A stretch of 64,000 nucleotides of DNA from Gayadomonas joobiniege G7 (GTDB lineage Bacteria; Pseudomonadota; Gammaproteobacteria; Enterobacterales; Alteromonadaceae): NCBI RefSeq assembly GCF_000300815.1, contig NZ_AMRX01000008.1:186001-250000 (forward strand), read 5' to 3'. The notes beneath the pieces are model-generated. The model was given only the letters and a program-made list of their open reading frames with translations, did no database searches and was not told where the DNA came from. Positions 1 through 64,000 of the stretch are shown here, one piece after another. The first letter of the stretch is position 1. Each line of letters opens with the position of its first letter. A program made the position numbers and the translations under genes.

Positions 1-1239
1 GGTTCAACACCGGGTGAACGTGATTATGTTGGCTTTTTACCTGAAACTGTCACGAACCAAAGAACAAAATCTACGCCAGCAGCGGGTACTCACAGTTATA
101 GCAACGTATTACCCAGCTTAAACCTGAACTATGCATTTTCAGACGAATTTGTTGGTCGCTTTGCAATTTCAAAAACCATGACTCGACCTGAAATTGATCA
201 ACTAAGACCAGGATTTGCTTTACGTGAAGGCGGCTACTGGGGTGGGGGCAGTTCGTTCTACGGTAGTGAAGTAGATATGTTTAACACTCAGTTAGAGCCA
301 TTAGAATCTAACAACTTAGACTTGTCACTTGAGTGGTACTTTAATCCAACGTCTATGTTAAGTGTGGCTTTATTCCACAAAGACATGAAAAACTTTACTG
401 ACATCAGTACCGAAATAACCTACTTGCAAGATCTGCGCGAATTTGAAGGTACGATTGATGCCTCTACTATCACTATGCTGGCTGATGACGCTTTGCCTGA
501 TAGTGGTTTAGAAGGCTGTATGCCGGTACGTTCCACTGCGGATACTTTCAGAAACGTAAATGATCCTCTGGTATTAAGTAATGACTTAAAAGATCTGTGC
601 CAGCAATTTCAAATCAATAAAGTGGTCAACGGTAAAGGCGCAAAAATCACAGGTTTAGAATTTGGTTATTCGCAGACGTATGATTTTCTACCAGGATTTT
701 TAAGTGGTTTGGGCATGTCAGCTAACTATACCTATCAAGATAGTGAATATGACGCTGATAATTCTGCAGTCACTGGCAAACCGTTACCACAATACCCAGT
801 GGCCGATACCCCTGAGCATACTTATAACTTGACGACTTTCTGGGAGCAAGATGGCCACCAAGTCAGGTTAAGTTATCGTGGTTCATCTGACTCTTTGGTT
901 GGCACTGACTGGAATACTGGTTTTAGAGGGCGAACTTGGAATCAAGGTTCAATTTGGAACGAGGGGCGTGATAGTTTAGATCTGTCTATGTCATACAAGA
1001 TGAATGAACAAATCAGCTTCACTTTCCAAGCGGTGAATCTAACAGATGAGGCGTACCGAACTTACTTCACAAGCCGAACTTTAGAAGTTGAACGCGTCTA
1101 TGCAGACAATGAATTGGGTTACGATTTTGTCGCATTTGAAGAAGGCAACCCACTTGAAGGGGATGCGCCTAAATCCCGAACATACACCGAATATAAAGTG
1201 GGCACCACTTATCGTTTTGGTATGCGCGTTAACTTCTAA
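1..1239 (+). CDS. TonB-dependent receptor, C-terminal part (5' end outside window)
   Basis: The frame is open from base 1 and no start is visible, so this is the last ~412 residues of a longer outer-membrane receptor. It shows the alternating aromatic/polar strands of a 22-stranded beta-barrel, phrases such as SKTMTRPEIDQLRPG that are common in marine glycan TBDRs, and a C-terminus ending in an aromatic residue (GMRVNF), the usual Bam recognition signal. TBDRs import large ligands with TonB/ExbBD energy. Here the ligand is probably an oligosaccharide, because the next genes (lipoprotein, halogenase homologue, SapC, DUF6445) typically accompany glycan TBDRs in Alteromonadales. The exact substrate cannot be read from this fragment. 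Confidence 0.9.
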   Translation, partial: GSTPGERDYVGFLPETVTNQRTKSTPAAGTHSYSNVLPSLNLNYAFSDEFVGRFAISKTMTRPEIDQLRPGFALREGGYWGGGSSFYGSEVDMFNTQLEPLESNNLDLSLEWYFNPTSMLSVALFHKDMKNFTDISTEITYLQDLREFEGTIDASTITMLADDALPDSGLEGCMPVRSTADTFRNVNDPLVLSNDLKDLCQQFQINKVVNGKGAKITGLEFGYSQTYDFLPGFLSGLGMSANYTYQDSEYDADNSAVTGKPLPQYPVADTPEHTYNLTTFWEQDGHQVRLSYRGSSDSLVGTDWNTGFRGRTWNQGSIWNEGRDSLDLSMSYKMNEQISFTFQAVNLTDEAYRTYFTSRTLEVERVYADNELGYDFVAFEEGNPLEGDAPKSRTYTEYKVGTTYRFGMRVNF

Positions 1240-1301
1240 TTAAATAAAATCGCTGGCAGTGATTAAGGTGCCAGCGAGTATAGATTATAGGATGTTTTGT
1301 T

Positions 1302-3368
1302 ATGAAATTATTTAAACAGTCTCTGTTGGTTGCCGCCATTCTTGCAGGTTTATCGGCTTGTTCAGAAGAAGATTATTCACCGCAAGAAAAGCTTAACGAG
1401 AATGCCCCAAGCCACGGCGGTAATATCAATGTTACCGTTAGTGAAAACGACGACTTTCAGTTTTTGTATATGTTAGGTACGCCAACTGGTGCCAAATCGG
1501 GCGATGGGGTGGCTGTTGATCTAGATGGGAATACTTTAAGTGTGAGTGACGTAGAAGTGGTTGCTGATGATGCCACAGGGATAGAATTGGGGGACTTAAA
1601 AGTCGGCGTTCGTCCGCAGCTTTTAAAAGACCAGTTAGATACTGGTGATACCCGTACTGTGACTATTAACTACAAAGTGACAGACGGCAGTAATGAGGTT
1701 GATCGAAGCATGATCATTAATATAGAAGGGGTTGATTATGCGCCAGAAGTACAAGGTGATTTAACCGCAAACTTCACCAAAGATTCAGCTTCGGCAGAAG
1801 TGGATCTCTTGGCGAGCGCCAGTGATGCAGACGGTGAAGTATTAACTGTGGCTAACTTAGTTGCCGATGCGAACAACCCCTTCGAGCTGCCAGTAACGGT
1901 AACTGATGGCATTTTAACGGTCGATATTGTCTCAGTTAAAGATCAGATCCCAGATGGGAGCAAGCTGACCTTTAATTACACCTATGATGTGAAAGATCAT
2001 AATCACAATATTGCTCGTGCGCTATCTATCAATATACTCGGGGTTAAAGATGTTGCCGGTGCCCCTTTATTTGCGGAATATTTTTTAACCGCAGAGGTCA
2101 ATGAAACCGATAATGCAACCACTTATGATTTGATCCAAGGGGCAGTTGACCGCGAAGGCGATGTTATTGTGGTAAAAGACCTTAAACTTGATGGTTCAAA
2201 TGAATTACCTTTTGCGGCTGAGTTAAAGGGTACGGATTTGAAATTTTACCCAACCGCTTATCTAACCGAGATCCAAGCCGGTAAATCTAAAACCCTTGAA
2301 TTTAGCTACAAAGTGGCCGACGAAAATGGTAACGAATCTGATGGCGAGCGTACATTAACTATAAAAGTAAATGGTGTTGAGTCGAATTTGGTTGCATTAT
2401 CCGGTGCTAAGCCCGGCTTTGAGGGATTAGCTGAAGGTGCCATGACAACAAGTTCAGGTTGGTCTAAGTTTGGCTGGGAAAATACCACTCAACCTATGGT
2501 CTCAAAAGCCTCTGCTCACTCGGGTGAAAATGGCATTTATTTAGATAAAGGTGTGGGTTTGAATTTAAACTGGAGCGCGCAAGCCGATCGAGTTTATTAT
2601 TATTCAAGTTGGTTTAAAACAGACGTGCATACAGCGCACTCGGTTTGGCATAATGTGCTGGCTCAAGGTGCTAACTGGTGGGTAGGTGGCACGCGTCCTT
2701 GGACTGCCGACTCGTCAAAATGGACCGAAACCAACAAAGTATTTCATACCTTTGACGGTGGCATCGCTCTCTATCCAAATGCATCGATGCAAATTTTTAA
2801 CGGTCCAGCCGCCTCAAACTCAGATACAGGCGCTCATGTAGATGATATACGCATTGTTGATGTAACCGAGTTGGATGCACAACTGAACAACTTGTTGGCA
2901 AATGAAGCTGGCCAGTTTGAAGGGGGTGATCTGCCTCAGAATAATGGCGAAGGTAATATCCAGCTAACAGATGATTCGGCTTATATCAGCTCGGGTCAAC
3001 AGGCATTATCTGTCGACACGGCACAAAAAGCTGGTTATTCGGTTGATGTTATTTTACCTGTTAAAGCGGGCGCGATAAAAGCTGGCGGCCGCTACATGGT
3101 TCAGTTAGATATTCAAGCAACTAACGCGGCTGAAAATGTTAGCCATAATGCGTTTGAGGTAAGCTTACAAACTGCAAATGGCAATGTATTGGCATTTGGT
3201 CAAGTTTGGGGCAATGTTAAAAACGATGCCGTGCGTTTAGTTTTAAATACTGAAACGGCAACAGGGACACCCGATTGGCAAACCGAGGATGTGAACCTAC
3301 GTTTATTGTTTAAACTAGAAAACACCCAATTTTACGTTGATGATGTCGCAATTTTTGCGATCCCTTAG
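1302..3368 (+). CDS. Surface lipoprotein with repeated Ig/cadherin-like domains and a C-terminal carbohydrate-binding-like region
   Basis: 688 residues. The N-terminus is a lipoprotein signal with lipobox LSAC (Cys20), so it is membrane anchored after the acidic EED. Residues ~30-360 contain three repeats of ~100 residues with the D-x-D/G-E spacing of bacterial Ig or cadherin-like folds (VASDADGE-type loops). Residues ~370-530 and ~535-688 look like two jelly-roll carbohydrate-binding modules, each with a typical closing strand (VDDIRIVDV and VDDVAIF). It begins 62 bp after the receptor stop, so it is probably co-transcribed and acts as a surface glycan-binding partner, the role SusE-like proteins play elsewhere. 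I do not recognise a named family, and the binding role is inferred. Confidence 0.72.
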   Translation: MKLFKQSLLVAAILAGLSACSEEDYSPQEKLNENAPSHGGNINVTVSENDDFQFLYMLGTPTGAKSGDGVAVDLDGNTLSVSDVEVVADDATGIELGDLKVGVRPQLLKDQLDTGDTRTVTINYKVTDGSNEVDRSMIINIEGVDYAPEVQGDLTANFTKDSASAEVDLLASASDADGEVLTVANLVADANNPFELPVTVTDGILTVDIVSVKDQIPDGSKLTFNYTYDVKDHNHNIARALSINILGVKDVAGAPLFAEYFLTAEVNETDNATTYDLIQGAVDREGDVIVVKDLKLDGSNELPFAAELKGTDLKFYPTAYLTEIQAGKSKTLEFSYKVADENGNESDGERTLTIKVNGVESNLVALSGAKPGFEGLAEGAMTTSSGWSKFGWENTTQPMVSKASAHSGENGIYLDKGVGLNLNWSAQADRVYYYSSWFKTDVHTAHSVWHNVLAQGANWWVGGTRPWTADSSKWTETNKVFHTFDGGIALYPNASMQIFNGPAASNSDTGAHVDDIRIVDVTELDAQLNNLLANEAGQFEGGDLPQNNGEGNIQLTDDSAYISSGQQALSVDTAQKAGYSVDVILPVKAGAIKAGGRYMVQLDIQATNAAENVSHNAFEVSLQTANGNVLAFGQVWGNVKNDAVRLVLNTETATGTPDWQTEDVNLRLLFKLENTQFYVDDVAIFAIP

Positions 3369-3395
3369 GCATTAACTAAAATAGGACTACTGATG

Positions 3396-3430
3396 AATAA
3401 AGCCCAGTTTTGCTGGGCTTTATTGCTTTT
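3396..3430 (+). terminator. Rho-independent terminator after the lipoprotein gene
   Basis: A perfect 12-bp inverted repeat (3396-3407 with 3413-3424, arm AATAAAGCCCAG) with a 5-nt loop, followed by a T-rich run. It separates the receptor/lipoprotein unit from the halogenase-like gene starting 35 bp later. Confidence 0.8.
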
Positions 3431-3464
3431 ATTTCGCGTTTTATAAAATCTTCTGGAGCTTGTT

Positions 3465-5021
3465 GTGGTCACTAAAATAAAAAACATAACTATTGTCGGT
3501 GGCGGCACCGCCGGATGGTTAACTGCCGGTATTTTGGCTGCTCGTTTGCGCACTCGCATACAGCAAGGTGATTTAACTATCACTCTCTGCGAATCGCCAA
3601 ATGTGCCAATCATCGGGGTCGGCGAGGGTACTTGGCCAACAATGCCTGCCTCTTTGAAAAGCATGGGCATTGCTGAGAGTGATTTTATTAAAGCCTGTGA
3701 CGCCTCTTTTAAACAAGGGTCTAAATTTGTTCATTGGGGCTGTGACGACGAACAAAAATCAGATTTTTATTATCATCCGTTTGATGTGCCAGTCGCTGCA
3801 ATGGAGGGCCTCTTGCCAGAATATTGGCTTCAACACCCCAGCCTTGGTCCAATTGCAGACGCCTTTTCCGTGCAGCAGGCGTTATGTGAAGCCAACCTAG
3901 CACCTAAGTTGATAACAGATGGAGAATATAAAAAAATTGCCAATTATGGCTATCATTTGGATGCAGGTAAATTTGCGGAGTTTTTAAAAAATCATTGCAT
4001 GCAAAAACTGGCGGTGAAACATCAGTTGGCGGATGTGGTTGACGTTAACTTGGACCAGCAAGGGTTTATCCAGTCGCTTAGGCTAGCCGACCAAGCCGAT
4101 TTAGAGGCTGATTTTTTTATCGATTGCACAGGGTTTAAATCCATTTTATTAGGGCAAGCTTTGGCAGTGCCTTTTAAACCCGCTAAGGATATTTTATTCG
4201 CTGATACGGCGATTGCAACCCAAGTGCCTTATCATAGTGATTCGGCTGAGATTAAACCCTATACCCAGTCAACAGCACAAGAAGCGGGCTGGGTGTGGGA
4301 TATAGGCTTGCCGACACGTCGTGGTGTCGGTTATGTCTTTGCCAGTCAATATTCCAGCGAAGCGCAAGCCAAGCAGGTATTGGCAAACTATATAAAAAGC
4401 ACTGGGGGGGATCCTGCGCGGCTTAACTATCGCACCATCAATTTTACCGCAGGTCACCGCGAAAAATTTTGGGCAAAAAATTGTGTTGCTGTGGGTTTAT
4501 CGGCCGGCTTTTTAGAACCCCTTGAAGCCTCTGCTTTGGTCATGGTGGAACTATCCGCAATGATGATTGCTGAGCAATTGCCTGCTGTGCGTGAAACCTT
4601 GCATATTGCCGAACAAAGATTCAATCAAAAGTTTGCTTATCGCTGGCAAAGGGCGATAGATTTTTTAAAACTCCATTACCTTTTAAGTCAACGGCAAAGT
4701 CCCTTTTGGCAGGCCAATCGGCAGCAATCTTCAGTGCCCGAGAGTTTACAAGCGTTAATGCAATTGTGGCGATATCAGGTGCCTAAAGTATCTGATTTTG
4801 AAGCCACTGGTGAGTTGTTCCAAGCTGCGAGTTTTCAGTTTGTTTTATATGGTAGCGGCTTTAAAACAGATCTTATGGTTCACCTGTCTGCGGCAGAAAA
4901 GGAGTTTATGCAGCATCAAGCGTTAAAAAATAAACATAATGTTGATAATTTATTAAAACAAGTGCCATCAAACCGTGATTTAATTAATAAAATCAGGCAA
5001 TATGGGCTTACTAAAAGCTAA
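3465..5021 (+). CDS. Flavin-dependent tryptophan halogenase family protein
   Basis: 518 residues, the usual family length. The GTG start gives MVTKIKN and places the FAD-binding GGGTAGW motif at residues 12-18. Family hallmarks are present: GEGTWP near residue 54; a Lys in SFKQGSKF (Lys83) that fits the catalytic lysine of PrnA-type enzymes; a W-x-W-x-I motif in GWVWDIGLP; and FLEPLEAS carrying the conserved Glu. Characterised members chlorinate tryptophan using FADH2 from a partner reductase. No reductase or tryptophan pathway is nearby. The neighbours (TBDR, SapC, DUF6445) form the set repeatedly found with glycan receptors in Alteromonadales, so the real substrate is unknown and halogenation here is unproven. 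Confidence 0.88.
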   Translation: MVTKIKNITIVGGGTAGWLTAGILAARLRTRIQQGDLTITLCESPNVPIIGVGEGTWPTMPASLKSMGIAESDFIKACDASFKQGSKFVHWGCDDEQKSDFYYHPFDVPVAAMEGLLPEYWLQHPSLGPIADAFSVQQALCEANLAPKLITDGEYKKIANYGYHLDAGKFAEFLKNHCMQKLAVKHQLADVVDVNLDQQGFIQSLRLADQADLEADFFIDCTGFKSILLGQALAVPFKPAKDILFADTAIATQVPYHSDSAEIKPYTQSTAQEAGWVWDIGLPTRRGVGYVFASQYSSEAQAKQVLANYIKSTGGDPARLNYRTINFTAGHREKFWAKNCVAVGLSAGFLEPLEASALVMVELSAMMIAEQLPAVRETLHIAEQRFNQKFAYRWQRAIDFLKLHYLLSQRQSPFWQANRQQSSVPESLQALMQLWRYQVPKVSDFEATGELFQAASFQFVLYGSGFKTDLMVHLSAAEKEFMQHQALKNKHNVDNLLKQVPSNRDLINKIRQYGLTKS

Positions 5022-5057
5022 TAACTCAACATAAAACCAGCAAGAGATTAGAAAAAC

Positions 5058-5774
5058 ATGCAAAAACCAAATCTAGAATTATTAGACAAAGAAAAGCATA
5101 AAAGTTTAAAAATTGATACGTCCAACATGGACCTCGAAATCAATCGAGCCAATGCTGCATTTGTGGTGGTAAACGAGCTAAGCACTATATGCCATGAGTA
5201 TCCTGTTTTTATCAGCAAAAACCCACGCACAGGGCAGTTTCAGCTTACCGCGGTTTTAGGGTTTGAAAGTGGTCAAAACTTATATTTACAAAATGGAAAG
5301 TGGGACGCGACCTATTTACCATTAGATATTTTACGCCGTCCGTTTCAAGCTATGGTTGATGACGAGGATACTTCATCAGGTCGCATCGCCTTAGATGTTG
5401 ATAGCGAAATGGTAAGAACTCAGCGCGGACAGGCCTTGTTTGATGAAAACGGAGACGCTAGCCCATATTTACAGCGTATTCAACAAACATTTTCTCAGTT
5501 GATGGCTGGTGCAAACCGTAGTCAGGAAATTCTTAAACAAGCCGATGAAATGGAGTTACTGGAACAAGTCACTGTGTCTATGGATAAAAAGGATGGCGAA
5601 AAAGTGACCCTGAATGGTCTTTATGCGTTTAAGCAAGAGGCGATTGCTGAGCTTACCGGTGAGGCACTTGAAAAAGCTCATAAAAGCGGTATTTTACAAG
5701 TTTGCCATTTGGTTTTATGTTCAGGTGTTCATTTGCAAAAACTTGTTAATTGGGCTGATCAGTTAGATCAATAA
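5058..5774 (+). CDS. SapC family protein
   Basis: 238 residues with no signal peptide. It resembles the SapC family: an N-terminal INRANAAFVVVNELSTIC segment, a central YLPLDILRRPFQ motif, an acidic DDEDTSSG stretch, and a C-terminal module typical of the TBDR-associated versions. The original SapC is linked to a Campylobacter S-layer locus, but the biochemical role of this branch is not established. It lies 36 bp after the halogenase-like gene and is probably co-transcribed with it. Its 3' end overlaps the convergent DUF6445 gene by 29 bp. Confidence 0.82.
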   Translation: MQKPNLELLDKEKHKSLKIDTSNMDLEINRANAAFVVVNELSTICHEYPVFISKNPRTGQFQLTAVLGFESGQNLYLQNGKWDATYLPLDILRRPFQAMVDDEDTSSGRIALDVDSEMVRTQRGQALFDENGDASPYLQRIQQTFSQLMAGANRSQEILKQADEMELLEQVTVSMDKKDGEKVTLNGLYAFKQEAIAELTGEALEKAHKSGILQVCHLVLCSGVHLQKLVNWADQLDQ

Positions 5775-6462
5775 ACAGGTTGGCTGTTAGTCGCCCTTGT
5801 TTAATACTGTTGCGGACATTTAACGCAACATTATCTATATAGGGCGAATGCAACAATCCTCCCGGGTAAACGACCGCCCGGTTTTCCTGCCAAGGCACCA
5901 CGCCCATTAATTCAAACATATCGCTCGAGTCACTGAAGTACTTCTGTTCAAACATGCCGTGCGTTTGCACATGCCCATTGATGGCATTGATATAGTCCTT
6001 GACATTGTTTTGATTGACAACTTCGATGCCGCTTTGCCGGTTGCGATAAAAAGCAGTACCTGAAAATTCGCCAAAATTTAAGTAGTGTGTCATTGCAAAA
6101 TACCGTGGCAGCTTGCTGTCATAGTGAGGAATACATTGTTCCGGTAACAAGGCTGATTCATCGCGTGTTAATAATGAAAACACACTGGGTTTTATCAAAC
6201 CCGAAACGGTCCCATCAATTTTGTACACCTGTTTTATCAGTTGGATGAAAAATGTGTTTAAGGTATCCAGATACGCTTGCGGTAGTTGGGCACGCCGGCC
6301 TGGATAATAACTGTTTTTTTCTGCTTCAAATTGCGCTCGTGTTTGCGCAAATTCACGCAGTGGATGGCAGTCGGCTAAGAGTTCATCAATGATGATCACA
6401 GGCGTTTTTTGTTCGCCAATATGGCTTAATTTTATTTTGCAGTGTTTATTCAAATGGATCAT
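5746..6462 (-). CDS. DUF6445 family protein, oxygenase-like
   Basis: 238 residues. It begins MIHLNKHCKIKL and contains family-like features YYPGRRAQLPQAYL, IPHYDSKLPRYFAMTHYLN, GGTAFYR-type phrasing (FSGTAFYRNRQSG) and a late VYPGGLLHSPYI. The H-x-D at IPHYD and the later His in LLHSPYI are spaced like the metal ligands of a cupin or 2-oxoglutarate/Fe(II) oxygenase fold. Catalysis is only inferred. The gene is convergent to SapC with a 29-bp overlap, as is common in the halogenase/SapC/DUF6445 sets near TBDRs. Confidence 0.72.
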   Translation of the reverse strand: MIHLNKHCKIKLSHIGEQKTPVIIIDELLADCHPLREFAQTRAQFEAEKNSYYPGRRAQLPQAYLDTLNTFFIQLIKQVYKIDGTVSGLIKPSVFSLLTRDESALLPEQCIPHYDSKLPRYFAMTHYLNFGEFSGTAFYRNRQSGIEVVNQNNVKDYINAINGHVQTHGMFEQKYFSDSSDMFELMGVVPWQENRAVVYPGGLLHSPYIDNVALNVRNSIKQGRLTANLFIDLTDQPN

Positions 6463-6706
6463 TTTTGTTGCTTTGGTTGTTCTTTTTAATGTGAGTCGCC
6501 GAAGTTACTCAGCGTTAAATTAAGTTTTTCAGGTTAAAGTATAAAACAGACTCATCAAAAGTAAATTATGGAGCTTATTTGGCTTTTAATAAAATCTAAA
6601 AATATGTGTAAGTATAACGTAAAGGCGCTTATCAACCGGGGCGTTAAAAGGGTAGAATAACGAGCGAATTTTATTCTAATCACACACGCCAGCTAGGGAT
6701 ATTCTA

Positions 6707-7771
6707 ATGAAACAAACCACTCTGTTTTTTTTGGCTACGTTATTTTTTAGCCAGTTCACCATGGCTGAACAAAAAGCCTCACCTGTTTTTGCTGTGACCG
6801 CCAGTACGCAAGAATTTTATGATCAAATAGAAGCATTGGGTACGCTAAGAGCAAACGAAAGTGTTGAGTTGACTTCTGTGGTTACTGAACGTGTTGTTGC
6901 GATTCATTTTGAAAGTGGCCAGAGAGTCAATCAAGGTGATGTTTTGGTAACTATGGAAACACGGCAAGAAGAAGCGCTGCTAGCAGAGGAAAAGTCTGTC
7001 TTGGCAGAAGCCGAACGTCAACTGAATCGAATTTCTCCGTTAGTTAAACGCGGCGCTGCAACCGAATCATCGTTAACCGAAGCGCAATTAAATATTCAAA
7101 CCGCTAAAGCTAGGATCACCGCGATTGAGTCGCAATTAAAAGACAGACAAATTGTCGCCCCGTTTTCTGGCAAGTTAGGACTTAGAAATATCAGTGTAGG
7201 TATTATGGCGCAGCCTGGCACTGTGATCACAACTCTGGATGACGACAGTGTGATGAAGCTGGACTTTTCAATCCCAGAAATATACCTGTCGGCGATAAAA
7301 GAAGGCAATCAAATTCAAGCCAGTGCTGCTGCTTATCCGATGCAAACTTTTTCTGGCGTCGTGCAAAGCATTGATAGTCGTGTTGATACGGCCACTCGGT
7401 CGATTAGAGTGAGGGTCTTATTGGATAATCCAGATCATATTTTACGTCCTGGTATGCTGATGAGCGTTAAGTTACAAAAAAATCCTCGTCAAGTGATAGT
7501 ATTGCCTGAAGAGTCTTTAGTACCGCGCGGGCGTAAAAACTATGTTTACGTGGTGAATGACAACAATACTGCTGAGTTTAAACCGGTCAAAATAGGCGCG
7601 CGCAAAAAAGGGGTCGTTGAGATTATTTCTGGTGTTCAAGCGGGTGAGCAAGTCGTGACTCATGGCACCTTAAAAATTCAGCCCGGAACTCAAGTAAAAA
7701 TTACTGCGCAAGATGATGGCCAAACATCTCTGGTGAATCTGCTTAAACAGTCGCAGACACTGGAGGATTAA
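6707..7771 (+). CDS. RND efflux periplasmic adaptor (membrane fusion protein)
   Basis: 354 residues with an N-terminal signal peptide ending near MAEQ (residue 21). The layout is that of the HlyD/AcrA family: a lipoyl half-motif (residues ~45-85, VAIHFESGQRVNQGDVL), a short alpha-hairpin coiled coil (~85-145, VLAEAERQLNRI and LTEAQLNIQTAKARI), the second lipoyl half (RQIVAPFSGKLG), a beta-barrel (~175-250) and a membrane-proximal domain. It links the inner-membrane pump encoded 3 bp downstream to an outer-membrane channel. No TolC-type channel gene is nearby, so a shared one is probably used. Start chosen at the ATG preceded by AGGGAT. Confidence 0.92.
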   Translation: MKQTTLFFLATLFFSQFTMAEQKASPVFAVTASTQEFYDQIEALGTLRANESVELTSVVTERVVAIHFESGQRVNQGDVLVTMETRQEEALLAEEKSVLAEAERQLNRISPLVKRGAATESSLTEAQLNIQTAKARITAIESQLKDRQIVAPFSGKLGLRNISVGIMAQPGTVITTLDDDSVMKLDFSIPEIYLSAIKEGNQIQASAAAYPMQTFSGVVQSIDSRVDTATRSIRVRVLLDNPDHILRPGMLMSVKLQKNPRQVIVLPEESLVPRGRKNYVYVVNDNNTAEFKPVKIGARKKGVVEIISGVQAGEQVVTHGTLKIQPGTQVKITAQDDGQTSLVNLLKQSQTLED

Positions 7772-7774
7772 ACT

Positions 7775-10700
7775 ATGTTGTTATCTGATGTGTCGGTAAA
7801 AAGGCCGGTATTTGCCAGCGTTTTATCTTTATTATTAATTGCTTTTGGATTGGTGGCTTACGAGCGGCTATCGCTGCGAGAGTACCCTGATATAGATCCG
7901 CCTATTGTTACTGTTGAAGTTGAATATCCTGGTGCGCCAGCCAACATTGTTGAAACCCGTATCACTGAAATTATTGAAGAGCGAATTGCCGGTATTGAAG
8001 GCATAGAGTTTATCCAGTCTTCATCAGAAGATGGTGAATCTAGTGTCACTATCGAATTTGCAATAGACAGAGATATAGATGCGGCGGCTAATGATGTGCG
8101 CGACCGTATCTCTGGGGTTGCTGATAATCTGCCAGATGAGGCTGAGCCTGCCGAAGTGCAAAAAGTGGATAGCAATGATGATGTTATTATTTGGCAAAAC
8201 TTAGCCAGTGATAATTTGTCAGTGCCAGAGCTAACCGATTATGCCGAGCGCTATTTAGTTGATCAGTATTCGACCCTAGACGGCGTAGCTCGTGTGCGCA
8301 TTGGTGGTGGTTTAAATTACGCCATGAGAGTTTGGTTAGACAGACAAGCCATGGCCGCGCGTAATGTGACGGCACAAGATATTGAAAGTGCATTGAGAGC
8401 TGAAAACGTAGAATTGCCTGCGGGCTCGCTTGAATCGTCTCAGCGGATGTTTAAAGCCAGAGTAGAGCGCAATTTTAAAAAGCCAGAAGACTTCAATGAT
8501 CTTGTGATTAGACGGGGTGACAATGATTATTTAGTGCGGTTATCAGATGTTGCCAGAGTTGAGTTAGGCGTTGTTGAAGACAGGTTGTTTTTTCGTGGCA
8601 ACAAAGTGCCTATGGTTGGCATAGGTATTATTAAACAATCTACGGCAAATACGATCGATGTTGCAAATGCCGCGCTCAAATTAACCGAAAAATTAAATAA
8701 AAATTTGCCAGATGGCATGAAGATCCACCAAAGCTATAACTCAGCCATATTTATTGAAGCTTCGATTGATGAAGTATTTAGTACACTGATGGTTGCAATT
8801 GGCTGTGTTATTTTAGTGATTTATCTATTTTTAGGTAAAGTTCGGGCCATGTTAATTCCTGCCGCGACTGTGCCTGTTTCTTTGATTGCAACTTTCATCG
8901 TTATGTATATGAGCAACTTTTCGGTTAATTTACTGACCTTGTTAGCTTTAGTATTAGCGATAGGTATGGTGGTAGACGATGCAATTGTCATGCTTGAAAA
9001 TATAGTGCGCCGCATGCAAGAGTATGGGGAAACCCCATTAGTCGCTGCTTTTCGTGGTGCACGTCAAGTGGGATTTGCGGTGATCGCAACCACCTTGGTT
9101 TTGATGGCTGTGTTTATTCCTATCACCTTTTTAGACGGCGACTTAGGTCGCTTATTTACTGAATTTGCAATCACAATAGCCGCAGCGGTTGGTTTTTCTT
9201 CATTGGTTGCACTGACTCTTTGTCCGATGTTAGCTTCAAAATTGTTAAAAACCCAAAATGGCCCACCGAATATGATAGTGCGTTGTGTTGACGCTAGTGT
9301 TAAATCGGCTCGGAAATTCTATATCAAACGGTTGAATAGTGTGATCCGTCGACCTCTGTTAACCATCACAGTTTATTTGGCTTTGATGGGGGCGCTGGTT
9401 TGGGTATTTGAACAAATCCCATCTGAGTTTGCGCCAGCGGAAGATAGAGGTGCTTTTTTTGTTGCAATCAACGGACCTGAGGGGGCTAGCTTTGACTATA
9501 TGGAAGAATATATGGATGAAGTCGAAAACCGTTTAATGAAATATGTTGATTCTGGCGAAATAAACCGCTTATTGGTTCGTGCGCCTAGAGGCTTTGGTAA
9601 AATTGAGAACTTTAATGGCGGTTTTGTGATTGCCATATTAAATGATTGGTCTGAACGCCGATCTGCTTTTACCATTATGGATGAGATCCGAACAAATTTA
9701 TCCGACTTACCCGGTATTAGAGCGTTTCCAATTATGCGCCAAAGTTTAGGTGGCGGGGCAGGCAAACCTGTGCAATTTGTATTAAGTGGGCCGACTTACG
9801 AAAAACTGGCTGAGTGGCGTGATATTGTGATTGAAAAAGTTAATCAAGGTCCTCCTGTGGTTGAAGGATTAGATTCTGATTATAAAGAAACAAGGCCACA
9901 AATCGACTTTGTTGTAGATTATCAACGTGCCGCCGATTTGGGGGTGACTGTGTCTGAAATCGGTTCAACATTAGAAACTATGATGGGGGGCAAAAACGTC
10001 ACCACGTTTTTAGACGAAGGCGAAGAATACGATGTCATTGTAGAGGGTGAACGAGAGGAGCAGCGTTCGTTTACCGATGCCAGTAATATCTATGTACGCT
10101 CAGACCGTAGCCAACAATTAATTCCGCTGTCAAATTTGGTTGAGATTAAAGAGTACGGCGCAGCGCAAACCTTGTCTAGATATAACCGTATTCGCTCAAT
10201 CACTTTAGAAGCTAATTTGGCAGAGGGTGCTACTTTAGGTGAAGCACTGACATATTTAGAATCGGTTGTACGCGAAAATTTACCGTCTGAAGCGATTATC
10301 GATTATAAAGGGCAGAGCCGAGATTTTGTTAACTCAGGTAGCTCCATATTATTTGTGTTTATTTTGGGGATCTGTGTTGTCTTTTTAGTATTAGCAGCAC
10401 AATTCGAAAGCTGGATCCATCCGCTTGTGATTATGCTGACAGTGCCCCTTGCGTTGGGCGGTGGTTTGTTAGGTTTATATCTATCCGGCAATTCGCTTAA
10501 CATCTATTCGCAAATTGGCTTAATTATGTTGGTGGGTTTGGCTGCTAAAAATGGCATTTTGATCGTTGAGTTTGCGAACCAGTTGAGGGATCAAGGAATG
10601 CAGTTTAATCGTGCATTACTTGCTGCGGCCAGCAAGCGGTTTCGTCCTATTGTTATGACTGGCTTAACCACAGTGGCGGGCTCTGTGCCATTGGTTTTAG

Positions 10701-10873
10701 CCGCCGGGGCAGGTTCTGAAACAAGGATCACTATTGGGGTGGTCGTTTTAGCGGGTGTTTTTGTGGCAACCATCTTAACCATTTTTATTGTACCTGTGGC
10801 TTACCATTTAATTGCCCGTAAAACAGGCTCGCCAGATGATGTTGCAAAACAAATTCAAAAAGAAATGGATTAG
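7775..10873 (+). CDS. RND superfamily multidrug/solute efflux permease
   Basis: 1032 residues, standard for the HAE1 (AcrB/MexB-like) family. It has TM1 at residues ~10-28, a large periplasmic porter domain (~35-330), TM2-TM7 (~335-500), a second porter domain (~560-860) and TM8-TM12 (~865-1010). Proton-relay residues are present: two adjacent Asp in TM4 (GMVVDDAIVMLENI) and a Lys in TM10 (GLAAKNGILIVEFAN). It is co-transcribed with the adaptor (3-bp spacing). It pumps substrates out through a trimeric periplasmic pathway powered by proton influx. Substrate specificity cannot be deduced, and no dedicated regulator is adjacent. Confidence 0.95.
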   Translation: MLLSDVSVKRPVFASVLSLLLIAFGLVAYERLSLREYPDIDPPIVTVEVEYPGAPANIVETRITEIIEERIAGIEGIEFIQSSSEDGESSVTIEFAIDRDIDAAANDVRDRISGVADNLPDEAEPAEVQKVDSNDDVIIWQNLASDNLSVPELTDYAERYLVDQYSTLDGVARVRIGGGLNYAMRVWLDRQAMAARNVTAQDIESALRAENVELPAGSLESSQRMFKARVERNFKKPEDFNDLVIRRGDNDYLVRLSDVARVELGVVEDRLFFRGNKVPMVGIGIIKQSTANTIDVANAALKLTEKLNKNLPDGMKIHQSYNSAIFIEASIDEVFSTLMVAIGCVILVIYLFLGKVRAMLIPAATVPVSLIATFIVMYMSNFSVNLLTLLALVLAIGMVVDDAIVMLENIVRRMQEYGETPLVAAFRGARQVGFAVIATTLVLMAVFIPITFLDGDLGRLFTEFAITIAAAVGFSSLVALTLCPMLASKLLKTQNGPPNMIVRCVDASVKSARKFYIKRLNSVIRRPLLTITVYLALMGALVWVFEQIPSEFAPAEDRGAFFVAINGPEGASFDYMEEYMDEVENRLMKYVDSGEINRLLVRAPRGFGKIENFNGGFVIAILNDWSERRSAFTIMDEIRTNLSDLPGIRAFPIMRQSLGGGAGKPVQFVLSGPTYEKLAEWRDIVIEKVNQGPPVVEGLDSDYKETRPQIDFVVDYQRAADLGVTVSEIGSTLETMMGGKNVTTFLDEGEEYDVIVEGEREEQRSFTDASNIYVRSDRSQQLIPLSNLVEIKEYGAAQTLSRYNRIRSITLEANLAEGATLGEALTYLESVVRENLPSEAIIDYKGQSRDFVNSGSSILFVFILGICVVFLVLAAQFESWIHPLVIMLTVPLALGGGLLGLYLSGNSLNIYSQIGLIMLVGLAAKNGILIVEFANQLRDQGMQFNRALLAAASKRFRPIVMTGLTTVAGSVPLVLAAGAGSETRITIGVVVLAGVFVATILTIFIVPVAYHLIARKTGSPDDVAKQIQKEMD

Positions 10874-10923
10874 CGTTAGGTTTGCCTAATATTTTTGCCA
10901 CTTAATGTGATCGTTTCCTTCTG

Positions 10924-10949
10924 ACATGGGTACAAAAAAGTGCCCATGT
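10924..10949 (+). terminator. Hairpin after the RND operon
   Basis: Ten-base arms (10924-10933 and 10940-10949, one G-T pair) enclose an A6 loop. There is no clear T-tract, so it may be a weak terminator or a 5' leader structure of the ferritin-like gene, whose AGGAGG ribosome site follows at once. Confidence 0.4.
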
Positions 10950-10968
10950 TCAAAAACAGGAGGAAACT

Positions 10969-11403
10969 ATGAGCTCTGTAAATAGTACTTTATCTGAGTT
11001 ATGTAAATATGATTTTGATGCGGTTGCCGCTTATGAAGCCGCCATTGACAGAGTCGATGATAAAGACGCAAAAATTCAGCTGAAAGTACTTTGCGATGAA
11101 AACAAAAACCATACGGTTGCGTTAAATCGCTTTTTAAACCAGCGCGGGGAAGAGGCTGTTACAGGCCCTGATTCAAAAAAGTTATTGACCAAAGGCAAAG
11201 TAGTATTGGCCGATATTATGGGTGATGAAAAAATCATCGATGCTATGTTATCAAACGAAAAAGAGATGCTTAATAAGTACTCTGACGCGCTTGAACTGGA
11301 TGGTCTGACTGTGCAAGAACGAGAAATTTTAACTAAGCATTACAATGACGAGAAGCGTCACAAAGCTTGGTTAGAAGAGCTTTCAGGTTCGCTTAAGCAC
11401 TAG
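10969..11403 (+). CDS. Ferritin-like four-helix-bundle protein (DUF2383/PA2169 type)
   Basis: 144 residues, all predicted helical, with a strong AGGAGG ribosome site. Carboxylate/His pairs in the helices (DFDAVAAYEAAI, CDENKNHTVAL, NEKEMLNKYSDAL, HYNDEKRHKAWLEEL) match the ferritin-like DUF2383 fold, which carries E-x-x-H-type metal sites. Family members are small cytoplasmic proteins often induced by stress or stationary phase. A specific function is not established. Its stop codon overlaps the stop of the convergent LacI regulator by 4 bp. Confidence 0.75.
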   Translation: MSSVNSTLSELCKYDFDAVAAYEAAIDRVDDKDAKIQLKVLCDENKNHTVALNRFLNQRGEEAVTGPDSKKLLTKGKVVLADIMGDEKIIDAMLSNEKEMLNKYSDALELDGLTVQEREILTKHYNDEKRHKAWLEELSGSLKH

Positions 11404-12428
11404 TCAGAATATAGTCCCGTAGAATCGCGGACAACCAATTCCGGACGTACTAGGCATTTTTGCTGTACAGCGTCCGGATTGTTTTTTTCTATTTTTGCAA
11501 TCAGTTTACGTGCAGCATATTTGCCCATCTCACTGACCGGCCGTTTGATGGTTGTTAGCTCAGGAATAATACGGGATGCTAATAAGTTATCATCAAAACC
11601 ACAGACAGAAAGTGCTTCTGGCACCTTAATCGCTAACTCGTGAGCGGCTTTTAGTACGCCGGCTGCCATTTCATCGTTGTTGCAAAAAATCGCGCTGGGG
11701 CGTGGATTTTGTTTTAATAAATCAAGTCCTTTTTTAATCGCGGTATGGTAGTCATTATTGCCACTAACCACGAGTTCTTTAGGCAACTTTAAACCCCGTT
11801 CTTTTATTGCTTCAATAAAACCAAGCTGACGCTCTTTCGATGAACGGTAATTGTCAGGGCCAGTCATCAAGGCAATTTGTCGATGCCCGAGATCTACTAA
11901 AAACTGTGCCACTTCAGCCGCCGCGGCTCTATCATCTGACATGATAAAATTTTCGGCCACCTCATTAGTACCTGAAACTAATCGCACAAAAGGGATTTCT
12001 TGTTCTGTTAACACTTCACCTAAAGCATCAACTTCAGAAGCAGGCGGTAGCACTATCACGCCATCAAGTTTAGAGCGGCGAACAAAATTTAAAACATTTT
12101 GCTGAAAGTCAGGGCTTTTGTAGCGGCACGGGTGAACTACTAATTCGTAACCTTGCTGGCTGCATACAGATAAAATCCCCCTTTGAGCGTCATCAATGAA
12201 TAAAGCGTCTGGATTATCGTAAACCAAACCTAATAAATACGAACGGCTAGAGGCAAGGCCCCGGGCTTGTTTGTCTGGTACATAATTGTATTGTGCAATA
12301 ACCTCGGTAACTTTTGCTTTAGTGGCCGCACCCACTTTAGGGGAGTTATTTATAACACGGGATACAGTACGTTTAGAAACGCCAGATAAGCGTGCAATAT
12401 CATTAATGGTTATTTTTTGGTCAGGCAT
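11400..12428 (-). CDS. LacI family transcriptional regulator, probable repressor of the gluconate/hexuronate genes
   Basis: 342 residues. An N-terminal LacI helix-turn-helix (residues ~6-30, ITINDIARLSGVSKRTVSR) and hinge helix (RGLASSRS) precede a periplasmic-binding-protein-like effector domain (from ~65, YLLGLVYDNPDALF). It is divergent from the gluconokinase/LarA operon. The palindrome TGCTACCGGTGGCA lies 95 bp upstream of its start and 109 bp upstream of the kinase. Such a position suggests autoregulation and control of the operon. The same palindrome occurs before uxaC and a uxuB-like gene in this window, so the effector may be gluconate, mannonate or a derived sugar acid. The effector and the site assignment are inferences. 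Confidence 0.9.
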   Translation of the reverse strand: MPDQKITINDIARLSGVSKRTVSRVINNSPKVGAATKAKVTEVIAQYNYVPDKQARGLASSRSYLLGLVYDNPDALFIDDAQRGILSVCSQQGYELVVHPCRYKSPDFQQNVLNFVRRSKLDGVIVLPPASEVDALGEVLTEQEIPFVRLVSGTNEVAENFIMSDDRAAAAEVAQFLVDLGHRQIALMTGPDNYRSSKERQLGFIEAIKERGLKLPKELVVSGNNDYHTAIKKGLDLLKQNPRPSAIFCNNDEMAAGVLKAAHELAIKVPEALSVCGFDDNLLASRIIPELTTIKRPVSEMGKYAARKLIAKIEKNNPDAVQQKCLVRPELVVRDSTGLYSD

Positions 12429-12522
12429 TTTTTACACATATTTATCAGTACAGAAGTCTATTTACCATAAAAAATCGGTGCTGCCTACCTTGAGTTGTCT
12501 GTCAGGCCAAAACAATTGACTA

Positions 12523-12536
12523 TGCTACCGGTGGCA
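12523..12536. promoter_or_regulatory. LacI-type operator TGCTACCGGTGGCA, copy 1
   Basis: A 14-bp near-perfect palindrome with central CG, as LacI-family operators have, in the divergent region between the LacI regulator gene and gluconokinase. Copies differing by at most one base lie at 38650-38663 and 47017-47030. Confidence 0.72.
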
Positions 12537-12644
12537 TGTTAAGTTTATTTTAGCATTTACATATTTTCAACAGGCGTAATTGCATTTGCTCAGGTACAAT
12601 TGGGAAAATTTGGTTAGATCTTTGTCATACAAGGGTAAGAATAG

Positions 12645-13130
12645 ATGATATACATTGTAATGGGAGTAAGTGGTTGCGGTAAGTCTCTGATCGCAGAAAA
12701 ACTTGCTGCCGAACTCGCTTTGCCGTTTTTTGATGCCGATGATTTTCATAGCCCCGAATCTGTTGCTAAGATGTCACAAGGCATCGCATTAACGGATGCT
12801 GACCGCGAGCCATGGCTGCAGGGGTTAGCTAAACAAAGTTTGTTGTGGCAACAAGAAGGGGGGGCTGTTTTAGCCTGTTCAGCGTTAAAACAAAAGTACC
12901 GAGATTGGTTAGCGAGCTCGCAGCCTGACGAAGTGCAATTTGTTTATCTAAAAGGATCTTTTGAGCTAATCGAGAGTCGATTATCGGCGCGTAAAAATCA
13001 TTTTATGGCGGCGTCTTTGTTAACCTCTCAATTTAATACGTTAGAGGAGCCACAAGACGCTATTATTGCAGATATCAGTGAGTCCCCTGAGCAGATCGTG
13101 GCCAAAATTTTACAGGAGATCAGAGCATGA
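12645..13130 (+). CDS. gntK: Gluconokinase (GntK family)
   Basis: 161 residues, the usual size of the small cytoplasmic gluconate kinase. The Walker A motif GVSGCGKS is at residues 7-14, followed by DADDFH (31-36), KMSQGIALTDADREPWL, the ACSALKQKYR segment and SQFNTLEEP near the C-terminus, all GntK signatures. It phosphorylates D-gluconate to 6-phosphogluconate with ATP, feeding the Entner-Doudoroff or pentose phosphate route. It is the first gene of an operon: its stop overlaps the LarA-type start by 4 bp (ATGA), which ties the nickel enzyme to gluconate. Probable control is by the operator at 12523. Confidence 0.93.
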   Translation: MIYIVMGVSGCGKSLIAEKLAAELALPFFDADDFHSPESVAKMSQGIALTDADREPWLQGLAKQSLLWQQEGGAVLACSALKQKYRDWLASSQPDEVQFVYLKGSFELIESRLSARKNHFMAASLLTSQFNTLEEPQDAIIADISESPEQIVAKILQEIRA

Positions 13131-14416
13131 GTTATCCGATCCATATTGAAGATACTGAAAATACCCTCTCGGACGATGATTTAAAAATTATCCTGGATAA
13201 ATTTATTGCAGAAAAAGCCCAGCAAGCAAAACGTGTATTAATTTTACCGCCCGATATTACCCGTTTTTATTCAAAAGCCGGTTTTATCTCTGCATATTTG
13301 TATCAACAATTGAAAAACCAAGCCGAAGTTTATTTTTTACCAGCTTTGGGCACTCATGATCCTATGACAGACAAAGAAATAGAGCTTATGTTTGGTCCTG
13401 ATGTGCCAAAAGACAGGTTTGTTCCTCACAGGTGGCGCACTGACGTTAAAAAGTTTGGGGAGATCAGCGGTCAGCGAATTGCCGAATTATCAGAAGGCAA
13501 GTTAGATTACAGCATGGATGTTGCGGCAAACAAACTCCTAGACGAAGGTAACTGGGATCTTATTGTTTCGGTTGGACAAATTGTTCCACACGAAGTCATT
13601 GGTATGGCTAACTATACTAAGAATATTTTAGTGGGCACCGGGGGCTCAGATACCATTCATAAATCGCATTTTTTAGGCGCTGTTTATGGCATGGAACGTA
13701 TTATGGGGCAAATCCGTACTCCAGTTCGAAATGCCTTAGATGAAGGTTTTGATCAATATTTACGTCATTTGCCAATCGAATTTATTTTAACTGTGCTTGG
13801 TAGCAAAAATGATAAGTTAGCGCTGCAAGGTGTATTTTGTGGTAATCAAGCTGATACTTACACTCAAGCATGCAAACTAAGCCAACGGTTAAATTTAAAC
13901 TTACTTGATAAACCCATTAAAAAAGCTGTGGTGTACCTAGAACCAGGTGAATTTAAAACGACTTGGTTAGGTAATAAAGCCATTTACCGCACCCGTATGG
14001 CCATGGCTGATGATGGAGAATTGATTGTTTTGGCCCCTGCGCTGCATAGATTTGGTGAAGACATGGAAATAGATGCCCTGATCCGAAAATATGGTTATAA
14101 AACGACCGAAGAAACTTTGCAAGCTGTTAAAGATAACCCTGAGTTAGCCAATAACTTGTCGGCGGCAGCGCATTTAATTCATGGCACGGCAGACAAACGA
14201 TTTAAAGTGACTTATTGCCCAGGAGATGGCGTGAGCCAAGCCGAAATTGAATCTGTGGGTTATGAATATTGCCATTACCAAGAGATGATAAAACAATATC
14301 CTCTGGATAAAATGAAAGATGGATGGAATACCTTAGCGTCTGGTGAGGAGGTATTTTATGTTAGCAATCCAGCTTTAGGTTTATGGGCTCATCGGGAGAA
14401 ATTTGTTGAATCTTAA
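13127..14416 (+). CDS. LarA-superfamily nickel-pincer racemase/epimerase, probable D-gluconate 2-epimerase
   Basis: 429 residues, full length for LarA. Residues matching Lactobacillus plantarum LarA are present with the right spacing: Asp43 and Arg46 (PPDITR), His77 (GTHDP), His155 (VPHEV, like His174), Lys165 ten residues later (like Lys184, which binds the nickel-pincer nucleotide) and His181 another 16 on (like His200, a nickel ligand). It should therefore bind the cofactor made by the LarC, LarE and LarB proteins encoded downstream. The LarA superfamily includes lactate and malate racemases and a D-gluconate 2-epimerase that interconverts gluconate and mannonate. The 4-bp overlap with gluconokinase favours that activity. 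Substrate specificity is inferred from context. Confidence 0.85.
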   Translation: MSYPIHIEDTENTLSDDDLKIILDKFIAEKAQQAKRVLILPPDITRFYSKAGFISAYLYQQLKNQAEVYFLPALGTHDPMTDKEIELMFGPDVPKDRFVPHRWRTDVKKFGEISGQRIAELSEGKLDYSMDVAANKLLDEGNWDLIVSVGQIVPHEVIGMANYTKNILVGTGGSDTIHKSHFLGAVYGMERIMGQIRTPVRNALDEGFDQYLRHLPIEFILTVLGSKNDKLALQGVFCGNQADTYTQACKLSQRLNLNLLDKPIKKAVVYLEPGEFKTTWLGNKAIYRTRMAMADDGELIVLAPALHRFGEDMEIDALIRKYGYKTTEETLQAVKDNPELANNLSAAAHLIHGTADKRFKVTYCPGDGVSQAEIESVGYEYCHYQEMIKQYPLDKMKDGWNTLASGEEVFYVSNPALGLWAHREKFVES

Positions 14417-15674
14417 ACAAATAAACCATTTGCATTTAGATGTAGCTGGCGGTATCGCCGGCGATATGTTTATTTGCGCCTGTATTGGTTTACAGCCAGA
14501 ATTTAAAATAAAAATTGAAGCTTTGGCCGCGCAGTTGCTGCCGTCAGCGGCTGGCCAACTAAAAATATTTGAGGCGAATAGTAGTGGCATTGGCTGTTAT
14601 AAGCTGAGTTTAACCTCTGAACAGCCGGTAGATAGCTCAGTTCGGTTAACACAAAATGCAGATAAACATCACCATCATCATTCGGCAGAAACATCTTATC
14701 AGGCGCTAAAAAACCGTTTATTGGCGCTGCCTATCTCGTCTTTGCACTGTCAAATTTCGTTGCAAATTTTAACCATAATAGCAACCGCTGAAGCAAAAAT
14801 TCACCAAACCGATTTAAATCATGTGCATTTTCACGAACTCGCCGATTGGGATTCGTTTTTTGATGTGCTGGCAGCCGGGTACCTGTTATCTCAGCTTGCT
14901 GGCATAAAATGGTCAGTGTCTGAATTGCCACTCGGTGGCGGTATGGTAAATACTCAACATGGCTTGTTAGCCGTTCCAGCACCGGCAACAGTCGAAATAT
15001 TATCGGGTTTTGAATTTCGTGATGATGGTATTAAAGGCGAGCGTATTACCCCAACGGGTGCTGCGATTTTGCGTTATCTAAAAGACGCCGATCTTTTAAT
15101 AGATAAAAAACCACCACTAAAATTGCTTGGATGCGGGTATGGTGGTGGCCACAAAAAGTTTCCAGGCCTGCCCAATGTGCTGCGTATCATGGCTTTTAGC
15201 CAAAGCCAGCAATCGCAAGAACCCGATCAGCGCCATCAAATCAGTCAGATTCAATTTGACGTAGATGATATGACGGGGGAAGAGCTGGCATGGGCGCTTG
15301 ATAAACTACGCGAACAAGCCGGAGTATTGGATGTAACCGCAGTCACAGCGCGCGGTAAAAAAAATCGTGCGAGTGAGCAAATTTCTATTTTGCTTAAACC
15401 TAGCGCGCTAACGGCTGTAATTGATGCTTGTTTTAATTTCACCTCAACGATCGGCTTGCGTTGGCTGCATCTTAACCGATCCTGTTTATCGCGCAGCGAA
15501 ATGAATTTGGCACATGGCTACAGTATTAAAACAGTACAAAGACCGGCTTTTGCTGGGCACGAGATGCAAAACACACAAAAAGTCGATAGTGATGGTTTGT
15601 TTAACTGTCAGAGTTTGCAGCAGCGTCGTCAGTTAAAACAACAATTAGAAGCTCCAAATGAAATCAGCAAATAA
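14403..15674 (+). CDS. larC: Nickel-pincer cofactor nickel insertase LarC
   Basis: 423 residues. The N-terminal LHLDVAGGIAGDMF motif (residues 10-23) is the LarC signature. A His-rich run of five (residues 89-93) fits nickel handling. Conserved later features include VHFHELADWDSFFDV, GVPAPAT-like AVPAPATVEIL, GERITPTGAAIL and IQFDVDDMTGEELA. LarC uses CTP to insert nickel into the dithiolated nicotinate mononucleotide made by LarB and LarE. In L. plantarum it needs a programmed frameshift joining two frames; here it is one continuous frame. Start is TTG at 14403 (or 14406), overlapping LarA by 14 bp, with GGGAGAA just upstream. Confidence 0.9.
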   Translation: MLNLKQINHLHLDVAGGIAGDMFICACIGLQPEFKIKIEALAAQLLPSAAGQLKIFEANSSGIGCYKLSLTSEQPVDSSVRLTQNADKHHHHHSAETSYQALKNRLLALPISSLHCQISLQILTIIATAEAKIHQTDLNHVHFHELADWDSFFDVLAAGYLLSQLAGIKWSVSELPLGGGMVNTQHGLLAVPAPATVEILSGFEFRDDGIKGERITPTGAAILRYLKDADLLIDKKPPLKLLGCGYGGGHKKFPGLPNVLRIMAFSQSQQSQEPDQRHQISQIQFDVDDMTGEELAWALDKLREQAGVLDVTAVTARGKKNRASEQISILLKPSALTAVIDACFNFTSTIGLRWLHLNRSCLSRSEMNLAHGYSIKTVQRPAFAGHEMQNTQKVDSDGLFNCQSLQQRRQLKQQLEAPNEISK

Positions 15675-16479
15675 CAAACTTAACCGTCTTGTTGAGGTAT
15701 TATCCAGTTACCCAAAACTGGCGATTGCCGTGAGCGGCGGCATCGATAGCATGTTACTTATGTATATCACACATCATTATTCTATTAGCCAAGCAGAAGC
15801 TGTGCACGCATACTCAGCCGCTGTGCCTAGCTCGGCTTATGCTTTGTTAGATAAATACACACAGCGATATCAATGGTCATTGACCCTAATCGATGCTAAA
15901 GAATTAGCCGATCCCCAATACCAAAAAAATCCACTTAACCGCTGTTATTATTGCAAAACTAACTTGTATCAACGAATAGCTGAGCAGTTTAAACAACCTA
16001 TAGCATCGGGGACAAACCTTGATGATTTAACGGATTTTAGACCTGGCCTGAAAGCAGCCAAAGAGCATAACGTGGTGCAACCTTATGTCGAAGCGGGTAT
16101 TAGCAAAACAGATATCTATCAAATGGCAAGCGAACTTAATTTAACGGAATTGCAAGATCTACCCGCACAACCTTGTTTAGCCAGCCGAGTGGAAACTGGC
16201 ATTATGATTGAAGCTGATAAACTCACCTTTATTGATCAAGTTGAAGAAAGTGCAAGGTTTTATGTTGGCAGCGACAAAGTGATCCGCTGCCGACTGACTC
16301 AGGCTGGTGTGATATTGCAATTAAGCAGGCTACCAACGGCTGAACAGTCTGTGCCTATGTTGGTAAAAGTACGTCAACTGTGTGAATCTCAAGGACTGGT
16401 TTTTTTGGGGGTTGAGCCGTATCAAAAGGGCTCTGCTTTTATTCATAGCGACACTGGAGCCTATTATGCAGCGGGTTAA
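15658..16479 (+). CDS. larE: Nickel-pincer cofactor sulfurtransferase LarE
   Basis: 273 residues. The PP-loop SGGIDS (residues 26-31) activates the pyridine carboxylate with ATP. Further LarE features are CYYCKTNLY (Cys96, Cys99), SGTNLDDLTDFRPGL and PCLASR (Cys173). Cys173 aligns with the cysteine that L. plantarum LarE sacrifices as sulfur donor; some other LarE proteins use an iron-sulfur cluster instead, and sequence alone does not settle which applies here. It converts the LarB product into the thio form. The start overlaps the larC 3' end by 17 bp, continuing the tight operon. Confidence 0.92.
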   Translation: MKSANNKLNRLVEVLSSYPKLAIAVSGGIDSMLLMYITHHYSISQAEAVHAYSAAVPSSAYALLDKYTQRYQWSLTLIDAKELADPQYQKNPLNRCYYCKTNLYQRIAEQFKQPIASGTNLDDLTDFRPGLKAAKEHNVVQPYVEAGISKTDIYQMASELNLTELQDLPAQPCLASRVETGIMIEADKLTFIDQVEESARFYVGSDKVIRCRLTQAGVILQLSRLPTAEQSVPMLVKVRQLCESQGLVFLGVEPYQKGSAFIHSDTGAYYAAG

Positions 16480-17128
16480 TTGGGACAGTCACCGCGCCGA
16501 ACGCACAGGTATTGCAGAAGCGGTTTATTGCCCGGGCAAAAGTGCCGGTGTCTTAATCGAAATTTTAGAGCATCATTTAAAAGCCGCCACTTCGGTATTG
16601 TTAACGCGTTTAGATCGTCAAGTGTATGACGGATTTGCAGACAGTTATAAAGCGCAGATGGAATACCACGAGCAAGGAAATATTGCGATTTTTAACAAAA
16701 AAGATAAAGCTCTGCGAGACTCCGAAATATGCATAGTGACAGCCGGCAGCTCAGATTTACGGCTGGCTTGTGAAGCGCAAGTCACTCTTAAATATTATGG
16801 ATACAATACGCCAGTGATCGCTGATGTGGGTGTTGCTGGCCTGCATAGATTGCTAAATAGGTTAGATGAAATCAAAAAATATAAGCTTGTAATTGCTATT
16901 GCTGGAATGGAAGGCGCTCTGTTTAGTGTTTTAGCGGGTTTGATTAGCGCGCCAGTGATTGCATTACCTAGCTCAGTTGGTTATGGCGTAAGTGAAAATG
17001 GGCAAGCCGCGCTGAGTAGTGCATTGTCAGCCTGTGCGCCCGGTATTTTAACGGTTAATATTGATAACGCTTTTGGCGCTGCAACCGCGGCCATTAAAAT
17101 TTGCCAGCAGTTTCTTCAATCGGAATAA
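16466..17128 (+). CDS. larB: Nickel-pincer cofactor carboxylase LarB
   Basis: 220 residues from the ATG at 16466, which follows TGGAGC and overlaps larE by 14 bp. An upstream in-frame extension lies inside larE and is not supported. LarB features are the N-terminal ERTGIAEAVYCPGKS motif, the TAGSSDLRLACEA segment, GVAGLHRLL, AIAGMEGALFSVLAGL and the AIR-carboxylase-like VIALPSSVGYG. LarB carboxylates and hydrolyses nicotinic acid adenine dinucleotide, the first step of nickel-pincer cofactor synthesis. It is somewhat shorter than many LarB proteins, mostly at the N-terminus. It is the last gene of the cofactor operon. Confidence 0.9.
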   Translation: MQRVNWDSHRAERTGIAEAVYCPGKSAGVLIEILEHHLKAATSVLLTRLDRQVYDGFADSYKAQMEYHEQGNIAIFNKKDKALRDSEICIVTAGSSDLRLACEAQVTLKYYGYNTPVIADVGVAGLHRLLNRLDEIKKYKLVIAIAGMEGALFSVLAGLISAPVIALPSSVGYGVSENGQAALSSALSACAPGILTVNIDNAFGAATAAIKICQQFLQSE

Positions 17129-17134
17129 TCGAAA

Positions 17135-17163
17135 AGGGGGCCAGATCTGTGGCACCTCCCCCT
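17135..17163 (+). terminator. Hairpin between larB and the MFS gene
   Basis: AGGGGG (17135-17140) pairs with CCCCCT (17158-17163), with an inner CCA/TGG pairing. There is no T-tract. It probably marks the end of the larB transcript, since the next gene carries a different operator. Confidence 0.4.
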
Positions 17164-17246
17164 CTAATATTAAACATTAGTAGTGAGTATATTTAAAAAA
17201 AGTTAATGATTTGTCTTGCATTGAACTAACTTTGAGACTAAATTAT

Positions 17247-17260
17247 CTTAAACGATTAAG
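17247..17260. promoter_or_regulatory. LacI-type operator CTTAAACGATTAAG, upstream of the MFS-GH32 operon
   Basis: A 14-bp imperfect palindrome with central CG, ending 20 bp before the MFS start. Its exact reverse complement occurs at 20211-20224 before the TonB-dependent receptor gene. It differs completely from the ACCGGT-type operator, so a different LacI-family regulator outside this window is likely. Confidence 0.65.
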
Positions 17261-17280
17261 TTTTATTAAGAGGCTAGTTT

Positions 17281-18510
17281 ATGCAATCGAGCAATATAGC
17301 AACCATTAAATGGTTAACCTATTTAATGTTTATGATGTTTGCGATGACCACAGACGCCGTGGGGGTCATTATTCCTGAGATCATTCGTGAGTTTGATTTA
17401 AGTTTAACGGCCGCAGGCGCGTTTCATTATGGGCCAATGGCGGCAATTGCTATCGGTGGTATTGGTTTAGGCTTTTTAGCCGATAAAATTGGCCGTAAAA
17501 AAACCATCATTATTGGCCTTGCATTATTTTCGGTGGCATGTGGATTATTTGCAGTTGGCAATACGTTTAGCTTTTTTTTGTTTTTATTGATTTTATCCGG
17601 CCTTGCCATTGGTATTTTTAAAACGGGTGCGCTGGCACTGATCGGAGATATTTCTACTACGGCAGAATCTCATACTAAAACCATGAATATTGCTGAAGGT
17701 TTTTTTGGTGTGGGGGCTATTATAGGTCCTTTTATTGTCACTGCATTATTGGCTGGCGGGGTAAATTGGAAATTTTTATATATCATTGCTGGTGTGATCT
17801 GTATCGTTTTATGCTTAATCGCAGCAGTTGTTGCCTATCCCAAACACATACAAGTAAATACAGATCAAATTAATTTATCGCGCACCATTACAATTTTAAA
17901 AAGTCCGTATGCGATGGGTTTTTCGGTTTTGATTGCGCTATACGTTGCAGCCGAGGCCGCTATTTATGTTTGGATGCCAACCTTATTAAAAGATTACACA
18001 GGTTCATATACATGGGCTGCAACCTGGTCATTAACCATATTTTTCACCTTTAGAGCTTGCGGTCGTTTTCTGGCAGTTTGGTTTTTAAACGTAGTTAATT
18101 GGAAAATTGCGATGGTCGTTTTTTCTGCGGCGATAGCCATATGTTATCTAGCCAGCATCTATTTTGGCTTAGCAGTCGCAGTGTTTTTATTGCCTTTATC
18201 CGGATTATTTATGGCCATGATTTATCCAACCTTAAACTCAAAAGGGATTAGTTGTTTTCCTAAACATGAGCACGGGGCGATCGCTGGTGTGCTGTTATTT
18301 TCCACCGCGGCGGCGGCTTCATTTGGACCTATGATCATGGGCGTGTATAGCGATTGGATGGGCGGAGAAGCTCGCCATGGGTTTGTATTAGCGGCGGGTT
18401 TTGCATTTTTATTATGTGTTGGTTGTGTTTACAACTGGATCTTTGATCCGACCGATCGACATATCAAAGCAGTCGAACAATTAGATCCATCAGTAGAATT
18501 AAATAAATAA
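17281..18510 (+). CDS. MFS sugar permease, probably for sucrose or a related sugar
   Basis: 409 residues with twelve predicted hydrophobic segments and the MFS loop motif GFLADKIGRKK (between TM2 and TM3). It is an inner-membrane symporter. The GH32 hydrolase starts 10 bp downstream and has no signal peptide, so this protein presumably imports the intact sugar that GH32 cleaves inside the cell. It follows larB by 152 bp but has its own operator (17247) shared with a TBDR gene, so it is read as the start of a separate operon rather than the gluconate carrier. A sugar-acid substrate cannot be excluded. Confidence 0.8.
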   Translation: MQSSNIATIKWLTYLMFMMFAMTTDAVGVIIPEIIREFDLSLTAAGAFHYGPMAAIAIGGIGLGFLADKIGRKKTIIIGLALFSVACGLFAVGNTFSFFLFLLILSGLAIGIFKTGALALIGDISTTAESHTKTMNIAEGFFGVGAIIGPFIVTALLAGGVNWKFLYIIAGVICIVLCLIAAVVAYPKHIQVNTDQINLSRTITILKSPYAMGFSVLIALYVAAEAAIYVWMPTLLKDYTGSYTWAATWSLTIFFTFRACGRFLAVWFLNVVNWKIAMVVFSAAIAICYLASIYFGLAVAVFLLPLSGLFMAMIYPTLNSKGISCFPKHEHGAIAGVLLFSTAAAASFGPMIMGVYSDWMGGEARHGFVLAAGFAFLLCVGCVYNWIFDPTDRHIKAVEQLDPSVELNK

Positions 18511-18519
18511 GGTATTAAC

Positions 18520-19968
18520 ATGCCAAATAATATTTTTACGCCACAGTGGCGTCCCAAAGTACACTTCACGCCACAAAAAAACTGGATGAATGATCCCAAC
18601 GGTTTAGTTTTTTACAATGGCCAATACCATTTATTTTACCAATACAATCCTCATGGCAATGATTGGGGTAATATGAACTGGGGCCATGCTAGTTCTACCG
18701 ATCTGATTAACTGGCAACATCACCCAATTGCAATTGAGATGGATGTAGCAGGTTTGGGTTACATTTATTCAGGCAGTGCAGTGGTTGATTTTAACAATAC
18801 CAGTGGTTTACAGCAGGGTGAAGATCCGCCGCTGGTTGCAATATTCACTCATACCCAAGCAGGCTGTGAAACCCAAAGGCAAAGTTTGGCTTTCAGCACA
18901 GACGGTGGTTTAAGTTGGCAGCAATATAAAAATAACCCTGTGATTGATAATCCAGGGTTGCTTGACTTTAGAGATCCTAAAGTATTTTGGCACACACCAA
19001 GCCAACATTGGATCTTGGTGCTCACCGCGGGTCATCAAATTAATTTTTATCGTTCCGAAAACTTATTCAATTGGCAATATATAAGCAGTTTCGGTGAAGA
19101 CGACGGCTGTCATGGCGGTGAGTGGGAATGTCCTGATTTATTTGAATTAAGGACAAAAGACGGTGAAAAAAAGTGGGTTTTACTAGTTAGTTTAGTGCCT
19201 GGTGGGCCAAATGGAGGCAACGGCACTCAGTATTTTGTTGGTGATTTTGATGGGCAAACCTTTGCACCAGAACATAAAGATGTGCGCTGGTTAGACTATG
19301 GACCCGATAATTATGCAGGTGTTACTTGGGACGGAAAACAAAAGTTAGACAATAGACGTACCTTGGTTGCCTGGATGTCGAACTGGATTTATGCCGCAGA
19401 CATGCCCACCTTTCCGTGGCGCGGCGCTATGTGTTTGCCTCGAGATTTATCATTGATAAAACACAATCAATCATTTTTTGTAAGCAATCAGCCGGCTAAA
19501 GAGATTGATGATAATCTAATTACTTTTGCGAAACATAGCCAAACTGCGACCGATGTTAATTGCGAACTGCCAACGGATAGTGCGTTAGATATTAAAGTGA
19601 GCGCTGAAGTAAACCAAGGCGATAAGCTTTATATTCGATTTAGCAACAGTGATGGTGAAGTTGTTGAACTGAAATACTTGCCAGATCATCAGAAAGTTGT
19701 TGTTGATCGCAGCCGAGCTGGTTGGCAATACAAGTTGTGGCGCACCCCGCGGTTAGAAGCAGATACCACCACATCTGAGGGGCTGATAAACTGTCGTTTA
19801 GTATTAGATGCCAGTTCCTTGGAGGTATTTTGGCAAGATGGAACTACCACGATGACAATTTGCCTTTTGCCAACTTCAGCGTTTAATAAAATCGAATTGG
19901 CAAGCAGTCAATTAGGCACTAAATGTCTTGAGTTATCTCGTATCCGGCACCAATCTGCTACCGATTAA
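18520..19968 (+). CDS. GH32 glycosidase, cytoplasmic sucrose/fructo-oligosaccharide hydrolase
   Basis: 482 residues with a five-bladed beta-propeller and a C-terminal beta-sandwich (from ~345). Catalytic residues of GH32 are visible: nucleophile Asp25 in WMNDPNG, transition-state Asp152 in FRDP, and acid/base Glu203 in EWECPD. There is no signal peptide, so it acts in the cytoplasm on an imported substrate, which favours sucrose or short beta-fructosides over levan or inulin. It is co-transcribed with the MFS permease (10-bp spacing). No fructokinase is in the window. Sucrose versus sucrose-6-phosphate cannot be told apart; the MFS rather than PTS partner suggests free sucrose. Confidence 0.92.
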   Translation: MPNNIFTPQWRPKVHFTPQKNWMNDPNGLVFYNGQYHLFYQYNPHGNDWGNMNWGHASSTDLINWQHHPIAIEMDVAGLGYIYSGSAVVDFNNTSGLQQGEDPPLVAIFTHTQAGCETQRQSLAFSTDGGLSWQQYKNNPVIDNPGLLDFRDPKVFWHTPSQHWILVLTAGHQINFYRSENLFNWQYISSFGEDDGCHGGEWECPDLFELRTKDGEKKWVLLVSLVPGGPNGGNGTQYFVGDFDGQTFAPEHKDVRWLDYGPDNYAGVTWDGKQKLDNRRTLVAWMSNWIYAADMPTFPWRGAMCLPRDLSLIKHNQSFFVSNQPAKEIDDNLITFAKHSQTATDVNCELPTDSALDIKVSAEVNQGDKLYIRFSNSDGEVVELKYLPDHQKVVVDRSRAGWQYKLWRTPRLEADTTTSEGLINCRLVLDASSLEVFWQDGTTTMTICLLPTSAFNKIELASSQLGTKCLELSRIRHQSATD

Positions 19969-20009
19969 ATTAACAGAATCAGAGTAAGTATTTATCCATT
20001 TTTTACTTA

Positions 20010-20042
20010 AAGGTTAACACTTAATTAAAGGGTGTTAACCTT
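20010..20042 (+). terminator. Terminator after GH32
   Basis: A perfect 11-bp inverted repeat (20010-20020 with 20032-20042, arm AAGGTTAACAC) lies 41 bp after the GH32 stop. The remaining gap to the receptor gene (to 20311) is very AT-rich promoter DNA containing the operator at 20211. Confidence 0.6.
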
Positions 20043-20210
20043 GAGTCTAATTTTTAAGTTTTCAATTGTAACTTATCCCTTCCCAACGAATTTATTAATT
20101 AATTAAAAAAACGTTAAAAAACATTGGTTTATTGTTTTTTTTGTTATATTTAAAATAAATTAAATTATTTTGTTTACAAAATTAAAACATCGATCTATGA
20201 TTACATCAAT

Positions 20211-20224
20211 CTTAATCGTTTAAG
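20211..20224. promoter_or_regulatory. LacI-type operator CTTAATCGTTTAAG, upstream of the TBDR gene
   Basis: The exact reverse complement of the site at 17247, 87 bp before the receptor ATG. The pair links the permease/GH32 operon with the outer-membrane receptor as one regulon. Confidence 0.65.
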
Positions 20225-20311
20225 TTATTTTAGAATGTTGCTTTTCCGATTCTTAATTTAAGTCTGCGTGTGGTCGGCTTAGATACTTTTAACTTGTTTG
20301 GGGATACAAAG

Positions 20312-22777
20312 ATGAACAAAACATTTAAATACTCCTTGATTGCTTTATCTATTAACTCTGTTTTTGCCGCGGGCGCGTTAGCCCAGGACGCACAAAAAAC
20401 AGATGAAAAAGCAGAATCAGATTTTGAAACCATAGTAGTCACTGGCTCGCCGGGCGGCCGCACGCAAATTGAGTCTGCAATGGCTGTAACCAGTGTTGAC
20501 GCAGACATGATTAAAGATTTTCAGCCAAGCTCTGAATCTGAAGTATTTAGAATGATCCCCGGCATTCAGGTATCAGGTACCGCGGGTCCTGGTGGTAATT
20601 CAAATATTGCCGTGCGCGGTTTACCAGTTGCAACAGGTGGCTCTCCGTTTGTGCAAATTCAAGAAGATGGTTTACCCACAGTGTTATTTGGCGATATTCA
20701 ATTTGGTAACAATGACTATTGGACGCGATTTGACTCATCAGTTGAGCGTGTTGAAGGGGTGCGGGGCGGTACCGCTGGCACATTTGCTTCGCAAGCACCA
20801 GGCGCAATCATTAACTATATTAGTAACTATGGTCAATATGACGGCGGACACGTTAAGTTAACCACCGGGGTTGGCTATGATGAAACTAAAGTAGATTTTA
20901 GATATGGCGGTTTTGCAAGTGACAGCGTTAATTACCATGTTGGTGGATACTATAAAGTTGGGAAAGGACCATTGGATGCTGGTTATGTGGTAAGCGATAG
21001 CATGCAAATTAAAGCCAACTTAACTAAGTATTTAGCAGATGACACTAGTTACATTCGCTTCTTAGTTAAATTAGCTGATACCCAAGAACCTAATTACACT
21101 GGTTCACCAGCACTGGCAAAAGCAAGCAAAAATTCAGACGGTAGTTATTCGATTAGTGATATCAAAGCTTATCCAGGCTTTGATGGGCGTGACAGGTCGA
21201 ACTATTCAATTAATAACCAAAACTTTTTGGTATTTAATCGAGAAGGTGGATTAGAGCGAGTTAATTTATCTGGTATTAGCACTCAAGCATTATCAATTGG
21301 TACTGAATTGCATTATGAGTTTGAAGATGAGTTGATTTTAGATAACAAAATGCGTTGGACAGATATGAGCGGTTCCTTTTCGAGCTCATTTTTGGGGATG
21401 ACGCCGGTTGGCGATTTAAACCTAGTTTATGCAAACGGACCAATGCAAGGCGCAACCTATGATAAAGCTTATTACGATGGCAATGTAAACGTACATACTA
21501 ATGTCGGAGACATTGGCAGCTTTGTGAACGACCTAACCTTATCAAAAGAATTTTATGTCGATGGCAATACTTTGTCTGTTCGCGGTGGTTTTTTCTACAT
21601 GAATCAGAATATTGCTCAAGATTGGCATCCAAACCAAGCGTATAAAGAACTGGGGGGTAATAATCCAGCGATGCTTGATGTGTTTGATGATTCTGGTAAC
21701 CAGTTAACGGCAAACGGGATTGCTGGTTTTAATAATGCGTGGGGTTCAGCGATTGCTCGTGAAGTTGATTTAACCTATACCGATTCTGCGCCTTATGTGT
21801 CTGTTGATTTAGACACAGATTTGTTCACCTTAGATGCCAGTGTACGTCGCGATACAGTAGATGCTTCAGGTTGGGCAGTGGGTTCAAGTGGTCAAGTTAT
21901 TGATGTTGAGGTGAGCGGTGCAGGTGTCATTGTCCCTGGCCTTATTCCCGATGGCGACGGTGAATATTTAGACTACTCAGTAAGCTACAACTCATGGACT
22001 GTGGGTGGTTTGTATAAATTTAGTGATGACACTAGTTTCTTTATTCGTGGGTCACGCGGTGGACGATTTAATGCCGACCGCCAAGTTTTAAGTGGCAAAA
22101 TTAACCCGAATGGTTCGTTAACTGAAGCAGGCGAAACAGCGGCGGTCGATTTTGTAAATCAATATGAAATAGGCGTCAAAAACCGTGGTGATGTTGGCGG
22201 TGGTTATGGTTATTACACATTTGAAATGACCTTGTTGCAAGGCGATTTTACTCAAAGCGCCTTTGAGCCTACATCAACTCCGTCCTGTCCAAACGGTGGC
22301 TGCGTACTAGACAGTGAATATGAATCTCAAGGGGCCGAAATACTTGGGACACTAAGATTTGGCGGTTTAAACCTGATTGCTAACGCAACCATTACCGATG
22401 CTAAAGCTCGCGCTGCTGGTGATGCCGGTTGGAGTGAAGCTTGGGAGATCCCTAATTTAACTTACACTATGTCGGCAAATTATGAGTTTAATGATGAGCT
22501 TACCGCTGGTTTAAATATGACAGGTCAAACCGAAACCTATGCACGAGGTTCGTTGGATAAATACGAAGGTTCGACTACTTGGGGGGCGAGTTTGCGTTAC
22601 GCCCCATCTGAAAATCTTGAGTTTAGCGTAACTGGTTACAATATTTTTGACCAATTCGCCGTGCGTAGCCCAGGACAGATTATAAACGTAGACGAAGCGA
22701 ATCAGACAGCCGTATTACTGGTCAATCCAACATTAGGGCGGACGGTTACAGCGTCAGTCAAAGTGAGTTTTGAATAA
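20312..22777 (+). CDS. TonB-dependent receptor, probable sucrose/alpha-galactoside uptake
   Basis: 821 residues from the ATG at 20312; an upstream in-frame start would add 14 residues without a signal. The signal peptide is MNKTFKYSLIALSINSVFAAGALAQ. A TonB-box-like ETIVVTGS (residues ~38-45) is followed by the plug domain (~50-165, with SEVFRMIPGIQVSG and NIAVRGLP) and the barrel, ending in a C-terminal Phe-Glu. It imports ligand across the outer membrane. Sharing an operator with the MFS/GH32 operon, and followed by a secreted GH97, it likely takes up sucrose-containing or alpha-galactosidic oligosaccharides. Substrate is inferred. Confidence 0.9.
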   Translation: MNKTFKYSLIALSINSVFAAGALAQDAQKTDEKAESDFETIVVTGSPGGRTQIESAMAVTSVDADMIKDFQPSSESEVFRMIPGIQVSGTAGPGGNSNIAVRGLPVATGGSPFVQIQEDGLPTVLFGDIQFGNNDYWTRFDSSVERVEGVRGGTAGTFASQAPGAIINYISNYGQYDGGHVKLTTGVGYDETKVDFRYGGFASDSVNYHVGGYYKVGKGPLDAGYVVSDSMQIKANLTKYLADDTSYIRFLVKLADTQEPNYTGSPALAKASKNSDGSYSISDIKAYPGFDGRDRSNYSINNQNFLVFNREGGLERVNLSGISTQALSIGTELHYEFEDELILDNKMRWTDMSGSFSSSFLGMTPVGDLNLVYANGPMQGATYDKAYYDGNVNVHTNVGDIGSFVNDLTLSKEFYVDGNTLSVRGGFFYMNQNIAQDWHPNQAYKELGGNNPAMLDVFDDSGNQLTANGIAGFNNAWGSAIAREVDLTYTDSAPYVSVDLDTDLFTLDASVRRDTVDASGWAVGSSGQVIDVEVSGAGVIVPGLIPDGDGEYLDYSVSYNSWTVGGLYKFSDDTSFFIRGSRGGRFNADRQVLSGKINPNGSLTEAGETAAVDFVNQYEIGVKNRGDVGGGYGYYTFEMTLLQGDFTQSAFEPTSTPSCPNGGCVLDSEYESQGAEILGTLRFGGLNLIANATITDAKARAAGDAGWSEAWEIPNLTYTMSANYEFNDELTAGLNMTGQTETYARGSLDKYEGSTTWGASLRYAPSENLEFSVTGYNIFDQFAVRSPGQIINVDEANQTAVLLVNPTLGRTVTASVKVSFE

Positions 22778-22792
22778 GCGCATCGATTGTTA

Positions 22793-22833
22793 AAAAGCAG
22801 TCGTCAGGCTCACCTGAATTTTGGACTGCTTTA
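22793..22833 (+). terminator. Hairpin between TBDR and GH97
   Basis: Outer arms AAAGCAGTC/GACTGCTTT (22794-22802 and 22824-22832) enclose an inner TCAGG/CCTGA stem. It is followed by TTAAATCGTTTT, a weak T-tract. Probable terminator or partial attenuator. Confidence 0.5.
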
Positions 22834-22930
22834 AATCGTTTTATTGGAATATTCGTTATATCGGCGGATTCTATTGCAGCCCTACTGTTTGAGTCCCTGA
22901 TATTATTTAGGTTTTTATTGAGATATCAGC

Positions 22931-24985
22931 ATGAACAATTTTAATAGATGCAAAAGGAAATATTTTGGATGTAACGGCAAAAAGCTTTTTGCGGGTTTAA
23001 TTGGGGGGATTTTGTTTGCTAGTTTTTCTTTACAAGCTGCGCAAACCTATAAACTACTTTCACCGGATGCCAATATCAAAGTTAAGTTAGAAGTTGAAAA
23101 TGGTCTAACTTATCAGGTAGAAGTAGGCGGTAAACCCGTGATAGCTCGGTCTGAACTAGACCTTATTATCGCAAACCATCCTAGCCTATCTGCTAACGCA
23201 AAAGTTTTAAACACGAATAAAACGAAGATGGAGGAATGGCTGGAACCTGAAGTTAAAGTTAAGTCAGCAAAAATCAAAAATCATTATAATGAATTGGAAT
23301 TGATTTTCGACAATCAATATCATATCCAATTCCGAGCGTTTGACAATGGTATCGCTTACCGATTTAAAACCAATCTTAAAAAAGATATCCAGGTTGACCA
23401 TGAAGTGGCTGAATTTAATTTTTATGGCGACTCATTAGTTTATTTCCCTCAGGAAGAAAGTTTTTATTCGCATAACGAAAGAAGTTATCTAAAAAAACAG
23501 CTATCTGATATTGCGAGCACTGATTTGGCTAGTACCCCGACACTCGTTGACAGTAAAGGCGTTAAGGTTTTAATTACCGAAACTGCGCTTGAGGATTATG
23601 CGGGTTTATGGTTATTAGGCAATGGCGGGGGATTAACTGGCACTTTTGCCAACTATCCGTTGGCTAAACAGGCTTTGAAACCCTTGGTAGACAGGAATGA
23701 GCCTATCACTAAGCGAGCTAATTATATTGCAAAAACTGACGGTGAGCGAGAGTTCCCTTGGCGAGTATTAGCGATTGCGGAAAATGATGCCGACTTAATT
23801 ACAAACCAGTTAACTTATCAGTTGGCTAAACCGAATCAAATTGGCGATACCAGCTGGATTAAACCAGGGAAAGTTGCTTGGGATTGGTACAATGCGAATA
23901 ATCTGTTTGGAGTAGATTTTAAGGCTGGTGTTAATACACAAACATATAAATACTACATTGATTTTGCAGCAGATTACGGACTTGAATACGTTATTTTAGA
24001 TGAAGGCTGGTATCCGTTAGGAAACTTAATGGGAACTGTGCCAGAAATGGATGTGCCAGAGATCATTGCGTATGCAAAGCGCAAAAGCGTAGATATTATT
24101 TTATGGACCTCATGGCTGACTTTAAGAGATCAATTTGATGAAGCCATGGACCGTTTTGCTGAACTTGGCGCTGTTGGTATTAAACCAGACTTTTTTCAGC
24201 GAGATGATCAGCAAATGGTTAATTTTTATTGGAAAATCGCCGAAGAAGCCGCTAAACGAAAATTACTAGTTGATTATCATGGCTCTTATAAACCGGCCGG
24301 TTTAAGACGCACTTATCCTAACGTTATTTCAAGGGAAGGCGTTAAAGGTTTAGAGTGGAACAAGTGGAGCCAAGATAGCACGCCCGAGCACAATACAACT
24401 TTGCCATTTATTCGAATGGTTGCTGGACCCATGGATTATACACCGGGTGCAATGTCGAATGCGGTCGGGCCAAAAGCTTTTGGAAAAGTTGATTATGACG
24501 GACACGCACCTGATCATAAAGATTTTTCAATTCGATTTATAAGACCTATGAGTCAAACAACTCGGGTGCATCAGATGGCTATGCTTACTGTGTTTGAGAG
24601 CCCTTTGCAGATGATGGCAGATTCTCCCAGTCGCTATCGAAAAGAAAATGAGTCAGCACGTTTTATGGCCAAAGTTCCGACAGTATGGGATGACACTAAG
24701 GTTTTACACGGTCAAATAGGGGACTTTATTAGCGTCGCTCGCCTAAATGGTAATACTTGGTTTGTTGGGACACTAAATGATGAGAATGCACGTGAATTAA
24801 ATTTGGATCTTTCATTTTTAGCTGGCGGGAAAAAATACCAAATGACTATTTTTGAAGACGGAATCAATGCAGATAAATTTGCTGAAGATTACAAAAAGCG
24901 AGTTATTGAAGTTGATAAAAATACCAAATTGACAATGAAACTTGCCGCCGGCGGCGGATATACAGCAAGAATTGAAGCGCTATAA
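22931..24985 (+). CDS. GH97 glycosidase, retaining type (alpha-galactosidase-like)
   Basis: 684 residues with a signal peptide (cleavage near LQAAQ, residue 38). The GH97 layout is an N-terminal beta-super-sandwich (~40-310), a (beta/alpha)8 barrel (~315-590) and a C-terminal beta domain. The GIKPDFF motif places Asp420 where retaining GH97 alpha-galactosidases have their nucleophile; inverting SusB-type alpha-glucosidases lack this Asp. Glu475 in GLEWNKW, or Glu469, could be the acid/base. It acts in the periplasm or at the surface on alpha-galactosides such as raffinose, or possibly floridoside, the red-algal galactosyl-glycerol. Alpha-glucosidase activity is less likely. It follows the TBDR by 153 bp. 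Confidence 0.88.
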   Translation: MNNFNRCKRKYFGCNGKKLFAGLIGGILFASFSLQAAQTYKLLSPDANIKVKLEVENGLTYQVEVGGKPVIARSELDLIIANHPSLSANAKVLNTNKTKMEEWLEPEVKVKSAKIKNHYNELELIFDNQYHIQFRAFDNGIAYRFKTNLKKDIQVDHEVAEFNFYGDSLVYFPQEESFYSHNERSYLKKQLSDIASTDLASTPTLVDSKGVKVLITETALEDYAGLWLLGNGGGLTGTFANYPLAKQALKPLVDRNEPITKRANYIAKTDGEREFPWRVLAIAENDADLITNQLTYQLAKPNQIGDTSWIKPGKVAWDWYNANNLFGVDFKAGVNTQTYKYYIDFAADYGLEYVILDEGWYPLGNLMGTVPEMDVPEIIAYAKRKSVDIILWTSWLTLRDQFDEAMDRFAELGAVGIKPDFFQRDDQQMVNFYWKIAEEAAKRKLLVDYHGSYKPAGLRRTYPNVISREGVKGLEWNKWSQDSTPEHNTTLPFIRMVAGPMDYTPGAMSNAVGPKAFGKVDYDGHAPDHKDFSIRFIRPMSQTTRVHQMAMLTVFESPLQMMADSPSRYRKENESARFMAKVPTVWDDTKVLHGQIGDFISVARLNGNTWFVGTLNDENARELNLDLSFLAGGKKYQMTIFEDGINADKFAEDYKKRVIEVDKNTKLTMKLAAGGGYTARIEAL

Positions 24986-25016
24986 AAATTTTTACTAATG
25001 ATTGCGAGCCATTTTA

Positions 25017-26471
25017 TTAGGCTCGCGTCATATTTTTTTGATAGGCTTTGGGACTTTGGCCAGTGTGTTTTTTAAAAGCTGTTGAAAAATATGCTGAGTT
25101 ATTAAAACCCACTTCAAAGGCCGTTTCGGTTACACTTTTGACGGTTAATAGCTGTTTTGCTTTTTCCATTCTAACTTGGATCAGATATTGATTGATGGTT
25201 TGCCCTGTTTTTTGTTTAAATAATTTTATTGCGCGTGAGCGGCTAATACCAACTTGCTCACAAATCAGTTCTAAATTCAAATTTTGATGATAATGCGCCA
25301 ACATATACTGCTTAAGCTGTTCTATTAACCTTAGATCGACGTCTTTGGTGGCTGCTGAGTGTGTTTTTGTTGCTAAAAATTTAGCTTGTTTTAGCAGTTC
25401 GTGATCGATTTCAGGCTGTGAATTGGCGGCTTTGATCTTTTTGCCACTCGCCTCTAATGTGGCAATTAATTCACTTGAATCGTTGTAGCGGTAAATGGCG
25501 CTATCAAATAACATAAATAAAACTTCTTTTGCCCGCAGCCGGTAGGTTTCCAAGTCATGCTGACAGAATTCAGCCAGGTTTTCCGAAAACATATTAAAGT
25601 GAGCGTTTACTATCTCTTTATTCCTTGAATTTAAGCTGCTTATAAAAGCTTCTCTTTCCCTAAAGGGATAGGCTTCACTGATGCTTTGTGGGTAAAACTG
25701 GCTAAACTGATTATTGCTTGGGGCGCTAAACTGGGCGATGGCCAGTTGGTTTTGCAAGCTATGATGCTGATTTTGTTTAAGCTGAGTTTGCCGAATATCT
25801 TGAAATACAGCCCACGCCCAAACAAGCGCGGTCACGCTGGCACCACCATAATATAACCCCCACTGCTTAAAAATAAGGCCAAATGTCATGCACAAGCAAA
25901 GCCAAATCGTACCTAAACACAATACAATGACTTTTTTCCTACCGGCAGTATTTGCCTTTTCAGTGATGATCCGGAATAAAATTAAACAGCAAGGAACCAA
26001 TAAAATACAATTGACCAGAAGTACTTGTGATAAATAAACAAACTCGGGATCAAATAAGGGTGTTGGCCATGGCAATTCCTGCTGGTTCATTTGGCTAAGT
26101 GGGGGCGATGTTAAAAAAAAGCCGCACCAAATGAACCCAAGGACATACGGAATTTTGTAAAAAAAGCTTTTTATATCAACCTGAGCAATGGTCAATAAAC
26201 CATTGCATACCGAGGGAATGCCCACTGCGAATAAAAGAATATTTCGAGTTAAATCATAATACCGGTTAGCAGATTCAAACGGTAACATGTTAATCAATGG
26301 GCCGGTTAAAAAAAACGTAAAACACAGCATGAATGTGGCAAAATGACCATATGCCTGCATTTTGTAGCGAACTAAACTGAAATAAACCAACACCATCAAA
26401 AACACATTCGCCGCGCCAAAAGGCACTATGCCTTGTATTAAAATATCCCACGAAATGTTCAATGTGCTCAT
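25017..26471 (-). CDS. Membrane-anchored AraC family transcriptional regulator
   Basis: 484 residues. The N-terminal half (residues ~12-225) has about seven hydrophobic segments, so the protein sits in the inner membrane. A linker precedes the C-terminal AraC domain (~385-484) with two helix-turn-helix units (LICEQVGISRSRAIKLF and TAFEVGFNNSAYFSTAFKKHTG). Such 7TM-AraC proteins are thought to sense a ligand or membrane state and activate nearby genes. It lies between GH97 and the divergently transcribed sulfatases and could control either. The ligand is unknown. The ATG is chosen just before the first hydrophobic segment. Confidence 0.87.
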   Translation of the reverse strand: MSTLNISWDILIQGIVPFGAANVFLMVLVYFSLVRYKMQAYGHFATFMLCFTFFLTGPLINMLPFESANRYYDLTRNILLFAVGIPSVCNGLLTIAQVDIKSFFYKIPYVLGFIWCGFFLTSPPLSQMNQQELPWPTPLFDPEFVYLSQVLLVNCILLVPCCLILFRIITEKANTAGRKKVIVLCLGTIWLCLCMTFGLIFKQWGLYYGGASVTALVWAWAVFQDIRQTQLKQNQHHSLQNQLAIAQFSAPSNNQFSQFYPQSISEAYPFREREAFISSLNSRNKEIVNAHFNMFSENLAEFCQHDLETYRLRAKEVLFMLFDSAIYRYNDSSELIATLEASGKKIKAANSQPEIDHELLKQAKFLATKTHSAATKDVDLRLIEQLKQYMLAHYHQNLNLELICEQVGISRSRAIKLFKQKTGQTINQYLIQVRMEKAKQLLTVKSVTETAFEVGFNNSAYFSTAFKKHTGQSPKAYQKNMTRA

Positions 26472-26622
26472 TTTAACTCAGTATATATTTATGCGACCAA
26501 GGGTCATCTAATATGAAATAAAAACAATCATAACATAAATTGTATAAAGTTTACTTTAACGGCTGTGTTATCAAAAAATATCTTTTTTTTAACTTTAAAT
26601 AGTCGATTTTGAACGTATTAAC

Positions 26623-26671
26623 AGACCTTTTATGAGAAAAATATAAATATCAATCAAACAATAAAAGGTCT
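26623..26671 (+). promoter_or_regulatory. Inverted repeat covering the sulfatase ribosome-binding site
   Basis: An 11-bp perfect inverted repeat (26623-26633 AGACCTTTTAT with 26661-26671 ATAAAAGGTCT) separated by an AT-rich 27-nt loop. The downstream arm contains AAAGG, the only Shine-Dalgarno-like sequence before the ATG at 26680, so in RNA the hairpin could hide it. It could instead be a DNA operator with spaced half-sites. Confidence 0.45.
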
Positions 26672-26679
26672 TTAACCCT

Positions 26680-28107
26680 ATGTTTAAACTTGTATGCTAC
26701 TTACGGCAAAACGCGAAAAAGCTGAGCGTTTGGCTTAGCATGAGCTTATTTTTTTGCTCGTCCACCGCATTTGCAAAACAACCTAATATTTTATTTATTT
26801 TATCCGATGATGCGGGGTATCACGATTTTGGCTTTCACGGTAGTCAAACTATGAAAACGCCAAATTTAGATATGCTAGCGGAACAAGGTATTTTATTTAA
26901 ACAAGCTTATGTCAGCGCAGCGGTCTGTGGCCCGTCGCGAGCTGGAATTTTAACTGGACAATATCAGCAAAAGTTTGGTTATGAAGAAAACAACGTGCCC
27001 GGTTATATGAGTGAATCTGGCACCACGGGTGACGACATGGGCTTGCCGTTAGATTTAAAAATACTGCCAGAATATTTAAAAGAGCAGGGCTACCAAACGG
27101 CCCTAATCGGCAAGTGGCACCAAGGTAATGCAGATAGATTTCACCCGACTAAACGAGGATTTGATTATTTTTATGGATTTAGAGGCGGTGCCCGAAGTTA
27201 TTATGAGTTTAATGAAAAAAATAAAACCAGCCGCGACGAGGATTATCTAGAGCAAGGTTTTAAAAATTATAAAGAATCTAAAGATTATTTAACCAAAGCA
27301 CTAGCCGATAGCACCATTGAATTTATTGAAGATAATCAAAATAAACCATTTTTTGCGTTTTTATCTTTTACCGCCGTGCATACGCCAATGGAAGCGATAC
27401 CCGAAGACCTGGCTCAGTTTCCAGACCTAAGCGGTAAGCGTAAAACGTTGGCCGCCATGACCTTAGCTATGGATCGGGAAATTGGTCGTGTACTGTCTAA
27501 ACTAGATCAATTAGGTTTAGCCGACAATACAATCGTGGTGTATACCAACGACAACGGTGGCCCAAGTGATACAAATGCGTCAAACAATGCGCCTTTTTCT
27601 GGTACCAAAGCAAATCACTATGAAGGCGGCATTCGAGTGCCTTTTATTTTGCGTTGGCCAAATTTAAAAACCGACCTTAAGACCTACAACTCACCTATTA
27701 TTACGTTAGATTTATTACCGACTTTTGTGCATGCCGCTGGCGGAAATGTTGGCAACAACCAAGCGTTAGATGGGGTTAATTTAATCCCTTATTTAGAGGG
27801 AAAAAAATCGCCCCCTGCGCATCAGCGCTTGTATTGGAAAAAAGAAAATCGAGGTGCAATCCGTGATGGTGATTGGAAGCTATTAAGATTTCCTGATAGA
27901 CCCGCCGAGTTATATCAAATCGCGGAAGATCCCGCGGAACAAAATAACTTGGCTTATCAGTATCCAGAAAAAGTTAAAGCTTTATATAAAGCGCTATTTG
28001 ATTGGGAGCTTACGCTAGAACGACCTTTATGGCAGCTTAAACGTGAGTTTGAGGGTAAAGCTATGCAGCGTATCGACAGTTATCGTCAACCGCCGGTTTT
28101 AGATTAA
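26680..28107 (+). CDS. S1 family sulfatase
   Basis: 475 residues with a long signal region ending near STAFAKQ (residue 33), so it is exported. The metal-binding SDDAGYHD follows at 42-49. The S1 signature CGPSRAGILTG places the maturation cysteine at Cys83; it must be oxidised to formylglycine for activity. A GKWHQG motif follows, then NDNGGPS with further calcium-site residues, and a C-terminal AELYQIAEDPAEQNNLA tail. It removes sulfate esters from saccharides, here presumably algal galactan fragments. Probably co-transcribed with the next sulfatase (26 bp apart). Subfamily and regiospecificity cannot be assigned by eye, and no maturase gene is in the window. Confidence 0.92.
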   Translation: MFKLVCYLRQNAKKLSVWLSMSLFFCSSTAFAKQPNILFILSDDAGYHDFGFHGSQTMKTPNLDMLAEQGILFKQAYVSAAVCGPSRAGILTGQYQQKFGYEENNVPGYMSESGTTGDDMGLPLDLKILPEYLKEQGYQTALIGKWHQGNADRFHPTKRGFDYFYGFRGGARSYYEFNEKNKTSRDEDYLEQGFKNYKESKDYLTKALADSTIEFIEDNQNKPFFAFLSFTAVHTPMEAIPEDLAQFPDLSGKRKTLAAMTLAMDREIGRVLSKLDQLGLADNTIVVYTNDNGGPSDTNASNNAPFSGTKANHYEGGIRVPFILRWPNLKTDLKTYNSPIITLDLLPTFVHAAGGNVGNNQALDGVNLIPYLEGKKSPPAHQRLYWKKENRGAIRDGDWKLLRFPDRPAELYQIAEDPAEQNNLAYQYPEKVKALYKALFDWELTLERPLWQLKREFEGKAMQRIDSYRQPPVLD

Positions 28108-28133
28108 ATTTAATAACAATAAGAGAGACTATT

Positions 28134-29594
28134 ATGAGAAAGTTATGCAAAAAGATTTTAAACAAGCCGATACAAATTGCTTGTTTAATACTTGCTGGGT
28201 TATCTACGGTGCAAGCGAATGACAGACCAAATATCATTGTTTTATTGGCTGACGATTTAGGCTATAACGATGTTGGTTTTACCGGCGAAACCCCTATTCA
28301 AACCCCTAATATAGACAAGCTGGCTAATAACGGGGTGATTTTTAAAAACGGCTATGTCACCCATCCTTATTGCGGGCCGTCGCGCGCTGGTATGTTAACT
28401 GGCCGCTATCAAGCGCGATTTGGAATGGAAAACAATGTTTCCTATTCGCCAGATGACAAATATATGGGCCTGCCGTTAACCGAAAAAACCTTTGCTAAAA
28501 GGTTGCAAGCCGTCGGCTACAAAACGGCTATCATTGGTAAGTGGCATTTAGGGGGGGCACCACACTTCCAACCCAATGAGCGTGGTTTTGATTATTTTTA
28601 TGGCTTTTTAGATGGTGGTCATCAATATATGCCGGGTGAAGAACATGTTGGTGCTGGCGGTTATTTATTACCTGTGATGCGTAATAAACAACCAGCTGGA
28701 TTTGATGAGTATTTAACCACTGCACTGAGCAAAGATGCGGCTCGTTTTATTGAGCGTAACCATAAACAACCCTTCATGTTGTTTATGTCATACAATGCGC
28801 CTCATGCCCCTTTGCAAGCCCCGCAAAAGACGATCGATAAATATAGCCACATAAAAGATAAAAACCGCCGTATTTATGCCGCTATGGTAGACGAGATGGA
28901 TCAGGGTATTGGCCATATTGTAAAAACGCTAGAAAAAACAGATTTACTCAATAATACTCTGATTTTCTTTTTGTCTGATAATGGCGGTGTGTATCCTGAA
29001 GAATGGTTACCCACTTTCGATTGGGCTGATAATAGCCCGTTTAGACGCGGTAAAGTTGCTTTGTTAGAAGGTGGAATCCACGTGCCTTTTATTGCCCATT
29101 GGCCTGCTAAAATTAAACCAGGTTTAACCTTTGATGGTTTGGTTTCGTCGTTAGATATCGCTGCAACCTCAGTTGCTATTGCCGGTGCTGATGATTCGGA
29201 TGGTCTATTAGAAGGTAAAAATTTAGTGCCTTACCTAACCGGTAAAAAAACAGGCTCACCTCATAAAGCTTTGTTTTGGCGGTTAGAAGAAGCTGATCAT
29301 ATTTATGCAGTTAGAACACCAACAGCCAAATATATGCGTCAGCCTTTGCCAAATGTCGGCCGCAGCTTTTTTGATATGGCCAAAGATCCTAACGAAACAA
29401 ATAACATTGTTGACCAGAGACCTAAACAGCAAGCAGAACTCGCTAAATTATGGAATCAGTGGAACAGCAAAAACATCAACAGCATATTGCTGCAGTCATG
29501 GGAATATAAAAAAGCACGTGACGATTTTTACCAACAACTGTTTGAGCAAAACAAAGCCGATGCTAAAAATAGGACGGTATATACCATTGAATAA
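28134..29594 (+). CDS. S1 family sulfatase
   Basis: 486 residues with a signal peptide (cleavage near VQAND, residue 29). Metal-binding ADDLGYND at 39-46 and CGPSRAGMLTG with formylglycine Cys80 mark a type I sulfatase. GKWHLGG and SDNGGVYPEEW follow in the expected order. It lies 26 bp downstream of another sulfatase; the pair likely removes different sulfates from the same polysaccharide. It is clearly a paralogue rather than a recent duplicate of its neighbour, since the two differ along most of their length outside the motifs. Substrate unknown. Confidence 0.92.
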   Translation: MRKLCKKILNKPIQIACLILAGLSTVQANDRPNIIVLLADDLGYNDVGFTGETPIQTPNIDKLANNGVIFKNGYVTHPYCGPSRAGMLTGRYQARFGMENNVSYSPDDKYMGLPLTEKTFAKRLQAVGYKTAIIGKWHLGGAPHFQPNERGFDYFYGFLDGGHQYMPGEEHVGAGGYLLPVMRNKQPAGFDEYLTTALSKDAARFIERNHKQPFMLFMSYNAPHAPLQAPQKTIDKYSHIKDKNRRIYAAMVDEMDQGIGHIVKTLEKTDLLNNTLIFFLSDNGGVYPEEWLPTFDWADNSPFRRGKVALLEGGIHVPFIAHWPAKIKPGLTFDGLVSSLDIAATSVAIAGADDSDGLLEGKNLVPYLTGKKTGSPHKALFWRLEEADHIYAVRTPTAKYMRQPLPNVGRSFFDMAKDPNETNNIVDQRPKQQAELAKLWNQWNSKNINSILLQSWEYKKARDDFYQQLFEQNKADAKNRTVYTIE

Positions 29595-29986
29595 AACAAT
29601 AGCCGAGGGTTAGCCCCTCGACTATTTTAATTTTGGTCATCCTAAGGGACGTTATGGTATGTAACCTATTCACCGAGTTGAGACCTTGGAATAAGAATTA
29701 ACGCATGACCAAGGTTCCCATACAATGAGCGTGCAACAATAGCGCGCATATGCTCACAATAAATCATCGCAAACAGCCAAGGCGTTTAAAACGGGCAGTA
29801 TGAGTAATGTCTGGCGCAAACGGTAAGTGAAACTCATCTAAACCCATCAGGTTGGTGTAGGCGTCGCTCTGCAATTGAACAATCGAGTTGCAATAATCCT
29901 CTTAATCGATTCTAATTAACATTAATTTAACGCGAAAACTTAAGTTAAATGGATTGCTAAAGCTAACCTAACAAGGATAACTATAA
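29595..29986. other. Intergenic region, possible eroded gene remnant
   Basis: 392 bases with no convincing intact gene. Directly after the sulfatase stop, CCGAGGG/CCCTCG (about 29604-29620) could form a short terminator stem. On the minus strand, roughly 29890 down to 29780, about 40 codons read in a protein-like way (containing SDAYTNLMGLDEFHLPF) before a stop, with no start or match I recognise. Near 29901, CTTAATCGATTCTA resembles the CTTAAWCGWTTAAG operator at 11 of 14 positions, upstream of the next gene. Confidence 0.35.
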
Positions 29987-30988
29987 ATGATGATAAAACA
30001 TGTCAAACAATTCATAGAGTATAAATTATTGATTGTTGGGGTTTTACTTTTTTCTGTGTCGATAGCATGTCAAGGGAGCCAGAAATATAAAGATACAGAA
30101 ACGGTCACAGTGTCGTATTCCAAAGTTACAGGTATTGGCAAAGAAAAAGGCGTAATGCGCAGAGATCCAAGTGACGTGATTAAAGTCAATAATTTATATT
30201 ATGTTTGGTATTCAAAAGGTCCATTAAAAACAGGTTATGATGCCACAATTTGGTATGCGACCTCTCCAGATGGACATCAGTGGACAGAAAAAGGGATGGC
30301 GTTAGCAAAAGGAAAACAAGGTTCTTGGGAAGCTGGTAGTGTTTTTACACCTAACATTATGAAAGCAGAAGGAAAATATTGGCTTTTTTATACAGGGACC
30401 TCTAAAAATTATGGTAAGGGATTTAATCCTGACTCAAAAATAGGGGTCGCTGTTTCCAATTCTCCCGATGGACCTTGGGAGCGATTGTCAAGCAATCCAA
30501 TTTTAAGCAATAGTAAAAATCCAGAAGATTTTGATAGTCACTTAATTGATGATGCTTGTTTGATTGTAAAAAATAATCAATATTGGCTGTATTATAAAGG
30601 CAGAAAGTTAGGCGAAACCCCGCATCATACAAAAATGGGGGTTGCTGTGGCAAATCACCCAGAAGGACCTTACATCAAGTATAAAGGAAATCCTGTCATT
30701 AATGGTGGGCATGCCGTTTTAGCTTGGCCTAAAGGAACAGGTGTAGCGGCGATCATTGGCAAAACAGGTCCGGAAGATTTGGTTAGGTCGGTTTTGTATT
30801 CTGATGATGGATATCATTTTAAAAAGATATTTAATGTTAAAAATGGCCCAGATGCTGGCGGGGCTTACCGAAACAATCATTTTTTAGATAACGGAAAGGC
30901 ACCACGTATCAATTGGGGTATTGAAATAGAAAGTACCAAGCACTCTCTACCTTTTTTGCACAGATATGAGATAAATTGGCCAAAATAA
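29987..30988 (+). CDS. GH43/GH117-like five-bladed beta-propeller glycosidase
   Basis: 333 residues with an N-terminal signal sequence (possible lipid attachment at Cys28, though the lipobox is imperfect). Repeated propeller phrases include RRDPSDVIKVNNLYYVWYSK (residues ~57-76), IWYATSPDGHQW, SVFTPNIMKAEGKYWLFYTG and DDACLIVKNNQYWLYYKG, the blade pattern of clan GH-F and GH117-type enzymes. Asp59 of RRDPSD could be the general base. GH117 enzymes release 3,6-anhydro-L-galactose from agar oligosaccharides, which would suit the rest of the window, but assignment to GH117 versus GH43-like families cannot be proved here. Located 392 bp after two sulfatases. Confidence 0.65.
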   Translation: MMIKHVKQFIEYKLLIVGVLLFSVSIACQGSQKYKDTETVTVSYSKVTGIGKEKGVMRRDPSDVIKVNNLYYVWYSKGPLKTGYDATIWYATSPDGHQWTEKGMALAKGKQGSWEAGSVFTPNIMKAEGKYWLFYTGTSKNYGKGFNPDSKIGVAVSNSPDGPWERLSSNPILSNSKNPEDFDSHLIDDACLIVKNNQYWLYYKGRKLGETPHHTKMGVAVANHPEGPYIKYKGNPVINGGHAVLAWPKGTGVAAIIGKTGPEDLVRSVLYSDDGYHFKKIFNVKNGPDAGGAYRNNHFLDNGKAPRINWGIEIESTKHSLPFLHRYEINWPK

Positions 30989-31406
30989 ATGGTATTCCTC
31001 GGGTAAAGGGCGCTTTACACAGAGACAGTCAGCTTTGCCCGACCACCATGAGATTCATTCACACTCTATAGGTGTCTGAAAACTTATTAACATAGGTGGT
31101 TTCGTATCAATTCCTAAGTCATCTTTAGTAAAGCACATGACAATACCAGTCATTCCGTAGTGAAGTGCGTGGATCGAAGCACCGAGTGACGGAAACATCC
31201 ACTTAATTTGAACAATTTTTTTTATGGCAGGAACAACAAGCCGTAATTCGAGTTTTGTAATATAGAGCTCTCATGAGTAAATAGCGACTCAACACACGGC
31301 AAACACTATTTTTCCTTGTGATACTTTTGTGAGAATTAAATCATTTTTTTGGGATATTTTTTGGCCAAACTTGGTATCAGTTAAATAACCAAAAGGGCAC
31401 TAAAAA
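30989..31406. other. Intergenic region without a recognised gene
   Basis: 418 bases. A small hairpin GTAAAG/CTTTAC near 31003-31018 may end the upstream transcript. Minus-strand codons from roughly 31230 to 31070 read open without a good start, and I recognise no product. The last ~80 bases are AT-rich and serve as promoter for the spondin-domain genes. Confidence 0.4.
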
Positions 31407-32102
31407 ATGAAATTTAATCGTATCGCAAAACTTTTAACTGCAGCGGCAGTTGTTTGTTCAACTTCAGCCAATGCAGCGGATATTGACTTAAAACTCGTTA
31501 ATTTGACGCAAGGCATTGCCTTTACCCCTGTACTGGTTGCCGCGCACGATAACAATAGCTATTTGTTTAAAGCTGGCGAAGCTGCTTCTGCCGCATTAGA
31601 AGCGATGGCAGAGGGGGGCAATACGGCTGACTTAAAAGCTATGGCTGAAAGCGCCGGAGCCACTACTTTAGATCTCACTTCAGCACCAACCCTTGCCGGG
31701 GCAACTAGTATGGGCAGCTTAAACACTGGTGACAATATGTATCTATCGTTAACTGCTATGTTATTACCCACTAACGACGGTTTTGTTGGTTTAGATAGCT
31801 GGCAGATCCCAAGCGAAGCGGGCACTTATACGATAATGCTAAATGCTTATGATGCCGGTACTGAAGCCAACGATGAATTAATTGTCGCTGGTGCGGCTGC
31901 AACACCTGGCATACCAGCCAACCCAAGTGGTAACAGCGGCAGCAATGGCACTGGTGTTAGTAGCAGCGATAGCAATGATACCGTTCATATCCATCCTGGC
32001 AATATTGGTGACACTGATGCGATTGGTGGTGTCTCAGATTTAGACAGCCGAGTGCATCGCTGGTTAAACCCAATTGCTAAACTTGTTGTTACCGTTAAAT
32101 AA
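31407..32102 (+). CDS. Spondin-domain secreted protein
   Basis: 231 residues with a signal peptide (cleavage SANAADI, residue 23). The body matches bacterial spondin_N proteins: LKLVNLTQGIAFTPVLVAAHD, LEAMAEGGNTADL, and YTIMLNAYDAGTEANDEL, which carries acidic residues likely to bind a metal. A Ser/Gly/Asn-rich linker (residues ~170-195) is followed by HIHPGN. In marine gammaproteobacteria, tandem spondin proteins commonly sit beside an OmpR/EnvZ-type pair, as here. Their function is not established. It starts an apparent operon with a second spondin protein 12 bp downstream. Confidence 0.82.
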   Translation: MKFNRIAKLLTAAAVVCSTSANAADIDLKLVNLTQGIAFTPVLVAAHDNNSYLFKAGEAASAALEAMAEGGNTADLKAMAESAGATTLDLTSAPTLAGATSMGSLNTGDNMYLSLTAMLLPTNDGFVGLDSWQIPSEAGTYTIMLNAYDAGTEANDELIVAGAAATPGIPANPSGNSGSNGTGVSSSDSNDTVHIHPGNIGDTDAIGGVSDLDSRVHRWLNPIAKLVVTVK

Positions 32103-32114
32103 ACTGGAGGCAAT

Positions 32115-32831
32115 ATGAATATCGTTTTAAAAAACAAACGACTGAATTGTTTAGCTGTCAGTTGTGCCTTTGCTTTATCAGCTTGTTCAATTGACTTTAA
32201 CAGCGATGACGACGAGATGGAAACGCTCGAACCACCAGTTAAACGTATTTATCAGGTTAGTTTGAGTAATTTTACCCAAGATCAACCGTTTTCACCGCCC
32301 GCTTTATTTACCCATGCTGCTGACTATTCACTTTGGCAAGTGGCGCAACCTGCTTCAGTAGCACTTGAATATTTAGCGGAAGGAGGCAACGCCATGCAGT
32401 TAAGCGAATTGTCGGCCATTAAATACAAAATGTTAAAAGAAATGCCTTTGCCTCCGGGAGACACAACTAATTGGACACTTGAGCTAGATGAAAACACTAG
32501 TGAGCGTATTAGTATTGTCACCATGTTGGTCAACACCAATGATGCTTTTACTGGTATCACCGCTAAATCGCTGCAAATGCTAGCTGTTGGCGACAGTTAT
32601 ACTGTGATGTTGCACGCTTACGATGCTGGAACGGAAGTTAATGATGAAATTAACATACCTGGGCCGGCTGCGTCTGGTGAAGGTTTTAATGTATCAAGAT
32701 CTGGCGATATCGACCGAGTCGCGATTCACCCAGGCGTGCTCACCGAGTATGAATTAACAGGGTCCGTTTTAAGTGCTTCACATAAGTTTGACAACCCAGT
32801 TGGCAAAATAATGGTTAAAAGAATGCAATAA
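32115..32831 (+). CDS. Spondin-domain lipoprotein
   Basis: 238 residues. The signal with lipobox LSAC (Cys24) makes it a lipoprotein, unlike its upstream paralogue, which appears soluble. The same domain features recur: YQVSLSNFTQDQPFSPPALFTH, LEYLAEGGNAMQL, YTVMLHAYDAGTEVNDEI and VAIHPG. The paired soluble and lipidated forms suggest a periplasmic or surface complex. The next genes are a two-component system, which may sense or control them. Confidence 0.82.
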   Translation: MNIVLKNKRLNCLAVSCAFALSACSIDFNSDDDEMETLEPPVKRIYQVSLSNFTQDQPFSPPALFTHAADYSLWQVAQPASVALEYLAEGGNAMQLSELSAIKYKMLKEMPLPPGDTTNWTLELDENTSERISIVTMLVNTNDAFTGITAKSLQMLAVGDSYTVMLHAYDAGTEVNDEINIPGPAASGEGFNVSRSGDIDRVAIHPGVLTEYELTGSVLSASHKFDNPVGKIMVKRMQ

Positions 32832-32884
32832 AAAACCTAAATTCCCGCTCCTTATAAAATAGTTAAGTGGTTCAGGGGCGGGAT

Positions 32885-33574
32885 ATGCAAAACAGAGTAC
32901 TTTTGGTTGAAGATAATGCCGACATAGCAAATATCATTAAAATTAATTTATCGATGTTGGATTTAAATGTCGAGAGTTATGACGACGGCAGTCAAGCGTA
33001 TAAGAGGTTACATAAACCCTACTCGTTGGCGATATTCGATATTATGCTGCCGGGCACAGATGGTTTAAAACTATGTCGCCGCTTACGCCAATTACAACCA
33101 CAAATAGCGATAATTTTATTAACGGCAAAAAATACCGAACTTGATGTAGTCACTGGGCTGGAGAGTGGCGCTGATGACTATTTAACTAAACCTTTTTCTG
33201 TTTTGGAATTACAAGCTAGGGTAAAAGCACAGTTGCGGCGCGTTAAACAAACCACATCCGAGTTGCAGGAAAATAAACCTGTGCTGCAATTTGCGCAACT
33301 AACCATCAACCCTAATTTGTACCAAGTTAAAAATGGTCAACAAGTTATCGACACCACAGCAAAAGAGTTTGAGCTGTTATATTTTTTAGCTAAAAACCCA
33401 CAGCGAGTATTTGGCCGAGAACAATTATTACAAGAAATTTGGGGCATGCAACATCATGGCGCGGCACATACTGTAAACTCAACCATGAACCGATTGCGTG
33501 CCAAATTAGAGTCAGATTCATCTAACCCCAAATGGTTAAAAACTGTCTGGGGTGTTGGTTACAAATTTACTTAA
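32885..33574 (+). CDS. OmpR family response regulator
   Basis: 229 residues from the ATG at 32885, which has GGGGCGGG just upstream; a GTG 18 bp earlier is less likely. The receiver domain (residues 1-120) carries the acidic pocket Glu9-Asp10, the phosphoacceptor Asp52 (FDIMLPGTDG), Thr in LLTAKN and the switch Lys in LTKPF. A winged-helix DNA-binding domain follows (~130-229, with LLQEIWG and VNSTMNRLRAKLE). It is the partner of the kinase that begins 20 bp downstream and probably regulates the spondin genes upstream. The signal is unknown. Confidence 0.93.
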   Translation: MQNRVLLVEDNADIANIIKINLSMLDLNVESYDDGSQAYKRLHKPYSLAIFDIMLPGTDGLKLCRRLRQLQPQIAIILLTAKNTELDVVTGLESGADDYLTKPFSVLELQARVKAQLRRVKQTTSELQENKPVLQFAQLTINPNLYQVKNGQQVIDTTAKEFELLYFLAKNPQRVFGREQLLQEIWGMQHHGAAHTVNSTMNRLRAKLESDSSNPKWLKTVWGVGYKFT

Positions 33575-33594
33575 CTTTAATTGGGGCAGGTAAG

Positions 33595-35049
33595 ATGTTT
33601 AAAACACTCGGGGGGCAGTTAAGTGTGGTTTGTGGGGCGATGTTTATAATCGCTGCGGTGGTTCTTAGCCATTGGTATATGCAAAGCAGTGAGCAATTAG
33701 CCAACCAAGTAAAACAAGATCTGCACAAAGATCTTGCTCATCACATCGTTTACGATGATGTTTATTTAAAACAAGGCATTATAGACACAGAAAAATTAAA
33801 ACAAGCGTTCCATACCCAAATGTTATTGGGCCCTGAGTGGGAGTTTTATGCCTTAGATGTAAAAGGGAGAGTATTGGCTTATTCGGCTCCGCCGGCCGTT
33901 GTTAAATTGAGTCATATTAATTTATCCCCAGTCAAACATTATTTGGCCGAAAACGCTTTGCCGATATACGGAGATGATCCGAGAACCCCAGGTAAGCGCA
34001 AAATATTCTCTGCTGCGCCTATCACCAACGAACAAGGCCAACTGACTGGTTATTTGTATGTTATTGTTGGCGGTCAAAAATTAGACTCACTTTACACCCA
34101 GTTATCACAAAATAAATGGTTAAAAGACAGTGCGTTAGTTATTTTTATTGCACTGGTTTTTACTTTGGTTGTATTGTTATTTGCAATTCGAGTGATCACT
34201 CGGCCACTTTCTCAATTAAGCGAAAAAGCTTTGGCTTATGTGAATAACGATTTTGCCCGCTTGAGCCAGGTGGGTAATACCGGCTACCGAAGCAAAGAAA
34301 TTCAAAACTTAGAGTATAGTTTTATTAATGCAGCCGAGCATATTAAACGTCAGCTTAAACAAATTAAAAATACCGAAGAGTTACGACGTGAGCTGCTGTC
34401 CCATATCTCGCATGATTTTAAAACACCGTTAGCAGCACTCAATGGTTATTTGGAAACCTGGATGATTAGCGAGCCGTCGCAACGGAGCGAGAAGTTGATC
34501 GGCAGCGCATTAAAAAATGGTAACCAAATTGTCCAATTGGTTGATCAACTGTTTGAACTATCACGCTTAAAAAGTGGGGATATTCAATTTACGCCTGAGC
34601 CGGTTAACCTGGTTGAACTAACCTATGATGTGATCCATCGGCTACAATTACAAGCTGACCAGAGCCAAGTTGACTTAACGGTAGAGTCGGCCCAATCCGA
34701 TTTAATGGTTGTTGCTGATATTGCCAAATTAGAGCGTATTTTGGTAAATTTGATCGATAATGCAATTCGCCACACGCCGACGCATGGTCGGGTTAAAATA
34801 AGTGTTAAACCCGAACAAACTGGAATTTTAGTTTCAGTGCAAGATAATGGCAAAGGGATCCCAGATGCTGAAATCAGCAAAATTTTTGAACCTAAGTTTC
34901 AAGCCAGCAATAGCGAAAAAAGTTCAGATAATCAAGGTCTTGGACTGTCAATAGTGCAACACCTATTGCAACTTCATGGCAGTCACGTTGAGGTAGATAG
35001 CGAAACCGGAAAAGGCAGTTGTTTTAGTTTTAACTTGCAAGCTTGTTAA
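33595..35049 (+). CDS. Sensor histidine kinase
   Basis: 484 residues from the ATG at 33595 (GGCAGG upstream). TM1 is at ~8-28, a periplasmic sensor region at ~30-175 (dCache/PAS-like), and TM2 at ~178-202. A HAMP-like linker leads into the dimerisation domain with phospho-acceptor His273 in SHDFKTPLAALNG. ATP-binding boxes follow: NLIDNAIRHTP (N), DNGKGIPD (G1) and QGLGLSIVQHLL (G2). It pairs with the adjacent response regulator. It ends 1 bp from the convergent LysR gene. Confidence 0.92.
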   Translation: MFKTLGGQLSVVCGAMFIIAAVVLSHWYMQSSEQLANQVKQDLHKDLAHHIVYDDVYLKQGIIDTEKLKQAFHTQMLLGPEWEFYALDVKGRVLAYSAPPAVVKLSHINLSPVKHYLAENALPIYGDDPRTPGKRKIFSAAPITNEQGQLTGYLYVIVGGQKLDSLYTQLSQNKWLKDSALVIFIALVFTLVVLLFAIRVITRPLSQLSEKALAYVNNDFARLSQVGNTGYRSKEIQNLEYSFINAAEHIKRQLKQIKNTEELRRELLSHISHDFKTPLAALNGYLETWMISEPSQRSEKLIGSALKNGNQIVQLVDQLFELSRLKSGDIQFTPEPVNLVELTYDVIHRLQLQADQSQVDLTVESAQSDLMVVADIAKLERILVNLIDNAIRHTPTHGRVKISVKPEQTGILVSVQDNGKGIPDAEISKIFEPKFQASNSEKSSDNQGLGLSIVQHLLQLHGSHVEVDSETGKGSCFSFNLQAC

Positions 35050-35050
35050 G

Positions 35051-35929
35051 TTATTCTGCATAAAGAACAGCCTCAAAAGCTAACGCGGCATGAGACGATG
35101 GGCGATCTTTAAACTGCAGTTGCAATAATGGTCTAGCCATGTCCATGTGCTCAAATTCGACTAGGCTTTGAAGTTTGCCTAACGCAATTAAATCAGCGCA
35201 AACCACTTGCGGTAACAAAGCTATGCCTAAACCTTGTGCCGCTGCGTGGGCGATGGCTTCGTTGCTGCCAAGCTGGATAACGTTTTGCGGTTGAATCTTG
35301 AGTTTTTCTAGCCATTTAAGGCTCATTTCTAGGGTGCCAGAGCCTGGCTCTCTTAATAACCATACTTGTTCGTTTAACCACTTTTGTGTGTTTTTGCCTA
35401 TCTGCTGGTCACAGCTGAGCACGACACTCATTTTGTCTTGCTGCCAGTGGCGGCTGATAATGCCTGTTTGATGTGGGCTGCCTTCTACCAAGGCCAAGTC
35501 TATTGTGCAGTCTAATAATGCCTGCTCAATTTGTGCAGTATTAGCCACTTGTACTTCAATTTTGATATCTGGATATTTTTGTTTGAATTTTGCTAAATAA
35601 GGCGGCAGCCAATAATTGGCAATTGTGGTACTCGTCCCTATCAATAACGCGCCTTTTTTTAAGCCTTTACGCGCATTAATATCATCAATTGCCGCTTTTT
35701 CAATCGCAAAAATACTTCTGGCATGCGCGTACAAGGCGTTTCCGCTAGCGGTTAAGGTTAATTTTTTACCTTTAGCGGCACGCTCAATTAGTTGCATATC
35801 TAATTGATGTTCAAGTTCTTTTAATGCTTTCGACACCGCGGGTTGGCTAATAAACAAAGCATCAGCCGCTTGCGAAAAACTGGCTAATCTAGCAACGGTA
35901 TGAAAAACCCTGAGAGCATGCAGATTCAT
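35051..35929 (-). CDS. LysR family regulator, YeiE-like
   Basis: 292 residues from the ATG giving MNLHALRVFHTV; an in-frame ATG seven codons earlier is less typical of the family. The N-terminal winged helix (residues 1-60, SFSQAADALFISQPAVSKALKEL) is followed by a linker helix and a periplasmic-binding-protein-like effector domain (~90-290). It is divergent from a YeiH homologue with about 100 bp between starts, the same arrangement as E. coli yeiE-yeiH, where the regulator is linked to sulfite response. This suggests it controls the exporter-like gene. Confidence 0.88.
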   Translation of the reverse strand: MNLHALRVFHTVARLASFSQAADALFISQPAVSKALKELEHQLDMQLIERAAKGKKLTLTASGNALYAHARSIFAIEKAAIDDINARKGLKKGALLIGTSTTIANYWLPPYLAKFKQKYPDIKIEVQVANTAQIEQALLDCTIDLALVEGSPHQTGIISRHWQQDKMSVVLSCDQQIGKNTQKWLNEQVWLLREPGSGTLEMSLKWLEKLKIQPQNVIQLGSNEAIAHAAAQGLGIALLPQVVCADLIALGKLQSLVEFEHMDMARPLLQLQFKDRPSSHAALAFEAVLYAE

Positions 35930-36027
35930 TGTATAACCTAAAGTAATCAAATCATTATTTAAATGTATTTGAGTTATATATTACACTTTTTTAAACTAAG
36001 GACAAGTTAATAAACGGAGGCGCCAAG

Positions 36028-37092
36028 ATGGCAAACTTAAATTTTTCTCTTCGCTTACCAAATATAAATCACACATTAGCTGAACGCCGTTGGTGGTTGG
36101 GTTTGGTATTAGTGGGGGTAATTGCCGCGTTAGCGATTAATTTAAGTCATTCGGCTTGGTTGCAACCTTATAAGTTAAGTCCACTCACCATTGGCATAGT
36201 GCTGGGTGTGATGATTGGCAATACAATATTTTCAAAAATCGCTAAACAAACGGATATTGGGGTCGATTATGCTAAATCTTGGCTTTTAAAAGCAGGCGTG
36301 ATTCTATTTGGTTTTAAAATTACCTTTAGCCAAGTGGCGAGTGTGGGCTGGCAGGGTATGTTGACCGATGCGATCATGCTTAGTGGTACTTTTTTATTGG
36401 CCATTTGCTTAACTAAAAAAGTCTTTAACCTTGATGAACAAACCGCTATTTTAATCGGTGCTGGAAGCTCTATTTGCGGTGCTGCGGCAGTCATGGCAAC
36501 TGAGCCTGTGATAAGAGCGCAAGCCCACAAGGTTTCTGTTGCAGTAGCCACCGTGGTGGTGTTTGGTACTTTGAGTATGTTTGCATATCCTATGTTATAT
36601 CCTTACATGGGGATATCAGAGCATGCTTATGGAATTTTTGTCGGCTCAACGATTCACGAGGTCGCTCAGGTTGTTGCTGCAGGCAACGCGGTTAGCAAAG
36701 ATGCGGCAGATATAGCCGTTATTGAAAAGATGCTACGTGTAATGTTACTAGCGCCATTTTTATTTATTTTATCTTTTTATTGCAACCGAAAAAATGCAGC
36801 GCAGACTCGCGTCAAAGAAAAAACTGGCACTGTATTTATTCCTTGGTTTGCGCTGTTTTTTATCATGGCTAGTGGCATTAATTCATTGGGTTTATTGTCA
36901 AATCAATTGATTAAAGACCTCGCTTATCTTGATAACATTTTACTTACGGTGGCTATGGTCGCTTTGGGGTTACGAACCCACGTAGGCGCCATCCGGCAAG
37001 CCGGTGTTAAACCTTTATTACTTGCAGGCTGTTTGTTTATGTTTTTAACAGTCGGAGGTTTTTTAATTAATGCAGGCATCGCAAAATTTTAA
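36028..37092 (+). CDS. yeiH: YeiH family (UPF0324) putative sulfate/sulfite exporter
   Basis: 354 residues with about ten hydrophobic segments and the YeiH family phrases LSPLTIGIVLGVMIGN, SWLLKAGVILFGFKITF, GAGSSICGAAAVMATEPV and STIHEVAQVVAAGNAVS. It is an inner-membrane protein thought to export sulfite, sulfate or a related anion. In a cell that removes much sulfate from algal polysaccharide, such a transporter is plausible, but that link is an inference. Divergent from a YeiE-like LysR gene, with a good GGAGG ribosome site. Confidence 0.88.
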   Translation: MANLNFSLRLPNINHTLAERRWWLGLVLVGVIAALAINLSHSAWLQPYKLSPLTIGIVLGVMIGNTIFSKIAKQTDIGVDYAKSWLLKAGVILFGFKITFSQVASVGWQGMLTDAIMLSGTFLLAICLTKKVFNLDEQTAILIGAGSSICGAAAVMATEPVIRAQAHKVSVAVATVVVFGTLSMFAYPMLYPYMGISEHAYGIFVGSTIHEVAQVVAAGNAVSKDAADIAVIEKMLRVMLLAPFLFILSFYCNRKNAAQTRVKEKTGTVFIPWFALFFIMASGINSLGLLSNQLIKDLAYLDNILLTVAMVALGLRTHVGAIRQAGVKPLLLAGCLFMFLTVGGFLINAGIAKF

Positions 37093-37104
37093 ACAGGAGT
37101 AATA

Positions 37105-37138
37105 ACAAGGCAGAGCCATTTATTTGGCCCTGTCTTGT
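37105..37138. terminator. Bidirectional hairpin between yeiH and uxaC
   Basis: Fourteen-base arms (37105-37118 and 37125-37138) with two G-T/A-C positions, sited between converging genes. There is no T-tract. Confidence 0.45.
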
Positions 37139-37180
37139 ATCAAAACCATCGAGTCTGCTGCAAAATGCACACCCACGTCA

Positions 37181-38611
37181 TCACGCGCGAGTTTTTTGAT
37201 AGGCTTCTTTAGCTAAGCGATAACTAAGATCATGAATCAACTCAAATGCCGCCGACTCGGACAATCTATGCTCTGCTACTAATTGAGCTAAAAAGCGACA
37301 ATCAATTCTTCTTGCAACATCGTGGCGCGCTGGAATGGATAAAAAGGCACGGGTATCATCGTTAAAACCCACAGTATTATAAAATCCGGCTGTTTCGGTA
37401 ATATTGTGGCGATAGCGTAACATACCTTCTGGACTGTCATGAAACCACCACGCCGGACCTAATTTTAAACAAGGGTAGTGACCCGCGAGCGGAGCCAGTT
37501 CGCGTGCATAAGTAGACTCGTCTAGGGTGAACAAAATAAGCCGTAAATCTTTTTCGCTGCCAAAGCGAGATAACAGAGGTTTTAAGGCTGCAACAAAATC
37601 TGTTCGCACTGGGATATCACAGCCTTTATCTGGCCCAAAAGCCTCAAAAACCTTTACATTATGATTACGGTGACAGCCAGGGTGCAATTGCATCACCATA
37701 CCGTCTTCAAGACTCATGGCGGCCATTTCGGTCAGCATTTGAGCTCTAAAAAGCTCTCTTTGCTCAGTATTGGCGGTGCCCTGAATAACCAGATTGAATA
37801 ATTTTTCGCTATCGGCTGAGCTTAAATTGGCCGTTTTCGCGGACGGGTGTCCGTGGTCTGTAGCGGTTGCGCCATGTGCTCTAAAAAACTCACGACGGTT
37901 TTTAAGCGCATTTAAATAACCTTGCCAATTATCTGTGCTTTCGCCACTTAACTGAGCTAGCGTTTGCAAGTTATTTAGAAAGTTAGGATTGTCTGGGTCA
38001 ACGACGTCATCCGGCCTAAACGTGGTAATTACGGTATTTTCTAAACCAGTACCTTTAAGTTTGGCGTGATGCTTTAGTGGATCTGTTGCGCCTTCTGTGG
38101 TGGCTAATAATTCAATATTGAACTTTTTTAATAAAGCTCTCGGTTTAAAATCAGCACTCGCTAATTGTTGGTTTATGCTGTGATAATACTGCTCGGCATT
38201 CGCGCTGCATAGGGTTTCGGTAAAACCGAATACTTCACTAAACACATAATCCATCCAGATTCTGGAAGGAGTGGCATTGAACAGATGATAGTTGGCGGCA
38301 AAAATTTGCCATATTTTTAAATGATCGGTTTCACTTGCACCCCCATCTATGCGACGGATGCCTAACGCTTCTAATCCGATACCTTGGCTATACAGCATTC
38401 TAAATACATAATGGTCGGGAATTATGAGTAATTCGGTGGCGTTGTTAAAGTTCTTATTGTCGGCAAACCAGCTTGGATCTGTGTGGCCGTGCGGACTAAT
38501 AATAGGGACGTCCGAAATACTTTCATATAAAGCTCGGCTGATTTCACGCTGTTTAGGATCAGCGCTAAATAAACGGTCGGGATGTAGGTCTAACGCTTGA
38601 ATCTGCTTCAC
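37181..38611 (-). CDS. uxaC: Glucuronate (uronate) isomerase UxaC
   Basis: 476 residues, the usual length. It begins MKQIQALDLHPDRLFSADP and carries the metal-binding ISPHGHTDP motif (residues ~38-46), MLYSQGIGLEALGI, ATTEGATDPL, MVMQLHPGCHRNHN and FNDDTRAFLSIPARHDVARRIDC, all typical of the family. It isomerises D-glucuronate to D-fructuronate, and D-galacturonate to tagaturonate, in the cytoplasm. The operator-like palindrome TGCTACCGGTGGCA is 39 bp upstream of the start, tying it to the gluconokinase/LarA operon and to the uxuB-like gene. No other hexuronate gene is adjacent, so the pathway is scattered over the window. Confidence 0.93.
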   Translation of the reverse strand: MKQIQALDLHPDRLFSADPKQREISRALYESISDVPIISPHGHTDPSWFADNKNFNNATELLIIPDHYVFRMLYSQGIGLEALGIRRIDGGASETDHLKIWQIFAANYHLFNATPSRIWMDYVFSEVFGFTETLCSANAEQYYHSINQQLASADFKPRALLKKFNIELLATTEGATDPLKHHAKLKGTGLENTVITTFRPDDVVDPDNPNFLNNLQTLAQLSGESTDNWQGYLNALKNRREFFRAHGATATDHGHPSAKTANLSSADSEKLFNLVIQGTANTEQRELFRAQMLTEMAAMSLEDGMVMQLHPGCHRNHNVKVFEAFGPDKGCDIPVRTDFVAALKPLLSRFGSEKDLRLILFTLDESTYARELAPLAGHYPCLKLGPAWWFHDSPEGMLRYRHNITETAGFYNTVGFNDDTRAFLSIPARHDVARRIDCRFLAQLVAEHRLSESAAFELIHDLSYRLAKEAYQKTRA

Positions 38612-38649
38612 TGCTTTATGCCTCTTTGTTAGTTGCTTTAATTATGGTT

Positions 38650-38663
38650 TGCTACCGGTGGCA
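38650..38663. promoter_or_regulatory. LacI-type operator TGCTACCGGTGGCA, copy 2 (uxaC)
   Basis: Identical to the 14-bp site at 12523-12536. It lies 39-52 bp upstream of the uxaC start, where a repressor would block transcription. Confidence 0.72.
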
Positions 38664-38725
38664 ATGATAAGCGGCAAGCCTGCTAGGGTCAAGTTCAAAA
38701 AGTGCTCATTTAAGTATCAGTATGT

Positions 38726-38761
38726 TAAAAAAAGTCTGGCCCGCTTTGAGGGCGCGCCAGA
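38726..38761 (-). terminator. Terminator after the amino-acid decarboxylase
   Basis: Read on the minus strand, TCTGGC/GCCAGA arms with an inner CGC/GCG pairing are followed by seven T (A run at 38727-38733 on +). It ends the decarboxylase transcript before the uxaC promoter. Confidence 0.75.
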
Positions 38762-38831
38762 GCTTGTGGACAATTGTTGCCTTGCCGACTCCAACAGAGT
38801 ATCCGCGGAAGGAATTATGTTATGAAGCGGC

Positions 38832-41081
38832 TTATTCCATAACCACATCAACAAAATATTCAGTTTTACCGCCGTCAGTCTCTGCTATCAAACCATGCAC
38901 ATAGGTTTCAAATCCTGCAAAGCGGGCATTAAAGTCACGAACAAATTTTAGATATTTAACGACTGTAGTATTAAAACGTTCACCCGGTACCATTAACGGA
39001 ATGCCAGGAGGGTATGGGGTCACTAACATCGCAGTAATACGGCCCTCAATTTCATCAACTGAAACTCGCTCTACCGCTTTATCGGTCATTTTTGCCCACG
39101 CCTGACTTGGGATCATTGCCATTTCAACTTCACTTAAATACATATCAGTTGTGACTCTCGCCACATCATAATCGCGGTACATTTGGTGGATTGACTGACA
39201 CAAATCTTGTAACCCTATCGCTGCATATTCAGGGTGTTTTGCAGCAAATTCAGGCATGACTCGGTAAATAGGCAAATTATGATCATAATCGTCTTTAAAC
39301 TGCTGTAACTCAGTCACCATTGAATTCCATCGGCCTTTAGTAATGCCAATTGTAAACATGATAAAAAATGAATAGAGACCAGTTTTTTCGATAATAATGC
39401 CATGCTCCGCTAAATACTTGCTAACGATTGCGGCCGGGATACCTGTGGCAGCGAAGTCGCCTTGAATATTTAATCCTGGGGTCATTAATGTTGCTTTAAT
39501 TGGATCTAGCATATTAAAACCCGTTTCGACTTGCTCAAACCCATGCCATTGTTCGTCTTGGCGGATCACCCAATCGGCTTGCTCGCCAATACCTGACGGA
39601 CACAATGTTTCAGGCCCCCACACTTGAAACCACCAATCATCTTCCCCTAAATCAGCGTCTACTTTACGCATAGCACGGCGAAAATCTAACGCTTCGGTTA
39701 ATGATTCGGCTACTAACGCGCGGCCCCCAGGGGCTTCCATCATAGCAGCGGCAACATCGCAGGAAGCAATAATCGAATATTGTGGACTGGTTGATGAGTG
39801 CATTAAATAAGATTCATTAAACCTATGCCGATCGAGCTTGTGCTGGCTGCCATCTTTTACGAGTATTTGTGATGCTTGCGACAACCCTGCCAATAGCTTG
39901 TGCGTTGACTGGGTAGAAAACACTAAAGGTGCTGCCACTGATGGTTGATTTGCATCACCTTCCATTGCATACATTTTTTGATAAAACTCATGGAAGCTGG
40001 CATGGGGTAACCAAGCTTCATCAAAATGCAGGGTGTCAATCACACCTGTCAATTGCTGTTTAATCGTTTCTACATTGTAGATAACGCCATCATAGGTGCT
40101 CTGTGTCAAAGTTAAAATTTTGGGCTTTTTAACTTTTGCTGCGCGTGCAAATGGGTTAGCTTCAATTAATTGATTGATATGTTCCGCTGTAAACGCATGA
40201 CGTGGTATTGGGCCAATAATGCCATAGTGGTTTCGGCTTGGTCGCAAAAATACTGGAATTGCACCTGTCATTATGATCGAGTGCAAAACTGATTTATGGC
40301 AGTTGCGGTCAACCACGACCACATCACCAGGCGATACATTGGCGTGCCAGACAATTTTATTGGATGTAGAGGTACCATTGGTGACAAAAAACAAATGGTC
40401 GCAGCTGAAAATGCGTGCAGCGTTTAGTTCACTCTCAGCCACAGGGCCAGTGTGATCTAACAATTGTCCAAGTTCATCAACAGAGTTACAAACATCTGCG
40501 CGCAGCATATTCTCACCAAAAAACTGGTGAAACATTTGGCCAACGGGGCTTTTTAAAAAGGCAACGCCGCCCGAATGTCCGGGGCAGTGCCATGAATAAG
40601 AGCTGTCTTCAGCATAATGCATAAGTGCTTTAAAAAACGGAGGCGCTAATGCATTTAAGTACTTTTGAGCTTCACGAACTATATATCGGGCGACAAACTC
40701 AGGGGTATCTTCAAACATATGAATAAAACCGTGTAACTCACGCAATAAAGAAAGCGGGATCTGCTGCGCAGTTTGAGTTTCACCATATAAAAAGATTGGG
40801 ATATCAGCGTTGCGTTGGCGGATGGCACGGATAAACTCATCAATTTGGGCGATCGCATCCTGTTTGCCGTCTGCAAATTCGTCATCATCAATGGATAATA
40901 CAAAACAACAAGCGCGTGAGGCTTGCGGTGCAAAACTACGGAGATCACCAAAGCTGGTAAGCCCTAAAATTTCGAAGTCTAAGGCGCTAATGGCATCGGC
41001 CAGATCGCGAATGCCTGAACCCGAGATGTTTTCTGAACGGAAGTCTTCGTCAATAATGACAACAGGGAATTTAAATTTCAT
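38832..41081 (-). CDS. Class I PLP Orn/Lys/Arg decarboxylase
   Basis: 749 residues from the ATG giving MKFKFPVVIIDEDF; an upstream extension of 36 residues lacks family similarity. An N-terminal flavodoxin-like wing domain (~1-125) precedes a fold-type I PLP domain with HCPGHSGGVAF and FFGENMLRADVCNSVDELG. The PLP lysine is Lys395 in STQSTHKLLAG, and a C-terminal domain includes PYPPGIPLMVPGE. The length matches arginine (AdiA, ~755) and lysine decarboxylases. These consume a proton and make agmatine or a diamine, for acid resistance or polyamine synthesis. Which amino acid is used cannot be read by eye. No antiporter gene is adjacent. Confidence 0.9.
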   Translation of the reverse strand: MKFKFPVVIIDEDFRSENISGSGIRDLADAISALDFEILGLTSFGDLRSFAPQASRACCFVLSIDDDEFADGKQDAIAQIDEFIRAIRQRNADIPIFLYGETQTAQQIPLSLLRELHGFIHMFEDTPEFVARYIVREAQKYLNALAPPFFKALMHYAEDSSYSWHCPGHSGGVAFLKSPVGQMFHQFFGENMLRADVCNSVDELGQLLDHTGPVAESELNAARIFSCDHLFFVTNGTSTSNKIVWHANVSPGDVVVVDRNCHKSVLHSIIMTGAIPVFLRPSRNHYGIIGPIPRHAFTAEHINQLIEANPFARAAKVKKPKILTLTQSTYDGVIYNVETIKQQLTGVIDTLHFDEAWLPHASFHEFYQKMYAMEGDANQPSVAAPLVFSTQSTHKLLAGLSQASQILVKDGSQHKLDRHRFNESYLMHSSTSPQYSIIASCDVAAAMMEAPGGRALVAESLTEALDFRRAMRKVDADLGEDDWWFQVWGPETLCPSGIGEQADWVIRQDEQWHGFEQVETGFNMLDPIKATLMTPGLNIQGDFAATGIPAAIVSKYLAEHGIIIEKTGLYSFFIMFTIGITKGRWNSMVTELQQFKDDYDHNLPIYRVMPEFAAKHPEYAAIGLQDLCQSIHQMYRDYDVARVTTDMYLSEVEMAMIPSQAWAKMTDKAVERVSVDEIEGRITAMLVTPYPPGIPLMVPGERFNTTVVKYLKFVRDFNARFAGFETYVHGLIAETDGGKTEYFVDVVME

Positions 41082-41517
41082 TTTTATATCCAAAAAAGCT
41101 AAGTAGAGATCACCCGAGCTCTTATTGGATTGCGCGACAGTTGGCAAAGAGATCAGGTAAAAAAATAACCCACCGCTCTGCCTCGCCAAATGATATTGAC
41201 CGCGCCAGCTTGTTCGCGCGAATTAAAACACTTTTGACGAAAAAATAAAGTTTTTTTTTATTAAATTTTTGAGGACGCATTTTAGTTAAAAAACTGTGCC
41301 AATCTAGATTAACGCAAGCGAATGGAGTAGAAACGCTTTGTAATACCTATTAGCCTAAGGTTAGGTATTATTTTCAAAATATTTTTGATTCTTTTTGATG
41401 ATCTGCCTGGTTTATCTATCTTTGGCTATGTAATAACTTGTTGTTTTATTCATATTAAGGCCTTCAGACTGTGCTTGAGAAAATGCGCAAAAGAAGGCAG
41501 TTGACGAGGACTTTAGA
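41082..41517. other. Divergent intergenic region with a terminator-like hairpin
   Basis: 436 bases between the decarboxylase start and the oxygenase gene. A 9-bp perfect stem (41341-41349 TAATACCTA with 41362-41370) with a 12-nt loop is followed by TTTTC on the plus strand. Lying in the leader of the oxygenase gene, it could be an attenuator. Otherwise the region is AT-rich, with no gene seen. Confidence 0.5.
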
Positions 41518-42429
41518 ATGTCGTTTGAGTATTTACAGCAAGCACGATCACTATCATTGCCAACCCGAGAGCAGATTCTAATACGCTCACCCGAGGTACA
41601 GGCATTTTGGCATAACAACCGCACCCTGTTGCAAAATGCTTGGCCGCAGTGGCAGCAGAGTTTAGCGGATGGAGTGATTAAATTGGATGAAGATTTAATC
41701 GACCAAAAAATGCGCCATGCGGTCACTCAAGCTTGGGCCAACCCAGAATTAGAAGATAATGTAAAAAGCTTATGGCATTCTGTGGTGCCAGGCGTTTATC
41801 AAGCGCATTTATTTTCACCGCAAAAACTGGCGACTTTAAGACAGTTTTTTGAACAAGCAGCGGCGAGTGAAATCCCGCTTCGAGCGCCCTACGGTATCGC
41901 ACTTAACCGCCATGGTGCTATGTTAGATCCACGATCTGAAGGCTATTTAGCCGCACCAGAGTTTCAGGTATTTTATCGGCGGTTGATGGATAAATACATT
42001 CGTCCGATCGGACGTTTATTGTTTCCTGAAATAACTGGCTTTGATTCGCAAACCTTTGGTTTTTCGATTCAATATGAAGCTGGAGTTGATGCTTCACTAC
42101 GCATGCACACAGACGCATCTTCAGTTACATTAAATGTTAATTTAAATCTACCTGATGAAAGTTTTACAGGTTCAGAAGTCGATTTTTATGATCCCTCAAC
42201 AGGCCGAAAAAAGCGGGTTACTTTTACACCCGGTCTGGCATTAATCCACAGAGGGAATGTGGCGCACGCAGCACAGCCAATTACCAGCGGAAAAAGAACC
42301 AACATGGTGTTGTGGTTGTACGGCCAACACGGCCAAATCCCTATGCCTAGCGACCGTCAACAAGTGCTTTCTGCCCATCAACGCTGGCAAGTACCAGCCG
42401 TTGAAATGGACATGAGTGCGCCATTTTAG
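41518..42429 (+). CDS. 2-oxoglutarate/Fe(II)-dependent oxygenase
   Basis: 303 residues with no signal peptide. The iron-binding triad appears as His197 and Asp199 (MHTDAS) with His250 (HRGNVAHAAQPI), and Arg260 ten residues later (GKRTNMVLW) should hold 2-oxoglutarate. This matches the prolyl/lysyl-hydroxylase-like (P4Hc) fold. The N-terminal 90 residues are helical and unassigned. It hydroxylates an unknown substrate, possibly a protein or small molecule. It is convergent with the GH29 gene, 2 bp apart, and appears to be a single-gene transcript. Confidence 0.82.
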   Translation: MSFEYLQQARSLSLPTREQILIRSPEVQAFWHNNRTLLQNAWPQWQQSLADGVIKLDEDLIDQKMRHAVTQAWANPELEDNVKSLWHSVVPGVYQAHLFSPQKLATLRQFFEQAAASEIPLRAPYGIALNRHGAMLDPRSEGYLAAPEFQVFYRRLMDKYIRPIGRLLFPEITGFDSQTFGFSIQYEAGVDASLRMHTDASSVTLNVNLNLPDESFTGSEVDFYDPSTGRKKRVTFTPGLALIHRGNVAHAAQPITSGKRTNMVLWLYGQHGQIPMPSDRQQVLSAHQRWQVPAVEMDMSAPF

Positions 42430-42431
42430 TT

Positions 42432-43994
42432 TTAATGCAAATGCAATTTAAACACGTTGGCTATATCGTTTAAACCATGTTCGGGCACTGTGAAATTAAA
42501 GCTATAACTATCGTCCAACCAGCTTATGTTCTCGCCACTGCTGAGTAAAGTCACTTTTTGTACTGGACTTGGCGGTGCGTATCTGTGGCGACCTAAAGGT
42601 TTTATTTTTATGGTGCTGCCGGCTTTAGGTCTACCTAATACAAAAACATAAATGGCTTTGCCATCTTTTGCTTGGGTAAAACGCACATCTTCAGCACTAT
42701 AATCTATTTTTGCCGATTGCCCATCATGGCTACTGTTTTTGCTGCCTGCTGTGCCGTAACCATAAGTATCATACGGGCGGGTATTGTAAACCGCCTCACC
42801 ATGTATCTTGAGCCACTGGCCGATTTGTTTTAATGCGGTGCGCTGAGGTTGGTTGATAGTGCCATTAGCCATGGGCGAGACATTTAATAATACAATACCG
42901 TTTTTACTCCAAACATCAATCATGTTGCGAATGACGAGTGCGGCATCTTTGTACTTTTCGCCTTCGATATATGACCAGCGACTCTCGCCCAAGGTAATAT
43001 CTGTCATCCACGGCAGTGGGTGTTGGTCGCGTCGCCCACCTTGCTCAAAATCCAGCACACTGTAGCTTAACGGCATGTCGTTGTGTTTGTGTACAGTCAC
43101 AACTTGCTGCCCAGTCTGCTCTGCATGATTGAAATAATGCGCGACCATTTGGTTACGATATGATTTAGGGATCATATTTAACCATGAATCAAACCAAATG
43201 ATATCGGGTGAATAATTGTCAACGACCTCATTGACTTGATCGAGCCAATATTGATTGAACTGATTTATATCTTCAAAGTTACCAAATAGCTTACGCAGTT
43301 TAGGATCATTGGTCGTGGTTGGCGAGCCTTCATACCAAGGGTAGTGACTATTAAAGTCTTTTACCCCAGTTGGACGGGGCCCTTTATTTCGCTGACCATT
43401 GCGCGCATGGTGAAAGGTTGCAATGGTTTTTAAGCCGTTTTTTTTAAGTGCCGTAAAAAGCTCGCCTAAAATATCTTTTTTCGGCCCCATGTCGGCAGCG
43501 TTCCAAGGATTCACTTCGCTATCCCACATTGCAAAACCGTCATGATGCTGGGCGACAGGGCCAGCAAATTTTGCACCAGAGGTTTTAAATAAGTTAGCCC
43601 ATTCTTCGGCATCAAAGTGCTCTGCCGTAAACATAGGAATAAAATCTTGATAGCCAAATTTTTCTACTGGGCCATAGGTTTTTACATGGTGTTTGTATAC
43701 TGGATGATTTTTACGGTACATGTTGCCGGGATACCAGGCAGTGCCAAAAGCAGGCACACTGTAGGGACCCCAGTGAAAATATATACCTAATTTTGCATCA
43801 ACAAACCACTCGGGCGCAGCAACATGCTGCACCAAAGAGGTTTCATTGGGGCTGTACTTTGGGTTATTGGCAAATACAGCGGGCGCACATAACAAACCAG
43901 AAGCGACAAGCCATGCGCGACAGATCTTGGACCAGTTTGCGGTGATTTTTGGTTTTTTTACCCCGGTTGTTGTAAACCCTGTTGTTGGTAACAT
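42432..43994 (-). CDS. GH29 alpha-L-fucosidase/alpha-L-galactosidase family enzyme
   Basis: 520 residues with an extended signal region ending near APAVFAN (residue 42). GH29 features are WFVDAKLGIYFHWGPYSVP (63-81), GPVAQHHDGFAMWDS (145-159) and the nucleophile Asp269 in DIIWFDSW, followed by a C-terminal beta-sandwich (~410-520). GH29 enzymes remove alpha-L-fucose. Members found with GH2 and S1 sulfatases in porphyran systems act on alpha-L-galactose, which differs from L-fucose only by a 6-hydroxyl. Here it is co-transcribed with a GH2 gene 11 bp upstream amid agar enzymes, so L-galactosidase activity on porphyran fragments is a reasonable inference. Confidence 0.88.
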   Translation of the reverse strand: MLPTTGFTTTGVKKPKITANWSKICRAWLVASGLLCAPAVFANNPKYSPNETSLVQHVAAPEWFVDAKLGIYFHWGPYSVPAFGTAWYPGNMYRKNHPVYKHHVKTYGPVEKFGYQDFIPMFTAEHFDAEEWANLFKTSGAKFAGPVAQHHDGFAMWDSEVNPWNAADMGPKKDILGELFTALKKNGLKTIATFHHARNGQRNKGPRPTGVKDFNSHYPWYEGSPTTTNDPKLRKLFGNFEDINQFNQYWLDQVNEVVDNYSPDIIWFDSWLNMIPKSYRNQMVAHYFNHAEQTGQQVVTVHKHNDMPLSYSVLDFEQGGRRDQHPLPWMTDITLGESRWSYIEGEKYKDAALVIRNMIDVWSKNGIVLLNVSPMANGTINQPQRTALKQIGQWLKIHGEAVYNTRPYDTYGYGTAGSKNSSHDGQSAKIDYSAEDVRFTQAKDGKAIYVFVLGRPKAGSTIKIKPLGRHRYAPPSPVQKVTLLSSGENISWLDDSYSFNFTVPEHGLNDIANVFKLHLH

Positions 43995-44005
43995 AGTGCC
44001 TCCTT

Positions 44006-46837
44006 TTACTTTGCCAGCTGAAACTTAACTTGACCTTTGATCGGGCCTGACACCTTTTGAGGTTCACCCTGAGGACCCGCCTCATGTGCATACATAAATT
44101 TTGTCCCTATGCCCGGAATTTTATGAAACAGGTGCAAGCCGCCTTCCGTTGGATAGTTCCAAACCGCGTGGATGGGTGATTCGTGAGTGCGGTTTAATTT
44201 TTTAGGATGAACCGATTCAACAGGGATGCTATTTGACGGTCGTAAAACGCCTAAATATTCACTACCGCTTTGACTGATTAATAAACTCTGTTGTGATTTT
44301 AAGTTTAATTTCATCCACCGAACATCACTAAAAATACCTTTAAATTCTGCTTGTCCCCACATATTTAACCCTGTGAGTTTATCGTTATAGTCGTTTTGAT
44401 AATGCCCAAATTGCACACCTTGCAAACGGTTAGCCCACACGCGATAAGGGCCTTTGCCGACCCACTCTTTGCTGCTCACTTGATTTTCTGGCAGTTCAAA
44501 ACCAACCGCTAAATAAGTTAGCTTTTGATCAATAGCTGCAAATTGATACTCAAGCTCAATAATGGCTTGTGGCGTTATAGTCCATTTAATCTGCTCAGAT
44601 TTATCGTTGGTCGCAACGATTTGATAGGCGTTTCCTTGCCAGCGGGTTTGTGCTTGCCAGTTCGCGTTAAAGTTTAGTTTTTGCTCTAGCGTAGCGGCAT
44701 GCAAACTTGGCCCTTTGCCTAAACCCGAATCTTGCTTATTGATACTGGCTTTGAGCAGTTGGCCATTTTGTGGTGAAAACTGCCAGTGTTGTTCGCCGAC
44801 AGCGATATTAAATGGGTTATTTTTATCCACTGTGATCTTGTGGTTTTTTTGTTTAAAAACATCGTAGCTTTTGTCTATCGGCAAGGACCATTGCATCACT
44901 TCATTTTTGTGCGGATCGGTTGCGCTTATTTGCAGTGCGTCGGCCGTTTGCCAACCAGTTGGCAATGAGATGGTTAATTCACCCTGCGTGCCTGGTCCTA
45001 TATCCGCGCCTGCCATGTGTCCATCGGCTATTGTTTGTTGTCCGTTTTGATCGAATTTTACGAGTTGCCATCTAAATTGGCAGTCCTGCAAGTTGGTTTG
45101 ATAAAACTCGTTTTTTACCCTGATATCACCATCAAAGTTGCTGTTCAGGTTTTCAGTTTTTATTTGAATTGGCGACCAAAGCTCACGCACCGCATAATAG
45201 CTGGCTTCTTTTTGACCAAAAGGGCCAACCATGCCGTCAGAGGATTTATTGCCATGAGTGTCTAGTTTACCCTCCATATCAGAGCGAGCCACAGCTGCAT
45301 CAGCCCAGCACCATAAAACGCCGCCAGCGCCTGTTTTTGAGTTTTTCATGGCTTGCCAATAGTCTTGCAAGCCAGCGCCATGGCCTCCATCGTAAAGTCC
45401 ATGCAAAAATTCGGTCGGTAGATAAACAGTTGGTTTAGACAGTTTTTCTAAAAATTCATCATATTCGGGGTAATGAAAAGTCTCTATACCTTCGAAGTTT
45501 GTCCACGGGTGGATGACATGGCGATCTTGCAGATCATATAAATGATAAAGATCGTCAATTTCTAGGTTAAAACCACTTTCGTTCCCGTTTGCCCATAAAA
45601 TCACCGAAGGATGGTTTTGATATTTAGTGACGATTTCGTAAGCAATATTACGTGCGATAGGGGTATCAATCCAAGGGTCATGCCAGTTGGTCAGTTCAGT
45701 GATCACCATCAAACCTAGCTCGTCACAGGCTTCCATAAATTCGGTCGTTGGCGGTAAGTGAGAGCGCACTAAGTTAATATTTGCCGATTTAATCTCACGT
45801 GCGTCTTTCCATGCTTTTTCTTTATCAATTGCACGACCTGTGATTGGATCAAAAACATTGCGGTTAACCCCTTTAACTAAGATCTTTTGTCCGTTTAAAT
45901 AAAAACCGTCTTGGCGGCGCACTTCAAAGGTTCTAAAACCAAACTTTTGTTGGTAAGCGGAAACGGTTTGGCCGTCTTTACGTAACTCAACCCTAACTTG
46001 ATATAGATTTGGATATTCAGGAGACCATGTTTTAGCGTTTTTGATCTGGGTTTGCATACGAACGCGTCCACTGCCATGTAGCATTGGAATCGACATGGGT
46101 TCACCAACATTTTCCCCATTTATGGTTTGAATTTGCGCGTAAACTTCATCAACGTAAATGGGTGGGGTCTTTTTAAATTTGGTAATGTAGTTGAGCTGCG
46201 GAAATACATCCATTTTAAAGTCGCCATTGGCTTTAGCATCAATTGCGACTCGGTTAATAAAGCTTTTATTTTGCACTTCGAGATAGACAGGGCGATAAAT
46301 ACCACCAAACACCCAATAATCCGCTTTACGCTCGGCGTGATCTAAACTGTCGTTGTCGGGTTTCTTTTTTACGATAACGGTTAATTCGTTTTCAGCACCA
46401 TATTTTAGGGCTTTGGTTTTGCTTAAATCATGGCGAAATGGCACATAACCGCCCATATTATCCACACCAAGTTTTTCACCGTTTAAAAAAACACTGGTTT
46501 GTGTCATTGAGCCCTCAAAAACTAATCTTACATGTTTGTTTTTCCAGTCGTTTGGGGCAAAAAATTGAGTTTTGTAAGTGCCAACTTCATCGTGTTTTTC
46601 TGCTGGCAAATCGTGACCATAATTATAATGGCCAAAACCTTGCTGCTCCCAATTAGATGGCACAGGTATATCATGCCATTGGCCGCACTTGCGGCCGTCA
46701 GAGCATTTAAACTGCCAGTTAATTGCATCACTGGTGCCTTTGCCAGATAAATATACCCGTTGCGCTGTTTTGTCGCTGGCAGTGCTAGCAAAACTAAAAC
46801 ATAAAAAACAAATTAACGATAAAATTTTTTTGAGCAT
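44006..46837 (-). CDS. GH2 beta-galactosidase
   Basis: 943 residues with a signal peptide (cleavage FASTASDK, residue ~21), so it is exported. The GH2 order is a sugar-binding jelly roll (~30-190, with VPSNWEQQGFGHYNYG), an Ig-like domain (~195-300), then a TIM barrel (~305-600) with acid/base Glu420 in WANGNES and nucleophile Glu476 in YLPTEFLHG. Two further beta domains complete the C-terminus. It probably removes terminal beta-D-galactose from agar or porphyran oligosaccharides in step with the GH29 encoded downstream. The promoter region is shared with the uxuB-like gene; a GTGTC-N12-TGTTAACA motif lies 67 bp upstream. Confidence 0.92.
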   Translation of the reverse strand: MLKKILSLICFLCFSFASTASDKTAQRVYLSGKGTSDAINWQFKCSDGRKCGQWHDIPVPSNWEQQGFGHYNYGHDLPAEKHDEVGTYKTQFFAPNDWKNKHVRLVFEGSMTQTSVFLNGEKLGVDNMGGYVPFRHDLSKTKALKYGAENELTVIVKKKPDNDSLDHAERKADYWVFGGIYRPVYLEVQNKSFINRVAIDAKANGDFKMDVFPQLNYITKFKKTPPIYVDEVYAQIQTINGENVGEPMSIPMLHGSGRVRMQTQIKNAKTWSPEYPNLYQVRVELRKDGQTVSAYQQKFGFRTFEVRRQDGFYLNGQKILVKGVNRNVFDPITGRAIDKEKAWKDAREIKSANINLVRSHLPPTTEFMEACDELGLMVITELTNWHDPWIDTPIARNIAYEIVTKYQNHPSVILWANGNESGFNLEIDDLYHLYDLQDRHVIHPWTNFEGIETFHYPEYDEFLEKLSKPTVYLPTEFLHGLYDGGHGAGLQDYWQAMKNSKTGAGGVLWCWADAAVARSDMEGKLDTHGNKSSDGMVGPFGQKEASYYAVRELWSPIQIKTENLNSNFDGDIRVKNEFYQTNLQDCQFRWQLVKFDQNGQQTIADGHMAGADIGPGTQGELTISLPTGWQTADALQISATDPHKNEVMQWSLPIDKSYDVFKQKNHKITVDKNNPFNIAVGEQHWQFSPQNGQLLKASINKQDSGLGKGPSLHAATLEQKLNFNANWQAQTRWQGNAYQIVATNDKSEQIKWTITPQAIIELEYQFAAIDQKLTYLAVGFELPENQVSSKEWVGKGPYRVWANRLQGVQFGHYQNDYNDKLTGLNMWGQAEFKGIFSDVRWMKLNLKSQQSLLISQSGSEYLGVLRPSNSIPVESVHPKKLNRTHESPIHAVWNYPTEGGLHLFHKIPGIGTKFMYAHEAGPQGEPQKVSGPIKGQVKFQLAK

Positions 46838-46903
46838 AGGTGTTCCTTTTAATTCACCAGTATCAGAGTTGACAGTTTAAAATTTAAATATTGTATAGAT
46901 AAC

Positions 46904-46928
46904 TGTTAACACATTGTGTATTTGACAC
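46904..46928 (-). promoter_or_regulatory. GTGTC-N12-TGTTAACA motif upstream of GH2
   Basis: On the minus strand, GTGTC is followed after 12 bases by TGTTAACA, ending 67 bp before the GH2 start. The same arrangement occurs upstream of GH16 (48578) and GH50 (52056). This copy shares only the two blocks, so it is the weakest of the three. Confidence 0.4.
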
Positions 46929-47016
46929 ATGAAATTGTGATTTTTTATATGATTTTAAGTCTATGGTCGGTATAAACTAGGATTTTAGTGAGTATCAATT
47001 ATATTTGTTGCAGTGT

Positions 47017-47030
47017 TGCCACCGGTGGCA
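47017..47030. promoter_or_regulatory. LacI-type operator TGCCACCGGTGGCA, copy 3 (uxuB)
   Basis: A fully symmetrical 14-bp version of the sites at 12523 and 38650, 69 bp upstream of the uxuB-like start and 180 bp from the divergent GH2 start. Confidence 0.72.
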
Positions 47031-47098
47031 TATAGTGCGGTTAATCGCATGTAAAACGAACGTTAAAATTAACCTTAGACAGACAGGGGTGTTTAAAA

Positions 47099-48562
47099 AT
47101 GCACAATCGCTCACGCTTAAACAAACAAAAATTAGCAGATTTGAAAATCGGGCAAACGAACTTTAGTGCCCCAAAATATGATCCGGAGCAGTTAACGATT
47201 GGCATAGTGCACCTAGGTCTAGGTAATTTTCATCGTGCGCACCAAGCTATGTACACCGAGCAACTTTTAAATAAAGGTGAAGATCTAAACTGGGGGATTT
47301 GTGGTGTTAGTATGCGTAATCAAGATTTGCAGCAAAAAATGCAGCAACAAGACAATTTATTTACCGTTGCAATAACCGACAAACAAGATAAATATCAGGT
47401 TGTTGCTGCTATCAAAGAAGTTTTGGTCGCGGCTCAACAACTACCACAGGTACTGCGACGCCTCGCTGCCCGTGAGACTAAAATTGTGTCTCTTACGGTG
47501 ACCGAAAAAGGCTATTGTTTAAACTCGGCCGGTGAATTAGATCTAAATTTGCCCCAAATACAAGCAGACATTGCAGATCCCCATACGCCTGCTACGGCTG
47601 TTGGCATCTTAGTCGCAGGATTACAACTAAGGTTCCAAGCCGGTATCCCAGCTTTTAATGTAATTGCCTGTGATAATCTGCCAGCAAATGGCGATAAATT
47701 GGCGCGGGCAGTGATCCAACTGGCCGAAAAATCTTATCCTGAACTCGCAGTTTGGATTAAAAACAATGTACAGTTTCCAAATACAATGGTGGATTGTATT
47801 ACCCCTGCAACTGAGCAGGCAATTTTGGGACAAGTTAGTGAAGCAACGGGTTATAAAGATTTAGCCGCCGTACCAAGAGAAGGTTTTTCGCAATGGGTGA
47901 TCGAAAACACGCTAACGGGCGAGCGGCCGCAATGGGAAAATGCTGGGGTTATTTTTACGGATGATGTTGAAAGTTATGAGCATGCAAAACTGAGAATCTT
48001 AAACGGCTTGCATTCAACGCTAGCCTATCTTGGGACATTGCTCGGGTATACCAGTGTATTTGAAGCCGTTAGTGATAAAAAATTAAAACACTTTTTAATA
48101 AAATTGCTTGAAGAAGAGATAATTCCAACAATTAATCCACCTAAAGGATTAAATCTTGCTGCTTATTCGCGAGACATAATTGCTCGTTTCGAAAACCCTA
48201 AAATTCGTCATTTACTGAGTCAAATAGCCTGTGATGGTTCAATTAAAATACCCGTACGAATTTTAGCGCCTGCGCTTGATAACTTAAAAGCTGAACGAGA
48301 GAACAATGGTTTGTATTGGGTGATTGCTGCTTGGATGCAATTTTTACATAAGGCGTATTTAGCGGGTGAAACAATTAATGATCCTAGAGCTGACGAAATT
48401 ATAGCTTGTTTACAGCAGTTTGGTGATCAGGCGCTAACCAATGTAAATGTTTTTTTTGCGATCCCAGATTTAATTCCAGTTGAAATTAAATGCTCAAATG
48501 AGGTTAAAAATCAGGTTGCGCATCGACTCGCAAACATAAATGATTTGACGAACCACCTTTAA
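47099..48562 (+). CDS. uxuB: Mannitol-dehydrogenase family oxidoreductase, probable D-mannonate oxidoreductase (fructuronate reductase)
   Basis: 487 residues, matching E. coli UxuB (~486). The NAD-binding segment IGIVHLGLGNFHRAHQAMYT (residues ~34-53) and the catalytic KLRILNGLHS motif (Lys near residue 299) define the long-chain mannitol dehydrogenase family. CDNLPANG and the QWVIENTL/ERPQWENAGV region fit UxuB. It would reduce D-fructuronate to D-mannonate with NADH. Mannitol 2-dehydrogenase is the main alternative. The shared operator with uxaC favours the uronate role. It sits inside the agar/porphyran cluster, divergent from GH2, and without uxuA beside it. Confidence 0.8.
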   Translation: MHNRSRLNKQKLADLKIGQTNFSAPKYDPEQLTIGIVHLGLGNFHRAHQAMYTEQLLNKGEDLNWGICGVSMRNQDLQQKMQQQDNLFTVAITDKQDKYQVVAAIKEVLVAAQQLPQVLRRLAARETKIVSLTVTEKGYCLNSAGELDLNLPQIQADIADPHTPATAVGILVAGLQLRFQAGIPAFNVIACDNLPANGDKLARAVIQLAEKSYPELAVWIKNNVQFPNTMVDCITPATEQAILGQVSEATGYKDLAAVPREGFSQWVIENTLTGERPQWENAGVIFTDDVESYEHAKLRILNGLHSTLAYLGTLLGYTSVFEAVSDKKLKHFLIKLLEEEIIPTINPPKGLNLAAYSRDIIARFENPKIRHLLSQIACDGSIKIPVRILAPALDNLKAERENNGLYWVIAAWMQFLHKAYLAGETINDPRADEIIACLQQFGDQALTNVNVFFAIPDLIPVEIKCSNEVKNQVAHRLANINDLTNHL

Positions 48563-48577
48563 GTTGAATAAAAATAT

Positions 48578-48602
48578 GTGTCGTTATTGTCTGTTGTTAA
48601 CA
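48578..48602 (+). promoter_or_regulatory. GTGTC-N12-TGTTAACA motif upstream of GH16
   Basis: It ends 33 bp before the GH16 start. Compared with the GH50 copy at 52056, about 25 of 30 positions match, including ATTATTGT-like spacer bases and the trailing ACAAAG, far more than the two core blocks alone. Confidence 0.5.
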
Positions 48603-48635
48603 AAGGTGAGGTAACACTAACAAAAAGGATAAATA

Positions 48636-49880
48636 ATGACTCTTAATAAATTAACATCATCTGTATTTTTATTGGCCATCACTAATTCCGTATTCAGCGC
48701 TGATCAAACCCAAGCTGAGCGATTAGCCAATGCGCCCCAAATTGATTTAAGTCAATGGCAATTAGCCTGGCATGATGAGTTTGACTACCCGGACGATGAG
48801 CTGGATAAAAAATGGATATCGCAAAATGGACCAACAGAAAATGAATGGGTATTGAGCAGCCGATGGCGCGAGAATGCGATTGTTAAAGATGGTGTATTAC
48901 ATTTATTAAGCCGAAAAGAATCCCGTGGTGGCCAAGATTGGACCACGGGCAATGTTTGGACCAAACGCACTTTTGGTTATGGCTATTTTGAAGCTAAATT
49001 TAAATATGCTGGGGCTTATGGGACCAATAACTCATTTTGGTTCTGGCCAAGACAAGGGGTGCCAGAAGGGCAAAAAGCTTGTGAAATAGACATTAATGAG
49101 GGGCACTACCCAAACATTATTAATACTAATGTACACAACTGGACCGATACTTATACCTTGCCAAGTGGACGAGTAAGTCATGAAGACGATCAAAAACACT
49201 GGACGCTAAAAGGCGATCCAAATCATAAAATTGTTTTAAACAAATCAGTCAGGGTCACCAAAGTTCGCCTGACTTCAAATAATCCAGCATCCATCCACAT
49301 TTCTGAATTTAAAGTTTTTGACCAAGATAAAACTGAAAATTTAGCACACGCAAGCGATACTCAGTTAAAAACCAATGGGGTTTTTAACAAGCTACCATCA
49401 AAACCCGAATATGCAATTGACGGACGAGAGGATACCCGCTGGGTATCTGCTAAACATGGTAAAAAATGGTTAGAGTTGAGTTGGTCGGAGCCAAAAAGCA
49501 TTCAGTCTATTGAATTTAAGAATGGTTGGCTGCAAGAATATGGTGATTCAAAAGGCTTTTATCGTAACCTTATAAGTGACTATCGTCTTGAGTATTTTGC
49601 AGACAATCAGTGGCACACCGCAAAAGTATATAATGCTGCTGACGTTGCCGACTTTTCGCAGCAGTATCACACCTTTGGTTTAGAGTGGGATAAAGACTAT
49701 TTTAAATTTTATTTAGATGGCAAACTTTATCATACCATGCGCAACAAAGTGTGTTTTAGCGAAACCAGCCTGTTATTCAGCTTAGCCATATTACGTGCAG
49801 GCATTGCGGGCCCAGTGACTGATGAGATTGATGGCACAAGTATGAAGATAGATTGGGTGCGCTACTACCAAAAAAAATAA
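48636..49880 (+). CDS. GH16 glycosidase with a discoidin/CBM32-like domain inserted in the catalytic fold
   Basis: 414 residues with a signal peptide (cleavage near VFSAD, residue 21). The N-terminal half of GH16 (~40-195) carries the catalytic motif Glu150-x-Asp152-x-x-Glu155 (ACEIDINEG). An F5/8 type C-like sandwich follows at ~203-342, with VTKVRLTSNN, YAIDGREDTRWVS and LELSWSEPKSIQSIEF. The GH16 fold then resumes (YHTFGLEWDKDYFKFYLDG, ~344-362) and closes with MKIDWVRYYQKK. GH16 members in such clusters are beta-agarases, porphyranases or carrageenases. Which applies is not decidable by eye, but the GH50 neighbour suggests agar or porphyran. A sigma factor gene follows 24 bp downstream. 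Confidence 0.88.
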   Translation: MTLNKLTSSVFLLAITNSVFSADQTQAERLANAPQIDLSQWQLAWHDEFDYPDDELDKKWISQNGPTENEWVLSSRWRENAIVKDGVLHLLSRKESRGGQDWTTGNVWTKRTFGYGYFEAKFKYAGAYGTNNSFWFWPRQGVPEGQKACEIDINEGHYPNIINTNVHNWTDTYTLPSGRVSHEDDQKHWTLKGDPNHKIVLNKSVRVTKVRLTSNNPASIHISEFKVFDQDKTENLAHASDTQLKTNGVFNKLPSKPEYAIDGREDTRWVSAKHGKKWLELSWSEPKSIQSIEFKNGWLQEYGDSKGFYRNLISDYRLEYFADNQWHTAKVYNAADVADFSQQYHTFGLEWDKDYFKFYLDGKLYHTMRNKVCFSETSLLFSLAILRAGIAGPVTDEIDGTSMKIDWVRYYQKK

Positions 49881-49904
49881 TAGAGGAACAGGCAATTTTA
49901 TTTT

Positions 49905-50501
49905 ATGCCTAAACATAACAAACCGGATCACAGCGCTAGCGACGACAGAGCTGTGATCCAAGCCGTACTCAACGGCCAACTGCAAGCTTATTCAATATTG
50001 GTAGAGCGACACCAAAGTGCCGTGAAAAGCAGTTTACGTTTGCGCTTGCCAATTGCGGCCGAGGCAGAAGATTTAACTCAAGAAGCCTTTATTTTAGCCT
50101 ACAACAAACTTGTTGAGTTTGATCATAGTCAATCATTTGCAGCTTGGGTAAGGGGGATTGGCTTAAATCTAGTTAAGAATCACCGGCGAAAACAGGCGAG
50201 AGTTGAATTAGAGTCAGCCCATGAATGGGAGCTTGAGCAGTTACTCACCACTGAACTTGAGCACAATTTTGATTTTACGACCGAATCAAACAAATTATTA
50301 GCGTTAGAAACCTGTTTTGAAAAATTAAATGAACAATCGCGTGAACTCATGAGTGCTCATTATCAACAAGGTTTTTCGCTGGTTGAACTCGGCAAAAAGT
50401 ACCAGTTAAGACATTCTGCAATGACAATGAGAATGTTTCGGATACGAGAAAAATTAGCGCAGTGTATTAATCGTCAAGTAAAGAGGTTAGAGGATGAGTG
50501 A
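49905..50501 (+). CDS. ECF-type RNA polymerase sigma factor
   Basis: 198 residues. Region 2 (~15-90) contains YSILVERHQSAVKSS and AEDLTQEAFILAYNKL, the core-binding and -10 recognition helices. Region 4 (~135-190) contains ACFEKL-like CFEKLNEQSRELMSAHY and the helix-turn-helix FSLVELGKKYQLRHSAMTMRMFRIREKL. It directs transcription when released by its anti-sigma partner. It overlaps the downstream FecR-LamG gene by 8 bp, the usual sigma/anti-sigma arrangement. It lies between GH16 and GH50, whose upstream regions share a motif, so these are its likeliest targets. Confidence 0.9.
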   Translation: MPKHNKPDHSASDDRAVIQAVLNGQLQAYSILVERHQSAVKSSLRLRLPIAAEAEDLTQEAFILAYNKLVEFDHSQSFAAWVRGIGLNLVKNHRRKQARVELESAHEWELEQLLTTELEHNFDFTTESNKLLALETCFEKLNEQSRELMSAHYQQGFSLVELGKKYQLRHSAMTMRMFRIREKLAQCINRQVKRLEDE

Positions 50502-52053
50502 GCAAAACCAGTTAACGTCAGCACAAATTCAATTACTCTCTGATTATATGGCAGGCGAATATAATGCTGCTGAGATTTTACAGCAATGCCGACACAGTCC
50601 AGCGTTTAAACGGGCACTCGTCGAGCAAGTTGGGACCGATCGCCTACTGAATATTAAATTGGCAGCAACCAACAGTTTGACCAAAGAGGCAATCATGGCT
50701 CGAATCAGCCCATCGAGATATCAGCAGCAAAAAACAATAAAAAGATGGAGTAGATGGGGCTACGGGATTGCTGCTGGCGTCCTTTTGATGGTGTCTATAT
50801 TGATGTTTAATTCTTATCAAATTAACTCAAACAGGCTTGTTTTGGTGACTAAAGTCGCTGCGAGTGTATCAGCTTCGCAACCTTTGTTAGCTGGGCGCAC
50901 TTTGCAAGTAGGGCGGCTGACGCTAGATTCGGGTTATAGTGAACTTAAACTCAATAATGGTGTGATATTGGTTTTAGAAGCACCGGTTGAGCTAAATATA
51001 AAATCGAATGATTTAGTGATTTTAACCAAAGGTAAGCTTGTCGCTAAGGTACCTGAAAATGCAATTGGTTTTAAAGTCGCCACGCCAAGCTCAGAAATTA
51101 TTGATTTAGGGACTGAATTTGCAGTTGATGTGAATGAGGTTGGAGACAGTCAAATTCATGTATTAGATGGCGAGGTTAAAGCAAGGGGCAAGCAGTCACA
51201 GCGTTTTGAACATTTGCATAAAGATCAGGGGTTGAGCATAAGCATGAGTCAAAAAATTGCTCGTATTAAAAGTCAGCCCCATTTATTTATGCGTGTTTTG
51301 CCGGGGAAATCTGCTGATAAACCTGATTATTTGCATTGGTCGTTTGAGCAAAAAACGGCGATGGGTTTTGTGTCAAGCGGGACTATGAAAAATGCTAATG
51401 CTTTTCCAGCCATTGATCGCAGTGAACAAGAGGGTGGGGCAGCACTTAAACATGAATCTGGGGTATTTGGCAAGGCGGTTTATTTTAATGGCATTAATAA
51501 CTGGCTTGAAACTGAATTTCCAGGCATTGCCGGTAATCACCCAAGAACTTTAGCCTTTTGGCTAAAAGTTCCAGCTGATTTTGATATCCATCAAGCATTT
51601 GGCATTGTCAGCTGGGGCGTCCAAAAAAATTATGCTTCGTGGCAAATTTCGCCGAATCCGTATCCACAAAATGGCCCACTTGGTCGACTTAGAGTGGGCA
51701 CATATAATGCTCAGATAGTGGGTTCAACTGATTTAAGAGATGGCCAATGGCACCATATTGCAGTGGTCATGTATGGCGGTCAAAGTTCAGATATTTCGAC
51801 GCATGTGCTTATTTATGTTGATGGTCAGTTAGAAAAAACTCATGGTAAATCTATCGCTCGCTTAAATACTCAGATCACCGACCAAGCGTCTCGGCCTCTA
51901 TCTTTGGGGCGTAATATAGGTTATCGAGAAGAAGATGTATATGTTAGAGATAAATTTTTTCGCGGCGCTGTGGATGAGCTATTTGTTTTTGCCGCAGCCT
52001 TAGATCAACAGCAAATTATTCGGTTAATGAAACAAAATAAAATTGAAAAATAA
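50494..52053 (+). CDS. FecR-type anti-sigma protein with a C-terminal LamG lectin-like domain
   Basis: 519 residues. A cytoplasmic N-terminus (~1-85) precedes one transmembrane helix (~88-107, GYGIAAGVLLMVSILMFNSY). The periplasmic FecR domain (~115-250) contains GFKVATPSSEIIDLGTEFAVDV and IHVLDGEVKARG. A LamG/concanavalin-like jelly roll (~280-515) has VYFNGINNWLETEFPG, RTLAFWLKV, GQWHHIAVVMYGG and GAVDELFVFAAAL. Normal FecR proteins end after the FecR domain and sense a receptor's signalling domain. Here the lectin-like domain may bind polysaccharide directly and release the sigma factor. That mechanism is inferred. It overlaps the sigma gene by 8 bp. Confidence 0.87.
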   Translation: MSEQNQLTSAQIQLLSDYMAGEYNAAEILQQCRHSPAFKRALVEQVGTDRLLNIKLAATNSLTKEAIMARISPSRYQQQKTIKRWSRWGYGIAAGVLLMVSILMFNSYQINSNRLVLVTKVAASVSASQPLLAGRTLQVGRLTLDSGYSELKLNNGVILVLEAPVELNIKSNDLVILTKGKLVAKVPENAIGFKVATPSSEIIDLGTEFAVDVNEVGDSQIHVLDGEVKARGKQSQRFEHLHKDQGLSISMSQKIARIKSQPHLFMRVLPGKSADKPDYLHWSFEQKTAMGFVSSGTMKNANAFPAIDRSEQEGGAALKHESGVFGKAVYFNGINNWLETEFPGIAGNHPRTLAFWLKVPADFDIHQAFGIVSWGVQKNYASWQISPNPYPQNGPLGRLRVGTYNAQIVGSTDLRDGQWHHIAVVMYGGQSSDISTHVLIYVDGQLEKTHGKSIARLNTQITDQASRPLSLGRNIGYREEDVYVRDKFFRGAVDELFVFAAALDQQQIIRLMKQNKIEK

Positions 52054-52055
52054 AA

Positions 52056-52080
52056 GTGTCATTATTGTTTTTTGTTGACA
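52056..52080 (+). promoter_or_regulatory. GTGTC-N12-TGTTGACA motif upstream of GH50
   Basis: It starts directly after the FecR-LamG stop and ends 40 bp before the GH50 start. It closely matches 48578-48602. The embedded TTGACA could also act as a -35 box. Confidence 0.5.
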
Positions 52081-52120
52081 AAGATTAGGGAGGATTACAA
52101 ATACAAAAAGGTTTTAACGA

Positions 52121-54487
52121 ATGCAAAAAATGCAAAAAACATTCAAGCGTAATAAAAAGGCAATGGCGGCACTGCTGGTTGCCTCAGCAATAACGACGCT
52201 GGCGAGCGGTTGTTCTGAATCAGACAAAGCAGAACAACAAACTAAACTTAATACGCAGGGCAGCACAGAAAAGTCAGATCCAAGCTTAGTGCTTGCAAAT
52301 TTTGAACAAACACCAAGTGATTACAGCTTAAACAAAATAAATATAAATACTAAAACAGTTGCCAATGGTGAGTTTGGACAGGGTTTACAGTTAACTTTTT
52401 CAACTCAAGATAGAACTTCGGGCATAGAATTAAAGCCGAAACAGCCCTGGGTAGCCCCCCAGTTAGATCAGCTGGCATTTAAATATGACGTGTACAACAA
52501 CGGTGATCATTCGGTGATGTTAAGCACCAATATTACAGGCCTAGATGGTAAAACCCAGCGCCGAACGGTTGCGGTAGATAAAGGTGAACGTATCACTTTG
52601 TATTTTGAGCTGGCTGGTTACCATTTAGATTTTGATACTGGCTTGCGAGACACCCCGCCTACATTTGATACTGATGAGCGAAAAATGGTCATTCGTGGCG
52701 GTAAAGCCGAGGTTGATTTTAGTAAAATATTTGCGATTAAAATTTATACCGAAACCCAAATTCGTCCGACTCAGGTGGTGATTGATAATCTACGCCTAGA
52801 AGCAACACCAGAGCCGAATAAAGGTTATTTAGCAGGCTTTGTTGATAAATTTGGGCAGCGTGCTGACATGGACTTTGAACTTAAAGTGCATTCCGAGGCT
52901 GAATTAAAGCGTATTGCGGACGAAGAATTAAAAACACTGGCCACGCCAGTTGATTGGCCTGAGCGTAGTCGTTTTGGAGGTTGGAAAAATGGCCCTAAAT
53001 TGGCCGCGACAGGTTATTTTAGAACCGAAAAAGTAGAAGACAAATGGGCGTTAGTGGATCCCGATGGTTATTTGTATTTTTCAAGCGGTATTGCCAACTC
53101 GCGGATGTCGAACACCTCAACCTTTACTGGGATAGATTACAAAGACGACTCGGTTCGTTATATAGATCCTAACGATGTTACGCCAGAAGACTCACAAGGG
53201 GTCACAGGTGATTACCGCGAGGCTCAAAAAACGGCTTATGTGGCAAATAAGCTGCGCCACAATATGTTTCAGTGGTTACCTGATTATGACAGCCCATTGG
53301 CTGAACACTATGGTTACCGACGATCTGCACATAAAGGCCCAATGGAACATGGTGAAGTGTTTAGTTTTTACCGTGCAAACTTAGAACGAAGATACGGCCA
53401 GAGTGCACCCAATTCTTTTATACAAGACTGGCGTGAAGTCACTTTAAAACGTATGCAAAACTGGGGGTTTACCTCATTTGGTAACTGGACAGATCCTATG
53501 TTTTATCAAGACACTCAAATGCCGTATTTTGCTAATGGCTGGATCATTGGTGATTTTAAACGCTTGAGTTCAGGTTTTGATATTTGGGGAGAATTGCCCG
53601 ATCCTTTCGATCCTGAGTTTGCTCGCCGAGCCCGAGTGACCACCGAAGTGATTGCCGACGAGGTTAAAAATAGCCCTTGGTGTGTGGGCATTTTTATTGA
53701 CAACGAAATGAGTTGGGGTGGTGATGGCGCCCCTCAAAGACGTTATGGCGTTGTGTTGAACGCGTTATCACAACCGGCAGCCGAGAGTCCGGCCAAACAA
53801 CATTTATTTAAGTTGTTAAAAGATAAATATGCCAATATTGATCAGTTAAATGTGGCTTGGGGCAGTCAATTAGTCGACTGGAAAACGCTGGAAAGTGGCG
53901 TAAATTACAAGGATAAAACCGAGTTCAGCCAAGGGTTAATTGATGATCTGGCATGGTTGTTAGGTGTTTATGCCGAACAATACTTTAAAGTGGTAAAAGA
54001 GTCGATTAAAGCTGTGATGCCAAATCACCTATATATGGGGGCGCGTTTTACCAATTGGGGAACTTCACCAGAAGTTCGCGAAGCGGCTAAAAAGCATGTT
54101 GATGTTATGAGCTTTAACTATTACCGAGAAGGGTTAGATAAAATGACATGGGGGTATTTAGAAGGGTTAGATATGCCAACCATCATTGGTGAGTTTCATA
54201 TTGGTAGTACAGACTCAGGAAACCCAAACCCTGGCATTATTCATGCGCCAAATCAAAAAGAGCGTGCTGTCATGTATAAAAACTATATGGAAACTGCGCG
54301 CGATAATCCTTATATCGTTGGGGCTCATTGGTTCCAATATATAGACTCGCCGATTACTGGGCGCGCGCACGATGGTGAAAATTATAATGTTGGGTTTGTC
54401 ACAACAACGGATATTCCTTATCCGCATTTGATTAACGCAGCGAAAGATTTTCATAGCGACTTATATAAAAAACGTTTTGCTGATTAA
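52121..54487 (+). CDS. GH50 beta-agarase lipoprotein
   Basis: 788 residues with lipobox LASGC (Cys31), so it is a membrane-anchored lipoprotein. An N-terminal beta-sandwich carbohydrate-binding-like domain (~55-230, closing VVIDNLRLEA) precedes the GH50 (beta/alpha)8 barrel (~270-775). Acid/base Glu529 lies in FIDNEMSWG and nucleophile Glu691 in IIGEFHIGS, matching GH50. Family members cleave agarose exolytically to neoagarobiose (some to neoagarotetraose). It is probably induced with GH16 through the shared upstream motif and the sigma/anti-sigma pair immediately upstream. Confidence 0.94.
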   Translation: MQKMQKTFKRNKKAMAALLVASAITTLASGCSESDKAEQQTKLNTQGSTEKSDPSLVLANFEQTPSDYSLNKININTKTVANGEFGQGLQLTFSTQDRTSGIELKPKQPWVAPQLDQLAFKYDVYNNGDHSVMLSTNITGLDGKTQRRTVAVDKGERITLYFELAGYHLDFDTGLRDTPPTFDTDERKMVIRGGKAEVDFSKIFAIKIYTETQIRPTQVVIDNLRLEATPEPNKGYLAGFVDKFGQRADMDFELKVHSEAELKRIADEELKTLATPVDWPERSRFGGWKNGPKLAATGYFRTEKVEDKWALVDPDGYLYFSSGIANSRMSNTSTFTGIDYKDDSVRYIDPNDVTPEDSQGVTGDYREAQKTAYVANKLRHNMFQWLPDYDSPLAEHYGYRRSAHKGPMEHGEVFSFYRANLERRYGQSAPNSFIQDWREVTLKRMQNWGFTSFGNWTDPMFYQDTQMPYFANGWIIGDFKRLSSGFDIWGELPDPFDPEFARRARVTTEVIADEVKNSPWCVGIFIDNEMSWGGDGAPQRRYGVVLNALSQPAAESPAKQHLFKLLKDKYANIDQLNVAWGSQLVDWKTLESGVNYKDKTEFSQGLIDDLAWLLGVYAEQYFKVVKESIKAVMPNHLYMGARFTNWGTSPEVREAAKKHVDVMSFNYYREGLDKMTWGYLEGLDMPTIIGEFHIGSTDSGNPNPGIIHAPNQKERAVMYKNYMETARDNPYIVGAHWFQYIDSPITGRAHDGENYNVGFVTTTDIPYPHLINAAKDFHSDLYKKRFAD

Positions 54488-54510
54488 CAAGCTGATCGAC
54501 TAATAGCAGT

Positions 54511-54550
54511 CACAGGCCGTTACCTTATTAACGGTCTGTGCTGGTTTTTA
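54511..54550 (+). terminator. Terminator after GH50
   Basis: Eleven-base arms CACAGGCCGTT (54511-54521) and AACGGTCTGTG (54530-54540, one G-T pair) are followed by GGTTTTTA. The rest of the 303-base gap to the next sulfatase is AT-rich promoter DNA with no gene. Confidence 0.8.
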
Positions 54551-54790
54551 CCCTTCATTCTCAATCAATCCTATTATATTGGGCGATTTAGCCTAACACT
54601 TTTGTACCGAATCTTTCCCTGCTTAATAAAATATATCGGCTTTATAAAACATGTATCAGTGCGCTTTGGGATGTCAAAAAAATAAACTTTTTATTTACAA
54701 AGTTTAACTTCTCTATTATTGTTTTGTATGTGATTCTTTGTTTGTTATATAAAATATCTGCAAAAAAATAGTCAATAGGTTTATAAGAAT

Positions 54791-56293
54791 ATGAAAGTAA
54801 TCAATTTTGTAAAAGCAAGTTTGCTTTTACCCTTGTTTGTTTTAAACGCAGGTTGCGAATCAAATGCCCCGACTGCCGAGCAAAACTCAGCTAAACCTAA
54901 TCAAGTAGAAAAGGTTAAAAAACCCAATATTGTCATTATTTTTGCCGACGATCTGGGTTATGGCGATATTAGTTCATTTGGTGCCGAAGGCATACGAACC
55001 CCCAATATCGACTCTATTGGCAAAGAGGGTTTTATCAGCCGTGACTTTTTTATTCCTGCGAATGTTTGTAGCCCGTCGAGAGCTTCGTTATTAACCGGGC
55101 GGTATCCAATGCGAAACGGTGTGCCGCTGGCAGTACACGCCAATAAAAAACATCGAAATGCCAATTACGGTTTGTCCGCAGATGAAGTCACTTTACCAGA
55201 GATGCTTAAAGCGTCTGGTTATCGCAGCTTGGTAGTTGGTAAATGGCATTTGGGTTGGGAGCAGGGCTCACATCCGCTTGATGCGGGCTTTGATGAACAT
55301 TTTGGCTTAATATCAAATTATCATCATACCGGTAAAAATAATGCTCGATACGAGTATATGAAAGATTTTGATAGCCTGTATCGAGGTCGCGAAAAAGTGG
55401 CTGAAAACGTAGATTTAAGGCAAGTTACTAAGCGATATACAGACGAAGTAATTGATTTTATTGAACGTGAAAAAGACGGCCCATTTTTTGTTTATTTTGC
55501 CCATAATATTGTGCATGCGCCGCATCGCCCCCGTGCTGAATTTGAAGGGACCTCTGAAAAAGGCAAATACGGCGATTTTATTCACGAAATGGATTACAGT
55601 ACTGGGCGTGTATTAGCTGCTTTGGAGCGTTTAGGTTTAGAAGAAGATACCTTGGTTATTTTTACGTCTGATAATGGCGCTAATTATTCTGGTGACAATG
55701 GTATTTTAAATGGCGTTAAATACACCACTATGGAAGGCGGACACAGAGTACCTGCTATGTTTAAGTGGCCAGGTGTGATCCCTGCCGGCCAAGACTCTAA
55801 TACGACTTTAAGTTCAATGGATATTTTTCCACTTATTGCGGATATTACCGGTAGTCAGATGCCAGCTGACAGAGTGATTGATGGTAAAAACATCATTGGT
55901 GTTTTACGTGGCGAAGAAACTGAATCGCCGCACAAGGTGCTTTATTATTACAACGGCACGAATTTACAAGCCATTCGCAAAGGTAAGTGGAAGCTTCACC
56001 TGCCGCGCACAGTGGCCGATCAACCGTTTTGGAATGAAAACGAAATTGGTGGCCGTATTTATGTTGAGTTAGATAAACCTATGTTATTTAATTTAGCGAC
56101 AGATACAGGCGAGCGACATGATGTTGCTGATAAGTATCCTGAAATCCTTGCATCATTTAACCAAGATATAAAATATGCCCGTGAAGTTTTAGGCGATGTT
56201 AATGTCATCGGCTCAGATCAGCGAGTACCTCCGATGAAAAATCCACAAAAAATAAACCGTTGGTGGGTAAAAAATAAAACCTCTAAAAATTAA
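54791..56293 (+). CDS. S1 family sulfatase, lipoprotein
   Basis: 500 residues. Lipobox LNAGC (Cys22) makes this one membrane anchored, unlike the exported pair at 26.7-29.6 kb. ADDLGYGD (52-59) gives metal ligands, and VCSPSRASLLTG places formylglycine Cys93. GKWHLGWE, HNIVHAPHRP and TSDNGANYSGD follow. It removes sulfate from algal saccharides, plausibly agar or porphyran fragments given the GH50 upstream. Co-transcribed with the next sulfatase (70 bp apart). Closest to the arylsulfatase-like S1 branches; subfamily not assigned. Confidence 0.92.
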   Translation: MKVINFVKASLLLPLFVLNAGCESNAPTAEQNSAKPNQVEKVKKPNIVIIFADDLGYGDISSFGAEGIRTPNIDSIGKEGFISRDFFIPANVCSPSRASLLTGRYPMRNGVPLAVHANKKHRNANYGLSADEVTLPEMLKASGYRSLVVGKWHLGWEQGSHPLDAGFDEHFGLISNYHHTGKNNARYEYMKDFDSLYRGREKVAENVDLRQVTKRYTDEVIDFIEREKDGPFFVYFAHNIVHAPHRPRAEFEGTSEKGKYGDFIHEMDYSTGRVLAALERLGLEEDTLVIFTSDNGANYSGDNGILNGVKYTTMEGGHRVPAMFKWPGVIPAGQDSNTTLSSMDIFPLIADITGSQMPADRVIDGKNIIGVLRGEETESPHKVLYYYNGTNLQAIRKGKWKLHLPRTVADQPFWNENEIGGRIYVELDKPMLFNLATDTGERHDVADKYPEILASFNQDIKYAREVLGDVNVIGSDQRVPPMKNPQKINRWWVKNKTSKN

Positions 56294-56363
56294 TCATTAT
56301 TGAGTCCCTGCGTTTGCCGCTGTCGAGCTAAATGACAGCGGCGAACCCTTGATAGGATCTTGC

Positions 56364-57779
56364 ATGAAATTCGCTTTAAAGTTGTTGGTTATTTTATTAT
56401 CGATTTACAGTTTTTTGACTATTTCGGCGACCGCACAGCAGCGTAAACCAAACTTTATTGTTATTCTGACCGACGACCAAGGTTATGCTGATTTGGGTGC
56501 ATTTGGTGGTCACCATGTCGCCACGCCTAACCTTGATAAAATGGCCGCCGAAGGCTCAAAATTAACAAACTTTTATGTTGGCGGTTCTATTTGCACACCG
56601 TCTCGGGCCGCTCTATTAACCGGCTCTTATCCAGTTAGAAACGGCATGGCTGACCGAGTTTATTTGGCGAACGATAAATATGGCCTCCACTCGAACGAAA
56701 TTACCATTGCCGAGCTGTTAAAATCGGCAGACTATAAAACGGGGCTGTTTGGCAAGTGGCATTTGGGTGACCATCCAGATTTTATGCCTACTATGCAAGG
56801 CTTTGATGAGTTTTTTGGTTTACCCTATAGCCATGATATTCATCCTTTTCATCCAAATAAAAAGCATAACTTTCCGCCATTGCCGCTAATGGAGATGGAG
56901 AAGGTGATAGAAACCGACCCCGATGCCGACTATTTAACGCGCAGGATCACTGAAAGAGCCGTTGAATTTATTGCTAACCATAAAGATCAGCCGTTTTTTT
57001 TATACCTTGCACATCCAATTCCTCATAGACCTATTCATATGTCCAAAAAATTTATGAAGAATGTGCCCGAATCTATTAAAAGTGTCTTAAAGAATGAAGT
57101 GGGGGTGGATTATAAAACGCGCGATAAATTGTATAACGCTTCCATCAGCGAAATTGACTGGTCTGTTGGACAAGTTTTAGAGGCTTTAAAGACACAAGGT
57201 ATTGATGAAAATACCTTGGTTGTTTTTACCTCAGATAATGGACCCTCGGTTGGCAGCGCGGTCCCTTTGTCGGGGAAAAAAGGAAGCAGCTATGAAGGCG
57301 GTGTGCGAGTGCCTGCTATCGTGCGTTGGCCCGGTACCATTAAAGCGGGCAGCCAGCATGCACAAATAGTTACAGCAATGGACTTATTACCAACCTTTGC
57401 GGCATTAGCCGAGGTTGCCATCCCCAACGACCGAGTGATTGATGGTAAAAATATATTGCCCGTATTACTTAATAATCAACCTAGCCCTCATCAAGCCATT
57501 TTTTATCACACCAAAAGGCACCTTGATGCGGTTCGCGCAGGCAAGTGGAAATTGCATTTGGGCAATCCCAAAGGCACCGCAAAACATCAGCTGCATAGAG
57601 GTAAAGGGGCGGTTTCGGCAATGCCAGCGCTATATAACTTAGAAACGGATATTGCGGAGCGGAACAACTTGATCACCGAATTTCCAGAGGTTGTGAAACA
57701 ATTAAAAGCCTTAGCCGACGATTTTAAAAAGAGCTTAAAAAACCACAGCCGACCGGTCGGCCAGATAGAAGGGCATTGA
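56364..57779 (+). CDS. S1 family sulfatase, exported
   Basis: 471 residues from the ATG at 56364 (preceded by AGGA); a TTG 15 bp earlier is less likely. The signal peptide ends near SATAQQ (residue ~26). TDDQGYAD then ICTPSRAALLTG give the metal site and formylglycine Cys77. GKWHLGDHP, AHPIPHRPIHM and TSDNGPSVG complete the S1 pattern, with a C-terminal tail ALYNLETDIAERNNL. It pairs with the lipoprotein sulfatase just upstream. Substrate position is unknown. Confidence 0.92.
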   Translation: MKFALKLLVILLSIYSFLTISATAQQRKPNFIVILTDDQGYADLGAFGGHHVATPNLDKMAAEGSKLTNFYVGGSICTPSRAALLTGSYPVRNGMADRVYLANDKYGLHSNEITIAELLKSADYKTGLFGKWHLGDHPDFMPTMQGFDEFFGLPYSHDIHPFHPNKKHNFPPLPLMEMEKVIETDPDADYLTRRITERAVEFIANHKDQPFFLYLAHPIPHRPIHMSKKFMKNVPESIKSVLKNEVGVDYKTRDKLYNASISEIDWSVGQVLEALKTQGIDENTLVVFTSDNGPSVGSAVPLSGKKGSSYEGGVRVPAIVRWPGTIKAGSQHAQIVTAMDLLPTFAALAEVAIPNDRVIDGKNILPVLLNNQPSPHQAIFYHTKRHLDAVRAGKWKLHLGNPKGTAKHQLHRGKGAVSAMPALYNLETDIAERNNLITEFPEVVKQLKALADDFKKSLKNHSRPVGQIEGH

Positions 57780-57829
57780 TGTTAACCACATACGTTTGAG
57801 TAAATGCTAGTGAGTTAGCAGTTTTGTAG

Positions 57830-57843
57830 CTGCATATATGCAG
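57830..57843. promoter_or_regulatory. Palindrome CTGCATATATGCAG upstream of the toxin-antitoxin genes
   Basis: A perfect 14-bp palindrome 66 bp before the antitoxin start, in the promoter region. Antitoxins of this family have an Xre-like DNA-binding domain and usually repress their own operon, so this is a candidate operator. Confidence 0.45.
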
Positions 57844-57909
57844 TGAACATTGATTTAACTCTATATGTGGAGTATATTTTTATATAGTACACAAGTGGAG
57901 AGCCTAATC

Positions 57910-58299
57910 ATGTCAGCCATAGATCAAGCGACTTTGACGCAAAACCCTGAAAAAACGGCTCAAGTTGCCCTGTCGGTGTTTTTTAATATTATGGCCGCTT
58001 GGGGGGTAAGAACGAAAGACCAGATCGTTTTACTTGGTAAACCTGCCGAATCAACCTTTTATAACTGGAAAAAAGGCAAAGCCTCTAATTTATCAGTTGA
58101 TACACTTGAACGTATCTCCTATGTGATGGGCATATATAAAGCATTAGGCATTTTATTTCCGACCCGCGAACAAGCAGATGCTTGGCCCAAAAAACCGAAT
58201 AAAGCCTTTAATAATGAGTCGGCATTAGCCTTTATGTTAAAAGGTAGCATGACACATTTGAGTGACTTGCGGAGATACCTGGATGCCCAACGAGGTTAA
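57910..58299 (+). CDS. Xre/MbcA/ParS-type antitoxin (RES-Xre system)
   Basis: 129 residues from the ATG at 57910, with GGAGAG 8 bp upstream; an earlier in-frame start adds 15 residues with no ribosome site. An Xre-like helix-turn-helix (~15-90, STFYNWKKGKASNLSVDTLERIS) is followed by the C-terminal toxin-binding domain (~95-129, FNNESALAFMLKGSMTHLSDLRRYLDAQRG), the DUF2384 signature. It neutralises a RES-domain NAD-degrading toxin by blocking its active site and represses the operon. The partner gene overlaps by 17 bp but carries a nonsense codon, so this antitoxin may be an orphan. Confidence 0.88.
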   Translation: MSAIDQATLTQNPEKTAQVALSVFFNIMAAWGVRTKDQIVLLGKPAESTFYNWKKGKASNLSVDTLERISYVMGIYKALGILFPTREQADAWPKKPNKAFNNESALAFMLKGSMTHLSDLRRYLDAQRG

Positions 58300-58966
58300 T
58301 ACCTTTTTACCTCACTGGGAAAAGCTACACAGATTAGTACCCAGTCACTTTCCGCCCATTGATTTATTTGAAAACGTTGCCTCGCCCGATGAGCTTGAGA
58401 TAGTTTTTGCGATTGAATCCCTGACCAACGACAGGCTTAGAGAACAAGTTGGCGATTTAGCGCGAGTGCCAGTTGAAGAAAGAATTGCCGGACCCGGTTC
58501 AACACCAGTCATGGCAGCATTTACCCATATTGCGGTCGCCACTCGTTTTTCGGATGGCACTGAGTACGGTGTGTATTATGGCGCAAAAGATCTGAATACC
58601 GCCTTTGCTTAAACTATCTACCACCGCGAAAAGTTTTTAGCAGCAACCAAGGAGCCAGACACAGAGCTGACTATGCGTTGTTATATTAACCGAGTGGCAT
58701 TAGCACTGCATGACATACGGGGCGAAACATTTGCACATTTACATGGTGAGGATTATTCAGCGCCACAAGCATTTGCCAAACAAATGCGTGCCAGTGGCAG
58801 CAATGGTTTATTGTATAACAGTGTGCGTGACAAAGGCGGTGAATGTGTTGCTGCGTTTAAACCTAAAGCGATCACCATTCCGGTTCAAGGTGGACATTAC
58901 AAATATATTTGGAGCGGTAAAAAACAAAAAATAGAAAATATCCTGCAAGTGAGTCTGATTAAATAG
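58283..58966 (+). pseudogene. RES-domain toxin, interrupted by an in-frame TAA
   Basis: From the ATG at 58283 the frame runs 109 residues to TAA at 58610-58612, then continues in the same frame, without any shift, to a second stop at 58966. Together they make a normal-size (~227 residue) RES toxin: HRLVPSHFP supplies the conserved Arg, DLNTAFA-stop-TIYHREKF covers the region where RES proteins have their conserved Glu, and NSVRDKGG carries the conserved Ser. One base change (GAA to TAA) at or next to the catalytic Glu explains the break. Intact relatives degrade NAD+. A sequencing error is the alternative. Confidence 0.8.
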
Positions 58967-59356
58967 TCTTATGGCAGCGAAACTCAATCATTTTTAGACG
59001 AAAGCTAGAAGGGGATAAAGCCGTAAAACGTTGAACACTTAAATTATCTAACAACATGATTTGCACTAGCTCAGTTACAAAAGCATGCCTAACAGTGTGG
59101 GCCGTTAAAAAATAAAGTTGCAAAAAATGACTCATTTGACTTAAATTAAAGCTCATTAAGCGAACAAACGCGCTAAAAACGGAATGATGAAATGCAAACA
59201 AAAAGGAAATCACCTGCCATGCCAGCCCAGCTTGAAAAAGCAAATGCCTATAACATAAATCAAACCGTACAACAGCGTTGTTTGCCCGTTCAACAAGAGG
59301 TTCATAGACACTCAATGTGTATGAGCACTAAAGCGGTATGTTTTTAGGAGAGTTTG
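58967..59356. other. Intergenic region with no recognised gene
   Basis: 390 bases between the broken toxin and the small lipoprotein. A 118-codon frame is open on the minus strand (59315 to 58959), but its residue make-up, rich in Phe, Leu and His, resembles no family I know and it has no clear ribosome site. I do not call it a gene. This may be the left edge of the acquired segment. Confidence 0.4.
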
Positions 59357-59479
59357 ATGAAGTTAATTTATTCTAGTGTATTTCTCTTAAGTTTTTTTTT
59401 ATCGAGTTGTATGGCAACTAGAGCAAATCTTGGCGTAAACAAACCAAATACAGATGGTGATGCACCAATATTAGATTGA
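59357..59479 (+). CDS. Small lipoprotein, 40 residues
   Basis: A short gene with a clear ribosome site (AGGAG, 59346-59350). The product begins MKLIYSSVFLLSFFLSSC, a typical signal with lipobox LSSC (Cys18), leaving a mature peptide of only 23 residues (CMATRANLGVN to PILD). Such tiny entericidin/YjjA-like lipoproteins are widespread and mostly uncharacterised. It may be a real small protein or the remains of a larger lipoprotein gene. Its neighbours give no functional hint. Confidence 0.5.
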   Translation: MKLIYSSVFLLSFFLSSCMATRANLGVNKPNTDGDAPILD

Positions 59480-59740
59480 TGTAAGAAGCAATAGCAAACA
59501 TCAAAAGAAACCAAGGCTGTATTTATATCTATCTGATTTTAAGTTCTAAATCACTATTAAGAGTTTAAGGGAGCAACACGATAAAGCTAAGCAAAACGAA
59601 ACCTTGTTATTTTAGGCAATCATTGTCTCGTTTTGGGCAAACAACGCTTTTCATTACTCCCTATACTCGTTTGTAAATCAAGAGCACAGAGAACAACACG
59701 GTTTTTGCTCTTAATAAACCAACAACACTCGTTAGGAACT

Positions 59741-60661
59741 ATGCAAATGAACAAAGTTACTTTCCCAAATACGAATGGTCTGAACATCACACTCGCTGGC
59801 CTAATCAACTTTCCTGCTGATTTTGACAAAACCCAACGTTACCCAGCGATTGTTGTTTCACATCCAGGTGGCGGCGTTAAAGAGCAAACCGCTGGTACTT
59901 ACGCGAAAAATCTGGCTGAACAAGGCTTCATCGCGATTGCCTACGATGCATCATACCAAGGTGAAAGCACTGGCGAGCCACGTCAGCTAGAAAATCCACA
60001 CGTTCGTACTGAAGATGTGAGTGCCGTGATTGACTACCTAACCACATTAGAATACGTCGACAGCGACCGCATTGGTGCAATGGGCGTTTGTGCTGGCGCA
60101 GGTTACACCGTCAATGCTGCAATTAACGACCGTCGAATCAAAGCACTTGCCACTGTGAGCATGGTTAACATTGGTCAAATGTTCCGTAACGGTTGGGAGA
60201 ACAACGTTAAAGACAACGAAGCAATGCCTTACATCGAGGCAGGCTCAGGTGCGAGAACATCGGATGCCACTGGCGCAGATATCGCAACCATGCCTTTAGC
60301 ACCAATGAATGAGGCTGATGCTCCGAATGAAGAGCTTCGTCAAGCGTGGGAATACTACCACACTGAACGAGCGGCTCGCCCAACAGCACCGGGCTTTGCA
60401 ACTGCACGCAGCTTAACTCAAATCATCACCTATGATGCGTTCTTCAAAGCAGAAGCCTTTTTAACTCAGCCACTTCTTACGGTGGTTGGCAGTGAAGCGG
60501 GCAGCAAATGGATGAGTGATGACTTGATGGAGCGAGCTGCAAGTAACGACAAACAGATGCATGTGGTAAACGGTGCAAACCATATGGAGCTTTATGATAT
60601 TGAAGCACCTGTGTCAGAAGCAACTAAAGCGTTAACGGTTTTCTTCCAGCGCACTCTGTAA
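59741..60661 (+). CDS. Alpha/beta hydrolase, dienelactone-hydrolase-like (paralogue 1)
   Basis: 306 residues from the ATG giving MQMNKVTFPN, with TTAGGA upstream; an upstream extension of 36 residues has no family features. The alpha/beta hydrolase fold shows the strand IVVSHPGGG with the oxyanion turn, AYDASYQGEST, and a nucleophile elbow GVCAGAGY (Cys rather than Ser, as in dienelactone hydrolases). A late Asp precedes the likely catalytic His in NGANHMELYDIE. No signal peptide, so cytoplasmic. The downstream gene at 60747 is clearly a paralogue. Codon use looks different from the algal-polysaccharide genes. Substrate unknown. Confidence 0.82.
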   Translation: MQMNKVTFPNTNGLNITLAGLINFPADFDKTQRYPAIVVSHPGGGVKEQTAGTYAKNLAEQGFIAIAYDASYQGESTGEPRQLENPHVRTEDVSAVIDYLTTLEYVDSDRIGAMGVCAGAGYTVNAAINDRRIKALATVSMVNIGQMFRNGWENNVKDNEAMPYIEAGSGARTSDATGADIATMPLAPMNEADAPNEELRQAWEYYHTERAARPTAPGFATARSLTQIITYDAFFKAEAFLTQPLLTVVGSEAGSKWMSDDLMERAASNDKQMHVVNGANHMELYDIEAPVSEATKALTVFFQRTL

Positions 60662-60699
60662 CCAAACGATTAAAGCCATAACACAAGGTTAATGGCACG

Positions 60700-60724
60700 A
60701 GGCTCTAGCTTTGAGCCTTTTTTC
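60700..60724 (+). terminator. Terminator between the two hydrolase genes
   Basis: AGGCTC (60700-60705) pairs with GAGCCT (60713-60718), followed by six T. It suggests the two paralogues are at least partly separate transcripts. Confidence 0.7.
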
Positions 60725-60746
60725 CAAAGAATTAGGTAAAACGATT

Positions 60747-61685
60747 ATGAATACTAAAAAAGTGACGTTCAAAAACGCGGACATGGCTTGGGATATGTCA
60801 GCACTAATTTTGCTACCAGAAGCGTTCGATGAATCAAAATGTTACCCAACAATGATCAGCGTTCACCCTTTTGGCAGCTGTAAAGAGCAAACATCGAGCG
60901 CTGTCTATGGTAAAGCACTAGCAGAACTGGGCTATGTCGTTATCGCCTTTGATGCGAGCTTTCAAGGTGAATCGGGTGGCGTACCTCGCTATGTTGAAGA
61001 TCCAAGCCAACGCGTGGAAGACATCAGTCGTGTGATTGATTACGCCGTGACTCTCCCTTATGTAGATGCAGACCGAATCGGTGGTCTTGGTATCTGTGGT
61101 GGCGGTGCCTATATCTTTAATTCAGCACTGACAGAGAAGCGTTTGAAAGCAGTTGTCGGTATTACACCTGTTAATGTTGGACGCCTGTTCCGAGAAGGTT
61201 TCAGCATGCATGATCCTCTCTCTGCATTGGATGCAATGGCAACTCAACGTACTGCGGAGGCTCGTGGCGAAGCGTTACAAGTCAATGAACTTCTACCACC
61301 AAGTGTTGAATTTGCAAAAGAGAATGGCTTAACCGATCGCGATGTACTTGAAGCAACGGATTACTACAAAACGTCACGTGGTCAAGCAGAGAATGGTGCG
61401 ACTCGTATGTTGTTCTCTCATGCTCAAAAGACACTAAGTTGGGATGCATTCGCCTTTGCTGAAACGTTAATGACTCAACCAATGATGGCTGTGATTGGTC
61501 AAAAAGTGGGGGCATTTGGCGCTTACCGAGATGGTCAGGAAATTTATGGTCGCTCATTTGCATCGAAAGATCGTCAACTGGTTGAGTTGGAAGATTGGTC
61601 TCATTATGAGCTGTACGATCATCCAGAAGCTGTGGGTTTAGCGATGGATAAGGTTGCGCCTTTTCTTGAAACTCACCTTAAGTAG
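60747..61685 (+). CDS. Alpha/beta hydrolase, dienelactone-hydrolase-like (paralogue 2)
   Basis: 312 residues from the ATG giving MNTKKVTFKN; an upstream frame start overlaps the terminator and is rejected. The fold matches its upstream neighbour segment by segment: SVHPFGSCKEQTS, AFDASFQGESGG, elbow GICGGGAY (Cys), and EDWSHYELYDHPE with the probable catalytic His. The two genes derive from an old tandem duplication. Similar pairs beside AraC genes are familiar from Vibrio chromosomes. The reaction is unknown. Confidence 0.82.
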   Translation: MNTKKVTFKNADMAWDMSALILLPEAFDESKCYPTMISVHPFGSCKEQTSSAVYGKALAELGYVVIAFDASFQGESGGVPRYVEDPSQRVEDISRVIDYAVTLPYVDADRIGGLGICGGGAYIFNSALTEKRLKAVVGITPVNVGRLFREGFSMHDPLSALDAMATQRTAEARGEALQVNELLPPSVEFAKENGLTDRDVLEATDYYKTSRGQAENGATRMLFSHAQKTLSWDAFAFAETLMTQPMMAVIGQKVGAFGAYRDGQEIYGRSFASKDRQLVELEDWSHYELYDHPEAVGLAMDKVAPFLETHLK

Positions 61686-61718
61686 CTGAACACCTAAGAA
61701 ACTGAGTCAGTGACGATA

Positions 61719-61752
61719 AAGCGGTGGTATGCTTGCCGTACCTCCGCTTATT
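61719..61752 (+). terminator. Terminator after hydrolase paralogue 2
   Basis: AAGCGG (61719-61724) pairs with CCGCTT (61744-61749), with inner GGTA/TACC pairing after one mismatch. It is followed by ATTT. Confidence 0.55.
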
Positions 61753-61819
61753 TCACATAGAGCGCTATTTTCATTAAATAGCAATCATCAATTACAAATC
61801 AATGGTGTAGAGAAAGGTT

Positions 61820-62719
61820 ATGTTAACAACGCAAGGCAATGACAACATCCAACGTTTAGCTGATAAAGCATTCGCTTATGGCAAAACGGAGGGTGATCAT
61901 AATACAAGCATCAAGGGGCTGACGGCTCATATCAGAAATAACCCAACCGAGCCATTGCACTGCATCTACACCTTGAGTTTGTCGATGATTCTACAGGGTG
62001 GAAAACAGCTAGCCATTGAAAATGACTTGCTTCCTTGTGTTGCAGGACAATCGATGCTGACGACCTTTGATTTGCCTGTCGTTTCTCATGTCACCGAAGC
62101 AACCCGTTACAACCCATTTGTCGCGCTCGTGCTAAAGCTTGATTATGAACTCATTATACAGACTTGTGCCGAGCTTGAACTCGATAAACCTGCGCGTGAT
62201 ATGAAATACAAGGCCATATCTATTCATGATATTGATGCAGGGCTTTGCAATGCGGTGATGCGTCTGCTTGATTTAGAAAAAGAGCCTATCTACCTTGAGA
62301 GCTTAGCGCCGTTAATCAAAAAAGAAATCATCACCCGTTTGTTGCTCGGGCCGCATGGCGCTCATTTACGCTATTTAGCATCTTCAGGCTCACCAAGTAC
62401 GAAAATATTGAATGTGGTGACATGGATGAAGTCGAACTTGGCGAGCGATGTTGACATCAACGCGTTGGCTGAGCGAGCGCATATGAGTGCGTCCTCCTTT
62501 AGACAACATTTTAAGTCGCTAACGGGAACAAGTCCGCTTCAATACATCAAAAACCTCCGCTTGCAAGAAGCAAGAGACAAGATGCTGTTGAACGGTTTAG
62601 ATGCAAGCCAAGCAAGTGGGTTGGTAGGTTATGAAAGCGCTTCCCAGTTTAGCCGAGAATACAGTCGCTTGTTTGGGTTTCCGCCTCAGAAAGACATTCA
62701 GCGTTTGCGTCAAGCTTGA
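61820..62719 (+). CDS. AraC family regulator with AraC-N type effector domain
   Basis: 299 residues. The N-terminal domain (~20-190) fits the AraC_N family, with SLSMILQGGKQLAI, YNPFVALVLKLD and GAHLRYLASSGS. The C-terminal AraC domain (~200-299) has two helix-turn-helix units (LAERAHMSASSFRQHFKSLTG and SGLVGYESASQFSREYSRLFG). Such regulators often control oxidoreductases and hydrolases beside them, so the two hydrolases upstream and the flavodoxin-like gene downstream are candidate targets. The ATG has AGAAAGG upstream. Confidence 0.88.
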   Translation: MLTTQGNDNIQRLADKAFAYGKTEGDHNTSIKGLTAHIRNNPTEPLHCIYTLSLSMILQGGKQLAIENDLLPCVAGQSMLTTFDLPVVSHVTEATRYNPFVALVLKLDYELIIQTCAELELDKPARDMKYKAISIHDIDAGLCNAVMRLLDLEKEPIYLESLAPLIKKEIITRLLLGPHGAHLRYLASSGSPSTKILNVVTWMKSNLASDVDINALAERAHMSASSFRQHFKSLTGTSPLQYIKNLRLQEARDKMLLNGLDASQASGLVGYESASQFSREYSRLFGFPPQKDIQRLRQA

Positions 62720-62827
62720 GTTTAATGAGGTTAGATTTCTTCAGGCTAGAGCCGTTTATCACTGTTTCTATTTTTAAGTGTACGGCGCTGAGTATTGGAA
62801 AAATATTAAATAGAAAGGCAGATCAAT

Positions 62828-63469
62828 ATGTCAAAGTGGATGATTATTCTCGCGATTTTTAGCGTGGTGGCAATCATTGCAGGTTATCACTACTACAGAA
62901 CTCAGACTCACTGGGTTGCTTCGGATGATTACAAAAAGCCAAGTGAAAATCAGGCTCAAACCTTAGTAGTCAGCTATTCAAGAACAGGGAATACAGAAGC
63001 GGCAGCAAAAGAAGCGGCGAAGTTTTTTGATGCTGACCTAATCACCATTCAAGCGCCAGCATATATCAATGATTTAAGCGGCTTAAAACAAGCCTCCGAT
63101 GATGCAATGGCAGAGCTTGAAACTACAGACCTTATCCATGAACCGATTGATTTACAGCAATATGATCTGATTATACTTAGCACCCCTACATGGTGGTTTA
63201 GACCTGCCGTACCTATGTGGGCGTTTGTAAATAGTCAGCAGTTTTATGGAAAGAAAGTCTTCTTGATGATGACTGGCAACAGTCGTTACGAACCAGCAAT
63301 GATTGAGAAATTCGCCGATCGTGTTACTGCACAAAATGGCGAGTACCTAGATATGTTGTTTGTGCAACGTGGTCGAATTTTTTGGCAAAAAAGCAAACAG
63401 GAAGTTAATGCAGAAGTGAGTGATGCGTTATCACAGCTTAACCAGAAATGGGAAGATATTTTGAACTGA
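62828..63469 (+). CDS. Membrane-anchored flavodoxin-like protein
   Basis: 213 residues. One N-terminal transmembrane helix (~5-23) anchors a flavodoxin fold. The FMN phosphate loop SYSRTGNTEAAA (~50-61) and the LSTPTWWFRPAVPMWAFVN loop (~117-135) are as in flavodoxin_4 and NAD(P)H-quinone-reductase-like proteins. It is likely an FMN electron carrier or reductase whose domain faces the periplasm or cytoplasm, depending on orientation. It follows the AraC gene by 108 bp and may be regulated by it. Partner unknown. Confidence 0.82.
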   Translation: MSKWMIILAIFSVVAIIAGYHYYRTQTHWVASDDYKKPSENQAQTLVVSYSRTGNTEAAAKEAAKFFDADLITIQAPAYINDLSGLKQASDDAMAELETTDLIHEPIDLQQYDLIILSTPTWWFRPAVPMWAFVNSQQFYGKKVFLMMTGNSRYEPAMIEKFADRVTAQNGEYLDMLFVQRGRIFWQKSKQEVNAEVSDALSQLNQKWEDILN

Positions 63470-63491
63470 GAGTATTAGGCCACATGAGGTT

Positions 63492-64000
63492 ATGGCGATG
63501 GCACATCAGAATTGCTCGCAAAAAACAGGAGTTAAGAAACCGTTTAGGTTAGAGGAGATCTGGCGAATCAGAACTCGGCTTGAACTCAGTGATAATTTGA
63601 TGGAGTTAGCTCTACTCAACCTCGCAATTGATAGTAAGCTACGTTCAAACGACCTTTTGTCATTAAAGGTGTCGGATGTTTCATCAAATTTTCTGGTTTT
63701 CAATCGTGTCCAGTACGTCCAGAAGAAGACTGGCAATGACGTTCAGTTTGAAATCACTCAGAGAACTCAACAAACCTTGAGTCATTGGATTAAAGATCAA
63801 AACCTCCAACCAACCGACTACTTATACCCGAGCCCCCGAAGATCAAACCAACCCTTAAGTTACTCATACTACAGAAAAATAATTCGGAGTTGGGCTCTTG
63901 CGCTAGGGCATTACCCTGACCTCTATGGCACTCATTCATTACGCCGAACTAAAGCTACATTGATCTATCAGAAGACCAAAAACATTCGAGCAATTCAACT
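63492..64000 (+). CDS. Tyrosine recombinase/integrase, partial (runs off the window end)
   Basis: The frame is open from the ATG at 63492 (or 63498, better spaced from GAGG) to the last base, giving 169 residues with no stop. It contains the phage-integrase catalytic pattern: an early Arg in SKLRSNDLLSLKVSDV, Lys in YVQKKTGND, and H-x-L-R-R in YGTHSLRRTKATLIYQ. The terminal His and Tyr should lie beyond the window. Short stand-alone recombinases like this are common on Vibrio-type genomic islands and near integrons. It suggests that the preceding segment is mobile. Confidence 0.85.
   Translation, partial: MAMAHQNCSQKTGVKKPFRLEEIWRIRTRLELSDNLMELALLNLAIDSKLRSNDLLSLKVSDVSSNFLVFNRVQYVQKKTGNDVQFEITQRTQQTLSHWIKDQNLQPTDYLYPSPRRSNQPLSYSYYRKIIRSWALALGHYPDLYGTHSLRRTKATLIYQKTKNIRAIQ

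Follow-up and report, generated by a model that had tools for sequence, protein, structure and literature searches.

A candidate nickel-dependent mannonate-to-gluconate branch of hexuronate catabolism in Gayadomonas joobiniege G7

The gntK-larA-larC-larE-larB operon and its LarA protein

Which sugar acid is the substrate of a LarA-superfamily enzyme whose gene overlaps that of a gluconokinase, and in which pathway would its product be used? The question is raised by an operon of five forward-strand genes at positions 12645-17128 of the stretch of 64,000 nucleotides analysed here (the window), which comes from the genome of the marine bacterium G. joobiniege G7. The operon opens with gntK (12645-13130), the product of which is a GntK/IdnK-type gluconokinase according to TIGR01313 (168.7 bits, cut-off 113.75), even though it falls below the narrower equivalog models NF008583 (149.8 against a cut-off of 265) and NF007336 (134.4 against 304). 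This gene shares 4 bp, ATGA, with larA (13127-14416), and larA, larC (14403-15674), larE (15658-16479) and larB (16466-17128) each overlap the next, so that the gene order proposed in an earlier, sequence-only reading of this DNA is borne out by both the ORF coordinates and the family models. The larC gene has a TTG start and encodes an unsplit LarC1-LarC2 nickel insertion protein, with LarC1 (152.9 bits, cut-off 90) and LarC2 (80.8 bits, cut-off 50) in a single frame; larE encodes the sulfur transferase for the NPN cofactor (TIGR00268, 224.3 bits, cut-off 150), and larB a further NPN biosynthesis protein (NF033503, 250.5 bits, cut-off 175). For larB, the GTG start at 16382 given in the ORF list is probably too early, and translation from the ATG at 16466 yields the LarB of 220 amino acids that was scored here. 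The MFS-GH32 genes located just downstream (17281-19968) were set aside as members of the system, as their upstream region does not carry the operator found at the larA operon; a different palindrome is common to that region and the one upstream of a TonB-type gene.

Assignment of LarA to group 18 of its superfamily, the "putative hexonate epimerase" group, is supported by NCBIfam model NF052594 (615.7 bits, cut-off 500), and an identity as a lactate or malate racemase was rejected, given that the protein scored 51.0 bits against a cut-off of 460 on the lactate racemase model NF033504, and 73.7 against 500 on the malate racemase model NF052593. Among solved structures, the best match both by sequence and by fold (TM about 0.79) is 4NAR, GntE2 of T. 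maritima, with 22% identity in the structural alignment. All six residues that the sequence-only reading had named (Asp43, Arg46, His77, His155, Lys165 and His181) are in place, and so is K284, absent from that list, which is the equivalent of the catalytic K298. These NPN-binding and catalytic residues correspond to LarA D72, R75, H108, H174, K184, H200 and K298, respectively, as judged by eye from the 4NAR alignment and with residues named as in PMC7583248. The published specificity pattern of D-gluconate 2-epimerases (GntE), namely E, V, A and H at four positions, is likewise found in the window protein as E156, V157, A348 and H349, where the equivalence of A348-H349 to LarA W358-T359 was drawn from the motif rather than from residue-level superposition. 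In an alignment of 36 group-18 proteins (the window protein and those of 35 of the 80 loci described below), none of the seven NPN-binding and catalytic residues and none of the four pattern residues varies. Group 18 was hypothesised to be a hexonate epimerase in a 2020 survey, without an assay there; compared to that hypothesis, gene context, operator and fusion narrow the likely substrate pair.

An operator shared with uxaC and a uxuB-like gene

Divergent from gntK lies a gene for a LacI-family regulator (11400-12428, reverse strand; Pfam LacI and Peripla_BP_3), the presumed repressor of a regulon of three operons. Perfect copies of the operator TGCYACCGGTRGCA occur only three times in the 3.91-Mb genome, against about 0.025 expected from the base composition of the window: between lacI and gntK (TGCTACCGGTGGCA, 12523-12536), upstream of uxaC (TGCCACCGGTAGCA on the reverse strand, 38650-38663), and upstream of a uxuB-like gene (TGCCACCGGTGGCA, 47017-47030). 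The earlier claim that these two genes lie under the same operator as gntK thus stands. Sites with up to two mismatches, in turn, show little excess (36, versus 24 for a reversed-pattern control), and a one-mismatch site at C2:467701 is inside a coding frame. By eye, a TTGACT hexamer resembling a -35 element adjoins the lacI-gntK operator, and each of the seven lacI-gntK sites has TTGACT or TTGACA ahead of its operator; a promoter scan returned a promoter-like pair overlapping the operator for uxaC only. Of 16 gammaproteobacterial relatives, five have this LacI at the locus, and all five retain regulator and operator together, each with a perfect lacI-gntK site and another before a uxaE-type gene. 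A further perfect site in S. litoralis (L143:26085) does not adjoin any pathway gene: it is flanked by a gene of the YgjV family and one for an intron reverse transcriptase.

The uxaC gene (37181-38611, reverse strand) encodes a glucuronate/galacturonate isomerase (NF002794, 567.7 bits, cut-off 387), the best PDB match of which is the uronate isomerase 2Q01. The uxuB-like gene (47099-48562, forward strand) encodes a reductase of the mannitol dehydrogenase family, presumably a fructuronate reductase that forms D-mannonate. Among the 13 models listed for this protein, the best subfamily is fructuronate reductase NF011611 at 332.8 bits, below its cut-off of 603, with a D-arabinitol 4-dehydrogenase model a near second (317.2 bits), and its best PDB match is a mannitol dehydrogenase. 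Relatives of this gene are, in fact, found directly upstream of gntK-larA at two other loci (L048 and L052).

Gene neighbours, fusions and dehydratases among relatives

One genome scan yielded 377 group-18 relatives, and neighbourhoods were drawn from 80 of them, which include members of the Gammaproteobacteria, Lentisphaerota, Verrucomicrobiota, Kiritimatiellota, Bacteroidota and Planctomycetota. Within the available flanks of the 16 gammaproteobacterial loci, gntK was present in every case, uxuB in seven, uxaC and TRAP genes in six each, uxaE in five, and gnd in three. The 64 other loci had gnd (22), an SDR gene of the mannonate oxidoreductase type (12) or uxaC (8), and in 39 of them the surroundings of larA lacked gntK, gnd, uxaC, uxaE and both uxuB types, in part because many contigs are short. 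In two species GntK and LarA form one protein: in Saccharobesus litoralis (589 amino acids) it scores above both cut-offs, and in Catenovulum maritimum (591 amino acids) it is recognised by similarity to both. The S. litoralis CCB-QB4 fusion gene is on a plasmid along with larE, larB, uxaE, gnd and uxaC; PMC7953866 reports no growth of this strain on saturated galacturonate, which counts against the route proposed below. Among the titles listed by text searches of the literature, in which subscription journals were thinly covered, none named a GntK-LarA fusion or a measured group-18 activity.

Across 395 genomes of the family, and with no correction for phylogeny, UxaC was found in all 18 genomes with a group-18 LarA and in 95 of the 377 others. 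UxuA occurred in 4 of these 18 genomes and in 32 of the 95 other uxaC-positive ones (p 0.42, likewise uncorrected), and replacement of UxuA by LarA was consequently rejected as support, as there is no anticorrelation among uxaC-bearing genomes. Four genomes with a group-18 LarA have neither UxuA nor ManD; such a lack is not special to them, since among uxaC-positive genomes devoid of both group-18 LarA and UxuA, ManD was found in 36 of 62 and neither dehydratase in 26 (E limit 1e-100; a 63rd genome, G734, was left out, its UxaC match being partial). In a hand-picked set of 38 genomes with a group-18 LarA (G000, G272 and those of 36 of the 80 loci), 13 had a UxuA match, 11 of them above the cut-off. 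No match was found in the 13 genomes of the set that are of Alteromonadaceae type, a result that is not general because four genomes of the Alteromonadaceae family sample carry both UxuA and group-18 LarA.

A probable route to 6-phosphogluconate and its alternatives

Operon context, the shared operator and the GntK-LarA fusions together point to conversion of D-mannonate to D-gluconate and on to 6-phosphogluconate during uronate catabolism, and we believe that the locus most likely encodes such a nickel-dependent branch. UxaC would turn D-glucuronate (and perhaps, in UxaE-bearing relatives, D-galacturonate too) into fructuronate, which the UxuB-like enzyme would reduce to D-mannonate. Supplied with nickel-pincer nucleotide by LarB, LarE and LarC, LarA would then invert C2 through proton-coupled hydride transfer, by analogy with characterised members of its family, and GntK would trap the resulting gluconate as 6-phosphogluconate for the Entner-Doudoroff or pentose phosphate pathway, with the presumed LacI-family repressor tying the three transcription units together. 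The genome does contain edd and eda, in an order read by eye as zwf-pgl-edd-glk-eda. The conversion of mannonate followed by phosphorylation had already been suggested by the sequence-only reading; it gains from the group-18 model, context, operator and fusions, while the substrate pair itself, like the direction of flux, stays a prediction.

That the operon is of the ordinary lactate or malate racemase kind, and neighbours gntK by chance, is highly improbable: LarB, LarC and LarE do serve lactate racemase systems as well, but the low scores on both racemase models and the fusion with GntK speak against it. An epimerase with different hexonates as its substrate pair (such as altronate/allonate, or an L-hexonate), whose product GntK would phosphorylate within a regulon for an unusual algal sugar acid, is unlikely. 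For a group-19 enzyme assayed in 2020, in fact, the KM for mannonate was very high, at 120 mM, and the authors suspected an isomer (PMC7583248); for this reason, the genuine substrate of group 18 may likewise be an isomer. Such a reading would also suit Bacteroidales loci with a PfkB-type kinase in place of GntK as a neighbour, and the imperfect match of the UxuB-like protein to UxuB. However, the operon kinase is of GntK/IdnK type and is fused to LarA in two species, the UxaE, UxaC and 6-phosphogluconate dehydrogenase (annotated, in S. litoralis) encoded nearby suit a gluconate route best, and the SDR protein of one locus (L101) passes the D-mannonate oxidoreductase model (399.3 bits, cut-off 281).

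A different possibility, less likely than not to be the main course of events but compatible with the proposed LarA activity, is that mannonate goes mainly to KDG through a ManD-family enzyme and then KdgK, with the LarA branch being minor or running in reverse. The sequence-only reading had proposed a bypass of absent UxuA and KDG kinase. A search of the genome (99.99% complete) found no UxuA match, and the absence of this enzyme therefore holds genome-wide; a lack of any mannonate dehydratase and KDG kinase holds for the window alone, given that outside it lie a ManD-family dehydratase (662.8 bits, cut-off 550) and two KdgK-like kinases, for which KdgK is the best model albeit below cut-off. 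Because of these genes, mannonate may have a second fate. The HGA motif of this ManD is that of canonical relatives (E. coli RspA has HGP), and uxuA and larA are found in one cluster in two genomes (G453 and G768). Against a dominant ManD route, about 178 kb separate the ManD gene from larA, the genes beside it read by eye as those of a LacI-type protein, an oxidoreductase and a transporter, and the genome-wide search found no perfect or one-mismatch operator near it or near the KdgK-like kinases. Furthermore, this ManD belongs to a lower-scoring class (638-675 bits) that coexists with canonical ManD (717-750 bits) in two genomes (G214 and G667), and neither dehydratase is present in the four LarA-bearing genomes mentioned above.

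The pathway from mannonate to gluconate, although deemed new as an assembled route by the sequence-only reading, is not: Rodionova put it forward for T. maritima in 2012 (as described in PMC6978723), and in 2020 enzymes of LarA groups 19 and 20 were shown to epimerise D-mannonate to D-gluconate in vitro (PMC7583248). New support comes from the group-18 enzyme and the regulon of this locus, and from the natural fusion of kinase and epimerase in relatives. The window protein resembles T. maritima GntE2 (LarAH20) in superfamily, fold, the presence of gntK as a neighbour and a hexuronate regulon as setting, that of T. maritima comprising gntEK with uxaE and gnd. It differs in belonging to group 18 rather than 20; the T. 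maritima regulon, moreover, also contains kdgAK-uxuBA and is governed by the GntR-family UxaR, whereas the regulator here is of the LacI family. With C. glutamicum GntE1 (LarAH19), a D-gluconate 2-epimerase, it shares a uronic-acid gene context; GntE1, however, is of another LarA group and has the very high KM for mannonate noted above. The mannonate kinase/6-phosphomannonate 2-epimerase route of L. suebicus likewise joins the isomerase pathway to 6-phosphogluconate, but phosphorylates before epimerising, and its genes were not identified in the describing paper.

There is perhaps an even chance that uronate degraders widely share group-18 LarA as a dedicated D-mannonate 2-epimerase, which in some marine species is the sole mannonate exit, that the GntK-LarA fusion is a bifunctional enzyme leading from mannonate to 6-phosphogluconate, and that growth on algal uronic acids depends on nickel. 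The fusion offers a direct handle on this idea, being a single protein with a product traceable by a standard coupled assay. If the idea is correct, both substrate and pathway would be assigned to a LarA group, and uronate breakdown in marine and gut environments would in part be nickel-dependent and end at 6-phosphogluconate, a source of NADPH and pentoses, rather than directly at KDPG.

Identity of the LarA homologue

The five-gene operon gntK-larA-larC-larE-larB (12645-17128) appears in the ORF listing of the window with the positions and overlaps that the sequence-only reading had described, and each product passes its curated model in profile searches. LarA scored 615.7 bits against the model for LarA superfamily group 18 (NF052594, 'putative hexonate epimerase'; cut-off 500), and all the nickel-cofactor residues named in that reading are found in the protein, as is the catalytic lysine, K284. 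Identity as a lactate racemase (51.0 bits, cut-off 460) or a malate racemase (73.7 bits, cut-off 500) was rejected. Among solved structures, the top sequence match was 4NAR (E 1.2e-29), lactate racemase structures matching at E ~2e-4 only; a structural model built from 36 group-18 sequences (the window LarA plus 35 of the 80 loci discussed below; mean pLDDT 92.4) also retrieved 4NAR first (TM ~0.79), the malate and lactate racemases and other LarA-like enzymes scoring lower (TM 0.56-0.69). 4NAR is T. maritima GntE2, according to a 2020 paper (PMC7583248), section 8 of which hypothesised a hexonate substrate for group 18, and which attributes conversion of D-mannonate to D-gluconate to members of groups 19 and 20. 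GntE specificity residues are usually E, V, A and H, as stated in section 6 of a 2024 survey (PMC11770544); E156, V157, A348 and H349 are invariant in all 36 group-18 sequences, A348-H349 being assigned to the last two GntE positions by motif only.

By eye, the window LarE (15658-16479) carries a CxxC pair (NRCYYCK) and a later Cys (PAQPCLASR). LarE proteins are of an iron-sulfur or a single-sacrificial-cysteine type, and from these motifs it is possible that this one is of the former.

A shared operator

The palindrome TGCYACCGGTRGCA has only three perfect sites genome-wide, all within the window, at 12523 before gntK, at 38650 before uxaC (37181-38611, minus strand) and at 47017 before the uxuB-like gene (47099-48562, plus strand), where ~0.025 would be expected from the base composition of the window. 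Footprinting across 16 gammaproteobacterial larA loci supports its role as a regulon operator: the LacI-family gene divergent from gntK in the window also adjoins gntK in five of them, all five with a perfect operator between lacI and gntK and another before a uxaE-type gene (UxaE by Pfam in locus L043, by similarity to the L043 gene in the other four), and no perfect operator was found in the 11 loci lacking this LacI. In L043 uxaC, too, has the operator upstream, and in the Catenovulum maritimum Q1 locus (L044) a one-mismatch copy precedes uxuB.

A second palindromic sequence (around CTTAAACGATTAAG) occurs in opposite orientations at 17238-17266 and 20205-20233, upstream of the MFS-GH32 genes and of the TonB-type gene that comes next, which suggests a separate regulon adjoining that of larA. 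Around uxaC and the uxuB-like gene (26680-29594, 42432-57779) are encoded four sulfatases, a fucosidase, one GH2 and one GH16 enzyme, and a further protein bearing an agarase-type CBM domain; given these surroundings, the uronate could plausibly come from a sulfated polysaccharide of algae.

larA loci and a GntK-LarA fusion in relatives

A LarA scan of genome contigs gave 377 relatives, of which the best 80 were analysed, neighbours being called by similarity to one or few reference proteins on contigs that were often short. The 16 gammaproteobacterial loci carry gntK (16), larE (16), larB (15), larC (13), uxuB (7), uxaC (6), TRAP genes (6), uxaE (5) and gnd (3); the 64 others carry gnd (22), a PfkB kinase (18), an SDR of the D-mannonate oxidoreductase type (12; that of L101 passes the model, 399.3 bits against a cut-off of 281), uxaC (8), uxaE (3), uxuA (3) and gntK (1). 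In 39 of these 64, neither gntK, gnd, uxaC, uxaE nor a uxuB of either type was seen near larA. One continuous series, in C. agarivorans YM01 (L054), is uxuB-uxaC-dctP-dctQ-dctM-gntK-larA-larE-larB-two ORFs-gnd, with dctQ called by position and no larC in the run.

Nor does larC lie between larA and larE in L044 or in L049 (Catenovulum sediminis), the latter missing larB there as well; for two of the species concerned, further larA loci (L043/L055, L045) do contain larC. In Bacteroidales (L098, L111, L109, L086 and others), group-18 larA often has a PfkB kinase gene on one side and a gene for a PdxB-like 2-hydroxyacid dehydrogenase on the other, followed by gnd; a role for the PdxB-like protein in a mannonate-gluconate pathway is not obvious. 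A small membrane protein (Pfam DsbD_2) follows larB in relatives, e.g. L043:14172-14852, with similar ORFs in seven of the 16 gammaproteobacterial loci; it contains LHAFDADHV, which resembles a nickel/cobalt transporter signature, and could serve in nickel uptake for cofactor synthesis. In the window, larB is followed by no DsbD_2-type gene.

In S. litoralis CCB-QB4, GntK and group-18 LarA form a single 589-aa frame without internal stop (WP_159084288.1, plasmid NZ_CP026605.1), scoring 184.8 bits for GntK (cut-off 113.75) and 618.9 for LarA (cut-off 500). The 591-aa equivalent in C. maritimum Q1 (L044) brings the fusion to two species among the 80 loci, two plasmids and seven further stretches; both genes were met a second time (L145, the L044 gene; L146, that of S. 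litoralis). In two species the record that carries the larA operon is filed as a plasmid (NZ_CP026605.1 and NZ_CP109967.1; loci L143 and L144); these records measure 208 and 647 kb, are typed non-mobilizable, and have group II intron reverse transcriptase genes within ~12 kb. Perfect operators precede the S. litoralis fusion, uxaC and an annotated TonB-dependent receptor, one more has no pathway gene beside it, and uxaE has a one-mismatch site.

Competing routes and the predicted branch

The sequence-only reading proposed a bypass of UxuA and KDG kinase, neither of which it saw. UxuA indeed has no match in the whole genome of G. joobiniege G7, but one ManD family member exceeds its cut-off (G000:C1:376836-378047), and two KdgK-like proteins, with KdgK as best model, fall below theirs (295.8 and 273.3 against 400). 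By eye, the ManD gene has genes for a LacI-type protein, an oxidoreductase and a transporter as neighbours, and of the KdgK-like genes one lies amid alginate lyase genes and the other adjoins a gnd-type gene. A second exit from mannonate is therefore possible in this genome. The ManD protein shares 56-57% identity with eight canonical relatives and, with six further matches, forms a lower-scoring class (638-675 bits vs 717-750) that stands beside a canonical ManD in two genomes (G214, G667); this coexistence hints at a different substrate for the lower-scoring class. For the LarA route, edd and eda are present, in a row zwf-pgl-edd-glk-eda ordered by eye, so 6-phosphogluconate would be usable. 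Both routes can coexist, since two further loci (L147 and L148, in genomes G453 and G768) cluster uxuA, uxaC, a kdgK-like gene, uxuB, gntK-larACEB and gnd.

Few genomes of the order have LarA group 18: 2 of 394 exceed the cut-off. Of 395 genomes in a family sample, 18 have it, 113 have UxaC and 58 UxuA; UxaC occurs in 18/18 group-18 genomes versus 95/377 others (Fisher p 6e-11, without phylogeny correction, eight of the 18 being one genus), and uxaC lies within 15 kb of 10 of their 22 larA copies. Avoidance of UxuA was not found in this sample (4/18 vs 32/95, p 0.42). Among the 18, four have UxuA, seven a high-scoring ManD and three, including G. joobiniege, the lower-scoring class only; UxuA and ManD are both absent from four (G462, G572, G272, G645). 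A 2021 report on the CCB-QB4 genome (PMC7953866) lists uxaE, three uxaC, fructuronate reductase and mannonate dehydratase, and its authors suggest that uxaE, reductase and dehydratase do not form one regulon; the operator sites point to probable co-regulation of uxaE and one of the uxaC genes with the fusion. The same study reports no growth on saturated galacturonate. This counts against use of free galacturonate through LarA in that strain, and could also be due to a lack of uptake, an explanation that its authors consider for a similar strain.

Contrary to the sequence-only reading, the assembled pathway is not new in concept, because mannonate-to-gluconate epimerisation followed by gluconokinase and 6-phosphogluconate dehydrogenase was already proposed for T. 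maritima (Rodionova 2012, as cited in PMC6978723 and PMC7583248). To that proposal our analysis contributes a placement in group 18, a LacI regulon of its own, linkage at the operon level across several phyla, and the fusion of GntK with LarA; a nickel-dependent mannonate-to-gluconate branch within uronate catabolism is a well-supported prediction.
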